A stretch of 64,000 nucleotides of DNA from Branchiostoma lanceolatum (taxonomy: Eukaryota; Chordata; Leptocardii; Amphioxiformes; Branchiostomatidae), in assembly GCF_035083965.1 (NCBI RefSeq), contig NC_089723.1, positions 36,153,193-36,217,192 of the forward strand, given 5' to 3'. Both the position numbers and the translations under genes were made by a program. Shown here piece by piece: positions 1-64,000 of this stretch. The stretch's first letter is position 1, and the number at the start of each line of letters is the position of its first letter. The notes under the pieces were generated by a model. That model was given only the letters and a program-made list of their open reading frames with translations. It was not told the DNA's origin and searched no databases.

Positions 1-390
1 AGGTGCCCATAGCATTTTATGAGGCTTGAAAACTGAAAATATTCTACTTTTTGTAATCTTTATGAAATTGACATTCAATGCCACGGTTTACCACATTTGT
101 GTGCGGATGTCTTATCAAAAGTTCTCAAAAGTGGCACAGAAATAAGCTACATGGTGATATTTTAGTTTCACGCGCCTATTGTAAATAGACCGATACCACA
201 GCCCCGCCCACCTCCGTCAAAACATAGAAATGCAAAATCAAAACATAAAAATGCAAATATTTGACGGACATGCAGTCACTCTCTCATTGATCTGCCTCAA
301 ATCAGATACCCAAACAATCTGTAGTAGACTGTTCCTAGCAAGCAGAATCTTTCTAGATGCGACAGTTCAACTCTCTTATGCGTAAGGTGC

Positions 391-447
391 CATACATTCT
401 ACCAGACTGAGTTACGATTGTCGCGCAATAAAGTTATTCTTCTTCTA
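391..447 (+). repeat. 3' end of a LINE/SINE-like repeat with TTC tail
   Basis: A segment reading GCCATACATT...TTGTCGCGCAATAAAG followed by TTCTTC repeats occurs here and again at about 36190-36241, in the same orientation. A shared 3' terminus ending in a short microsatellite is typical of non-LTR retrotransposons or SINEs mobilised by them. The element's upstream limit cannot be fixed from the window. Confidence 0.5.
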
Positions 448-618
448 TAAAATAATGTTTGGCGCGTTCCTAAAACGCCGCCACAATATGATCCAAAACA
501 CGTATTGTTTCAAAGGACGTTCGTTGTCCTTTTGCAATGCACGAAATACCTACAAGAATAAACAATCGGGTGTCACACCGCATTTTCTGAATGGAAGTTG
601 CGCTGTGTAGCGAATCCC

Positions 619-632
619 GTTGCCATGGCAAC
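619..632. promoter_or_regulatory. palindromic RFX X-box-like motif
   Basis: The 14-mer GTTGCCATGGCAAC is a perfect palindrome fitting the RFX X-box consensus GTNRCC(N)nRGYAAC with a 2-base spacer. It recurs unchanged at 14765-14778. It sits about 2.2 kb upstream of the methyltransferase start, so any target gene is uncertain; the left neighbour is outside the window. Confidence 0.35.
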
Positions 633-2467
633 GAACTAGTCTACATTTTTGAGGGGTGTTCTTATTGTTATTTTCATTGTATCATACTTTGCTGGAAATA
701 GAAGCCATTTGAAAGAAGACTAAGGTTTCAGATCGTTATAGCACGAAATCGAGCAGCCATTTGTTGTAACAGTTTATGTTGCGTTTGGTGCTGGAAAATT
801 ATGTGTCAAAAAATACAAAAACACTGACATGCCGCTAATACAGTCTGCGATATTGCAATAAACATACAGTTCCCGACTTGAAGCTCCGCTTCAAGTTAAA
901 GCTTTGTATTATACTTTGGCTCTCAAGAATCGCTAAAATCCGCACAATCTGTTCTCTCCTGAATAACATGATAGGAGGCGCCTTCAGGTTTATATTATCC
1001 ATCAGCTTGTGACAGGTCTCGAAGGCAAATACGTTGACGAACGACGGATGACGGAGAAGATAGTACTGTAAATCTTGTTTCTTTCACTGTAACTTTATGT
1101 TCACTGTTTTCACTGTCACCTCTGTACCGTGAACTTATCAACACCGTGAATAACCTGTTGTAATTATTTATGATTCCTTCACTTGCCGCCACCATGAAGT
1201 TAAAGTTCTGTGAAAATGTCCATTTTCCTTACACCATGAAATTTTGCCATCGTGAATTAACGTTACAGTATTCTTTCGTTTTGATGATTATTTACTTAAT
1301 ACATTATACTTAATGTATCATTCCTGCATTACTCCGAGTGGGTACTCTAAAAGAATCCGTGCCCAAAATAAATGCCGGCTGCATGACCGTGTGTCTATAT
1401 AGGTGTAAAATCCCTTTTAGCTAGCCCAGCCCAGAGCGTCAAACAGATGAAAGCTTGTTTGTAACTGAAGAAATTAGCAGGCAAAGTTCGGCAGCCGCGC
1501 GCGTGGTCGGAGGTACACAGCCCGGGCATTGTGTGTGATTCGGTCATACGCTTACACCTGGAAAGAGGCTTTTTGGGGGTGTAGCCAAGTACAAGTGTAG
1601 TTTGTAATTACTACTAGTATAAAAAGAGATTGTGTGTAGTGAAAATGTTGTCATTTTTTTTACATAATCTAGGGTAAATGTTCTCAACATGGAATGAAAA
1701 ACATTGGCACATTTTCTATATCTTCATTGCGAACGCACCCATGTAAAACACGTATCATAACATGTAATCCTATGGGGCGAAACAAAATCATGAATGAGAT
1801 CTTAAACCCATGCAACATGACCGTGCTGCGCAGAACAGATGCGCAGAGGTCTGTGGAGTTCGACTGATCAGTGTGATTGTCGTCAGTGGGAACATCCGGT
1901 GTCCCCATCGGTCTGTATACTTGTCTTAAAAACTGGATTTTTTTATATGTGACTGTGTGTTTTGAACCAGTATTTTAATACGTATAAAATAGGCTCGATC
2001 ATCATCATCATCATCTGACATACTGCTGTGAGTGCGTGGTCCCAACACGACTGAAGGTTTAGGGGGTGGGGGGCAAGGCCCATAGTCCGATGGTTTTAAA
2101 AATCATAACATTTGTTTGTTTGTTTCTTTCTTTGTTTGTTGCGGAGATACGTATGGGTAGCTATTGCCAGCTGTACATTTCTATATATATTGCCTGTTAA
2201 ATTTACCAGCATGTGTAGGCTAAACCACTCGAATTTCCAAGTTAAGCAACGTACGGGTCAGCCTTGTCCTTAAGTTTTAAGGACATAGTCCTTGTCCCTA
2301 AAACCAGGACAAGGTTCAATGACCGTAGTTGCTTTAATACGTAAATGAAACTGTACGTTTAAATCGGTGTTGCGTGCTGGGAGACTGGATGTCCCCAGGA
2401 CAAGTACGCTTGTAGAATGCTCAGATAAAACAACATTGAACTTTCTACTTCTTCGCTTCTTTGTGTA

Positions 2468-2612
2468 GACTCTACCGGGCTCCAGAGGTGATAGATAACA
2501 TGCCAGAGGAGTTAAGCCAGGGAGTCTCTCTCATGTTATCTGTCTATTTCGCAAATTTCGACTCCTTCCAGCCACCTCTTAAGCCTGGTAGAGGCTACTT
2601 TGTTCACGGTGC
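2468..2612. repeat. small inverted repeat, MITE-like
   Basis: Arms near 2468-2490 (CTCTACCGGGCTCCAGAGGTG) and 2588-2612 (reverse complement CCTCTACCAGGCTTAAGAGG) flank a core that itself contains GATAACATG and CATGTTATC. The size of about 145 bp and terminal symmetry suggest a MITE-like element. No coding content. Confidence 0.4.
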
Positions 2613-2811
2613 TTTGTATAGGTAGCCTGCGGGTTCAACCTTGTTAGCTATAGCCGCTCCCTAAGCTCCGCTCTCCAGGTGGCATAAAGCATGCAAGGCT
2701 GGACTCCAGGCTATTGTATCGGACCAGCACTGTAGATTGATTAAGGAGTAGCACCGTCACACATTTACTAATCATGTTTAAAATAATTATAACTTACCTC
2801 CATGCACAGCT

Positions 2812-4116
2812 ATGGATACGACGACGCCAGACCAATATTCTCAGGCTCGCCTACCCCAGAATAGCCATGGCCTGGAGGTACTACAGCGGTACATGAGGTG
2901 GGAGGGGGGCGACACTGTGCTGGATGTGGGGTGCGGCACGGGGGAGATGTCCCAGTACATGTCCCGACAGCCAGGTGTGACGTCTGTTGTAGGGTTCGAC
3001 TTATCAACTGATTATATCAGGTAATTCAAGTTGATATTGAATACAATTGTCACATGATATGTTAGCGCACCTTGTAGTTAACTTTTCGGCGATGTTTGAC
3101 GAATTTTGATGCAGTTATCCGGCATTGCTGACGATGCGCCGTGCAGATATGCGGAGTCACTAACAATGGAGTGTATGGGAACCGATTTGGGATTTTGGGA
3201 TTTCGTGCAATTAACATGAGTGTGCGTTAATCCGTTGTTCAAAGAAGTGGCTTCTGCTGTAGTAAAAACAATTCAAATCAGACTGAGTGTTGCTTTGATT
3301 CTATTTTCAGCATCGTCTTAAAAGAGGTCCAAAAGGGACAACAAAACAACTCATGCGCATGATAGAGATATTTGAAAGAAACTTGAATTTGGCAATGATT
3401 TAGTCCTAAGCTTCATTTGCATTACTTGATGAGTCTGAAGTAGATTTTCACATTCTTTGGAGTTGTACTTTTTGTCCATCGTTATCGCAATAACACACAA
3501 AACATATTTTCACAGCTATGCATCCCAGCGCAACTCGTCCGACAAGGTGTCATACCACGTAGCTAACGTCTCAGACCCATCAACCTTCAAGTCAGACTGG
3601 TCAGGTGCTTTCAGCAAGGTGGTCAATCTTGAAGTTCTACACTGGGTCCAAGACAAGCCTAAGGCGCTGAAAGCGATGCACTCCTGCTTAAAACCGCATG
3701 GGGAGCTGCTGATCGTCTGCCACGCTGATACTCATCGCTTTTGCAAAACGGTTTCCGACATGACCCTGCACCCTCGCTGGAAGGCTTACTTAAAGAGTTT
3801 CGACCCCAAACTCTACCCATGGTCTTCCGATGATTTTTACCAAGGTCACAGCCAACTTCTGGAGGAATGCGGCTTTGAGGTTCTCGCGTGTGGGCAAATC
3901 GAGCATCGTCCACAGTCATTTGAGTCAAAAGGGCAGCTGCGAGCCTTTATGCGTGTTTCCTTCGCACAACATGGACACATTCCTCAAGAATTGCACGAAG
4001 AATTCTTCGATAGCCTTGAGAAGGTAGCCATGGAGCGACAGCTCTTGTCGTTCTCTGGGGATGGATGCCCCCAAGTAGATGATGACAAGCTTGTTGTACA
4101 TGCACGCAAGGTGTAA
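2812..4116 (+). CDS. class I SAM-dependent methyltransferase, JHAMT-like
   Basis: Two exons, 2812-3020 and 3516-4116, join in phase 2 (AG|C, Ser) across a 495-bp GT-AG intron to give 269 aa. The start ATG has G at -3 and +4. Residues 36-47 (VLDVGCGTGEMS) are the glycine-rich motif I that binds S-adenosylmethionine, and VVGFDLS after strand 2 supplies the acidic residue that contacts the ribose. LEVLHWV and LKPHGELLIVCHAD match the later motifs of this fold. Length and the C-terminal half resemble the animal family annotated as juvenile hormone acid O-methyltransferase-like, which is expanded in invertebrates. The substrate in a chordate is unknown. There is no signal peptide or membrane segment, so it is probably cytosolic. 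No AATAAA lies close behind the stop. The methyltransferase fold is certain; the subfamily is a fair guess. Confidence 0.9.
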
Positions 4117-6517
4117 CCGATTTCACCGTTATAGGGAATGAAATACAAATTTCATATTGTTTCCCTTGGCTGCGATTTCTTAATTCTCTCCTCCTGTCAT
4201 TTAATGCATTTTGACCTGGCATTTCCGAAAAACATCAACAACATTCCCTAACATTGTACCGTTTTTGAAATGCAGAGTTAAAACAGGTGACAATTTGCTC
4301 TGTTTGTGTTCACTTCTGTGTGGCCACATAAGATGTTTGTTGCCGTGATGATAAACTGTCAATGTACATTATCGGAAGAGGATTAATTTGATGCTTGTTG
4401 TAACGTAATGATGATGTTACTTTAAAGCCGCTAATGATATTTGGTGATGCTACATGCTACGTGCAACAAGTGACGTAAAAGCAAAGTCTGATGTCATTGC
4501 GATTCTTTTTTTCTCTCTTTATTGGTTTTTCCAAAACAAATTGCGAATTCAAATACTAACAGGATATAGACATACATGAGTCACAACAAAAGCCAAATAA
4601 AAACCGAAACAATATGTACATGTGCAGCACAATACACTTACAGATAATCATAGCCTCCCTTATGAATATTAATTGTAAAATGTAAACAACATTGTTTAAG
4701 TTTATGATTAGAGATCATTATTTCCTTACATCTATATCATTGCAATAGTTTTAAATAGTAGTAAACCATAGTATCAATAGCATAATGTAATTACATGAAA
4801 TTGAGGACTGGAATTTTCATGCGATTCTTAGTTTCTAGTTTTTATATGTAGAACCTGAACATACATGTATTGTACATTATCATATAGCCAGATGACGTCG
4901 ACCAATCAGAAGTCCTCATTGCATATCGGTTATGACGCCGTAATGTCATAGATGTGCCACAAGTGGTTAAAAGTGAATCTCAACTGGTGAATAATGATGT
5001 TGATCAATCAGAAGGAGTTGTTCACATAACATTGACCAATCGGAAGGACACACAGAAGGGAAGAAATGCTGAGAGTAGAGTAGAATAGATCTGAAAAAGA
5101 TTTAACATGCCAAGATTGCAATGTTATCAAATATTCCCAGTGGAAATTATGGTTTCAAGTTGAAATCTAAAATCTAAGGTACAAAAAGGACAAATGTAAA
5201 CTTTCAAATGTAAGCTTTGAAGAATGGAACAAATTTATTTACAAGTATAGAATTAAAGGATCTATGCGTCATACAGGAATGTGTTACCCTTGTGTGGGTC
5301 AGTTTGAATAGACTATATGATAATAACCTTAATGACCCGCCTATTCCTCGGTGTATATGGTGTCATAACGCCTGTTCATTTGCTATAACCACCTCATAAA
5401 ACCCGATTCATAAAATATGATTTATTCAGTGGATATAGCAAATGACCAGGTGTTATGACACCATATACACCGAGGGATAGGTGAGTCATTAACCCTTAAT
5501 TACCGTCATCGAATAATTGATTTACTGGCAGTTCTACAAGCTATCTAATCACTTTATTTAGTTTACAACGTATGACTGTATTTTTATCAGAATATCCATA
5601 AAACTTGCAGCCAGCTGCTGTAAAAATCGTTGTTGTCGTTTTATTTGCCACATACTTGGAAAGACCAAAGATGGCAGGTCCAGCCGATCCCCCCAAGCTG
5701 CAAAAGGAGAGAGGGCCCATTACTGAAAAGGCACCAACATGCTGCATACGCTATTTCAGGCTGCCATACACGTCATAACTAGTTCGTATATCTATTGGTT
5801 TGGCTGTACAAGCTACAAATTGATAACGTTTAGTAGACGTTTCAGCAGGAAATGGAACCGAAGGGTTTTCCCTCAGTAAACGCATAGAAGCACAGTGCCT
5901 TTAAAATGTAAAATATAATTATTCCAGGTATCAGACTGGAAGAAATGCTAATTTAAGGTGACAAATGTCAGACCAGTCGTCTGCTGACCTTTTCCACTGG
6001 TAAACGATTACAGGTCAAATAGATTGCACTAGCACGTAGTTAGCAGAACTTGTTTTTATCCCCGTCGGCGTATTGTGCCTTGTGCACGACGCCACCGAAC
6101 ATGTTTTATCCCCCTAGGCTTGATCTTCTAATCTTCTACCTGAAACAAGGCTACAGATGTGTTTTTGTAGATGCTTGATAAACCTTGAAAGCTCTAATCT
6201 AGAAAAAAAAGATCAAGAAAGCAGTTTTTTAAAACAAACCTAAGTGTAGAGTACTGGACAGAAGAAAAATGTATATACTATCTATCCATGGTCGACAAAA
6301 GTGTTTGACAATGTTTCATTAGGCTATTTTCTGTAGGTTGTAGCGAGTCAAAACAGAAGTGGCCGGCCTGCGTCAAGTCAAGGACATTTCCTTGTGAAGT
6401 CAGTTCTTTATTTAGTGCTTAGCAGAGACTGTAAGATGCAGGACTCGTGTCTTCGCCATTAGTTCTCTGTACAGTCGCGAGTTACCGTTCAGCAAAATAA
6501 ACCGTTTGACTTTGAAT
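4117..6517. other. intergenic between methyltransferase and ADGR
   Basis: No exon recognised. The stretch contains a hairpin-forming element at 5325-5495 and three degenerate CCAATCAGAAGG-like motifs between about 4890 and 5050. The last 150 bases before 6518 should be the promoter and 5' UTR of the adhesion GPCR; no clear TATA box is visible. Confidence 0.5.
5325..5495. repeat. foldback (inverted repeat) element
   Basis: The arm at 5325-5386 (containing CTCGGTGTATATGGTGTCAT) is repeated as its reverse complement at 5434-5495 with few mismatches, separated by about 47 bases. It begins and ends in TTAATGAC/GTCATTAA. This is a small MITE-like hairpin without coding capacity. Confidence 0.6.
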
Positions 6518-9500
6518 ATGCCAGTGACATGGACCTATGTTTTCGGGACGCTTGTTTTGCTTCTACTCTTCAATGGCAGCGCCATTTTGGGACAAGGTAA
6601 GCCATCATTTTTCATGTAGTTAATCACCTGTACACCTTTCTAGTATCCTATTAGTTTTTCGTAGTTGTCAGGATGATACCTTCTTGAGACGAGCGCCACA
6701 GCTGACTATTTGGATGGGTTCAATTTACAAATGGCTATAATTTTATTCAGGGTCGAAATTTGTTTTTACTGTGTTCTTCTGTTTATATTTTTAGACGTTA
6801 TCTATTTGTATTATCTATTTCGTCGACGGTGCGATTAACCCTTCATTAAAAAAGGCATGTTACTTATTTTGACTCTGCGTCAGCCAGAAACCCTATTGTT
6901 GATAGTGGAGCAAAGAAGCAACAAGTGAATTTAGTGTCGAAATTTGTTTTCGCCGTGTGTTCTTCCGTTTATTTGTATGAACCTTCATCTATTTGTATCA
7001 TCTATTTTGTATACAGCGCGGCCAATGCTTCAAATAAACAAGACACGTTGCTTTTTTTAACCAACATCAGACAGAAACCACAATAGCAGAACAGAAAAGT
7101 ATAGGCAGTCCGACAAATTTACCACTTCCTTCTCATGCGAATATGATGGCGTCATTCCAAAGCAAAACGTCACACCAGGAAACGGTGTCAGGCTGCCGTG
7201 GTCGCGTATGTCTCTTCCCCTTCTTGGTAGTTTTTATGAATGGATGAATGAATTTCTTTTCTTTGACCCATAGCATCAAAGTAGGACGAGCCAAAATGTC
7301 AGACGTGTGTCAGAGCAAATTGTTTTTGTATGAAAAGAGATTGAATTTGGCACAACATCATCGGCGCACATATCTTATCTAGATTAGACATCAACTCAGT
7401 CGGTCATGCAAATCTGAACAACAAATTGAGATATTTCAGTCTCAAGAGCATCGGTGTGTGCATTTACCTTCATGCCAAATTTTAACTCATTTCATACTTT
7501 TAAATACGGATATACCTGTAACAGTTACGTAGAAATAGACTTCACACATAACACTATTTCTACATTTCTAAAAGGGGGGGGTGCTATAATGGTATTTCAT
7601 ACATAACACTATTTCTAAAAAAAGGGGTCCTATAATAGTAGTTAGATAATCTTTGCCTCTGTTATGGATTTGCCTGTGTTACACAATCTCTCACTGCCAT
7701 GGGGCTAATTGGCCCCCTCGCTAGTGAGTCAGGTAGGTCGCTGGGCTCAAAGTAATTGGCGTGTGTTACATTCTGTTTTTAAAGCCAAACAAATCTAACC
7801 CGGGGCAGATTGTGAAGGGATTGCTCCTACTTTGAGCTGCCCAGCAGTTAGAGGGGTGAATTAGCCCCCATAACCACATAAGTTCATAAAAGGATTAGAT
7901 CTTCTGCCTGCCTAGAACAACAGCAAGGGAAAGATTACCATGATGAATGTCAGAGAATTCAATTTTTTTCTGTACTGTTTTTCCTAGGAACATAATCAAG
8001 CCATGCAGAACGACTCAGATATCTATCAAAATGTCACATAATCCAATGAAGTTTTAATCAGATAAGATCCCTTGGATAATTAAGACAATGCTATCTACAA
8101 CTTCCAGTTTTGGGGAAGTCAACCTTGTTCAAATTTTCAAACTTTAAAATCAGCCCTGTCAACGTTGTGTAGCAGTCCACGTTGTGCCAGAGTGTCTAAA
8201 TGTATCTAAATTTCCTAAGTCTTCCCCACATTAGCCTTGGTAGCTGTGTGTCTAGAAAAATGACTTATGCATCTACTTGAAGAAACCAGGAATTAGACTG
8301 GGGCTCTGTAGAACAGTACCTATAACTGCAAGCCAATGTCTCAAACTAAATAGCAAGCCAGTGTTGTCATTACTTATTGGCTAACTGTCCTTCCGGATTA
8401 GACAAGCTAACATCTTTATGTGTAGCCATACTTCAATTTCGTATCTGTTGTCTCAAGATTTCAGACATGACTTGAAGAGTTTTATAGTCGAAGCTAGGTA
8501 ACGTTACTCATTTTCACCTGAGTGAATTAAAAGTAAAAAAAGTCGTGTCAACTACCTTTCCCAAGGCCATGTTATGGGATCGAACACAGGACCCTGGATT
8601 GTGGGCCACACGTTGCCACCGTTATATTCTGATTACGTATCTGTTGTATGCTGAACAAACATTGATTATGTTAGAACTATAACCTTATTGTAGCTTCATC
8701 ATGACACGAAAACAGCGGTTAAGTCTGTGAACCGTGAAATGCCACATTCACTTGTCCATTTTGCTGGTATGCACTTGTGTAAAAACAAATGGGCAAAATA
8801 ATTTACGGGCAATATTCCGATAACTGGTGATATCAAAAACATCAGTATGTCAGTGGAGGCCCGACAGGCACACGCCTGTGTGCTCAATATCTGCCTGGCG
8901 CTCCACTATGTATTGTCTTGTTGCCATTTTTTAGATAAAGAAATCAGTGGGTCAATGTTTTCGACGAAAATACAATTTCGATCGTTTTTGGAGATGCATA
9001 GCATTTTACACGATTTCCATGGAGGCACATTAACTACCATCCCAATATGTCAATACAGACATCGACGACTGTGCTTCTGTTACCTGTCAAAATGGTGGCA
9101 CTTGCGTTGACGGCATCAATAGCTACATCTGTGATTGTGCTGCTGGCTATGATGGAGACCATTGTGAAAATGGTAGGTACTCCTATCATAACAATTCAAT
9201 CATTGTTTGAAAGGATTCTCATAGGCTTGACTACAAAATACACGACTATGTCTTAACGACGTTTTACAGTCATCTAATCTTTCACTAGAATTTTCTCATA
9301 TTAGCACATTACAACAGCTTTGTTGTCGACGAAAATACAATTTTGATCGTTTTTTGAGATGCATTGTATTTTATAAGACACATTAACTACCATCCCAAAA
9401 TGTCAATACAGACATTGACGACTGTGCTTCTGTGACCTGTCAAAATGGCGGCACTTGCGTTGATGGCGTCGACAGCTATGGCTGTGATTGTGTCGCTGGC

Positions 9501-12500
9501 TATGATGGAGACCATTGTGAAAATGGTAAGTACTCCTATCATAACGGTTCAATGATTGTTTAAAAGATTTGTCATAGACTTTACTACAAAATATACGACT
9601 ATGTCCTAACGACGTTTTAGTGTCATTTAAGCTTTCACTTGAATTTTCTCGTATTGGCGGATTACAACAGCTTTGTCATCGACGAAAATAACATTTTGAT
9701 CATTTTGGGAGATGCATAGATATTTACACGATTTTCCTGGAGACACATTAACTGCCATCCCAATATGTCAATACAGACATCAACGACTGTGCTTCTGTTA
9801 CCTGTCAAAATGGCGGCACTTGCCTTGACGGCGTCGACAGCTACACCTGTGATTGTGTTGCTGGCTATGATGGAGACCATTGTGAAAATGGTAAGTACTC
9901 CTATCATAACAATTCAGTCATTGTTTGAAAGGATTCTCATAGACTTCACTACAAAATACACGACTATGTCCTAACGACGTTTTAGTGTCATCTAATCTTT
10001 CACTAGAATTTTCTCATATTAGCACATTACAACAGCTTTGTTTTTATTGTTTATTGTCTATTGTTTATTTGCATGTGTACAATATAAAACAAAGATAAAT
10101 AGAGCAAAGAATACATGCAGGGGAGGCTAGAAGCCTATAAGGCTTTTCGGTTGCCTCCCCTAAACTACACAAATGGAATTTTTACAAAATTATATATTAT
10201 CAAAACTAAGAAAAATTAACGAAAGAAGAAATTGGAATTGTAACATAAATCCTAATGAAACAAATTAAAATAATAGAAATTACAAAGTGAATTTTGAGTT
10301 GTAAACATAATAAGTATTATAATGAATAACAATCTATAAAGAAATAAGTCAAAATTATACAAAAATAACAATCATATGAAACATTCTGTCATCAGATACC
10401 AAAGGAAAAGTGGAAAACAAGGAAAACAAACAAATCAGGAGAAAGTAATACTAGGATGTTCTATGATATCTATCTTTAAAAGTTTTTTGAAACTGGGCAA
10501 GGACGAACAGGACTGTAGAATTTGGCTGAGTTTATTCCATACGGCGGGGCCTCTAAACATTATTGTATGTTGTTTTTGACTAGTTTTTGTCATGATTGGT
10601 CTTAAAAGATTATGTTGTCTCGTATAGTGGTGATGGATATCTGAGTTGAAATTTAAAAGACCTTTGTATTGTTCAGGTAGGGAAGAGCTATTATGGACAA
10701 TTTTATGGACAAATAAGGCAATTTGAAATGTATTGATTTCAAATACAGTCATAACAATTAAATCACTAAACAGAGCTGCTGTGTGTGCTGTGAATAAAGC
10801 ATTGGCTGCTATTCGTACAAAGCGCTTTTGAAGGAGGTAAACAGGATTGATGGATGTTGTGTACGTACTACCCCAAATTATGTTGCAATAAGTTAGATAA
10901 GGGTAAATCAAACTGTAATAAAGAACCATGAATGTGTTTCGTGACAGCAAAGATTTGACTTTTCTTATGATGCCTATGTTTTTGGAAATTCTTTTGCAAA
11001 CAAAATCAATTTGGTTCTTCCATGAAATTTTCTCGTCTATAATTATGCCCAAAAAACGGGTGTGACTTACTTGATTGATAGCATTGTCATTAATATAGAT
11101 CCTAGCCTTTTCTTTATCGTATTTCTCGTTCCTTCCTACAAAGAACAAAAAAAAATGTTGTCGACGAAAATACAATTTTGATCGTTTTTTGAGATGCATT
11201 GTATTTTATAAGATTTTCATGGAGACACATTAACTACCATCCCAATATGTCAATACAGACATCGACGACTGTGCTTCTGTGACCTGTCAAAATGGCGGCA
11301 CTTGCGTTGACGGCGTCGACAGCTACGCATGTGATTGTGCTCCTGGCTATGATGGAGACCATTGTGAAAATGGTAAGTAATCCTAATATAACGGTAAAGT
11401 CGTTTTCTATTTAAGATTTCCCATAGCCTTTTCTACAAAATACACGTCTATTTCCTAGCTACGCTCTACTGTCATTCACCTAAGAACAGGAATTTTCTCG
11501 CATCAGTGCCAGTGGATCCCAAAACCTTTTCTTATCGACGACAAAACAATTTCGATCGTATTGGGAGATGCATTAAAGTTTACATGATTTTCCTGGAGAC
11601 ACATTAACTGCCATCGCAATATGTCAATACAGACATTGACGACTGTACATCTGTGACCTGTCAAAATGGCGGCACTTGCGTTGACGGCGTCGACAGCTAC
11701 GCCTGTGATTGTGTTGCTGGCTATGATGGAGACCATTGTGAAAATGGTAGGTACTCCTATCATAACGGTATTTTTTCCGATTTCTAAGAGCCCTCTCTAC
11801 AAAACACACGACTATGTCCTAGTTACGTTTTACGGTCATTCAGTTATTAGCTGCAAAGCTCCCGTATCAGTGGATCACAACAATCTTCTTAACGACGAAA
11901 ATACAATTTCTAAAATTTTGGGAGATGCATAGCATTTGTACACGATTTTTCTGGAGGCACATTCACTGCTATACCAATAATATGTCAATACAGACATCGA
12001 CGACTGTGCATCTGTGACCTGTCAAAATGGCGGCACTTGCGTTGACGGCGTCGATAGCTACGCCTGTGATTGTGTTGCTGGCTATGATGGAGACCATTGT
12101 GAAAATGGTAGGTACTCCTATCATAACGGTATTTTTTCCGATTTCTAAGAGCCCTCTCGACAAAACACACGACTATGTCCTAGTTACGTTTGTACGGTCA
12201 TTCAGTTATTAGCTGCAAAGCTCTCTTATCAGTGGATCACAACAATCTTCTTAACGACGAAAATGCAATCTCTAAAATTTTGGGAGGTGCATAGCATTTG
12301 TACACGATTTTTCTGGAGGCACATTCACTGCTATACCAATATGTCAATACAGACATCGACGACTGTGCTTCTGTGACCTGTCAAAATGGCGGCACTTGCG
12401 TTGATGGTGTTGACAGCTACGTCTGTGATTGTGTTGCTGGCTATGATGGAGACCATTGTGAAAATGGTAGGTACTCCTATCATAGCGGTATTTTGTTTTC

Positions 12501-15500
12501 CGATTTCTAAGAGCCCTCTCTACAAAACACACGACTATGTTCTAGTTACGTTTTACGGTCATTCAGTTATTAGCTGCAAAGCTCTCTTATCAGTAGATCA
12601 CAACAATCTTCTTAACGACGAAAATACAATTTCTAAAATTTTGGGATGTGCATAGCATTTGTACACGATTTTTCTGGAGGCACATTAAAAGCCATCCCAA
12701 TATGTCAATACAGACATCGACGACTGTGCATCTGTGACCTGTCAAAATGGCGGCACTTGCCTTGACGGCGTCGACAGCTACGCCTGTGATTGTGTTGCTG
12801 GCTATGATGGAGACCATTGTGAAAATGGTGAGTACTCCTATCATAACGGTTCAATCATTGTTTAAAAGATCATTTAGTGTCATTTTATCATTTACCGGGA
12901 GTTTCTCGTATTAGCGGAATACAACAGCTTTGTTGTCGACGAAAATAAAATTTTGATCATTTTGGAGATGCATAGATGTTTACACGATTTTCTTGGAGGC
13001 ACATTAACTGCCATCCCGATATGTCAATACAGACATCGACGACTGTGCTTCTGTGACCTGTCAAAATGGCGGCACTTGCCTTGACGGCGTCGACAGCTAC
13101 GCCTGTGATTGTGTTGCTGGCTATGATGGAGACCATTGTGAAAGTGGTGAGTACTCCTATCATAACGGTATTTTTTCCGATTTCTAAGAGCCCTCTCTAC
13201 AAAACACACGACTATCTCCTAGTTATACGTTTTACGGTCATTCAGTTGTTACCTGCAAAGCTCTCGTATCAGTGGATCACAACAATCTTCTTAACGACGA
13301 AAACACAATTTCTACAATTTTGGGAGATGCAGAGCATTTGTACACGATTTTTCTGGAGGCACATTAACTGCCATCCCAATATGCCAATACAGACATCGAC
13401 GACTGTGCATCTGTGACCTGTCAAAATGGTGGAACTTGCCTTGACGGCGTCGACAGCTACACCTGTGATTGTGTTGCTGGCTATGATGGAGACCATTGTG
13501 AAAATGGTAAGTCTCCTATCATAACGACTCAATCATTGTAGTCGGTGTCTTCACCCGTGTCTGTAACGCCAGTTACAGCGCTGACGGACTCACATGCACT
13601 GGTAAGAACAGAGAACGTTGGTGTACATCAGTAAACATTTTATTCTTATAGCGCATGCATTATCTCCATCGAATTGCATTTCACCACGTTCTCAAAGTCT
13701 CATGTTTATTTATATTAGCACCGGTGATTCGAATCGTTTGTATATTCTTGTATGTCGTTGCAGAGACAAACAAGCGAGCGACGCGGTTTATTTTATGTTA
13801 TGACTAGGTACAATTTACAAATGCCAGCAATTTTATCCAATTTCGAATCATGTTTTCACTGTGTCTTCTGCTGTCTGTTTGTTTGAGCTTTTCCCGATTT
13901 TATTATCTATTGTTTATATTAATTGCCATACATTGTACCATGAACGATTGTTTAGAAATGAATTTTATTGTCATTGTGTATTTTGTCGTCAACGCGATTC
14001 ATCCCTCCAGTGCATCAGACATGTTGCTTATTTTGAATCTACATTATACAAAAACTCCAGTAGTTTAAAACTGTCACTTCCTTCCCATGCAAATTTAATG
14101 GCGTCGGTCAACAGCAAAAACGTCACACTGAAGTACGTCACACCAGAAAACGATGTCAGGCTGGTCGCGTAATTATATGTCTGTCCTTCTTACTCGTTTT
14201 ACAAATGGATGATGAACTTTTGACCCATAGCACCATAAAAGGACCGGTAAAAAGTCATGCAAGTGGTTTATAACATGCTATTTTTTTTCATCAAATGAAC
14301 TCAAAATTGGTATAAAGGTAAAATCTCTTATCTTATTGACACTGAGGTATCTCAATTTGTTCTTCAGATTCTTATCAGCGACTGGGTTGATTTGAAGATG
14401 ATTATATAACCTTGGAAGTCCGTCCGAAAATACGTTCTGGCCCACTATCAATTACTTCTTATTCCTTCGTGTAATTATTTGACCGTTGAGGCACCACAGA
14501 ACACCTGGCAATTCGTTTTCTCCACTCTTGTCATTTTTTGTGTGGATTTTGATGTGCCATTTGAACATGTTTGATCGGGAAAAAAATGTATTCCGTGACT
14601 TTTTCAGTAGACATCTATTCCAACCTCTCAACCTCTAACAGATTGGCACAATACTGTTGACAGTACAGAGGAAAGTCTGGAGTGATTGCACTGAAGTCAT
14701 TTTCGAAACGTCATTGTTTGAACTGAAATTAGCAGATTTTGTCAAATATGCTTGTCAAAAACCCGTTGCCATGGCAACACGAAAAACGATGAACTCATTT
14801 TATTTGTTTGAAATATTTGTTACGGATATTCTATGAAACGTCAGCAGGTTTGGTGGCTCTAGCGTACACCGTTCAGGAGCTATGCAACATGAAATTCGGC
14901 ATGGGCCTCAAAAATCCCCTCCCTGTCTAATTAGGGATAATTCAAAACGTGGTCCTTCTATTCTTTTTGCATAAATTATGATAATGAACGGGAACTAATC
15001 ATACCTAAACATACCAAAACATTCCTCTTACACTGATGAAGCCATGTACGGATACCATGGAGCGAAAAAAGTGAAAAGGGAGATTTTACTGAACAAAGCA
15101 TTTTGGGGTCATTTTTGACCCCGTTCAGTCATTTTAGTTGCAAAAAACAGTTCGGGTGTTTGAGGGTTAAAGTCTATGGGCCTGTCAATGCTGGGATTCA
15201 GCCTGTTGGCATCGATTCGACAGCGCGCTCAACAAATTTAATCGTTGAAAAACGAATCTTTTTACGCTTTGTGTGTTTGCTGTCTCCCTATTTGTACTTT
15301 ACGTTTTGCACGATATTCCCGTTAAAAAGTCAACGGTGACACAAATGCAATTTAGGACGCAGCGACGCCGCCATCGTGCCGAGGGTCCAGTGAGATAGGG
15401 GCTTAAAAGGGATACCCGCTTTAGAATGGAATGTTCCTCTATTCTTTCTATTCGACCGCGTAATTAAGACAACGCGGTAAGTTTCCGTACGTTTCTGCTT

Positions 15501-18500
15501 CTTATGGTTTACTGTATGGCTGAATTTTTGGAAATGGACGAAAATTAATGCGCGCACGGATGTCACCCGTATAATCAAATCAACATGGCCTAATAAGTGT
15601 TTGTTAGGTTATGTCTGTGGCATAATTCCTTTGTCAAAAATATCACTTTCAGAAGTACAAAAAAATCCAAGATGCTCGGGACGCGGCTGTGGTGCCGTAT
15701 AGTGGATAGCAACGTTACGTTGTTTCATTCGGCAACACTACAAAACCACCTGATAACGAACATTAGCATACGTTCTTAGTGACGAACTTCAAGATTTAAC
15801 TTAATTGGAATGATCTCGCAGCTCTGTTTCAGCAAAATCCCTTCAAACGAAAGTATCTAGTACATCGTTAAAGTCTCCGAACATTCTTACAAAGGATTTG
15901 TGATGATTCATTTCAGTACTCGGGCCAACCGTAAATCCAAACACTACAATGACCACCATTCCGACGACACGACAACCTTTCAGTACTGACATGACCACCA
16001 TTCCGACGACAATTACAGTGAAAACCACCATTTTGTCGACACCTCAACCAACTACTGACATGACCACCCTTCCGACGACGGTTGAAACCACAGTGAAAAC
16101 CACCATTTCGTCGACACCTCAACCAACTACTGACATGACCACCCTTCTGACGACCATTGAAACCACAGCCCCTCCTACGGCAGTAAGCAAAAACACAACA
16201 GGAACGTCTCCATTCTACCAGACAACAGGACGCGTTTCAGGTAAGCCAACTCTTTTACAGTCTAACAGTCTATCCGGAAATCTTATTATCTTTTAAATAC
16301 CATGAAGTAACGACCTGAATTTAAAATTTGATTTTGCTGAAATTTGAATCATTCTCTCTGTATATATCTATTTTGATGAAATGGGTCTTCTGAGTTTCCA
16401 TTAGGGAATTTGGCCGCCGAAAAGTCTCCTTAACCAATAAACCAAGTGTCTATTAACTCGGGATGTACTAAGACGTAGGATTTCAAAGCCTGCATGATGC
16501 AACATATCATATCTGGTATCTTTGGTCCATACATCAGGTCCATACCGCATAACCTGTTTTTATGTTTTATGCAGTTCCCCCTGAGGTCAGCATTCGTCCC
16601 TCAGAGGTTCAGGATCTGGTAGTTGGAGAAACCATCACCATCACCTGTCACACGGCAAGACGTTCCGGAGATTTTAAGTACCAGTGGACAATGAATGGCA
16701 CAGTTTTACCCACCCAGAGAGGCCCCGCGTTCAGGTTGGTGATGAAAAGTTACATATGGCGCATCCGTGAATAGTTTCATTATATCCTAAATCAGTGGGT
16801 AGTTAAGTTCTTTGATTATAAGTACCAGAGGACAGTAAATGGGACAGTTGCCCCCACCCGGTGAGATCCCGTGTTCAAGTTGGTAAATGAACAGGTGCGC
16901 TTGACATCCGCGGTTAGTTTCATAAGGTGGGTAAATCACTGGGAAGTTCTTGTACAAAACCTCGTGTTCTTACCTTGTCAACGTTTTCGTGATCGTCTGT
17001 CAACTTCCTCAGGGCAATACTGACTGGTTCGACTTCGTACTACAGCTATCGTTAGGTGTCGCTGCTGCAGTGTGAAGAGCACGCTCACTGACTGAGTTTA
17101 ACCCCCCCTCATTAAAATTCATGACTGGAGTAGATTTTCTATCCATACATTCCACCTTGATCCAACTACACCTCGATGCATTGCGAAGCAAAACCGGTCA
17201 GTATTGCTCTAGAGGAAGGAGACAGACGGTCACCGAAACGCCGTCTAGGTACAAACACTTGGGTACATACAAAGTTATACATTTGCACATGACGTCACAT
17301 TTGCCATGATAGTTGGAAGATTCAGACTTACTACTTGACTAAAATTCAATACTTTACATGACAGCTTACTAATTGAAGCTTACGTCTGTCTATGGCGTAG
17401 GCATATACGTCATTGTCGAACGAGCGCAAATTTCAAAATAAACCATTCATTTGCTAGGTTTAATCGTTAGGTTATCTTTTTATATTGTCGGTGTTTGTAT
17501 TGATCCATTCGTACATGACATGCCTAGCATGCTAATAAAACTATTCAAAATTGTATTTTCTGTACATGTAATTGTGTTGCCTTTGTGTCTGTTGCAGGTA
17601 TAAAGCAGTAAGTGGTGTTCACAAGGTCAAGTGCAAGGTGACAAGCTCAGGTGGTGAGACGGAGTCTGAAGACAGCACGTTGGCAGTGCTTCCAGAAGGT
17701 TTGTACTTTGATTTCTCTGTAAAGACCCCGTGACACGTTCGGGACCTTCCAACGACTTTTGCTCCCGACCATTCTCGAACCAAGGTCGGCACTTATCCTG
17801 GAATGCATTCTATTCTAGCTCCAGTTCGGTCTTCTGATCGCAGCTTTGACGTTCCTAACTTTGATTTTTCAAACTCCATATTATCGGCTCATGCAGATGA
17901 CTTATAATGCCGACCAACTACAACCAAAGATGGCCTTGCTCCCTTCCGTGATCTGGAGCAGGCCGGGAGGCCATGGTCGGCTATGTGTTACAGGTTCTTA
18001 AGCGTGAACATGCTTTCATCAGGCAATGCACATGTACACCCATGATAATGCATATTTTGAAGTTTTATTGGGGGGGAGGGGAGGGTAAGCCTAGACAGTC
18101 TTAAATGTAAGCATGTAATCAACACTATTTTATGATGTTGAATTTTTGCAGGTACCACAACGTTTGCTTCCAGCATAAGGATGATTGGTAGAAACTTCAC
18201 CCCTGAGATGGCCAATCCTAATTCAGCTGCTTTCAAGAACATCAGCACGGAAATCAGGGACTGGGTATGAACATATACTTTACAAAAACTTATTACATTG
18301 AGTGCAAGTACTATAAATGCATGTACATGTATAGACATGGAAACTTCACATCGGTTAATCATGCCTCTATTTTTAGTTTCATTAACGTTTACTAACATTA
18401 CCTCAAACTAGGAGAAAAATATTGTTTTTGCTCCGTTTCTTCCTGTTCTTCTTCTGTTCGTAACAAACAAACAAACAAACAAACAAACAAACAAACAAAC

Positions 18501-21500
18501 AAACAAACCACCTTTCTTGTTACCAATGCTATTTGCATTATAATGAATAGATGAATATAAGTTTATTTAGTCAGTTAATGGTAGTAGGTTGAGTTATCCC
18601 GACGTTTGTTACTAACGCTATAAGACTGCAAATGGCATATCGACATTGTATTTATACTTTTTCAGATAATCATGATTTAATTTACTCTTTTCAGTATGGA
18701 CAGGCTGTGAGAAGTGTCCAAGGCCACATTTCTATTAGAGTAAAGGACTTAAAGTAAGTTTGATTTCTTGGACTTCTGGCTTCCAGCAGCCGTTTTTCTT
18801 TTCGGTTAGCAACCGCTTTTGCCAACTTTCCATTGACATGAACTCACTACTGAAATCAGTTCCATTCCAAATATAATGGGATATTTGTCCAGCACTGTTG
18901 CACACGACAAAGCAAAGTCATGATTAACATTATCATTTGGTCATCTTGCTTTTGTTATGTTGTGTATGTGATGTATTTTAATGACCCGATGGTCATTTAC
19001 TAAAAACAGAAACCTTGTTGGTGTTGGCTTGTCCGTCTCGAAAGGTAGATGATAATAAAAAATAAGATTCTTGTTAGATACCTTAATTAGACTACTTGAC
19101 CGATGTATTAGTCATTCTCCAGTAGTTGTCTGCGTTAGGCACTAATGTTTATTTTTTTCCGTAGTTCTGTTTTAGAAGACGTTTGTGGCGCCTCTGGAGG
19201 AGTAGTTGTGTAATGAGAACCATTGTTTCCAATAGTTTTAAAGCTAATCATCCAGTACGTCAATTCGGAGGTGTAGTAATCATCGGCCATCATATTTTCT
19301 CCAGGGCAGGAAGTGTCATCGCCAGCCAGAACATCAATGTGCAAGATGCCGTGCTTCAAGACAACGACCTGTATGACGGGATCTTCAATGCCCTAGGAAC
19401 AGCTGTGCAGACTCCAAGCTCTCTCGGGGTGGATTCAAGCAGTCTTACGCTTCTGAGCGCAAGTATGGTGCAGCTTCTATTCTTTAATCATAGTAACAAC
19501 GCCAAATACGATATCAAATAGAATGTTTCCATATGCTGTTGAGCTTTCTTGGTAACAATTTGAAAATATGGACCTTGTATCCAAAGTGTTTATCTTGTTT
19601 CGCAAGCCAAAATGTGGTGAAGCATAAGAAGCAATTACAATCAAACAAATCAACCCTCAACTGAATAGCGCCTGTTATTGGTCCCACAGCGACGTGTTAC
19701 GGCGAAACGGTGACGGCGACAGACCAGTACTCCAATCCTGTGAATCTGACATTTCCAGGCACTACAGGAGACAACCACGTATACTCCGTAGATAAGTGTG
19801 CTAACTACACGGAAAGTGGTAAGGAGATTCAAATCAATCTTTAAAGTTCTTGTTATGAAAAAGTCAACTAACATAACGATGGTTCTTGTACATTACTCTT
19901 CTTCGTAAATATGCCTGTGCTTTTGATTTGAAGGCATATCAATACTTAACTTCCAAACGACGGCATCCTTCAGAAAGTTGGCACCAGTAGATTCAATTAA
20001 ACTTAACTGCACCGATGAGGTTACTTTCTTATCCTTCAATAAGCTAAGTCAGATGATGAATGAAATAGTTTGTGATTGATTGACAATGTATCTGAATGTG
20101 TTGCTTACGTTTAAGCCGTTGTGGCAAGCATGAATTTCATGTGAGAAAAGTCACCACAATTTGGTACATGACTGGTATCATACTGCCAAGTTAATTACAA
20201 AAAGTTAGATTTGTGAAACTATATTCATTTCCATATCTATCATTCAACAATAAGGAGCTGTTAAAAACACCTGCTGTGAGTCATTTTGTTGTTTTGTACA
20301 TCTCCAGCCGGTGTTCCGTTAGCAGTCCGACGATGTGTGGGAAGTTTTCAGACTGGAGTCAGTTGGGCCAGCCCAGAGCTGTTGGACTGTGGGCTGGACT
20401 TGTCCAGACTAGCAGAGGTAAATTAGACTTTCTTCCTTTTCTTCCTTCTTTCTTCTTTTTTCTTCCTACGTGCCAAACCTCAGTAGGTTGCTCGGTAAGA
20501 GTAAGAGTTTTATCTTGGTACATGCTGGCCGCTTTGTGGCATTTGGCTCCTCAGCGGACTAGCCTGGATACCAGACTTTTCGCGCGATGCGATGATAAGC
20601 CTTTTTGGGCGGGGAAGACGTAGTAGGGATAGAGTTGGCACCCGGGAGCGCTTGGCAGCCGAACCCTGATTTCTATCGCGCGCGAGAGATAATTTGTGGG
20701 CTGTGTGCTATCTGTGGCGGCGGCGCGAGTTGCTTCCCCGGCCGAAGGATTAGCGCCAGGAGCGCGGTGGTCTGGCACCCAGGCTACAGCGGACAGGAGC
20801 GCCATCCCTGTCCACCACCTTGCTAGACTTTTATTATGGCATTCGTTAAAACAGGTTGTTGCGATTGATATGTTTAAACCAACGTCTATCAGAACTGCCA
20901 GATGGTAGGAAATGTATTTAAACGTTTACAATTAGCAGTGGTAAAATACGTCTGATTATGTTGCTGAAGATTAAACATTCAGGTAATAAGATACGGTAAA
21001 AACAATTGAAATTGATTAATTGTTTTTGGCAACAGTTTTTTGTTTTGTGGGTTGTAAATACTTCTTATCGACACTTAGTCAAACACTAGAATTGCTGGAT
21101 TATGATTTGTCATATAACTTTGCATGGAGAGGTCCGACATGTTTATACTTCAAAGCAAAACCGTTTAAGTCAATCGCACTAATTTTTTTCTTGCGGAAAA
21201 AGGACCAACAGCATCATTCAACTTTGATGTCTTTGTCTTGTTTTGTCTAGATTCCTGTGACTTCAGATAACGTAGCAGAAGTTGCCGCAGAATTACAGAT
21301 TCTTACTTCTATCGGGGGCTCAGTTGTTGAAGAAAACATCGCAGATGCCTCCACTGTGTTGGAAAATATTGTAAACACCACTGGAGATGAGAAGGTGGGT
21401 CTTACCATTTTTGTGACGCCTCAGAGGCGTAGCCGATAGTTCTTCGTTTTCCATATCAAAACATTTGTCATATCAATTGGAATAAGCTGGCTCGTGGTTT

Positions 21501-24500
21501 GAACATCCCAGGAACCGTGTGATGCATGGTGGGCAATATGTCAAAGTCGAAGGCCCCTGAAACAAAAACAAAACATGTCTGGACATGGTATGAAGCATTG
21601 CCTAGACACTAACTGTTTACATGTTAAGGGTATTCACCTTTCACCTCAATCATGAATCAGCTAAGTCAAAAGATTCATGAATAGAAAGTAACGCATCAAA
21701 GCAATGTTTCATAGTAGTGAAAACTCCATTTTAGAGCCAGGAGTAAATCATTCTTCATGGCTAAGGGCAACACAGTAATGTAGAAGTTTTCCTCTTTAGC
21801 AAATTGCAACTTTTTATCACGTCTCATCAACATCATCTCGGCGGACCTTTTATGGACCACCCTAAATTCTGACGTCATGGTATTATGAAGAAATATCTCT
21901 TAAAGAGTAAGGGTGACATGTTAGACGAACATAGCATGGAAAGTTTCTTGGAGCGATACTTTAGAATTTGTTTTCATTAAGGCTCATATCTTCTCAATCT
22001 TCCAGGTTGGCTATTCCGTGGTCGTGTCTGTTGACCAGATAATGAACACTGACGATGATGTTCTTTATCAGAGTCAAGTCCAGGATCAATCTCTCTCAAG
22101 GTACAATATATACATATATGTATATATTCTTGTTATTATTGACCAAACAATAAAAGGAGATGCATTAATGGATAAACCATTTTCATTAGTGAACACAATG
22201 TTTGGAAATAATTTGCATCTTAAAAGTGAATATGTAGCATATGTATGGTAAAGTGATGTTGTAACTTATTCATAATCTAAATGTCATTGTCGACAAAAAA
22301 TTAATACACTTATTATATCAATGTCACTACATTGTGAAAAAGAATATGATGGTTCATAATGATGCATATTTTCAATTTGTATACTTTCTTTTTTGTTGCA
22401 GAATTGTTCAGGCGATTGAGCGGTTTAATGATCGTGTCAATCTGACATCAAACCGCTTTCGCCGCATTGAGAAAAACATAGGTGTGGAAACCTACCAGAT
22501 TGGAGCGGCAGAACTGATCAACAGGTAAAAAAGATACAACTCTGACAAAAAGAAAACAGAATTTTTAGAGTAGTGATAAGTACAGCAAAGTTTTCCCTTT
22601 GTATTTTTTTCTTTGCTACACATCTTAACATCACGACCAAACAAAGAGAAAAAACTTAAACTGCCTAAATATTCAACCTCATAAAGAAGTCTTGCCATAT
22701 TTGTGCCGCGCACACTACAGACTTGAGACTAGAATTATCAGCCTGATGACCCATGACTTCAATTGTCACAAATGCCAAAATGTTTATACCACCAATTGGC
22801 CTAATTGAACTGCATTTCAACATCACAAATAAGTCTTGCAAACATTGTGGCTGTGCACAGTACAGACTTGAACAAACGTTTGGAGACCTCCGTACTACTT
22901 TGAATATATATGTCACAGTAGAGATTGGAATCCAGTAGAGTTCGGAACTCTACTAGTAGAGATTGGAATTCCAATCTCTACTAGTAGAGACTGGAATTCC
23001 AATCTCTACTAGTAGAGTTCTGGATTCTACTAGTAGAGATTGGAATTCCAATCTCTACTAGTAGAGATTGGAATCGGGATCTGAATATTGGGATTCCAAT
23101 CTCTACTAGGAGAATTCCAGATTCTACTAGTAGAGATTGGAATTCTACCAGGACAATCTCCAATTCTAATAGGAGATATTCATTCGGATTGCATCAAAAT
23201 GTTTTGGAGAATAGACTGAATCATTTCACACCTAAAATGTCAGCATAGCTAAGCCTACATTCACCATTACTATTTTTTGATGAATTAATTCATGTTTTAG
23301 ATATCTGATAACTTTGACATCAACTTTGGAACTGGCTGGCAGGGGTGAATGAGCTCTCATATACCGAGTCACTAACGACCTGGAAAAACTGGTTGAGCAT
23401 ATTGAGTCACTAACTCATAATGCCGTATGCAAATGTATCTGATTGACTTATCAGTGGCATTTACAAATAGCCATTGACTAAGGTTGGACCAGACGGCTAT
23501 TCCCATGGTTACAATGTGTCTTGACAGAAGGTTTATTAGATATCTAAAACATAAAGTGAGTCACCTAAAATAGTAATGGTGAATTTACGCTTACCTATGC
23601 TAATATAAACTTTAGGTGTAAAATGACTCAGTCTTATTTTCCAAAACATTTTGATGCAATCATGAATATCTCCTATCAGAATTGGAGATTGTCCTGGTAG
23701 AATTCCAATCTCTACTAGTAGAACCTGGAACTCCTAGTAGAGATTGGAATCCCAATATTCAGATCCCGATTCCAATCTCTACTAGTAGAGATTGGAATTC
23801 CAATCTCAAATAGTAGAATCCAGAACTCTACTAGTAGAGATTGGAATTCCAGTCTCTACTAGTAGAGATTGGAATTCCAATCTCTACTAGTAGAGTTCCG
23901 GACTCTACTGGATTCCAATCTCTACTGTGACATATATATATAATCAATCACTTTGGACAAGTTGGTCACGAATGTCGGACGGTTTATACCACTGCCAAAA
24001 CTGACAATAGTTATCACTATGTCTCTCTTTGTTATCTTCAGTGTTGGGTTTGCCTCTCTTGACGACAGTAAAGATCTTGATGACGGATTGGTACGGTCCT
24101 ATTCTGACTCCTCCGTCATCCCCGATGAACAAGTAGACACTTCCATAGTCTTGCCTGCTGAGCTGGCATCTGTCATTGCCTATTTAAAGGAAAATATAAC
24201 TGGTTGGTTAATTTCTTTTTCGTTCTTTAATGATATAGATTAAAAGGAAGTTTTTCAATTCAGGAATTGCTGATAGATGCCATTTGCTTTTTTTATACAA
24301 TGTGACAAAGTGACATATTCTGTATTTTTTTATACAGACTGACGAAAATCTAAAAACTATTTTCAGTCACTTAGTGAGAACTCACACTGTACATTATTTG
24401 CATATTAGTGATGAATGTACTCTTCTAGGCCTCCTGGCAACTATCAATGGTCTGTGCCAACCATTTATGGTGATACTAGCACAAACAAATGCAAAATATA

Positions 24501-27500
24501 TATGCATAAGCTTTCGATACATTATAAGAATATATTGGGAGATATCCATGTACAGTCAAATGTTTGACCGCCTTTTTCTAAAATTTTCTCTTGATGTAAT
24601 TTTATTAATGTGTGAAAGACAGCATTTCTAAAGACAGACTGTGATATTCTTTGTTTGTACAAGATCCAAGTGATGTTGAAGTTCGTCTGAGTTTCATCAT
24701 CTACCAGAACAGCCGGTTGTTCCAGTCCAACCAGACGGCTTCTTCATCAACTGGCAAAAATACTACGGTCAACAGCAAGGTTATTGCCAGTAGAGTCACT
24801 GGCTTTAACTTTAGGAATCTAACTAACCACGTGGTGACAAGATACCTTCCCGTCGTAAGTAAATATATCATGGACCTTCTATCTTTAAAGCCTTGTTGAT
24901 AAATCTTATCTAATACCATGATAATATACAGCATATCTAGCATAATATGCAGTATACATAATTATACTGAGTATTTTGCGTAGATAATTAGGCTTGAAAT
25001 CTCTACTTGTCTAGCCTGTGGTCATGAATTCCGATCCCAGGGTTCTCTGAAATAACCCTTCCTGGTGTGTTTAGATTCATTGCTACTGTTTCAAACTGGG
25101 TTTTTCTGCAGTGCAGATTTCTGATACTGAAGAAGAAGCTTCAGAGCACTTAAGAAATTATACAGATTTAGGAGACAAGAGGAAAGCGAAAAACTCCCAG
25201 ACATTGTTTCACAAGTTGACTGTTATGAAAGTAATCATCTTCATCAATGCTTGCAATCTCTTCACAGGTTCAAAACAGTACAAATAGCAGAGTGAACAAC
25301 ATCAGGTGTGTGTTTTGGGACTTCAATGCTGGAGGAGGGGGTGGAGACTGGTCAACCGACGGATGCAGCTTTGTAGGGATTGACAATGGCAGGGTGGTGT
25401 GCGAGTGCAACCATCTTACAAATTTCGCTGTTTTGATGGTAGGTTCGTCAACTTTCTAAACGTTGAGAACGTGCTGTAACGATATATCTGTGTACATCCT
25501 GGTAATCTCATGGTAGTTGGCCGTGAGGCTAAGATCCCTTCTGTCATTTAAAAAACATTTTTTAAAAGAGAAGTAAATACAATGACCTCTATACTGGTAT
25601 TGTGGATGATATTTGTCATCCATTATGTCGCCTCCTTCTAGTACACACACACACACACACACATCAAATTTACGTCATGAGAGTTTTAATCTAATATCTT
25701 TCCATCTCAATAGTATCCTTCATAATGGCTGAAAATCGTCATGTCTTATTTCAGGACATTTATGGAGGCTTGCACAACTTTGCACTGGATCTGATCAGTA
25801 AGATTGGGATTGCCCTGTCAATCGCCGGCCTCACTCTCACTCTCATCACCTACCTGATATTTAAGTAAGTTCAATGGATGGTTATATCAATCGCGTAATC
25901 TGCTCCACTGATAAAACAAAAATCGCTTGGTTTTCATAAAATCTATGTTGTCATTACGTATCTTGGAATTTCTATAGGTATGCTTTAAAACGTGTACTAC
26001 CAATAGTGCTGAAAATTGATAATGATTGATGTGCGGTGTCTAAAGATATTGTTTATTTTCTAGGCAGCTTCGTCAGACAAGACCGCAACACATCCTCACC
26101 CACCTGTGCATCGCCTTGCTGGCGACTCTTATCATCTTCATAGCTGCTATCGACGCTACCAACTCTCCAGTCGGCTGCACCGTCGTGGCGTTTCTACTGC
26201 ACTACTTCCTCCTGGCTGTGTTTATGTGGATGGCCGTCGAGGCCTTCAACATGTACCTGGCCTTCATTAAAGTCTTGGGGGCACACGTTTCCAAATTTCT
26301 CTTCAAGGCAGCCATATTTGCGTGGGGTAAGTAGAGGTTTTGCTTTTACCTAGTTGTTGTTATCAGAAAGGACTGTCACATGTTAAAGTATGATATTTGA
26401 TGTATTGGACATGCTGGCAAATCTATTGTCGCTTACATCTTGGTCAATGTCCCATTATGCTGCCAACACAGTAAAGGTCGTCTTCATCAGAGTATTAATG
26501 CCTTTTCTGAGGCTCTTCGTAGATTAACACGGAAACCTTATATTCTAATTACTTCATATGATTTTCAGATTCACGATAATGTTCAAGACTAAGCACATCA
26601 ATATTATAGAAAATGATGATGGCATCAATATCGTAGAAATCGAAGGAGAAGATGATAGGAGAAGCAATATTGAAGTGAAGCATCTCATTTGATCTTTATG
26701 TCTTTCACGATGTTTTATGTCTTGCAGGTCTCCCCTTCGTCCTTGCCATTGCTACCTTGGTCGTGGATGTACCCAACACCTATCCTACCGGACAAGAGAC
26801 ATACAGAAGCACTAGCTTGTAAGTCATGGTGTATAAATCAATTTTTCTCCTTGTCAGTCATTAATTATGGTATTGTCAAAGAGGCAAAATCAGCAGGTTG
26901 ACATGCGTTAACTGAAATGATAGACAAAAGCATGTATGTATGCACAAAGGAAATACTTAGATGCACTTAAAGGGAGGAACATTAGGAAAAGTCAGTTTTT
27001 CTCGTGATAGCTTGTTAAAAAAGAGGCAGGTAGTGTTGAAATGATGTTTGCTTTCCCTTTCGACTAGTTGCTGGCTGCAGGGTAGTCAGCTGTACTTCGG
27101 GTTCATGCTGCCTGCCGGACTGGTGCTACTGTTCAACACCATCGTGTACATCATGGTCATCAGCAAACTGGCCTGTTGTGGCAGGACCGAAGGTTGGTTT
27201 AAAAAAAGAAATGTAAAATGTTATGTCCTTTTTTTAGTTGTTGCTCTATCTCAATTGTTTAAACTTGCATTCAGTTCAATGCATCAGAATGAATTACCCT
27301 CGGTCTCTACATTATACAGGCAGTGTGATTTGAACAGTAGCAATTAAGTTATTTATGTTTATGGCAAATTTTTCTTACACAGAAATCAGCAACATCCCTA
27401 TGTATAATGGCAGACAACTCAACTGAATTCAATAGGAAAGTCGATTTAAGTGATTTGCAAGGCTGTTAAAAAGTTTTCTTTCCACTGGCAGATTCTACAT

Positions 27501-28671
27501 TTTAACATGTTTGGTCATGCAATTTTTTGTTTCCTTAGTCAAGGCATTCCCGATTAGCCCTGTTTAGCAAGAATTGAAGTGCAGATATAACACACTTTCA
27601 TATTGATAAGATGCAATATTTTCGCAGGAAAAGTTGCTGATGACAAAAGCGGTGCAACAAAGCAGAATCTGCGTATCGCCATCGCTGTCATGGTGCTGGT
27701 CGGACTCACCTGGATCTTTGGATTCTTCATGATCAGGTACAGATCTGGATTTTGAATGCTCTGCTACAATCTCTAAGAAAAATGATAGCAGTTTTAACTT
27801 CTTTGATTGCACATTGATTAAAACTAAAACCATGTGCATATATGCAACATTGCAACAGGAAATTAAAAAAAATAATGTAATTTCCTTATAAGTGGTATCC
27901 ATGATCAAAAGTTCTAGTGCATAAGCCTAAAATTTCATATCATGCCAAGAAGGAAATGTAAACATACACTCGTGCATTTGAAATATCTTGAAATGCCTTT
28001 TGGCCTCGTTTTTTAAATTTACTGGAAATATGGCTCATTCAGTCTTTGACATTCTAAAACTGATGTTAATTCATCAAAAGATTTCATGAAATAATTTTTG
28101 TTCCAGTGACGGAAGGATCGTCTTTTCTTACTTATTCTGCATCTTCAACTCCCTGCAAGGATTCTTCATCTTTGTCTTCCATACCCTTCGGCAGAAGGAA
28201 GTTCAGAACCTGTGGTTCAGGTAAGTACCTGTTTGGTGTAATTTTGTTGTCTTTACACATTGATGATTGCGAATCATTCGTTGCCATCATAAACTACACT
28301 GTCAACATCATGACACTTTTAATGGTACGAGCATTGTCCAAAACGTCGTGACCTGATGCATTGCTCAAAATGAGCTGCACTCTGAACCTGTCTTGGGAAT
28401 AATTGAAGTAGATCATTGTGGATAGTAAGTTAACCAAACAATGCTATTCTTATACATTGATGTAGTTCATTGTTGTTTGTTGGTTGCCTGAACCATGATC
28501 TTCTTACATTTCAGGTATTGCTGCACGTGTCTCGGCGGTGATTCTCGTAAGAACAAGTCTTCAACAGGCAAGTCGTCTTCCAACCCAACTGAGTCCCATT
28601 CGGAGGGTCACGCACGGGGAGGGAGAGGCAACACACCAGAGATAGTGCCGATGGAAATCTATATGGAGTAG
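6518..28671 (+). CDS. adhesion GPCR: EGFx10-STP-Ig-SEA-HormR-GAIN-7TM
   Basis: Thirty-three exons sum to 4287 nt (1428 aa). Exons: 6518-6596; ten EGF exons 9059-13506; 13542-13601; 15917-16240; 16575-16734; 17598-17698; 18152-18264; 18695-18753; 19305-19462; 19690-19818; 20308-20417; 21251-21394; 22006-22100; 22402-22524; 24042-24202; 24664-24854; 25268-25438; 25755-25864; 26064-26326; 26728-26818; 27068-27192; 27628-27736; 28107-28220; 28515-28671. Every junction keeps phase. Residues 1-26 are a signal peptide, 27-406 EGFs, 427-534 Ser/Thr/Pro stalk, 535-621 Ig, 622-731 SEA, 732-811 hormone-receptor-like, 812-1106 GAIN/GPS, then 7TM. It is a cell-surface receptor of the self-cleaving, tethered-agonist class. 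SEA plus Ig plus GAIN recalls ADGRF5, but the EGF array is unlike it, so orthology is left open. Ligand unknown. The weakest joins are exon 13542-13601 and the AAG acceptor at 24663. Confidence 0.9.
6749..7290. repeat. intronic segment duplicated, also present at 13840-14240
   Basis: The segment starting with TCGAAATTTGTTTTTACTGTG is internally duplicated (about 6749-6900 and 6935-7090). It ends in a block with AAAACGTCACACCAG and GTGTCAGGCTG. A recognisable relative, with the same order of blocks, lies at about 13840-14240 after the EGF array. Both are intronic; no exon is seen in either. Confidence 0.55.
7690..7868. repeat. imperfect inverted repeat, MITE-like
   Basis: GGGGCTAATTGGCCCCCTCG...GGGCTCAAAGTA on the left is mirrored by TACTTTGAGCTGCCC...GGGTGAATTAGCCCCC on the right. 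It lies in the first intron of the adhesion GPCR and has no coding content. Confidence 0.4.
8505..8645 (-). repeat. tRNA-like SINE fragment
   Basis: Read on the minus strand the segment carries GTTCGATCCC, matching the pol III B-box consensus, after GGTGGCAACG. It is followed by the CCTTGGG...CACTCAGGTGAAAATGAG tail that recurs at 34080-34130. It lies in the first intron of the adhesion GPCR. No foldable intact tRNA is claimed. Confidence 0.4.
9059..13506 (+). repeat. ten tandem EGF exons of the adhesion GPCR
   Basis: Exons of exactly 114 bp start at 9059, 9412, 9777, 11259, 11633, 11994, 12353, 12714, 13033 and 13393; all are phase 1-1. Each encodes one 38-residue module of pattern [16 protein letters not shown]...DSYxCDC...GDHCEN with six cysteines. 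The DIDDC start is the Ca-binding EGF signature. CxDxxxxYxC fits Asp/Asn beta-hydroxylation, and CQNGGTC fits the O-fucose consensus. Differences are few: CLDG in 3, 8, 9 and 10, CAPG in 4, CTSV in 5, HCES in 9. Introns between them are also similar, giving a repeat unit of about 360 bp (319-374); the one long gap is explained by the retroelement at 10043-11155. Confidence 0.95.
10039..11159 (-). mobile_element. 5'-truncated non-LTR retrotransposon (RT C-terminus)
   Basis: An insertion of about 1113 bp (10043-11155) sits in the intron between EGF exons 3 and 4, flanked by a 4-bp duplication TGTT (10039-10042 and 11156-11159). The neighbouring EGF introns show the uninterrupted empty site GCTTTGTTGTCGACG. 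On the minus strand an open frame from about 11155 to 10435 encodes the C-terminal part of a reverse transcriptase ([35 protein letters not shown]), as in CR1/jockey-type LINEs. The 3' end finishes in AATAAACAATA-type repeats. The intact frame and clean target site suggest a recent insertion. Confidence 0.85.
13542..13601 (+). other. candidate 60-bp exon after the EGF array
   Basis: TTGTAG|TC...ACTG|GTAAGA defines a 60-bp phase 1-1 segment encoding [20 protein letters not shown], resembling the end of a second EGF-type or cysteine-rich module. Skipping it would keep the frame, so its use cannot be proven from sequence alone. Confidence 0.4.
14765..14778. promoter_or_regulatory. palindromic RFX X-box-like motif (intronic)
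   Basis: Second exact copy of GTTGCCATGGCAAC, preceded by CCC in both copies, in the intron before the Ser/Thr-rich exon of the adhesion GPCR. It may be an enhancer site, or merely part of a repeat. Confidence 0.3.
15917..16240 (+). other. Ser/Thr/Pro-rich stalk exon of the adhesion GPCR
   Basis: A 324-bp phase 1-1 exon encodes a Thr-rich stalk with repeats of the type [14 protein letters not shown] and TTISSTPQP. The DNA repeats with a 75-bp period (for example GTGAAAACCACCATTT at 16018 and 16093). Such stretches are densely O-glycosylated spacers that hold extracellular domains away from the membrane. No cysteines are present. Confidence 0.85.
16817..16890 (+). pseudogene. decayed duplicate of the Ig half-exon
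   Basis: Sequence starting at AAGTACCAG (16820) repeats the 3' half of the Ig exon (same motif at 16676) with a 144-bp offset, including the following intron. Relative to the real exon it has an in-frame TGA (ACC CGG TGA). It has no usable acceptor and is not counted as coding. Confidence 0.65.
17731..17994 (-). repeat. dispersed MITE-like family, reverse copy
   Basis: The reverse complement of this intronic stretch matches, block for block, the repeats at about 60490-60990 and 62655-62998. Shared blocks include GGAGCTAGAATAGAATG, ATTCCAGGATA, CCGACCTTGGTTCG and TGGTCGGGAGCAAA. Both ends carry related TGT(A/C)AC...GACCATGG sequences. No coding content. Confidence 0.6.
18462..18508. repeat. 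(AAAC)n microsatellite
   Basis: About eleven AAAC units in tandem in the intron between the first two SEA exons of the adhesion GPCR. Confidence 0.9.
20560..20786. repeat. GC-rich MITE-like element
   Basis: TAGCCTGGATACCAGAC at the left end is mirrored by GTCTGGCACCCAGGCTA at the right. The 227-bp core is strikingly GC-rich compared with the AT-rich intron around it. It lies just after the hormone-receptor-like exon of the adhesion GPCR. Confidence 0.6.
22911..23932. mobile_element. 1-kb foldback element in an ADGR intron
   Basis: Terminal inverted repeats start TGTCACAGTAGAGATTGGAA and end with its complement CTCTACTGTGACA. The flanks are TATATA on both sides (22905-22910, 23933-23938), a likely target-site duplication. 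The complementarity continues inward for about 400 bp per arm (22911-23330 against 23515-23932). The outer 250 bp of each arm are made of repeated short palindromes around CTACTAGTAG and GGAATTCC. There is no transposase; open frames inside are by-products of the repeats. The transcript of the intron would fold into a very long hairpin. Confidence 0.85.
25642..25664. repeat. (AC)n microsatellite
   Basis: Eleven AC dinucleotides in the intron between the GPS exon and the TM1 exon. Confidence 0.9.
25755..28671 (+). other. seven-transmembrane exons and tail of the adhesion GPCR
   Basis: Seven exons carry the class B2 helices: TM1 [22 protein letters not shown]2 [18 protein letters not shown] and TM3 [19 protein letters not shown] in one exon; TM4 [15 protein letters not shown]; the conserved extracellular CWL; TM5 [17 protein letters not shown]6 [14 protein letters not shown]7 [17 protein letters not shown]. 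The TWIFG and NSLQGFFIF motifs are diagnostic of adhesion GPCRs. The last exon adds about 50 residues, basic and Ser-rich with no PDZ-binding end, stopping at MEIYME. Confidence 0.95.
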
Positions 28672-29598
28672 TTGTTAAAGTGCTTATGGCACCAATGGCA
28701 CCAAAATACAGGCACTTTTTTTACTCCACCCAGGTGTAAAAATGGGTTATTGTTCTGTGTAAGTAGCACTGATAGAATACGTTATAACTTGAGTGCAGTG
28801 CCACGTCATCCTTGTCTGTCAAAAAGCGAATTAGAAAAATAAGGCAGTTCTTGATTACAATCAATAAATCAATTAAATTTATTGCGCAACCATTGTATCA
28901 CGTGCAATGTATGGTAAGGTCTTGAGCAGCACTAGATAATTATGAAGATTAAAATCTACGGCTTTGCTTATAGCAGTAGTAATAAATTCTAAGTAATTTA
29001 AGACTAAACACTACACTATTTTATCCTAGCGATACAATCTATATAGAACTACTATATTATATACGGATTACATGATAATACACAGGAGACAATGTTAACA
29101 TCAATTGTTTGTGTCAGAAATAAGACGATTTATTATGAGAAAAACGCTAGAACTACATTAGCCTATATATAAGGAAATTGTGCCATGACATGAGATAAGT
29201 AAGTCAAAAGGCTCACACTTTGTCTAAGGTAAGGTCATGTTTACATAATATACATATATAAGTATCATTCAATGAAGAAAGCCGTTTATTATTTAACATT
29301 AAGACTTATAGACTTACTTTCTTATGCACTGTTTGCTTCTCCAACAACATTTTTTTCATAGAAAATTTAACTTATGCATTAATGTCTTTCTAACATCTCT
29401 CTACATTTTAACCTATTAGTGCTAAGATATTTCAACCATATGTCACATTGTATGTTAACTACATTATAATCAATGCTTATCAATTATAAATTACCTGCAC
29501 AGTACTTCTGAAATACTGTATCTATGAATTACTTGCGCTGTAACTGTTGGTGCACATTTTTGTGCTTGGTTGTATAAATGTGACATTACAATTATAGC

Positions 29599-29604
29599 AA
29601 TAAA
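29599..29604 (+). terminator. candidate polyadenylation signal AATAAA
   Basis: AATAAA lies 930 bp after the ADGR stop in the context TTATAGCAATAAAGCTGAATC. An earlier AATAAA occurs near 28864. The context also looks like a LINE 3' end, so its assignment to the receptor mRNA is uncertain. Confidence 0.35.
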
Positions 29605-29761
29605 GCTGAATCTTAATCTGGAGTGGTTCACGATTGGGGGAAGAGTCGTAGGAAGATTCTGGCATGGGTGGCAAGGACTTATAGTTAATACACATAAATA
29701 ACCTCGTCCTTGCTGTTATCAACGATACAAATGCGCCCCCTCCCCCTCCCTCCACCCAGCA

Positions 29762-29762
29762 T

Positions 29763-29792
<30 letters not shown>
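29762..29792. repeat. (CA)n microsatellite
   Basis: About fifteen CA dinucleotides following a C-rich tract. Confidence 0.9.
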
Positions 29793-29793
<1 letters not shown>

Positions 29794-30793
29794 CCTTTCA
29801 AAATAGGGGTCACGAGAAGGTCTAACATACAGACCACCGAACAAATGCCTTGGCCATCCTGAGTGGGCAAATTGCGAATGCTGCCAATATTGGGTTGATT
29901 CTGGGTGAAGCTTGTGGTGTCCTGTTGCATCTGATGGAATCTTGTTGAATGTACTTAAAGCTTGTTGAAGCTAACCTACCTGGCACTCAAAACGTACACA
30001 TGTATCGAATGTCTGGAATGTTTGTTTTACAAGATAATCTAGATTATCACGTCCTCCATTTCACTACCAATCATAATACATCAGCCCACCGGACACCGGT
30101 TCAGTGACCGATTAGGCTGCATAGGGCGGCTGCTAACGTTCCCGCAGTGCTGACGTACTCGCTAGAGCAAACAGTGGCTAGAGCAAACGCTAGAGTGTTT
30201 TCACGTGACTTCATAGGTATACAAACTATATGCAGCTAATGTGTGATTTTCAGCTATTTACTATGTGCAGCTATGTGCTTTTCAGCCAGTCAGATCTCAA
30301 GCATTTTCCGACATTTAGATATGTTCTCACTCTCTGAGATTATACCTCTATTAGGTGTGTTTAGCTCACAGAAGATAATACCAGAAAAAGATATACAACT
30401 TTCTTGCCAATAGATATACAAATGAACGAAAATGAATCAATTCTTTACGATTGAACACCAGCATAGCTTGCAAACTGAGAAGGTAAATATTTATTTTCAA
30501 AATGTGGAATAGAAAATGGTTGGGATATGGTAAAGGTCGATTATATAATCCTCCTGTGACGTACAATGTAAACATGGCATGCAATGCGTTGGATAATGGA
30601 TTCTTCTTTGACGTTTCAAAGTCCCCTAGGGTCCCCGGCGATAACAGCCAGAACTGCACTAAGGGTGCGTCAATTATTGCATATATTTCATTTGTCAGAT
30701 GCTACTACAGCCGTACAAATCTAAATAACATTTCTTAAGCGTTGGGAACTTGTTCAGCACGTTCTATCAAAACCACCCGCCATATGTCTGACA

Positions 30794-31424
30794 GTTTAAA
30801 GGGTATAAGACACCAAAATACAACATTTTCTTATTATCTGAAATAGGAATAGTATCATTGAAGGAATATAAACGTTTAAAACAAATACACACCCTGCTGA
30901 TGTTATCTAACATTGAACCATCGGAAAACATACTTCAATGGATCCAGCTCTTTATTCTTATCTGATCTTCTCACGAGATGATTACATTAATCAGTGACTA
31001 ATGCCTGCTCATGACGTCAACATGAACACGACAGCCGGTTCGGAACCTTACACAACGGCTTGCAAAAACATGATATAATGAGCAAACAGTGCTTAATCAT
31101 CGTGATAACATTTAATTAAAGGACATAACAATATCTATTTCGTTTCTTGTAAAAATAACGTTCTTTCCGAGCCGTTGTGCAAAGTTCCAATTCGGCTGGC
31201 ATGTTCATTGTGACGTCATGAGCAGGCAAGTCACTGGTTAATGTAATTACCTGGTGGGAAGAATCAAAAGCTGGAGGTATGAAGTTTTCATGGTTCGATG
31301 TTCAATGACATAAGAAGTTTGAATACGTTGTGAAAATTTCTATGTTGTTGAACAATAGTATTATGTTTTATGTAATTTCCGGAAATTCTTCATGTTGATG
31401 TCATTGGTGTCTTATGCCTTTAAC
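30794..31424. mobile_element. 630-bp foldback MITE-like element
   Basis: The left end GTTTAAAGGGTATAAGACACC is complementary to the right end GGTGTCTTATGCCTTTAAC. Pairing is patchy in the outer arms and strong in the inner arms (GCCTGCTCATGACGTCA on the left, TGACGTCATGAGCAGGC on the right). No protein is encoded. It lies immediately downstream of the lysozyme A 3' end and is absent from the equivalent place of lysozyme B. Confidence 0.75.
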
Positions 31425-31460
31425 AATTCAATTGACACACAAGAAATATTTGAATGATGT

Positions 31461-31466
31461 TTTATT
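31461..31466 (-). terminator. polyadenylation signal of lysozyme A
   Basis: AATAAA on the minus strand, 117 bp beyond the TAG stop. The same GAATAAAAC context occurs beyond lysozyme B at 34819-34824, which supports its use. Confidence 0.65.
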
Positions 31467-31582
31467 CATGAGAATCCTATCCAGTGCCGAAACACAATCA
31501 GAAGAAATTGAAGTGGCGTCTGGATGAGATGACGCAATGTCTTGATGACAACGACTGTGCTCATCAATGGTGACGTCACTCT

Positions 31583-33412
31583 CTACCAGCAGCCGCTGAC
31601 GTAGCTCGACGTGCTACCCTGGCAGTTGTTTTGCCAGCCATACCTGTTGTGAAGAGTTACAATTTGTTAATGTCTTTGTAATTGCCTGTTTTGCAAGCGA
31701 TGATGCTCTTCTCTAACATACATTTATGTCTTTTACCTCAACGTTTCTTCCGGGATTCCATTGCAGAATATACAATCGTACAGAACGAGGGTTGTTTTTC
31801 CCTGATCTACTGCCTTACTATTTTTAAGAAGCTGAATTCGAAATTATAGATGAGTCTGTTTTCAATACATACTTCTAAAGTTTATGTAGTGATGTTTCGC
31901 TTGCATAATGATGCAAGGGTTACTACGACGATTAAACTTTTTGATTCAAATTGGCACTGGCAAGAATATCAAAGGCAGATAAAAAACAGTACACATTAGA
32001 ATAGTACACTAAAGCCACGGTGTTGCTAAGTATATTAAGCAAACAACAAACAAAATGAAAGATGATAAGGATAAAATGGAGCCACCAATCATTACTGCTA
32101 CAACATTAACATTCACTGACCAGGCAGAGAAGCCGTGGCGATTGTAGATCAGCTGGGCACATCTGACGTCATCAGCGATGTTGTTGTCACGGAGGTCTAG
32201 GTTTGAGCGGAGGCAACGTTATTATCAACCGCAATCAGGGAATATTGCTCACAAATGTGAAATCATTTAATATGTATATAGGTCTATTAGGACTTTAAAT
32301 GATGTATCTTTGTTATATATCTTGTTTGACCCTTACCTCTTCCCTCATGACCTCAATGAGAAACGGCCTGTAGGCCGACTTGAGCTTCCCATGAATAAAC
32401 AAAGGTTCAAACAATCTAGCAGGTCGTGGTTTCGACAGCATTATGTACACATGACATTGCATTCACATAAAATCACATTTTACGCCAATATTTACATATA
32501 TTTCACATCTATATGCACTCGATGATAACTTGAATACCATGTAAACAAAGGGGGAAAAAATACACCCAAGCAGCCTGCACCACTTTCTCTATAGCTAACA
32601 ATGCCTTGCATTGACGGTTATATTTTCCAATACTCACTGGAGCAGGAGACGCCACAGTCGTTGTGCGGTCCACCGTTGTCGCACCAGTAGTGATCGTTGA
32701 TCTGGAACAGCCCGTGATCGTAGGATCCGTCCCAGTTGGGGCCGCCCCTTGCGCCAGTCCTGAAGGAACTCTCGTGCTGCACCAGGCAGATCCCTATGGG
32801 AACATCACGTTCTGTTTGTCATCACTTGTCCTTTGCTGAATTGTCTATGCAACTACGTATTGAACTTCAATCCCAACAATAGAAGTACAAATGAGCTGCA
32901 ATAAGTTGCCAAAGAGCAAAAGAGGAGCTCGAGTATAAGTTATGAGCAGAAAAAGAGAGGAGAGAGTTACTCTTCTTACAAGAAACTCATACTTCGCGAA
33001 GGCTGCGGCCAAGGTCTGCAAAAGCTGCAAAGACTGAGGTTACACTGAGCTTCCACATACTGTCGTTCTGAGGAATCTAGTGTGGGCTATTCTCCGGAAT
33101 ATCATATTAACGGTGGAACGAGCAAGGAAGGATTCCTCATAAATGTTTGAGTAAAAGGGTACTAACTTATCTAAGGACCTCCGAAGAGTTGACACCGTGA
33201 CCAGATGGACAGATGGCCCTGATGCACAGGCGGTCACTATTACAGGTTTGGCTGTTCTGTATGAACAGTAAGGCTGAGTACTTACATTCTCCGGCCTGAG
33301 ATCGTGAAGTCAGACCACGGGACACCAGTTCATTGGCCAGTTCACAGCGCTCGTAGGTCTTGGCGTGCGCCGTGCACACCAGCCCCATCAACAGGACAAC
33401 AGCCAGGAACAT
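31583..33412 (-). CDS. LYZ: c-type lysozyme A
   Basis: Four exons on the minus strand (33286-33412, 32638-32793, 32121-32196, 31583-31643; 127+156+76+61 nt) give 139 aa with the exon pattern of animal c-type lysozymes. A signal peptide (MFLAVVLLMGLVCTAHA) is followed by KTYERCELANEL at the mature start. The catalytic Glu is in CLVQHESSF and the catalytic Asp in DGSYDHGLFQIN. The eight family cysteines are all present, ending SGCW. The exon 1/2 join rebuilds Trp (T|GG) at the spot where hen lysozyme has W28. The secreted enzyme cleaves the beta-1,4 bond of peptidoglycan, for defence or digestion. About 90% identical to the paralogue at 34948-36841. Phase-1 introns shared with the paralogue, a TATA box at 33495-33504 and a poly(A) signal at 31461 indicate a working gene. 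Confidence 0.95.
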
Positions 33413-33494
33413 CTTGGACTCCTCTGCAGCTTGTACTGAACACAGTGTCGCTGAGCTAGTCTTCGGTGGATGAGCTGTACTGATGACTGCGCCA

Positions 33495-33504
33495 TATATT
33501 TATA
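33495..33504 (-). promoter_or_regulatory. TATA box of lysozyme A
   Basis: TATAAATATA on the minus strand lies about 83 bp before the start codon. The surrounding block GGTCGCTGGTGTG...GGCGCAGTCATCAG is shared with lysozyme B, where the same place reads TATGAATACA (36923-36937). A third copy of this promoter block lies at 40940-41075 on the plus strand. Confidence 0.65.
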
Positions 33505-34004
33505 CACACCAGCGACCTTCACTTGACGGTGGCCGGATCTTTGTATGATTCTATTATTGTGCAAAACCAACGGAAACTACGAAGGCAAATATGGTTGGTA
33601 AACCAAAGTTGACCTCAAGGTCCTGTTATTCTCAGCTCTGAGAATTCATCTACGGATATAATTTTCACTGTTCTCCAAGTTTGACCATCTTCCTGCCAGA
33701 CAGTAGAAGCCAGAATGATGTTATCTTTGGTTATAAGAAAATTTGCCTTGTGAAGCTGATTATTCTAGGCCAAGTTTACATTTGTTGACATATAGTTTTC
33801 AAAATAGCTTTCCAAAGAAACTGGAAATTTTCTATGATAATCGTACACCTGCATGGACGTACATAGACCTGCACACGAGCGTTAGAAGATTTTGTTACTA
33901 GTATTTGCAGCTTCTTGTAGCTGCTTGTGGTTTTTAGCATTGTTTACCCGGTAAACCACCTCTTGGCGTAAAGTGTAGCAGGTTGTTTTACGTGATCATG
34001 GAAT

Positions 34005-34290
34005 GGCTCTCCAAACACGGGACCTTCATTTAACGTCCTATACTAGGGACGTCCCTAACCGAAGCTTATGTAGTCATTTTCACCTGAGTGAAGTGAGGAA
34101 ATTAATGTTAAGTGCTTAGCCCAACGGCACAACATCGACGGGGCATGTCTGTTCATAGGCTCTCAGCCCAACACCTTGAGTATTCTTAACAAGGCTTTGG
34201 GCCAGTCAATCGCCAAAAATGTATCCAGGCACTTTAAGAGAGGTTAAGTCGAACCACTGAGTCAACTTTTAACAGCGTCACGAGCCGATT
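34005..34290 (-). repeat. dispersed repeat (CACGGGAC...TTAACGTCC family)
   Basis: GGCTCTCCAAACACGGGACC, followed by TTCATTTAACGTCC, reappears as its reverse complement at 41138-41285. Its continuation CACCTGAGTGAAGTGAGGAA also appears in the SINE-like segment at 8505-8645. Probably a SINE or LINE tail family. No coding content. Confidence 0.5.
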
Positions 34291-34818
34291 CACTTCCCAA
34301 GCTAAGATAAGACATTCATCTTTAATTAAATAAAAATGTGTGTTCAGGGTGAGATAAGCAGCAGCCGCTCCGGAAAGATCACTTTGGCTCACCTTCTATG
34401 TCTTTCTTATTTACAGTTGCTAGTATTCGCGTGGCTGGTGGCATTTTTTGAGGATATCTAGTTAAGGTTTGAAAGAAGCAGCTAAAGTCTTGAACCTGAG
34501 TCATACATCTGATTTTCTGTTTTCAGTGTGTTTTTATCTCTGTGATTAGTAGTCCACTGTTTTCTGCTGCTGCAGTAGTAGAAACATCCTGCAGCAGCAA
34601 TCAGTCTTTCTTCAATCTCTGTGATCGCTGAATGAATTTACACGTTGCGTTATGTATCGCACACATTGCATTTGTCAGAAGCTTGTACAATTGGGCTAAT
34701 CTGAAGGATACTGCGTTGCGAGAGAAGCCTCTTTAGCATATGTTTTATCAAAAGCACGTCGCCATATGGCTGACTGTATAAAAATTCAACTGACAGGTGA
34801 TGAATATTTCATCGATGT

Positions 34819-34824
34819 TTTATT
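34819..34824 (-). terminator. polyadenylation signal of lysozyme B
   Basis: AATAAA on the minus strand, 124 bp beyond the TAA stop, in the same context as the lysozyme A signal. Confidence 0.65.
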
Positions 34825-34947
34825 CATTAAACTCCTATCCAGTGCCGAAACAAAATCAGAAGGAATTGCAGTCAGTGGCGTGTGGTGGAGTTGATGCGAT
34901 GTCTTGATGACAACGACTTATCAACGATGACGTGACTGACTTGTTGT

Positions 34948-36841
34948 TTAGAAGCAGCCGCTGACGTAGCTGGCGGTGTTACCCTGGCAGTTGTTAAGCC
35001 AGCCATACCTGTTAGAGAGTGAAAGAGAAAAATGAAGACCACAGCATGTCCAGGAAAAACGGTACAAAGTTCGGAAACTCTGCTGCAGTACCAAGGTCTG
35101 CCACAGGGGGGCCCAAAATAGACCTTGCCCGTCGCGTTCACAGCACCTACCCACACACCAAATATCATCATAATCCATCCAGGAGATCTTTGGTTATTGC
35201 TTCGGAAAAAGATACAGACGGACACTCAATTGGACAAAAGAGGGCAAATATTATACTATTATTTTTTTTTAATTTTCATGGCGGTAACTAGCAATCCTTG
35301 CTTACAGTATGAACTCCTTTGCCACAGCTACGTATACACTAACAAGCTACAAACAAGCTCTACATGGACACCACTAGCGACCTGTGTGCGAGTAGCCATG
35401 AGTCATCCTGCCTGTCTACAACATTGCACCAAAGCCAAATCACTGACTATACAAAACCACCGTGTTACTAAGTTCAGTTATCAAACAACAAACACGACAC
35501 AATGTATTCAAGGAGGATAGAATGGGGATAAAACAATTGATGACAACAGAAAAGTTCACTGACCAGGCAGAGAAGCCATGACGATTGTAGATCATCTTGG
35601 CGCAGCGGACGTCATCAGCGATGTTGTTGTCACGGAGGTCTAGGTTTGAGAAGGGTAGAAATGAGTTACCAACTGCAAATATGCGAAAACTGCCGATGGT
35701 GAACTTGCCGATAAAGCTTTGAAAAATGATATGATTCAACAACTGTTATGTTCGGCAACATCATGTACCGGTATATGCACAAAATTGTATTCACCTAAAA
35801 TCACATTCTCCAATAGCACTAAATACACTTAAATTTCATATCTACATTATGATAACTGGAATGCCATAAAAGAGAAAAACACCAAAACAGCTTTCTACAG
35901 ATTTGCGATGATAGTTCGCATGGTTAATGTTGTATGATTCCCAACTTACTGGAGCAGGAGACGCCACAGTCGTTGTGTGGTCCACCGTCGTCGCACCAGT
36001 AGTAATCGTTGACCTGGAACAGCCCGTGATCGTAGGATCCGTCCCAGTTGGGGCCGCCCTTTGCGCCAGTCCTGAAGGAACTCTCGTGCTGCACCAGGCA
36101 GATCCCTATGGGAACATCACTTGTGGTTCGTCATCACTTCATCAATTGTTGAATATTAGAAATAGTGGATTGTTATGTATCTACAAATTGCCATACATTG
36201 TACCCGTTACAATTGTCGCGCAATAAAGTTCTTCTTCTTCATCATTTATGTCGCATTGTCTGTGCAGCTTGTGCTACGTAAATTTAAGGTCAATCCCAAC
36301 GCGGGGGTACATATGAACTACAAATAGCCAAAGGGGAGTAAGTCATGACCAGGAGCTGAAACGAGTGAGTTATATATTGTTCGTAAAATCAACTTATGAC
36401 CAATACTTGAACAAACTCCTCAGAGGCTGTGGAGAGGTTCGGCTGAGCTTCCACATATTTCGTCGTTCTGGGCCTTTGTATATAGCAAAGGCTGGTGCGA
36501 TATTAAGATGCATCTAGTGTGTGGGCTATTCTTCAGAAGACGGTAGTATTGCATTGGATGGAACAACAGTGGCAGGATTATGGATGCTTGACTTAATGTG
36601 GAAACTAAACTAAGGACCTCGAAAAAGTGGACGCAATGGTCATGGTGTAGAGATGGTAACTATTACAGGTTTGACTGTAAAGCGTTAAAGTTAAGAATGA
36701 CCATAGGTACTCACAGTCGCCGGCCTGAGATCGTGAAGTCAGACCACGGGACACCAGCTCTCTGGCCAGTTCACAGCGCTCGTAGGTCTTGGCGTGCGCC
36801 GTGCACACCAGCCCCATCAACAGGACAACAGCCAGGAACAT
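34948..36841 (-). CDS. LYZ: c-type lysozyme B
   Basis: Tandem paralogue of lysozyme A. Exons 36715-36841, 35950-36105, 35564-35639 and 34948-35008 have identical lengths (127+156+76+61) and phases, and encode 139 aa. The signal peptide is identical, and the mature protein begins KTYERCELAREL. The catalytic Glu (HESSF) and Asp (SYDHGLFQ) and all eight cysteines are kept. Differences from A include AREL for ANEL, GDW for GEW, AKGG for ARGG, FQVNDYYWCDD for FQINDHYWCDN, AKM for AQL and a SGCF end for SGCW. Introns, 3' UTR and promoter are also alignable, so the duplication covers roughly 3.4 kb. Its TATA position is degraded to TATGAATA, so its expression may differ. Secreted peptidoglycan hydrolase. 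Confidence 0.95.
36190..36241 (+). repeat. 3' end of a LINE/SINE-like repeat with TTC tail
   Basis: Second copy of the GCCATACATT...GTCGCGCAATAAAG 3' end seen at 391-447, with a TTCTTCTTC tail. It lies in intron 1 of lysozyme B, antisense to the gene. Confidence 0.55.
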
Positions 36842-38135
36842 CTTGGACTCCTCTGCAGCTTGTACTGAACACAGTGTCGCTGAGCTAGTCTTCGGTGGAT
36901 GAGTTCTAGTGGTGACTACGCCATGTATTCATACATATCAGCGACCTACTTTTGATGAGACCGGATCTTTGCACAGTGTATCTCTATTGCTCTATCACTG
37001 TGTAGGACAAACGGAAACTACACAAATGCAAATATATTGTTGGTAAACCAAAGTTTGCAAGTCATCTAATTTTTGCTGTACACCAAGTTTCATCATCTTT
37101 GCATTGTATTCATTTGTATTACACGGTATTGTATTGTATTCTACTGTAGATATCAATGTCCCTCAAGCTGCCTTTTTTTTTAGAAATGTGTGTCTGCAAT
37201 GTTGATGTGTTAATAGAGAATTGAATTGAATCTTCCTGCCAGACACAAAGCGCCAAAGTGATGTGCTCTTTGGTTATAGGACGAAACATTTCTTGTGTCA
37301 AGTTGATTTCTCTTCTTTCTTCTTCTTGACATGAAAATTTCATGATGGCTTTCAAAAGAAACTTGATAACGTCTGTCGTACACACTTACATCATCCACAC
37401 ACAACACCTTAGGATATTCTAATCTTTGCAGCTTCTTAAAGCTGGCGAGCGGTTTCAGTTCACCTTGAGTTGTCTTAAACAAGGTCAGCCACGCGCAGAA
37501 TGTCTGTCCGTTAAGATAGGTCAAAAGGAAGAGCTTGCCATAAGTCACGCGTTTCAGCCTCACCGAGTGCCTCTATTCTCAAGCTAAGATAAGATAAGAC
37601 ATAACTTTACATCTTTAGATATGTGTGCTCAGTGTGGGATCAGCAGCAGCTGCGCCGGAAAGATCACCTTGTCTCATCTTCTAGGCCTGTCATAGTGACA
37701 TAGACAGATATCAAACGCGTTGGCTGACCTCGAGTTCAATCCACCTCGGAACCGCACGTGATTTTAGGAGGAAAAGGGTGTATGGGCGGATCCCTAGAGC
37801 CCTATGTGAGCTACGTCACCATACGTGGACAATAGTAATACAGTAGTCAAAACTATCCAAAAAACCCAATCATGGGACGATAAAACTACTCTATACGTAC
37901 AGGTGGTCACTATAGACAAGATGATTCTTAATGCTTGTGTCAATGGGGGACACCAGAAAGGGGTCATATTGACCAGGTAGTCCTTATGGAGTGGCCGAGA
38001 GGGTGACAAGATCTACATGCACTGCATGTTATACAGCCACATTAGCATGAATGTACGTGTGGGGCTACCGCATAATAATAACTTGACATTCATGAAATAA
38101 TACTTACAAATTTCAAGATGCATTTTATCAGTAAT

Positions 38136-38533
38136 AATTTTATTTGCAAGTTCTTGACCTAGGGCTAATTGTAACAGGAAGCAATGCGTGGCAAGGGTAT
38201 ACTGTACAGATAGTGCGAGTTAACAATGTTGACTAGTAGAACACATGGCTATTCTAAAAACTGCTACGGAATAAAATCTACGCTTTTTGGGTTTGACTTC
38301 TTTTTTGGAAGCAGTGGAAGACGAAGTGTCCCACTTTTTTTCTAATGAGTGGGTTTCGGGAGGTTAACAAGGTTCTAGTTTTATTTTCGTCAGTAAACGT
38401 TTGGAAATGGTGGTAAGTTTTGGAGGCTTCTTTAAAAAGCACTTTTCTTTCCCTATCATTGAAGGGGCAGTTTGAGATAAAATGTATTTCGTTTTCCACC
38501 ACTTTCGACATACAGTAGTTACAAAATTAGATA
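38136..38533 (-). mobile_element. LINE 3' fragment (reverse transcriptase tail)
   Basis: On the minus strand 38511-38278 reads VENEIHFISNCPFNDRERK...NPLIRKKVGHFVFHC, the conserved cysteine/histidine end of many LINE reverse transcriptase proteins. The fragment interrupts CAGTAAT|GCGTCAT, which is uninterrupted in the second copy of the local duplication at 39541-39570. That places the insertion at about 38136-38533. Confidence 0.65.
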
Positions 38534-38799
38534 TGCGTCATCAGAATTAGTCTTTGTGTAATGTTTTAAGTACATGTGTCCGGTTTGCTTTTTCCTCTGG
38601 TAGGGGGGTTCTCACGCTCAAACTAGGTATTTGTTCATTTACTATTATTCACAAGTTTCTTGTCTTGTCAAACATTCTATATTCTACAATGTACATGTAA
38701 CTTTGAGAATATAAGTTGTGTACTACTCGAATCCTTCGTCACTTCGTCTTTGTCCATTCATTTGTATCATTTGATGTTTCTTTCAATTATCAAAACAAA

Positions 38800-39830
38800 T
38801 TGGTCCTTAATGCTGGTTGTCTAAGGCGAGCACGCGAGTTAAACACCTGCCAACTATATTCTATATTTCGCTCTCCCAAACTTAGCATCAAGACAGAGTA
38901 ATGTGAGAAATGTGCATATGTCAGTTGGCGTATTTCATGAGTCAGGATGATGATATACTAAGTCAACATCGCACTACCGCCATAGGTGACTATGGTCACA
39001 AGTATTCGCACCTTCCAAATGGCGTGATATTTTCCAAGGTCGACTCTGCGATAACAAAAATACATAGTCTGCGTATGGTTCGATCTGCATTCAGCAAACA
39101 CGCTGATTTTGTCACAGCTATGTTTTCCCAGTGAATATCACTGGCGCATGGACATTCAGATGATTTCAGCAGCGAAACTTAAGATTTAGATTTGCCAAAG
39201 AAAAAAAATCCACATGACTTTATCATGTATTCATATATGCAATGTCGCCACTTTGTCCACCCACCCCCTTTCATACGTTTGTTTGTTAGTGTGTTCGTTT
39301 TGAACATAATCTCCAGTTATTTTTACCAGTTTATCGTCCCTTTGTCACTGTGATCAGCAAGACATAAACTATTGTAAGCTTTTATGTAGATGTAAAACAG
39401 GTTTGACAGCATGTTATACGGCTGTATTATCGCATAAGCGTACTTTTGCGCATTGTACGTACGTGTGGGACTACCGCACATGTACAACAATAACCTGGCC
39501 TCCATGAAATAGCATTTACAAAGATCGTACAAAGAAAGCATCTGATCAGTAATGCGTCATTAGAATTATTAACCCATACAGACTGTCCAAGGCTAGCACG
39601 CGACTTTAAGACTTAGCAACTACATTCTATATTTTGCTCTCCCAAACTTAGCATCTGATGTGGGAAATGTGCATATGTCAGTTGACGTATTTTATGAGTC
39701 AGGATAATGACATAAGAAGGTCAACAGCGCAGTGCGGCAGGTGACTATGGTCACAAGTATTCGACCCTTCCAAATGGCATGATATTTTTCAAGGTCGACT
39801 CTGTGATAACAAAAATACATAGTCTGTATA
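38800..39830. repeat. tandem duplication of intergenic DNA
   Basis: The block 38800-39085 is repeated at 39570-39830 with modest divergence (shared GCTCTCCCAAACTTAGCATC, GGTGACTATGGTCACAAGTA, GATAACAAAAATACATAGTC). The upstream part 38040-38135 matches 39450-39555, so the duplicated unit is larger and its first copy was split by the LINE fragment at 38136-38533. Confidence 0.7.
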
Positions 39831-40191
39831 TACAAAAATACAAAGTATTGGAAAGAATGCTATGTTGGTATTTTGGCCAACGCTTTCTTTGCTGCAACGT
39901 GGGAGATAATAAGTGCAAATTTTGCCATGAGTTCTGTAAACGCTGTGAGCGTTTGTCAGAACTACACTGTATAGATAGACACGTCACGTGGTTTATAGTG
40001 TCCTATCGTTTGCCATAATAGTACGTCAGCGCGGCGGGAACGTCAGCAGCTGCCCCATCAGATAACGGGACCGTGGACCGTTGGAGTGGTCTGTTATGAC
40101 TAGTGAAAAATGATAATCTTGCTTTAATACCGTACACATTCCTGATATCGATACATGCCTACGTTTTGTGCACCAGGTATGCCAGCTTAAT

Positions 40192-40543
40192 ACAACAAGC
40201 TTTGAAATCAGATTCAACAAGCTTCAATCAGATTCAACAAGCTTCAGACAGATTTAACAAGCTTAAATCATACTCTGCGCTTATTGGGAAACGAAACACA
40301 TAAACTATATGTATTGAATGCTTTCATTTATTTGTTAGTTAACTTTTGTGTATATAAGTATATAACTGTATAAATTATATTCCTTTCTTGTCTGATGGCG
40401 CTGCCATCTTATCTGTATTTGTTATTTATGTTGTTTAATAATAATAAAAAGCATACTCAATTGGGCACCACGTAGACCAGCTTCAACCAGATTCAAGAAG
40501 CTTCGATCAGATTCAACAACATTCAACAAACTTCAACATGCTC
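40192..40543. repeat. 20-bp tandem units AATCAGATTCAACAAGCTTC
   Basis: Four units at 40192-40270 and about three at 40479-40543 flank 200 bp of AT-rich DNA. Related units in reverse orientation lie at 29895-29975, so the motif is dispersed. Confidence 0.65.
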
Positions 40544-40939
40544 TAGTCCGTTGTGCCAGGACGACGACCGCCCTGTTGAAGACTTGGTTGCATGCAAATC
40601 GCCCACGAGACAGTCGAAATAACTAATTATATATGTATGAAGAGCATACTTTAAGCAACAAACTACCCTACAAAGCTACATCAATTATTCCTAAGAAGGG
40701 TGATGGATCGGGCTTTTTTTTTGGCAAGTGGATCAGAGCACAGCTAAATATTCCTTATCAAATTCCTACAACAAGGAAGATCTCAGATCGAAAATCCTTG
40801 CAAGTAAGTATCGTGATGTCAAGAAATTGGCCGAGAATAATCAACTTGAAAAAGAAATGTTTTATCATGTAACTTAGGACACATTGTGAGACGTAGTGTA
40901 CAGTGATGACTTGGAAATTTACAGCGCTAAGAAGTTGAA

Positions 40940-41075
40940 CAAGACTTCGAGGTCAGCTTTGGTTTACCAAACAAATTTGCCTTTATAGTTTCGATCCGTT
41001 TATTCTCCACACTAATAAAGATCCACAAAGTGCCGGTCGCCGTCAAATGAAGGTCGCTGATGTATCTATACATAA
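40940..41075 (+). pseudogene. orphan lysozyme promoter copy
   Basis: Plus-strand sequence CTTTGGTTTACCAA, AAATTTGCCTT, AAAGATCC and CGTCAAATGAAGGTCGCTG follows, in the same order and spacing, the minus-strand promoter of lysozyme A (33600 down to 33490). The TATA position reads CTATACATAA. No lysozyme exon follows on the plus strand; a dispersed repeat begins at about 41138. Either the gene body was lost or only the promoter was copied. Confidence 0.6.
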
Positions 41076-41137
41076 TGCTGGGCAAAACCCGGTTGGGGTG
41101 TCGCGCCCAGGGTGTATATATATATTATTTACATATA

Positions 41138-41285
41138 TCTAACGTCCCCCGGATAGGACGTTAAATGAAAGTCCCGTGTTTGAGGAGAGCCACACCACGA
41201 GCACGTATAAGAACCCACCGCACTTATCCAAAAGAGTGGGGGTCCTTCTCGGTGTGACTGTGGTTCAAAACCTACAGTCCTATGG
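41138..41285 (+). repeat. dispersed repeat (ACGTTAAATGAAAGTCCCGT family)
   Basis: Reverse complement of the repeat at 34005-34290. The GAGCACGTATAAGAACCCA block is related to GGGTTCTTTTACGTGC at 47733. Confidence 0.5.
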
Positions 41286-42145
41286 CCGTGTTCAGTATAA
41301 GCAGAGCACATTTTTTTTCAGTTCTCGAGTATTTATTTTTCAAAATTATAGACAGCAAAATGAAATAAAACCAAACATTTAAGAGAACTGTTTCTTTGAA
41401 ATAAGATATTTTATTATAGATTTCCCCTACTATCATAAAGCTTGGAAATTGTACAAGACATTGTCATTCATAAAAAGACTCTATCAAAAACACTCTACAC
41501 TTCGTTCGCACAGCGAACAACTTGTACCAAATGCTTTATACATACTATCTACAGTCCTTACATACATCTCTGGCGCTCAGTCTACTTTAGCTGGGAATAT
41601 CCACATCCATTGGCAAACAAAATGCTGTATAAAAATAGATTAAAAAACTTTCAATCTTTTCCAGAACAGCTATTCTGTCCTCCTCCTTTATACCACCTTA
41701 CTTGTTGTCCATTCTTTGTCCATGATGTTTGCTTTTATCAAAATCATTCCTTTAAGCAGCTGAGTTTATATTTTCCCAGTACAAAAGAGTAGGATAGTCA
41801 ATGAACTACATGTAAAAACTAATTCATATGAAATCGAGCAATTTGCAAAAGTTAATTTTAAGATCAAGCAACCTTTTATCAATAAATTACAGATTTAAAT
41901 ACAAAAAAATGCTTGTATCAGAGAAAACTAGCCCCTATTTTAGTCCAATATCACACTGTGTGGCACTACTTAAACAATTATCAAATAGCAAAATCACCCA
42001 GCTGTTAAAAGTAGCAAAATGTAATTTTGCCATTCTATTGTCACATCTAGTATCAATCCATGGCACCCATAAGATAGCAAGCAGTTGGCTATTTCAACGA
42101 AAATAGAGTTTCTGACTAATATCAATTTAGTTATTGCCTGTCTTC

Positions 42146-42355
42146 TACAGTCGAACCTACCCAAAAAGACTCAAAGGACCACTCAAGGGACCAATAAAAT
42201 CTGGTCTATGTGGACAGGTGGTCACTGTAGACATGATTCTAGATACTTGTGTGAATGGGAAAAATCATCTAGCAGACCACCAAAAAAGTGGTCACGTTAG
42301 CCAGGTGGTCCTCATCTATACATTGTACTTAGTCACTCGTAATGGTTTGACTGTA
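42146..42355. repeat. MITE-like copy with TACAGTC...GACTGTA ends
   Basis: Ends TACAGTCGAACCT and GGTTTGACTGTA are inverted. The internal GGTCTATGTGGACAGGTGGTCAC and AAAAAGTGGTCAC are shared with the copy at 63744-63919 and with partial copies at about 37840-38000 and 36635-36679. Confidence 0.65.
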
Positions 42356-42894
42356 TTTAGAAATCACCATTTGAAAGCCTGAAACAACTCCATAAGTTGC
42401 AAATGTTGTGAAATTGTGGGAAGGGCAAGAACTGCAGCATTACAGCACAGTACACAACTAACAGGTCCGGACCTGAACCTCTGTAAAGGTACCTGATGTT
42501 ATATTTAGGCAGACCTCCATAGTAAATATGGATTTGTTTGCAATACATTGTAGTGCCTAGTATCTCCTTCAAAATTCTATACATTTAACAAAATAACAGT
42601 AAAGCATGGCTCATTGTTATGTGTGACCAAATGTCCTTCAAAGCAATAAAAGAAAAATGGCAACTCTATCAGACAATATGGTCTTATCTCTTGTCTTGCT
42701 CCTTGTCTATTCTGTGGTTAATATCATTGTTGTTTCTAAAACAGTACATCCCTAACTTTCTTCTTCCTATTGACTAAAATGGCCACAATATCTCAGTCAT
42801 ACACGAGCATTTAAGTTTCCCATCTATGCAAATGAGAGCACACTTAAACATCTATAACAATGGGAAACTTCCCTCCATGATTGGTTTACGTCTG

Positions 42895-43010
42895 TTCTCC
42901 AAGCAGAGGTTTTGGGCGAGAGGGCTTAGGACCTTCCCATAGAGGGAGAGAAACATTACAAATCGCGGTCACTCTTAGCCCAGTCTTGACCGTAACCTCT
43001 GCTTGGAGAA
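42895..43010. repeat. short inverted-repeat element (TTCTCCAAGCAGAGGTT)
   Basis: TTCTCCAAGCAGAGGTT and AACCTCTGCTTGGAGAA face each other about 80 bp apart. The same termini, slightly degraded, bound 48984-49101. It lies in the probable 3' UTR of the TIR/SAM gene. Confidence 0.65.
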
Positions 43011-43205
43011 TAGCTACAGAATTCACACTGCAGAACTCTTTCCTTCACCAGTCAATCAGACTGTAGAATCCGGTACACAATGATGGGCGCCTGTCATGTT
43101 AGGGAAGACTGGTGTGTCTGTAAGTTTGGTATCTTAATAAAGAATTAAAGATTTTTATGTCTGCAACATGAACACCGAACACTAAGAGCAGCAGTAGCAT
43201 ATTGC

Positions 43206-46200
43206 TCATGTCTTGGCTGGCTGAAGATGCTTCTTGACTCTTTCCAACACCTGGTAAAAGTTCTGCTTGAAGAGCTTGTCCGTACTCAGGTCCACCGAGC
43301 TCAACTTAGCAAGGATCTTCCTCACAGCAGTAGGGGCTCCCTCTGGCGGCCAGGGCAGGAAGCGCAGCATTAGTGGAATGATGGGTTTGTACAGTGTTTC
43401 TGCCAACGTGAGGTCCTTGCTGCAGTTGTCTGATTGGATGTACTTGGGGGTGATGCAGCAGATGACCACGGAACAGGCGCGCATGTTCCGTTGGATCTGG
43501 CTGGTGATTGGTTCGCCGGACGTCTCTGGGCGGGACATCAGGGCGGCGTTGCGACTGCTCATGCTGCTGTGACCTCGCGTCACCGGGCTGTGGACAAAAA
43601 GAAAATAATGTAGAACTTACTCATCAATCAATCAACCAATCAATCAACCAACAAGGCAATAAATCAATCAATTTATCAATCAACCAAACAACGGTAGGCA
43701 TTAAGTGCTGATGCATGGTGACTGCACCCATCTCTCTCCAAAATGTTCTATTTCAGAACACTGCACAGGATAATTTTGACTTTTTCCGTCAACCCACACA
43801 CAAAATCATGATCATTTATAACACATGAGGTGCCATTTTAAAAGAAATAAAAACGCTTTCCAGTGATATATACATAGATACAGTAATACAATGTACTTGA
43901 CTGATCAGATTTAACTTTCCAAACTTTTTGTGTATTTCATCTGGACATGGTGGAACATGGTAATGTATCATGGACTTACATGTACCCTGTCCCATGGGTC
44001 AACATATGATGATGATCATGTATTTTACATGTACCTACAGCTAGAAGCAACCACACACCTGATATCAGCCCAGCAGGTGACCCCACTAGACTCCAGCATG
44101 TTGCGAATGTCGTCCACCCGGGCCTGCGTGTCCCACTGGTAGCTGATGAACACCTTGGGTTCCAGGTACTCTGTCAGAGGCCACATGATCTGACCTGCAG
44201 GTCAAAGATGCAGGTTAAAGGTTACAGCAGCTGCAACAATTCTTATGTACATGTACATAAAAATCTGATAGCACAAAAAAGCACATAGTTATAACAGAAT
44301 TCTGGTTGCAACAATTCTGTAGTACAGTAGTATGCATTGACTGTAAACGATCAGGAAATTGCGGGGGAAAAATTTCAAGATTTGTATGAAAAGCAGCAGT
44401 AGCTAGAACACTGTGTTGATAATCACAAGTTGTACATGTATACTGTCTTGCTGCAATATAACAGCTACAACACAATAGGTGAGAAAATTACACCTTAGTA
44501 TACATGAAGCTCAACAGTTTGTGGTTTTCACACCGAGTGACCTCTCCACTGCAAATTCAATTGACACCACAAATGTGCTTTTCCAAAGTATTACTAACTG
44601 TACTAACAGCACTACGGAATGTTTTCATCTGCAAATTTAAAACACTGCAAAAACGTCCTTTCCCTACCTACCGGGAAACAAGTTTACAGTGTCATGGCTT
44701 ACCTGATTGTGGAGCGGCCAGGACTTGTAGTGGCTTGAGTCCCTCGGCCATGCGGTTCAGGTACGCCTGCTCCAGAACGATTCCCGAGACCTTTCTGAGC
44801 GGGCGCACCTGGTGTTCTAGGACGTCCATGCTGTCTGCGTACATCTTTGTCTCAAAGTCGATGGCTGGGTTCTCACCTGAACAGGTGTGTTGGAAGGAAA
44901 TGGGAACATCTTGATATGTATAATAAGGACTGTTGGAAATTGAAATAAGACTCAGGTTTCTGTGGCCAATTAAAAATTCTTTTCTTCATTCAGATCATGA
45001 ATTGTCACTTATTGGACTGGAATGGAATGTAACAAAGTCTCAAAGTTCTGAGAGAAATTCATCTAATATGGTTTGACCTTTAATGAAGACCAATATTCCA
45101 CATTTTCGCCACACTAAACACACTGGTCACAACTAAACATGTTCAAAGTCAAAAACTTAAGGCACATTTAGCAAACATTGAATACATTCGCGTTTTAGTT
45201 GAAGTAAAAATAAAGGAACAGAATATGTTAAAACGCAATTGAAGGTTTGTCTAGCTGTATCAGAAATATGAATTTGCCTCTGAACAGTTCTTAAATGGAT
45301 AAAATAGGGTTCAGGTTTGTACAAGTTCAATATTATTATTATCATAATAGTCATTTTAGTTTACAGGTTTCAGCTTGACACTGTCTCAGGAGCAAGGAAG
45401 AAGTAGTGGACCTGGTACTCTGGATTCCCAAGCATGGGAAAAGGATGCCAGGAAGACCAGCAGCAACCTTTATAGACACACTCAAAAAAGACACTGGACT
45501 TGAAGTGGATATATATATAGTATGCTTCAGGCGATGAAGGACCGAAAGACTTGGGCTGGCATCTCGACTCGTGACTGGAAGGTCTCGACATAAGCAAGTA
45601 AGTAAGTTCAGCTTGAGTCTTGAATTTCGAAATGAAATCTGGGACTTACCTAGAATGGCCTTCATGGCAGGTCTGAGCTTGCACCACATGTTTTTGAACA
45701 GAGCCGTGACGATTGTCCTGTTCAGCCACTCTGCAAAGACGACCTCGTTGAACACGAAAGGGGACGTGGCGGCCGCTTCTGTCAGGAGTACCAGGATGTT
45801 CTTACAGCCGGCGATCCGCGGAGCGTTTATCTGGAGGAACTCTTCCTTGGACTGGCCGAGCTTGTCATGGGTGTCAACCTGTGAACGGTGGATTTTGCAG
45901 GATTTCAGATTTCTATTTTTTGATTTTATTAGAATTGCAATAGTGCAGCATTTGGGCAAGACAGTGGACTAGCCCCCTGCTATAGTGATTGCACAACGTT
46001 GTGTGGCCCAAGGGCTTCAAAACAGAGATGGGTGTTGCCATAAGCGTACATGGTTTAGGACACCCGGACTTTAACTTTGACTTAAGTTTAAATTGCATTT
46101 TGACATAAATATGCAGAGTGCCAAAAAGGAGGTAGCACACGTTGGGGGCCTGACCCACATTGTAATTCAATCAGGGTACAGAGGTGACGTAATTACGTCA

Positions 46201-49200
46201 CAAATCCAACTGTAAGGTGTTTAACTAAAGCTCAGACTCTTTGTGATTTTACATTCTTTGTGGGAACGTCAGCGCTGACATCCCAACACAACACAAATGC
46301 CAAGTTGCCATGTAGTTGAACAACCAAACAAGCCGGGAACAATTGTACACGTCAATAGATGGACAACTTAAGCAGTAACAGTGTTTGTACTGCCATGAAT
46401 GAAGAACCTTCCAAGTATTGACTACTTGGGTACTTCAGGCGTCTATAGAACGTCAGGCCTTTGAATTCTATAGTGGACCTCAGTCTGACTTGCGTCACAT
46501 GAAAACAGAATGTAATTTTCATAATAGGTCAATCTAATTCAATTGGTTCCATTTTGATTGATTGATTGTTGACAGGATCACTATAGACTTAGATATCAAA
46601 TCTAACAAACTTGCAACTTGTATTCAGAATCATGTCCCTTTTCGCCTTTTACTAAAACCAGTGACACCTTTTGAAAAGTTTAACTTCATTGAATCGTATA
46701 TGAAGGACTCCCAACTTTTTGCTCAGTTCCAAGGGAATTCCTTATGTACACATGTAATAAAAACCTTGCAACTGTACACCTGTGCTTAAAAAGAATTCTC
46801 TATCCCCACTTTGAAACAACATTCACCCATTTATACACAACGTATCATTTATTTTCTCCCTTGACATTTCTTTGTGGTAGGGTCAAGAGGTGAAACAAAT
46901 GCCTCTGACTTGACCATGGCGAAAATGAGCGGTCCATAATAGGCATTGAGTCGGAAAACAAAAACGACACAGTATCGGGTCAACAGATACCGCCGCGTCT
47001 TGGCGACCGCGACACAAAAACGTTGACGTGACTTTTGGGCCGTCGGTAAAGGTAAATGTTTACGTGTAAATATGACCCAGTAAAAACACCTGTACTAAAA
47101 CACACTCTTCCCAACACTGTGAACTCTCACATCCATTGGGTCTAAAACTTAAGTAAAAGAAGACGACAGCTAACAGATGGACAACTCCGATTTTCCTCAA
47201 AATGATGGCTGCAATATACCATTTGTTGGCAATGTACAATGTTTACCTAACTACACAACTCAATCAAAACAGCATTACATTCTCCTGATCCCCCCTCCAA
47301 TAGTGACGACTGTTTGTCTGAACGATGATGTGCGATGTTTGCGTGGTGAATCAGTTGCCCAGACTTTCTGAGTGCGCGATAATCTCCAAGTTAGGCTCTT
47401 GGCCATGAATGTCGTGTGCGCTTGAAAAGAAAAGTCAGTAATTGCATGGACAGAACTGCTTCAAAAATACTTTTTTTTAAATTTTGGTTCCAAACCCAAG
47501 GGAGGAAATGCTATGACCATAAAAAACACATTGCGGAAGTATAAGCGCATCAGGAAAACCTTCCAGTTCCACCAACCACTTTTGCTACATGCAAATTCAG
47601 TAGTAAAACCGTTGAAACTCAGACTGAGGACGTAGCATGACGTTTTTCTTTAGAATTCAGTGCATTATGGGGCTTCACCGGGTCACCCCTACATGTACGT
47701 ACTCTTCTCAATATGTCTGTTGGGTTCTTTTACGTGCCGATGTTTGACGTAAATTCAGTAAAGATACTTGAATTATTTGGATGTCATAAAATGTAATATG
47801 TACATCTAACTTAGACAGTACTTATATATAGAATATCATATATATATTCAGGACAACAGTATCAACAGCACAGCTTGAACAAACTGTCTGCAACCTCCCA
47901 TCTTCCATCCCTAGTGTGTTGTCCATGGTGCATGTTACTTCTACACTGTTGTGTCAACTTTGTAGCTTTTTGAGGCCTACATGCCCGGGCAGCAAGTCAG
48001 GTCAGCAGGGGTCTGACTGTTACAGGGACCTCTCTAGATCTGTGCCTGACTCTTAATCTTTTGTAAGAAGTTGTCATCTTGGGTTTACATCTGACTGATG
48101 GGCTAAAAGGGATTAGGCTACTTGTAGCACAATGTACTGAGTAAATCAACTGTATCACTTAGTCTGTAAAGAAAAGGCAGGGGCAATTTGACGAAAATTG
48201 TATAGAAACTATCCTAGCTCTCAGTTTCTTGATTATAATGGCGAATTTCGACATTCTTGATGAGAATTCACAATCATGAATATGATTTTGGACTACAGAA
48301 CACTCACATCGGGCTATAGCTTGTGACAGAAAACAGTCCATGTCTTTGTAGTACAGTAATACATATTTTCAGGGGGAGGGTACGATGAGTCCCAAGCCCC
48401 GACTGAGACTTTGCAAAGCTCAGGCACAATATCGGATCAGTGCAGATCTTAGGCCTGCCACAAGGTTCAGACCATCTCACATAACGTCATAAGGTTGCCA
48501 TGTACGCTGTCCCGACCAACGCTAACTCACGTCAATAACAACATCGAGGAAACGTGACACCGCAGACAAACAGGCACACAAAGATGCGGGGGATCAAAAC
48601 AGGAGGATCCATTGCCCCAGCAGCTGGTCTGAATGAAGGGAGTTAAACTTGTTATGACGCACCATTGTCCCCTGAGGGCTGAGGTAATGTATGTTGAATA
48701 GGATGATCAAGTTGCTTTAAGAGGTGTAACAAGATTTAGCGACTGGAGGTCCCTTTTTTTTCTTTCATCCTGTTGAGGAGGTTTAGATGATCAAGTTGCT
48801 CAAAAAGCCAAAACAAGATTAAGAGACTTTAAGGTCTTTTTTTCTTTGATTCAGTTGAGAAGGTTTGGATGATCAAGTTGCTCTAAGTCTATTTAGAGCA
48901 GCAAGATACTAGCAACAAGATTTGGTGACTCAAATATTTTGTCTCTCATTCTGAATGAGGTTAAGGTGCAAAATCACAACCTTCCAAGCAGAGGTTGTAT
49001 AGAAAGACTGGGACTTTGTAATTTGCTCAATTGGATGGGCCAACTGTCAGAAAACGGGTCAAATCAGATGGTTAAAATCTTACCATCTAATCTTTGCTTG
49101 GAGAGTAAAAAATCAATTCTGTTTCAAAGTGTGTCATTTTCTTTTCATGTTTCTTTGATATGGTTTTCACAAGGACTTCAACTCTATGTCCTTGACTCTG

Positions 49201-52200
49201 ACATGGGCACACAAGAGAGCGTGAGCACCTCTCTTTTGTATGAGCTCTAAAAGCATGGCAAACAAAACAAGGCAAACCAGCAGCCAAACATACACACCCC
49301 TCAGGCCTTGATTTTATATCCATACATGACACCAAGGAGAACTTGAAAGTCAGAGAATGTCACGTTTGACAGTCTGAAAGACAGGTGTGTTTGCGTGTAA
49401 ACTACGCTGTAAAAGGAACAGTGACTTCTTTCTTTGGTAACGACATACTTTAGGTAAACAGCATTCCTTCAGAAAAGTTCAAAGTCTAGGAAATCTCATT
49501 GTCTATTGTACAACTTGCTGTAACATTGCCTCATATATATTTGTATGACTTTTAACGAAAGGACTTTTATTTGACAAGCTCTTTGGTTAAGGTCGATGTA
49601 AATGTAACAAATAGAAAATGGCACTGGCTCAGCTATTGTTGGACAGCTACTTAACTACATTTCAACACATCCGTTACCTTACCTTAGCCAAATAACATTG
49701 ATTTTGTTTTCATGTTTTGTCAGAAAAAAATTATTTCCTGCTTTCTAATCATTACCAACCTGGTAATTAGTATAATTTGGAAAAAAGTTCACAACAAAAT
49801 GGAAAAAAAACTGTTGATGGCAACTAAAGCAAAAATATATACAGTATATAATAACTGCACTTTCTGTGTCACAGCTTTGAAAGTCTTTGATTCAGAGCTG
49901 AATAAAAATGATAAAAAACTGTCAAAATCACCAGGTATTTACAATGTGTGTTAAGTAAGATCGATATGCTCTAATTTTTGGTATGATTAGTCTTGCTGCA
50001 CAGAAAACCAAGGAAAAGATTTTAGGTATTTTTCTGCTCAATAAAAAAGTCACTTGCAACAAAAAAGCCCATCTATGATTGAACATGATTGTGCCCAACT
50101 GTAAATGTAGCAGGTTTACAGTAGTCCTCTTAGTTTTACATAGGACATTGGAACAAAAGAATATTTTCAGGCTGCGTATTATATAGACTGTATACAATGT
50201 CGTCTGGAAAGGAAAATTCCATCCATTCACACAACTATGGTCAACAAATATCTCCTGATTCTCTCTAACCACCGGAGCAAGAGACACAAACAAAGCAGCC
50301 AGCCACCAGGAAACGTTACAAGGTCTCTTGTTGAGGGAAACTGGCTCTCTGTTCAGGCATACGACACGGTTCAGTGCATCTAAAAGGGTCACATTTCAAC
50401 TGAAGCAGGTTGGACTTGAACTAGGTAAACTTGGGCTTGACTTGTTGCTTCTAAGCATTCTTATAGCCAGGCTATAAGAGGGAGGGCAACATTGTACCAG
50501 TAGCAAACTTTTCCTGTCACTAGACTTGGGCTTGAACTACGTAGACTTGGGCTTGACTTGTTGCTTCTAAGCATTCTTATAGCCAGGCTATAAAAGGGAG
50601 GGCAACATTGTACCAGTAGCAAACTTTTCCTGTCCCTAACATCCTACAAATGAGTTACATGCACACAGAAAGTTCCAAAGTTTCTCAGTTGAAAAGTTTT
50701 TCACAACATGTGCACAGTCACAAACTCCTACCCTGAGTTATTCTTTCTAGTCCATATTTCATTCTCAGTCTCAGAACAAAAATAAATCCCTTTAAAGGGC
50801 CTGACAGGATAATTAATGACCTCCCCCCAGAGGGATCAAGGGTTTAATCCCCCTGACACACTCCCCTCGTTAGTAATGCTCGTTAAGTCAAATTGTCACC
50901 TAGTTACCACCTCAAACAAACAGTCAGATCCCCTGGAAGATAAACAAAGAGCCATTTTGTCTTGTGGGGGGAAAAGATTGAAAACTCTTAGTGAAAGTCC
51001 CTTTAGCCCAAAAGTGTTGGGTAAATTTGCAGGCATGTTAGAGGGGCATGTATCAGTAGGCCCAATATACTTGTAAACATTAAAAATCTTAATATCCAAT
51101 CTACACTATCTTTAACCAAACAATGCATGTACCATACTACCGAAATGTACCACAAAAATGGACTTTGCCGATTTAAGGATCAGTTGTTGAACAAAAATCT
51201 TTGTAAAAGAAGCTATTCATATTCGTACAGATTTGCGTACAGTATAGCTTTTAAATAGGTCAACTTCTAATTTTTGGATGTTAAGGGAGGAAAATGTTTG
51301 ATTTTTTTTGTACTGTTGCATTGCTTTCATGGGCCAGGGATAATCATTGAGACATCTGAATACATCTCTACATAGTTGGACTTCTATGACATGATTATAA
51401 GTTAGTGAAACAACAATATTTTTTTTTTTATTCAAGAAACAAAAAACAAAACATTTAGACAAACAATCTTACTTGAATGTTCTTCTTCAGCAGATCTGCC
51501 TTCATGTTCTGCGCTAGTCTGACGTCCGCTGGGTCGTACACCAGGTACACCGTGTCCACCCGCGGCCGCTTCAATCGCACCCGGAGATGCCAACCGTCCC
51601 TCATCTTCTGCTCGTTGTCCAGAATCTGCACCATCTCCGAGAGAATCTTCTTCCGTACGATACGACTCTCAATGCTGAGGTACGATACCATGTCCTGTTC
51701 CGTGAGCGCCATCAGGAGGAAACCGTCGATCCCGTTCTCCGCGAAGGCTTGGCAGAAAAATTCCCGAACCTTCATACCGGCGAGCCACTCCTGTACGTCG
51801 TTGACCGTCCATTGGCAGAGCTTCGTTTTCTTGTACTGACCCGTGAATTCCGTCTCGGCCACCAACGGAGGCAACGCCGGGACCATGGCGGTCGATAGTT
51901 TTTCCAAGTAGATGCTCAGGGAGCCGACCACCATGGAGCTTTTTTCAGCGAGGCTACTCTTTGCGATTCTCCCTGACGTTAAGTCTACAATGCCGTCCAG
52001 GAAGGGGGCGTACTGAGGCGGTATGTCTGTGGGACTGTACAAAACGAGGAAGAGTTGTGGCGGTTTCGATAACGATATCGTTCTTTCCAGCAGCACCTTG
52101 CCTTCAAACAGGGACATGGTGGACTGGAAGTAGCTGTCTGAGAGTATGAGGATTGCAGCGCGGCATTTTTCCACCGCCTCTAGACGCTGCGTGAACCATG

Positions 52201-52696
52201 TCGGGGCGTCAATGTTCTTCTCATCCTTGTCAAACCAGATGTCTTCTGCTAGATTATTTTCCTTCAGCTGTCGGACGGTTTCCACCACAAACTTCTTCTC
52301 CAGATACGCGGCGTCTGGAGAGTAGGAGAAAAAAATGCCTTTCTTTCCGGGCTTGCGTTTCTTGTGTGACGTCGGCGGTGGACCAAGCGTCTTCTCATTC
52401 TTTATGGCGCTCTTGGTGCTTTCGTGGAATCCTGAGTCAGTCCCCCCTTGAGGTTCGGCTACTTTGAGTTTCTCAACATCTTCACCGGGCTGGGAGATCT
52501 CATTCTCCTGCATGTCTTTTTTCTTGGACTTGATTTCTACGCTGATGAAGGAATCTTCACGAGATACGGGAAGGGCTTCCGCTTCTTCTTTTGTGAGTTG
52601 CACGTTTTCGAGTTGTTGTTGTGGTATGTCATGGTTGTGCCAGGCAACAGGATCTGCCGCCGTCTCGTCACCGCTCCCGTGCCCACTTTCCGCCAT
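43206..52696 (-). CDS. TIR-SAM-TIR-TIR protein
   Basis: Five minus-strand exons (51473-52696, 45650-45878, 44703-44876, 44059-44194, 43206-43587) join in phases 0, 1, 1, 2 and sum to 2145 nt, 714 aa. After an acidic, Lys-rich N-terminus, residues 120-265 form a TIR fold (IFFSYSPDAAYLEKK, IWFDKDEKN, RAAILILSDSYFQS). Residues 293-360 are a SAM domain (WTVNDVQEWL, GIDGFLLMALTEQDM). Residues 380-485 form a second TIR-like domain (VYLVYDPAD, CKNILVLLTEAA, EWLNRTIVTAL) and 555-690 a third (VFISYQWDTQARV, VTCWADI, CSVVICCITPKYIQS, KPIIPLMLRF). TIR/SAM proteins act as oligomeric signalling scaffolds or, like SARM1, as NAD hydrolases. At the position of the SARM1 catalytic Glu, domains 2 and 3 appear to have Thr and Asp, so those two may be non-catalytic. 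No signal peptide: cytosolic. Start ATG has A at -3 and G at +4. The 5.6-kb first intron is repeat-rich. Confidence 0.9.
45430..45606 (+). mobile_element. LINE 3' remnant antisense in TIR/SAM intron 2
   Basis: The plus strand reads HGKRMPGRPAATFIDTLKKD, then after a frame break LQAMKDRKTWAGISTRDWKV and a stop. This is the C-terminus typical of LINE ORF2 proteins. An (AAGT)n tail follows at 45594-45606, 44 bp from the exon 2 splice donor. Inactive fragment. Confidence 0.65.
47660..47765 (+). repeat. dispersed repeat fragment
   Basis: GGGGCTTCACCGGGTCACCCCTAC and GGGTTCTTTTACGTGCCGATG belong to the family seen in reverse at 41138-41285. Intronic, no coding content. Confidence 0.35.
48702..48905. 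repeat. three degenerate tandem units of about 83 bp
   Basis: GATGATCAAGTTGCT starts at about 48701, 48786 and 48869; each is followed by AACAAGATT...GACT and a T-rich tract. The array lies in intron 1 of the TIR/SAM gene. Confidence 0.6.
48984..49101. repeat. short inverted-repeat element (CCAAGCAGAGGTT)
   Basis: CCAAGCAGAGGTT and AATCTTTGCTTGG are inverted ends of a 118-bp element, the same family as 42895-43010. Confidence 0.5.
50410..50638. repeat. 116-bp tandem duplication
   Basis: CTTGGGCTTGACTTGTTGCT through GTAGCAAACTTTTCCTGTC occurs twice with a 116-bp offset and only a few differences. Intron 1 of the TIR/SAM gene. Confidence 0.8.
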
Positions 52697-52737
52697 CCTC
52701 GCAAAGGGACCGCAATCTCTCCCGCATTCTGCTGTTG

Positions 52738-52751
52738 GTTGCTATGACAAC
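52738..52751 (-). promoter_or_regulatory. X-box-like motif upstream of the TIR/SAM gene
   Basis: GTTGCTATGACAAC lies 42 bp upstream of the start codon and fits the ciliary RFX X-box pattern RYYNYYATRRNRAC at every position. It deviates at two positions from the stricter GTNRCC...RGYAAC. The proximity to a start codon is typical of functional X-boxes; function is unproven. Confidence 0.4.
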
Positions 52752-52954
52752 ATTTTTTGAGCGCAGGAATCAACAGATTTTTATAGAGTTATGTTCCTTT
52801 TCTTATTGTTTAGATATGTCGTGAATTGGCTATGTAGTATAATGTTGAAATTACAGGCTTCGTTATTTTGAACTTGGCTTGTTGTTGTTGATATGATATC
52901 CTGCAGGAAAACAACAAAGACAGCGACATCAAGGTTAAATAAAGTGATAATGAG

Positions 52955-53352
52955 GCATCCGTGAATAGTTTCATCAGGTTGGAAAGTCACTTGATAAAAA
53001 GATTCTTGACTGTATACAACCAAGTGATTTATAGTAAATGAGGAAGGTGACATGATCAGGTGGTCATCAAAACGTTGGTTGAATTAATCACAAACTGTCT
53101 TGGTTGTTTTTTATTTGATGATGAGGTATGTTTGATACTGACTAGATTTTCAGTGACAAAACATGTAGGAAATAACAAAAACAATAAGTAGAAAGGTCTC
53201 TATTTCTAAGTGATTTATTGTAAGTGAATTGCCCTGAGGATGGTGACAGATGGTCACCGAAACGTCAGTTGATTAAATCACTTGGTTGTGTACTGTAGTG
53301 AGTCTTTTTATTCAGTGACTTACAGTACCAGCCTGATGAAACTATTCACAGA
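52955..53352. repeat. MITE-like inverted repeat
   Basis: GTGAATAGTTTCATCAGG on the left is mirrored by CCTGATGAAACTATTCAC on the right. Inner arms ATACAACCAAGTGATTTA and TAAATCACTTGGTTGTGTAC continue the pairing. A 90-bp piece (GATGAGGTATGTTTGATACTG...) at 53120-53208 is repeated at 53367-53456. Related ends occur at 16768 and 16908 in an ADGR intron. Confidence 0.6.
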
Positions 53353-54989
53353 GTAGTTTTACTCAATGATGAGGCATGTTTAATACTGTCCATTGTCAGG
53401 GACCAAACAAGTAGGAAGTAACAAGAATAATAGTAGAAAAGTCTCTATTTTTACTTCTTTTGAATAGCTCCCGAGGCAGATAAACACCACAAGAAACATC
53501 TTGACATGGGAACCAAACAATACTATTTTTCTAGTATCTTACAAGTGTAAGGATCCAAGGAGCAGCCCAGGTGGTTTTCGTGCAGTATGACATGACAAAT
53601 CTGTCAAAACAAGCACACATACAGCCCAGCATGGACACAGTAAATGAGCCGTGAAGGCAACACACCTTCTTTGATTCCTTTTGAACAGGTGGGTGGGGAG
53701 GGGAAACTTCATTAACAACTCTTAAGCAACTTAAGGGGTTCACATACCTACACGTAACAAAATTATCTGTAAACCATTTGTAACACAATTCCAAGACTAT
53801 TCCTTGCTAATAGAACAGCTTTAGAAGCATTTTACCAGGCTTACACTCAGTTATTCCACAGAATGATATCATGAAATCAGTTGCCCAGTATGAAAGACAA
53901 ACAGCTTAGACTAAGTCCTTATTGAAGAGGCACTACATGTACTTGTACAACTGGCCACAGACTGCTTAAACCATTTTAGCTAAACAGCTTAGATAAAAGA
54001 GATACATACTATTGGATTTTAAAAGCCTAAGCTGTTACTGACAACAAAGACAATTTTTATGCTTTTACACTGGGACTTGATCTAATTAGAATGCAGGGGA
54101 AGTAGCCATGAATAGAAAACACAAAAGTATGATATTGAGTTAAGACTTGAAATGAAATGTAACTAAAGGCTATGCGACAGAAAAAAACCCCAGAAAGTTG
54201 ATGAGACTGGGCTTTTGGCTGAAATTCTATGAGAAGTGGTTGGTAGCCAATAGGTTTGACAGTCCCCATATACAATGCTGTGCAGTCTTTCAAATATTGT
54301 AGATAAATGAAGTTTGTTTATTTTTGCAATGTTTTCGAGCTGTTTTACTTTCCCAGTTGAAAAAATGCATTCTGTATCAAAATTAAAGTAATATGGTGGA
54401 ACCACATATTCACTGATAAAACCGTGAAAATCAAATCACTGCAAACATTTCAAGATTTAGTTAACAATACAGCCAGAAAATGATGACTAACTGCTTGGAG
54501 ATTCCTACACGTCCTGACTCCTGTTGTGACTTAAGGGTTGGGTGGGCCTGTACACCTGTGTGCATACCGATCATGGCACCGCCAACAAACAAAACAAACT
54601 AACTCCGCCATAGCTTCTTTAGAGACAATTAGGGACACCTGGATGGCAAAAGTGACAGTAATTTCCTCTGGGGGTAGTTTAGCAACAAATTGCAGCCATT
54701 AAGTAAATCTGTGGGCTCACTGATTTGCAGTGTTTGGACAACTGTTTTCTCTGTGATTTAGAAATCTTCAGTTTGTAGATGCAGCGTCTATAAATTAATT
54801 ATTAAAGTTACTTACGAAATAAGTTAACAAAACAATGAATAATGCACAGAGAATTAAACATTTAACATCCATGATGCCAACACTTAAGCAGGATTGTGAC
54901 AAAAAATCTCTAGAATTAAATAAACAACCACCTTAATGTGCATAGTTACAGAATCAGTGAATAATCCAGCAGGTCGGGGTATTGTTGAT

Positions 54990-55110
54990 CGCAGATCTCT
55001 TGATCGTACACACTTGGCTATAGTAAAGTTATAAATGGGAATCGAACTAATGACCCCTCATACCTAAATCCGCGCTCTTGAGTCACCAAGCGACCGGTAG
55101 CCGGACAAAC
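54990..55110 (-). repeat. tRNA-like SINE fragment
   Basis: On the minus strand GGTCGCTTGGTGACTCAAGAG...GTTCGATTCCC resembles the A and B boxes of a tRNA-derived SINE. No intact cloverleaf is claimed. Confidence 0.35.
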
Positions 55111-55359
55111 TTTGTAGCGTAAAAACGTTTCAGTTTTTACTCTGTAATTATGTTTCAGAATCTCTCCACATTTGGCCCTCCCCGCTCAAGCATGTCAAAG
55201 TCCGGTTACCTGTGGTTCTATCTCCGGTGTTGTGGCCGGTCACCTGTCGTACTCCGGTTCCTGAGGACTGGAGAGAAGAGGTGCTTCAGCTTGTTGAGTC
55301 TTGCGGGGTGTTTTTACATGCCGCCGCCGCACAGCGCCTCGCATGGAAACCAAACAGTA

Positions 55360-55379
55360 ATGGATCAGGATAGCCCCAG
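55360..55379 (+). other. candidate first coding exon of HMBOX
   Basis: ATGGATCAGGATAGCCCCAG followed by GTAAAT splices in phase 2 onto 56925 to give MDQDSPRCCMMGEPRYT, in frame with the conserved N-terminus. The start has G at -3 and +4. The frame stays open upstream to 55150, so an earlier start is possible. If this exon is not used, translation would start at 56932 or 56935. Confidence 0.4.
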
Positions 55380-58300
55380 GTAAATAGGACCGCACCAACT
55401 CAATAGGGGGCGTCCGTAGATATAATTCTACTCTTACATCAAGTGTGCTGTGAACAGATTCTTACAAAATCACCAAAAATAGCATATTTGATGTTGTTGT
55501 AATGATATATCAGATTGAATGTGATATTTGTGTGCTACATTGATGTTTTATTTAGCTCACAGGCACGGTGAATTCACTGAACGTAATGGACTCTCCCAGA
55601 CGTAATCAAAGACTGGGGTTTCTGACCCAGAAAAGAAGCCTCAACACTTCGAAGTTTCCGCAAGTTGGAGGAAAAACTTCAGTGTCTAAGATAGCTGGAT
55701 GAGATAGAGATGCTTAAGTTGTCCATGGAGAGACTTAAATATATGATGTTGTGGAGAATTCTCCGGAGGGAGTCTAGAGAAGAGCATATTCATGATATTG
55801 GTTGATGGTTTTAGATTTTGAACTTGTGCGAAAACGTCGTGATAAAATCTTGAAGACAATGAGTTTAGGGCTTAAAGTTTTGCCGAGTAAGTAAACTAAG
55901 TGTTGATGTATAAAGTACCCAAATCTCGGCAAACTTGAAGGAACCCCGCGGACTTGACGTTTAGTTAACTGGTCACTGACAGTAACTGGAATAGTTAATT
56001 ACATATCCCAGCATGCATCATTTTCAACATGGCTGACCCAGGGTTTGGGTTCTAAACCCGCAGGTTTGGGGACCGAGTTTTGATAGTTTTACCAGTTTTG
56101 TACCAAATTTCAACGATTTCACCCAATTGGTCTTCAAGGGGGAGACACGTAGGTACGTTTTGATCATGTTTCATCATCTGTAACTGTTTTTTCCGGGAGA
56201 TATGAGCGCGGAAACAGACAAAGAACCCCGGTTGTTTTTCAACCAGCGCCCCGTTTATCGTGTTATTATGCTAATTTCATTAATTTATAAGCCATCCCAG
56301 CGGCCCCGTGACTCCAACCTATTAACGTATTTGTACATGTTGGTCACGTCTGAAGCCAAGTTGATGGCAGGGAGATATTGCGAAGCAGAAAAAGCGCCTT
56401 CGTTAGGTAACTTTAGGAGACGGAACGTTGGAAATTGTTATGTCGAGCGTGGCGGGAAATTTGACTGAAGAAACGGCTACCGCAGATTACATTATCCAAC
56501 TATTCCTTTGTAAAAATTTAGAAAGAATATAAAATAAGTTTTTCATGTTAAGTGCTACAAGAATCGGAATGCCACCTGCTTATTCCGGCTAACTAAAATG
56601 ATATTGTTTAACCCACACCAGTAGTAACGTTACATGTGTGGGGGAAAAAAAGAAGATATTTAAGCTTTCCGGGCAGTTGCAAATGGGTGAATATCTAGCC
56701 ATGATATTGACATAATGTTGTCAAATGAACATAGGCAGTTGGGCCTAGCCGATGAGGCTGATTCGGGCTTTGTCAAATCACTGTCTGATGACAAAAGTAA
56801 CAATCTACTCTTTGGATTTGATTTAACCATATAAACCATGCATTGCTAATGTTATGACTTTCTTTCTTTGTTCATTTACATTTGTATACATGTAGGTTTC
56901 AAAGTTTCTGTTGGTTTGTTCCAGGTGTTGCATGATGGGAGAGCCGCGGTACACGATCGAGCAGATCGACCTTCTCCAGCGACTGCGGCGGACGGGACTC
57001 AGCAAGGACGAGATCCTGCAGGCGCTGGAGACCATGGAGAGGCTGGACCGCGAACACGGGAGCATCGTGGCACCGCCCGTACATGCGTGTTCTAACAGGT
57101 GTGTATTCAATCTGTCATCAGTTCAAAACTGCCCAAAAAATGGTGAAGATTAAGAGACCACGGAGAAGATGAATTGCAAAGACAGAAGTACATGTACATG
57201 TATTGTTGTGGCGCCAGGAACATACATGTACATGTACTAACAGACAGGTATATATGGCATCTCTTACCATCCTACCAACAGGTGCTGTAATTCTTGATTT
57301 TGCTGTCATGGTTTTCTCGGTCATTTCTTAACAGTGGATGGGATTTATAATGGTAATTCATAATCAACATCATGCCTCATCCTTCCCTACAACCCACTGT
57401 AATCACTGTATATATGGCATCCCTTACCATCCTAGCATCTACTGTTCAAAGCCTTGTTTCCAAGTTAACTCAGTAGATGGATTGAATGCAAAGCCAATAA
57501 GTATTGTTTTTGGTTTGTTTGTTTGTTTGTTTGCTTGTTTTGGTGTGTGTTCGCACTTATCTGAGTGTCAGGTTGAGGTGGCCTGGGTTAAAAAAATGTC
57601 ATTTATGCAGTTGGTCATGGCTCCACTCACACAGTTAAGTCAGGTATCTATATCTAGTTCTTGAAGTAAATATATTAACTAAAGATGAAGTTAAAATGTA
57701 CGTATTTTCAGGACCATGCGATGGAACCTGAAGACTGAGGGCGAGATTGTTCCAGCCGCCAGCCCTCCCGTCTCCAGTCCACAGGGGGCACTAGCAGCAA
57801 ACGGAACAGCCAGCCCCATGGACCAGAGCAGGCCACACAAGGACTGCGTGTTGTCGGAGGAACAGATTCAGACTGAAGTGGAAATCATGCTCAAGTAAGA
57901 ACAGTGTTTGGAAGAGTTGTTGTTCACCTTGTGGTGCCAAGTTGCACATGGATCAGCAAGTTTTCTTCCTGTTTCTGAAGCAGGGAATGTTTTTACACTA
58001 CAGGGAGGGGTTGCTAGACTTTCCCCATGTGCTTTAGGCACCTCCTTGAACGTGGGACCCCCATTTTAGTCAATTTTTTTTTCCGTCATGATATGTCTTG
58101 ATTCAATCTAATATCACAAATGATAAAGTTAGAATAACCTTTTACTTGTTTCCTCAGTAAAAATGTGGACTCTGTGAAGGAAGAACTGCGGTTATTTCTG
58201 TCGGAGCGTCGAATCTCACAGGGCCTGATCAGCAGGTATTTTGTTTATTTATCTATCTATTTATCTCTATTAAGACTAACCACATTTGTGAAATGACTGA

Positions 58301-61300
58301 TATAACAGGAGACTATCACCTTTTAAGATGTAAACCCACAAACAAGTGTGGTGGGTTTGTAATCATGCTCAAAGTGTGGCTTTCCCCAAATGTGAATTCG
58401 AGCTAAAGCCGTGCCATCCGAGAGGACATTCAGTAACTGGAGCTACATGATGATGATGTACATGTATGTACTCAATTTCACTCCAGTTAGTGAAGAAATA
58501 AATGTAGGCCTAAAGTGTCTTTCCGAAGGCACAAGTTTAACATTAGAGCCTGGCAGGATTCGAACCAAGAACCTTCAGATTCTACATATAATTCAACAGC
58601 CCTAACCACCAGTTAGACTACCTTGCCACCATATAGGTGGAAAGTGGCTTTCCCATTCAATTTCCTATTGGGACCTACCAGGGTTCGAACCCAGTACCTT
58701 TAGATTCTAAGTCAACAGCCCTAACCACAAGACCACCTTGGGACCACAGGTACACGGGGATCAGCCAGTCGTACCTGTCCCAGTTCCTGACCCAGGGGCT
58801 GGACATGAGCATCATCAAGAAACGCACCCTCTTCACCTGGTACATCAGGGAAAAGTTCTCCAACTCACCTGGTAAGAAATGCACCCTCTTCACCTGGTAC
58901 ATCCGGGAGAAGTTCTCCAACTCACCTGGTAAGATGGCTTGTAACACCTGGTGAACAGAAACTGTAGACAAGTAAACTTTCAGTCCTTCATTAAGTATGT
59001 TTATTTCTTGCAACCAGGTGAGGGGAGCTGGAAAAGCATTGAGGAAAATGAGACACAATAAGTACTTGATATACTTCTTGATATACATGTGCCATCTTTA
59101 TTCTCAAGTATTCTAAATGATGAAAAAAAAACACCTGGTTAAGATCCTTGTGGACGTTTCAAGTGACTGCCATCACTTTTCCTTATCACTAGTAGAACAA
59201 ACTGGCAGAACAAGTCAATACTAGAGCATGAAATGTAACTGGAAAATATACATGTAACATTGTCGTCTATTCAAGATTGTAAGTGAAAGACAACATGCCA
59301 TCTAATAATATTGTCCATCTGGCAGTGTCGGCATTAGACCTGACGTCAGCCGTGCCCAAGGCCGTGCGGGTTGCGGAGCACGTGGATGACGACCATGACT
59401 GGACGCCTCATCTTCAGTTCAGGAGCAACGTACACAGAAGGGGTCATAGGTGAGGATGCCATGGAGTCTATTGATTGATAAGGAAGAAAAATGAGGGGAT
59501 GTCACCTGTTCCTGTTATTTAGAGAAATTAAAAAATGAAAGACTATGTGTATGTAATACTATGTGTGAGGTTAAACCCTGTCACACATAACTCACCATGA
59601 CCTCCCGACCTTCTCCAGACCATGGCAGGAGGAGGTTTGATACCATCCCATGATTCCTCAATACACATCCAGTAATACACACCCACAGATGGCTGACTGT
59701 GGGCAAGAAGCATATAGACTTGTCATGTTGCCTTTGATATTGCAGCAACCGGTACAAGTTGAGCATAAGATTTTCTTCTCTTGAACTGTCAAAAGACTTA
59801 AGTAGTCTATGAGACTGTCTGACCTTTGTAATTTGTGCACAACTTTCTAAATTGTGTCACAAACTCCTACGGACCATTGTACAAATATTCACCACAAATT
59901 CTGTGTCCAAACTTGACCAAATTACAGTGTTTTTCTGAAAATACTGTTGATTGATGATATCATACTACTTGTGCATCAGAAAAACCAAAATGCACCAAAA
60001 AGCACTATTGGGAAAGAACAGAAAATTATGTTTGTCTACAATTATTACAAAAACAATATCAAATATGATTTTCTGTACTTTCCCATGGGTGCTTTTTGGT
60101 GCATTTTGGTTTTTCTGATGCACAAGCAGTATAGTATCATCAATCAACAGTGTTTTCAGTTTTCAGAAAAACACTGCAGTTTGGTCAAGTTTGAACACAG
60201 AATTTGTGGTGTATATTTGTACAATGGTCTGCAAGTGTTTGTGACACAATTTAGAAAGTTGTGCACAAATTACAAAGGTCAGACAGTCTCATAGACTACT
60301 TAAGTCTTTTGACAGTTCAAGAGAAGAAAATCTAATGCTCAAATTGTACCGGTTGCTGCAATATCAAAAGCAACATGAAAAGTCTATATGCTTCTTGCTC
60401 ACAGTCAGCCATCTGTGGGTGTGTATTACTGGATGTGTATTGAGGGTTCATGGGATGGTATCATTTCCCCCCCTGAGACCATGGTTAGGAGTTTCAACTT
60501 TTTCAACTTAGACTACCCCAGATAACCCCGCGAGGGGCAAAGTAGGGGGGGGGGGGAGGAGGTCCCAGGCTAAGGCGGGCAGGCCTCCAGCCTGGCGCGG
60601 AAAGACTCAACGGTGGGAGCCGTAACAACTGCGCCAGGCAGGGCGTTCCACTCCGGTATGGTGCGGGAAAGTATGAATATTTGTAGGAGTCTGTTCGGGC
60701 GTAAAGTGGTTGAAATTTGAGAGTTAGTCATGAACAAGGTCATCTGTGGCTTGGAGTTACTTAGAGTCAGTGAAGTTGCCTAATGACCATTTATAGCAGC
60801 CGACTATAAATTTGAATGTCGGGAAAATCATTTTATGTTTGGATGCCATCATCGGAGTGAAGAGGAGCTAGAATAGAGTCGATTCCAGGCTACTCCCAAC
60901 CCAGCACTGACCTTAGTTTGGAAGTGGTCGGGAACAAAGTTGTGGGAAAGGTCTGAATGTGTGACGGGCTAATGTTATAGGCCGGGGACAAAACTATTCT
61001 TATAGTAGATGGAATTAAAGTTGTGTCTTGTGTCCCCAGGTTCAACTGGCCCGAGGCCTGCATCACCATCATGGAGAAATACTTTGAAGAGAACCAGTAC
61101 CCAGACGAGAAGAAACGAGAGGAGATCACCAACGCCTGCAACAGTGTTATACAGAAACCAGGTACAGATATACATGTAGAAGCCTCAATGTATTGTATTG
61201 TATTGTATTGTATAATTAATTGTATTTTTGCACAGCTTAAAATCACAATTTCTAGAAATATTAATACATGTAGGACGTGCTGGGATAACAGAGACCGATA

Positions 61301-63642
61301 TGGTCTATACATGGTCTCCCCATGTCTTATTTACCAAAATTTAACGAGCTACTAGTAATAAATACTGCAACTTAATTTATTTATGTATTTATTGTTTGCT
61401 TCAGGCTAAAAGCCCAATACACACATACACACATCTAAAAAAAAAAAAACGATAATACCTACAGCACAATAACTGTTTAAAAAAACAGTATGAGGTGACC
61501 TCTCACGGCCTGCGTACAAGGTGGCAATATTGATGCCATAAACTTAAGTGCATTATCTATTGTTTAAAAATAATGAACAACCTTCTTTCCCTGCCAGGAG
61601 TGGAGCTGCCTGCCCAGATGTTGGTGAACTCGGCCCGAGTCTACAACTGGTTCGCCAACCGACGGAAGGACGTGAAGAGACGGCAGTCAGCAGGTTTGAC
61701 AAGTTTTGGGGTTAAAAGTAAATCTCTTTTTTTACTTTGACTAACATTAGTTATAGCTGCTGTACATACATACATGTTCGTGAAGAAAATGTGATTGACT
61801 GCCCTGCAGCCGACTGATGGTGATGATGAGTACATCTGTTTTTTTGTGCAGTCAATTCTGAAGTATTTAACTTTGTTTTCTTCTTTGTTACAGTGCACAA
61901 CACTCTGTCTCCGGTGCCAAGCAGTCAGTCCACCCCCCACCACCGAGTAGAGGATAGGGGCAACCAAAATACAGACCACCACAGTGGAAATATGCTACAG
62001 GAACAAGGTTGATATTTTATATACATGATTTACTTTTTCACTTGAGTTTCAGCAATCTCAACTTTAGAAGAAGACAGTGATGATGGATTGTTCCTTGTCT
62101 TATACTTATAGTACTCACTGTCATGAAATATAAATCAACAGTTTTTCAGAAAGCAACATGTACATGTAGATATGCAGGAGGTAACTTTTCCCTTGCTGTC
62201 TAGCAAAGTAGCCAATAAAAAATTTGTCCAGAAGAAAGGAAGGTGAAATGTAAAAAGATAAGACATCACACATGAAAAGGAAATGTTCAATTGAGTTGCA
62301 ATGATTTAAAAAATAGGGTATGTATTCACTCACTCACTCACTATCCGGTTTAACGTCTTCTTGTCCCCATCATCTGGGGGTTTGACGTGCTTGCATGCTG
62401 ATGGGGGAGCTTGGTGGCAGCTCGCCAGGTGCCTCTGTCCTGTGGATCTGCATCGTGTAGGTTGAGGTGGTGGAGGTCCTCCTTGATCTTGTCAATCCAC
62501 TTCCTCCTTGGTCGTCCTCGTGGATTTCGGCCCTCCACAGTCATGCCAATGATTCTCTTGGGCCACCTCTCCCTGTCCATCCTTTCAAGGTGCCCATACC
62601 AGCGTAGACGTTTGGTTCTCATCACGTCCTGCACGCTGTATTGAGGCTAATTTTTGGTGTCAAGCTAAAGCCACTGTCAGACACAGCTTGCCATGGCCTC
62701 CAGATCTTCTCCAGACCATGGTTCGGAGTTAGTCATGAGCAAGGTCATCTGTGGTTGGGAGTTGGTCTGGTCAGATAACCTGCTAGTTTTTAAAAGTTGA
62801 CAGTGAACTATGAATTTGAAGAAAAAAAGAGAAAAAAGGTGGGAGAGTCATATTTTGCCAGGATGCGATCAGAGGAGCAAACTGGAGCTAGAATAGGATG
62901 GATTCCAGGATACTCCCAACCCAGCACCGACCTTTGTTTCGGAGTGGTCAGGAGCAAAGTCATGGGAAAGTTCTGAATGTGTGATAGGGGCTGAACCTTA
63001 AGCCCCGGTTACACATAGTCGAACATGGTTGGGAGTGATTCAGAAGCTAGATCGGCTGGTGTTCTGCTGCGCCAGCCAAATGTTTAGAAATTTTCAAAAC
63101 ATTTGGCTGTGATTGGAGGTCTGGAGTGGGTTGGCCAGTAGTGGTCAGGTTGTGTTTGGGAGTCAAATTTGACTAAAATTGGTCGGACTGCTGCCGACCC
63201 TCTGCGAATCTTTGTTGGCTAGTAGTCAGGGCTGTCTCCAGCTTTCAATTTTTTTCGGCCGACTCATTGTTTGGGAGCCAATTTTCCTTGTTAAATTAGT
63301 CATATTAAGCTTCAAGATTTTCATCAATTTCATGTCATAAAGGTCCAATTTTAGGATGGCCAAGTTAAATTTCCGTCCCGGGACTGAGGGGCGGGTCATA
63401 GAGACAGCCCTGCTAGTAGTTGAGGGGCAAGTTCGGCTAAATTGTATGTCTAATCGGGGGTTTACATTCACGTTTCAGGAGAGTCGGTGCACAAAGAGTC
63501 ACACCAGGATCCTGTCCAGGTTGCCGTGGAGATGGCAGCTGTCAATCATGCCATCATGGCCCTCGTCAATCAGCACAGCGATGACATGGACCAGGGGGAG
63601 GAGCAAGAGGAGGAGGAGGGGGAGGATGGGGAGTACAGCTAA
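55360..63642 (+). CDS. HMBOX1: HMBOX1-like homeobox transcription factor
   Basis: Nine certain exons (56925-57098, 57712-57894, 58158-58235, 58750-58871, 59326-59449, 61040-61161, 61598-61693, 61894-62007, 63479-63642) plus a candidate first coding exon 55360-55379 give 1197 nt, 398 aa; from the ATG at 56932 it would be 389 aa. The N-terminal EPRYTIEQIDLLQRLRRTGL matches the HNF1-type dimerisation-like segment of HMBOX1. VDSVKEELRLFLSERRISQ with GISQSYLSQFLTQG forms the POU-like domain. FNWPEACITIMEKYFEENQY and VYNWFANRRKDVKRR form the atypical homeodomain, and DPVQVAVEMAAVNHAIMAL is the conserved C-terminal block. HMBOX1 (HOT1) is a nuclear DNA-binding protein reported to bind telomeric repeats and to regulate transcription. 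The tail is Glu-rich. Introns carry foldbacks, SINEs and a LINE fragment. Confidence 0.95.
58530..58745 (-). repeat. two tandem tRNA-like SINE copies
   Basis: On the minus strand GGTGGTCTTGTGGTTAGGGC...GGTTCGAACCCTGG (58660-58745) and GGTGGTTAGGGCTGTTGAAT...GGTTCGAATCCTGCC (58530-58625) both carry a good B box and a recognisable tRNA-like 5' part. The end of the second copy reaches to within about five bases of the HMBOX exon 4 acceptor. Confidence 0.6.
58817..58930 (+). repeat. 57-bp tandem duplication at the end of HMBOX exon 4
   Basis: AAGAAACGCACCCTCTTCAC...TCACCTGGT (58817-58873) is followed directly by a second copy (58874-58930). Each copy ends in the same CACCTG|GT donor (58872 and 58929). 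Using the second donor would add 19 in-frame residues (KKCTLFTWYIREKFSNSPG). Differences are few: CGC to TGC (Arg to Cys) and synonymous AGG/CGG and GAA/GAG. Confidence 0.9.
59633..60476. mobile_element. long foldback element in an HMBOX intron
   Basis: Arms of nearly 400 bp (about 59633-60024 and 60066-60476) are reverse complements with few mismatches, around a loop of about 40 bases (TTTGTCTACAATTATTAC...). Examples: GATACCATCCCATGA on the left and TCATGGGATGGTATC on the right; GACTTAAGTAGTCTATGAGA and its complement. No coding content; transcribed as part of the intron it would form a very long hairpin. Confidence 0.85.
60490..60990 (+). repeat. dispersed MITE-like family, forward copy
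   Basis: GAGTTAGTCATGAACAAGGTC, GGAGCTAGAATAGAGTCGAT, ATTCCAGGCTACTCCCAACC and GTGGTCGGGAACAAAG are shared with 62655-62998 and, in reverse, with 17731-17994. This copy also carries an extra G-rich segment at 60540-60650. Confidence 0.6.
62327..62634 (-). mobile_element. LINE 3' end (ORF2 C-terminus)
   Basis: On the minus strand the frame reads RLRWYGHLERMDRERWPKRI and GRPRRKWIDKIKEDLHHLNL, the widespread C-terminus of LINE ORF2 proteins. A stop and a (TGAG)n tail follow at 62327-62342. Truncated, inside the last HMBOX intron, antisense. Confidence 0.75.
62655..62998 (+). repeat. dispersed MITE-like family, forward copy
   Basis: Third copy of the family at 17731-17994 and 60490-60990; ends CACTGTCAGACACAGCTTGCC and GAATGTGTGATAGGGGC. 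Lies in the last HMBOX intron. Confidence 0.6.
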
Positions 63643-63679
63643 GACGAGATGGGGAGGAGACCAGAAGGTTCTTCAATGA

Positions 63680-63919
63680 TACAGTCAAACCTGCCCAAGA
63701 AGACCATGAGAAAGTGGCCATAAGATTCTATGATGATACAATGTACAGTCAAAACTGCCCAGGAAGACCACTCAGAGGACCCATAAAATCTGGTCTATGT
63801 GGACAAAGGAAAAGATTCGTAATGCCTGTGTCAATGGGAAAAAATCATTTAAGGGACCACCAAAAAAGTGGTCACACTGGCCTTTTGTAGAGGTGGTCAC
63901 TTGTACAGGTTTGACTGTA
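63680..63919. repeat. MITE-like copy in the HMBOX 3' UTR
   Basis: A full copy with ends TACAGTCAAAACTGCCC (63744) and GGTTTGACTGTA (63919), preceded by a truncated copy from 63680. The same family as 42146-42355. It begins 38 bp after the HMBOX stop codon, so it is probably transcribed. No AATAAA is seen before the window ends. Confidence 0.65.
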
Positions 63920-64000
63920 CAATGAATGTATCGAAAATTTGACAGGAGTAGTTGAAAGGAAAAAATGTTGTCAAGGATTTTTTTAAGGTTACAATGTAAT

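Follow-up and report, generated by a model that had tools for sequence, protein, structure and literature searches.

A Branchiostoma lanceolatum gene whose product carries one SAM and three TIR domains

The familiar TIR proteins of animals each have a single TIR domain, which serves as a docking module or, in SARM1, as an NADase. The locus described here lies in a stretch of 64,000 nucleotides from Branchiostoma lanceolatum (contig NC_089723.1, positions 36,153,193 to 36,217,192; the whole stretch is referred to as the window, and all coordinates are those of the window), and it raises the question of what a protein in which three TIR domains are joined to a single SAM domain is related to, and what such an arrangement may be doing. 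The original prediction for this locus read the order TIR-SAM-TIR-TIR in one chain of 714 amino acids, and both the five-exon reading frame and the profile searches, carried out with Pfam and with a TIR HMM of our own, agree with this reading.

Gene model and domain order

The gene is located on the minus strand between positions 52696 and 43206, and when its five exons (Table 1) are spliced, they yield a coding sequence of 2145 nt for 714 amino acids with one terminal stop. The boundaries of all four introns are of the GT-AG type and all joins are in frame; the first in-frame ATG of exon 1 is found at 52696 and the donor site of this exon reads CAA/GTAAGA. The G+C content at the three codon positions of the coding sequence is 0.55, 0.38 and 0.70, as in a translated frame, and the G+C content of the exons (0.53-0.58) is higher than that of the introns (0.36-0.39). 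The gene is intact and protein-coding, and both its intron structure and an HMBOX1-like neighbour in the window fit an animal origin.

Table 1. Positions in the window of the exons, domains and key codons of the TIR-SAM-TIR-TIR gene
Feature	Position	Strand	Description
Exon 1	51473..52696	(-)	1224 nt, aa 1-408; N-terminal stretch without domain match, TIR1, SAM, start of TIR2; GC3 0.66
Exon 2	45650..45878	(-)	229 nt, aa 409-484; TIR2 core; GT-AG; GC3 0.75
Exon 3	44703..44876	(-)	174 nt, aa 485-542; end of TIR2 and linker; GT-AG; GC3 0.69
Exon 4	44059..44194	(-)	136 nt, aa 543-587; start of TIR3 (EPKVFISYQWD); GT-AG; GC3 0.80
Exon 5	43206..43587	(-)	382 nt including stop, aa 588-714; remainder of TIR3; GC3 0.74
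TIR1	51911..52342	(-)	aa 119-262; MyD88-like
SAM	51620..51814	(-)	aa 295-359; SAM_2 match 296-354, E 1.3e-8
TIR2, first segment	51473..51550	(-)	aa 383-408, in exon 1; HMM match 383-469
TIR3, first segment	44059..44153	(-)	aa 557-587; Pfam and TIR HMM
TIR3, second segment	43257..43587	(-)	to about aa 698; long insertion ahead of helix alphaB
E198 codon (TIR1)	52103..52105	(-)	in FEGK; catalytic-Glu column
E453 codon (TIR2)	45744..45746	(-)	in SPFVFNE; catalytic-Glu column
D646 codon (TIR3)	43413..43415	(-)	in NCSKD; Asp at catalytic-Glu column
T463 codon (TIR2)	45714..45716	(-)	start of strand betaE; catalytic position in the original prediction

In profile searches of the 714 residues, three TIR domains and one SAM domain were found in the order TIR1-SAM-TIR2-TIR3. 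The full chain scores 99.3 bits against the Pfam model TIR_2 (curated cut-off 28), with three stretches listed at the loose limit of E 10, and 30.5 bits against the Pfam model TIR (cut-off 21.3), whereas the SAM scores 35.3 bits against SAM_2 (cut-off 20.5) and 28.9 against SAM_1 (cut-off 23). When the domains were cut out singly, TIR1 (30.1 bits) and TIR3 (61.8 bits, E 1.1e-16) were both above the TIR_2 cut-off of 28 bits, but TIR2 (20.4 bits) was below it. Our own TIR HMM, which was built from 34 bacterial TIR rows (32 distinct, as L002/L004 and L003/L005 are the same genes taken twice), places the domains at aa 121-205, 383-469 and 557-662; however, this HMM is not independent of Pfam, because its bacterial loci were picked with the TIR_2 model. 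In a test with 1000 shuffled sequences per domain, none reached the real scores of 29.3, 21.6 and 55.5 bits for TIR1, TIR2 and TIR3, respectively, the shuffled maxima being 6.6, 7.6 and 9.8 bits, and hhalign against ten bacterial TIRs gave probabilities of 94% for TIR1, 92% for TIR2 and 98% for TIR3. No transmembrane segment was detected across the chain, in which the maximum mean hydropathy over 19 residues is 1.33.

TIR3 also shows weak matches, below the cut-offs, to TIR families of the enzyme type (viz. ThsB_TIR, E 0.0013, and DUF4062, E 0.0038), and among the PADLOC models it matches bSEFIR, ThsB and other models of the TIR type (best E 1.2e-6), while none of the PADLOC models matched TIR2. 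In NCBIfam a match to FxsC was obtained (28.6 bits), which is far below the cut-off of 130. Searches of PDB chains by phmmer with TIR2 alone and with TIR3 alone matched no TIR, a tblastn search of plasmids with TIR3 gave two bacterial places (E 0.4-0.5), and pattern searches of viral contigs, meant to supply further TIR rows, yielded 0, 1 and 1 loci, of which one held a TIR, too few to be of help. A scan of genome contigs gave one match of 22 residues (L001), which was taken as chance.

The distribution of the domains over the exons bears upon whether the five exons belong together. TIR2 spans exons 1 to 3 and TIR3 spans exons 4 and 5, and therefore the joins within these two sets of exons are supported by the domains themselves. 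The joins between exons 1 and 2 and between exons 4 and 5 are well supported: the TIR HMM match of TIR2 crosses the former without any gap (87 columns), and that of TIR3 begins in exon 4 and continues in exon 5. The frames of exons 4 and 5, taken alone, each match the TIR HMM (26.1 and 29.6 bits, respectively). The join between exons 2 and 3 is supported more weakly, the TIR_2 match of TIR2 ending at aa 495, ten residues inside exon 3. For the join between exons 3 and 4, the basis consists of the splice sites and the frame alone, and since an in-frame ATG (M546) is present in exon 4, eleven residues upstream of TIR3, a separate short transcript encoding only TIR3 is possible. If the model were misjoined, or if it combined two neighbouring genes, e.g. 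exons 1-3 (TIR1-SAM-TIR2) and exons 4-5 (TIR3), then M546 could be the start of the TIR3-only product, and the length of intron 1 (5594 bp) would also fit with a division of the locus. However, such a division is very unlikely in our assessment, as TIR2 passes from exon 1 through exon 2 and into exon 3, TIR3 continues from exon 4 into exon 5, and the joins are in frame and of the GT-AG type. In particular, the sequence disfavours exon 1 and exons 2-5 as separate genes, because TIR2 begins in exon 1 and runs into exon 2 without interruption. Within intron 1, no frame matched the TIR profile at E <= 0.05. The possibility of further TIR genes in the window was likewise discarded: of its 2189 frames of at least 20 amino acids, only those of exons 1, 2, 4 and 5 matched at E <= 0.05, and the seven additional frames matching the TIR HMM at E 6-10 correspond to chance expectation.

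As TIR2 is degenerate in comparison to the TIR profile, it may also be asked if the gene is a largely or wholly functionless paralogue from an expanded family, whose frame is intact only for now. The lineage is rich in TIR proteins, amphioxus having more than 40 TIR adaptors according to the available text of a review (PMC6043800). However, we hold this explanation to be unlikely, as the frame runs through 714 codons without an in-frame stop, the codon-position bias is strong, and GC3 is high in all five exons.

Relationship to SARM1, MyD88 and other TIR proteins

SARM1 (TIR-1) is an NADase with the order ARM-SAM-SAM-TIR. Among PDB chains, the SAM domain of the present protein is nearest to the first SAM domain of SARM1 (E 3.4e-7), and the next SAM outside of SARM1/TIR-1 is found at E 0.025. 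The two proteins are also alike in that the SAM is followed by a TIR (TIR2 in the present case) across a short linker, and in that the column of the catalytic Glu retains this residue in TIR1 and TIR2. However, in the present protein TIR domains flank the SAM on both sides, and a Pfam scan of the 714 residues revealed no ARM repeats, which are N-terminal in SARM1 and might here be encoded by a further exon upstream of the model, and only one SAM stretch in contrast to the two tandem SAMs of SARM1. Further, the C-terminal TIR of SARM1 has E642, whereas the C-terminal TIR3 has D646. The BB loop that characterizes SARM1, defined as E(R/K)LEAG in the available text of PMC7075850, is not present in TIR2, where DKLGQS is aligned to EKLEAG, and TIR3 has a long insertion at the position of this loop.

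The relationships of TIR1 are different, as in sequence comparison it is closest to the TIR of MyD88. In a Foldseek search with a model of TIR1, the MyD88 TIR was first, but a lysine decarboxylase was second, other unrelated folds were among the top ten, and there was no match at E <= 0.001. The AlphaFold models, which were made without an alignment, have a mean pLDDT of 33.1 for exon 1 and 40.7 for TIR1, and because of these values neither model is usable. It was observed in these low-pLDDT models that strands and helices alternate in a TIR-like manner. The Box 2 motif of MyD88 and the TLRs (RDxxPG) is not found in TIR1, in which DEKNID stands opposite RDVLPG of MyD88, and in the Glu column MyD88 has Gln, whereas TIR1 has E198. 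A death domain was not detected with the Pfam models at a limit of E 10, where the filters of HMMER drop most weak matches, and the present protein differs from MyD88 also in carrying a SAM and two more TIRs. No family of LRRs, a feature of the Toll/TLR ectodomain, was detected in the Pfam scan of the 714 residues. Because the features that define SARM1 and those that define MyD88 were both looked for and are not found in it, this gene is an orthologue of neither.

A precedent is provided by an amphioxus paper from 2008, in whose available text the TIR-SAM combination is named among hybrid genes and a cDNA is reported for the model Brafl1_131196 (PMC2575513). This model resembles the present protein in having TIR and SAM in one chain, and it is possibly the same gene; the comparison is with the text of the paper, which names the TIR-SAM combination only. 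Multiple TIRs in a chain occur in the mollusc Toll-2 receptors, but these are LRR receptors with two TIRs, for which the available text mentions no SAM (PMC4929906). The TirE protein has tandem diverged TIRs, which were overlooked by earlier Pfam models, but it is from an amoeba and contains RCC1 repeats, and a SAM is not mentioned in the available text (PMC13142454). The order TIR-SAM-TIR-TIR was not found in the full-text literature searched, which is a weak negative, as most subscription papers lie outside this coverage. We classify the protein with the TIR-SAM hybrids of invertebrates, as a relative that has several TIRs and as an unusual shuffled variant of a protein type that has already been described.

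The column of the catalytic glutamate

In the profile HMM, in hhalign and in three modes of MAFFT with bacterial TIRs included, the column of the catalytic Glu is occupied by E198 in TIR1, E453 in TIR2 and D646 in TIR3. In the MAFFT alignments, where the bacterial sequences serve as a bridge, E642 of SARM1, these three residues and the Gln of MyD88 all share one column; Glu is present in this column in 22 of the 25 bacterial rows (25 of the 34 rows were kept, those of less than 76 residues being excluded and the two doublets included), and T463 of TIR2 lies 16-19 columns beyond it. The HMM and hhalign place E198, E453 and D646 in the Glu column of the bacterial TIRs, which in the HMM alignment of all 34 rows consists of E in 24, a gap in 5, G in 4 and T in 1, with all of the doubled rows having E. 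The HMM alone gives no position for E642 of SARM1, as its local alignment with the SARM1 fragment breaks off ahead of this residue. The hmmscan span of TIR2, which is nearly ungapped (query 17-129, profile 1-111), agrees with the register of E453. It is thus TIR3, the best conserved of the three TIRs by profile score, which lacks the Glu, while TIR1 and TIR2 keep it.

A different register, in which WLNRTIVTAL of TIR2 is paired with WVHKEIVTAL of SARM1 so that T463 takes the catalytic position, was given by a low-scoring second stretch in phmmer, by pairwise Smith-Waterman alignment and by three MAFFT runs with five sequences. However, this pairing is not to be trusted, because the SARM1 fragment stops at IVTAL, so that strand betaE is missing from it, and because these runs contained no other Glu-bearing TIR; it was rejected as off-register in view of the HMM, hhalign and bridged MAFFT results for E453. 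The inference made earlier that the second domain (EWLNRTIVTAL) lacks the Glu is due to this error of register, as EWLNRTIVTAL runs into betaE, and the case illustrates a trap, in that the use of the WxxxE/IVTAL look-alike for finding the catalytic Glu gives a wrong answer for TIR2. The absence of Glu from the third domain (SKDLTLAETL) and its presence near FEGKVLLERT in the first were both read correctly. Based on the residues E, E and D in this column, and on the closeness of TIR1 to MyD88, the original picture of one possibly active TIR accompanied by two pseudo-TIRs is not supported.

The Glu of TIR1 and TIR2 is, taken by itself, no predictor of NADase activity. Its retention is a weak sign of catalysis, since according to the available text of a 2020 survey (PMC7075850), over 70% of all TIRs possess Glu, and how often it occurs shows no correspondence with the activities reported. 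In the same text, Glu is present in >90% of the TLR1/2/6/10 subgroup but in <10% of MyD88s, and the TIRs of SARM1 are named as the only metazoan ones with known NADase activity; human TEP1, whose DUF4062 domain is TIR-like, is a further case in the available text of a preprint from 2026 (PMC13174449). If the protein were nonetheless an enzyme of the SARM1 type, then its SAM would cluster TIR1 and TIR2, NAD+ would be cleaved at a composite site involving E198 and/or E453, and TIR3 would act as a non-catalytic regulator. The placement of E198 and E453 in the column of SARM1 E642 in all three bridged MAFFT modes, and in the bacterial column by the HMM and hhalign, is consistent with this explanation, as are the SARM1-like SAM, the SARM1 order of SAM and TIR2, and the need of TIR NADases for oligomerisation (available text of PMC13174449), and yet we regard it as rather unlikely.

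Predicted role of the protein

The reading that we prefer, with a little more than even confidence, is that the protein acts as a cytosolic scaffold with multiple TIRs, which is oligomerised by its SAM and takes part in complexes of the TLR/MyD88 type. Self-assembly of the chain would be brought about by the single SAM, whose closest relative is that of SARM1, and the suggestion in the original prediction of a self-associating signalling protein is supported to this extent, by inference from the SARM1-like SAM. TIR1, being closest to MyD88, may dock into TIR complexes of the TLR/MyD88 type, and TIR2 and TIR3 could provide additional TIR-TIR contacts, so that one oligomer would present many TIR surfaces. 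Such an oligomer might serve either as a scaffold or as a decoy by which Toll-type signalling is tuned. NADase activity, if there is any, would be secondary, given Glu in TIR1 and TIR2, Asp in TIR3 and the missing BB loop of the SARM1 type. Several observations speak against the scaffold reading: TIR1 is without RDxxPG and bears Glu at the position of the MyD88 Gln, TIR2 is weak when taken alone, neither TIR2 nor TIR3 by itself matched a TIR among the PDB chains, and the Glu of TIR1 and TIR2 together with the weak enzyme-type matches of TIR3 leave room for an enzymatic role.

A more elaborate arrangement, to which we assign a low probability, is a TIR signalosome made from a single chain, in which the SAM would form a ring or filament, TIR1 would receive Toll/MyD88 input, E453 of TIR2 and E198 of TIR1 would form a composite site for the cleavage of NAD+, and TIR3 would function as a cap or gate. 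If this were true, then functions of the receptor type and of the enzyme type of TIR would be joined in one polypeptide. The protein provides a natural test of docking versus catalysis, as it combines a MyD88-like TIR, a SARM1-like SAM, a weakly conserved TIR that retains Glu and a well-conserved one that lacks it, and the chain is also a natural test of short-cuts in invertebrate Toll signalling that arise by the shuffling of domains.

The TIR-SAM gene and its surroundings

Relative to the TIR profile (an HMM built from bacterial TIR sequences), the third, C-terminal TIR domain of the 714-aa chain (TIR3) carries an insertion of 19 residues, which starts at the exon 4/5 join, at the position that is occupied by the BB loop in other TIRs. 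In intron 1 of this gene, which lies between exons 1 and 2, the two copies of a repeat show 96% identity and lie 116 bases apart. A G+C-rich patch (0.58) at 55201-55350, between the TIR-SAM gene and its HMBOX1-like neighbour, may mark a promoter or represent an unassigned exon.

Features in and around the TIR-SAM gene
Feature	Position	Strand	Basis or location
TIR3 Ser/Arg-rich insertion, ~aa 587-605	43536-43587	-	alignment to TIR profile
113-nt repeat, two copies	50410-50638		within intron 1
HMBOX1 (homeobox-containing 1) relative	56896-63639	+	HNF-1_N and homeodomain matches
EGF-repeat frames, n=10	9034-13538	+	near-identical EGF repeat in each
Exon-like frame with methyltransferase domain	3439-4113	+	Methyltransf_11, E 6e-8
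256-aa frame, retrotransposon-like	10438-11205	-	likeness by eye

HMBOX1-like neighbour

The HNF-1_N match in this gene spans 56896-57150 (+; E 1e-11). The start of the homeodomain, at 60981-61352 (+), matches the HMBOX1 structures 2cuf (E 2e-17) and 4j19 (E 3.2e-17), and its end lies at 61534-61737 (+), where the match (E 0.034) is below the cut-off. The 3' limit, set by eye, is presumably at 63639.

EGF-repeat gene

The ten separate EGF frames, whose repeats are all of one 27-residue type, are spaced start to start by ~314-394 bases, save for one gap of ~1480, and Pfam EGF was matched in each of the three that were scanned. This region is an EGF gene with repeated exons. The 256-aa minus-strand frame, for which no Pfam match was found, looks by eye like the C-terminal portion of the reverse transcriptase encoded by a non-LTR retrotransposon.
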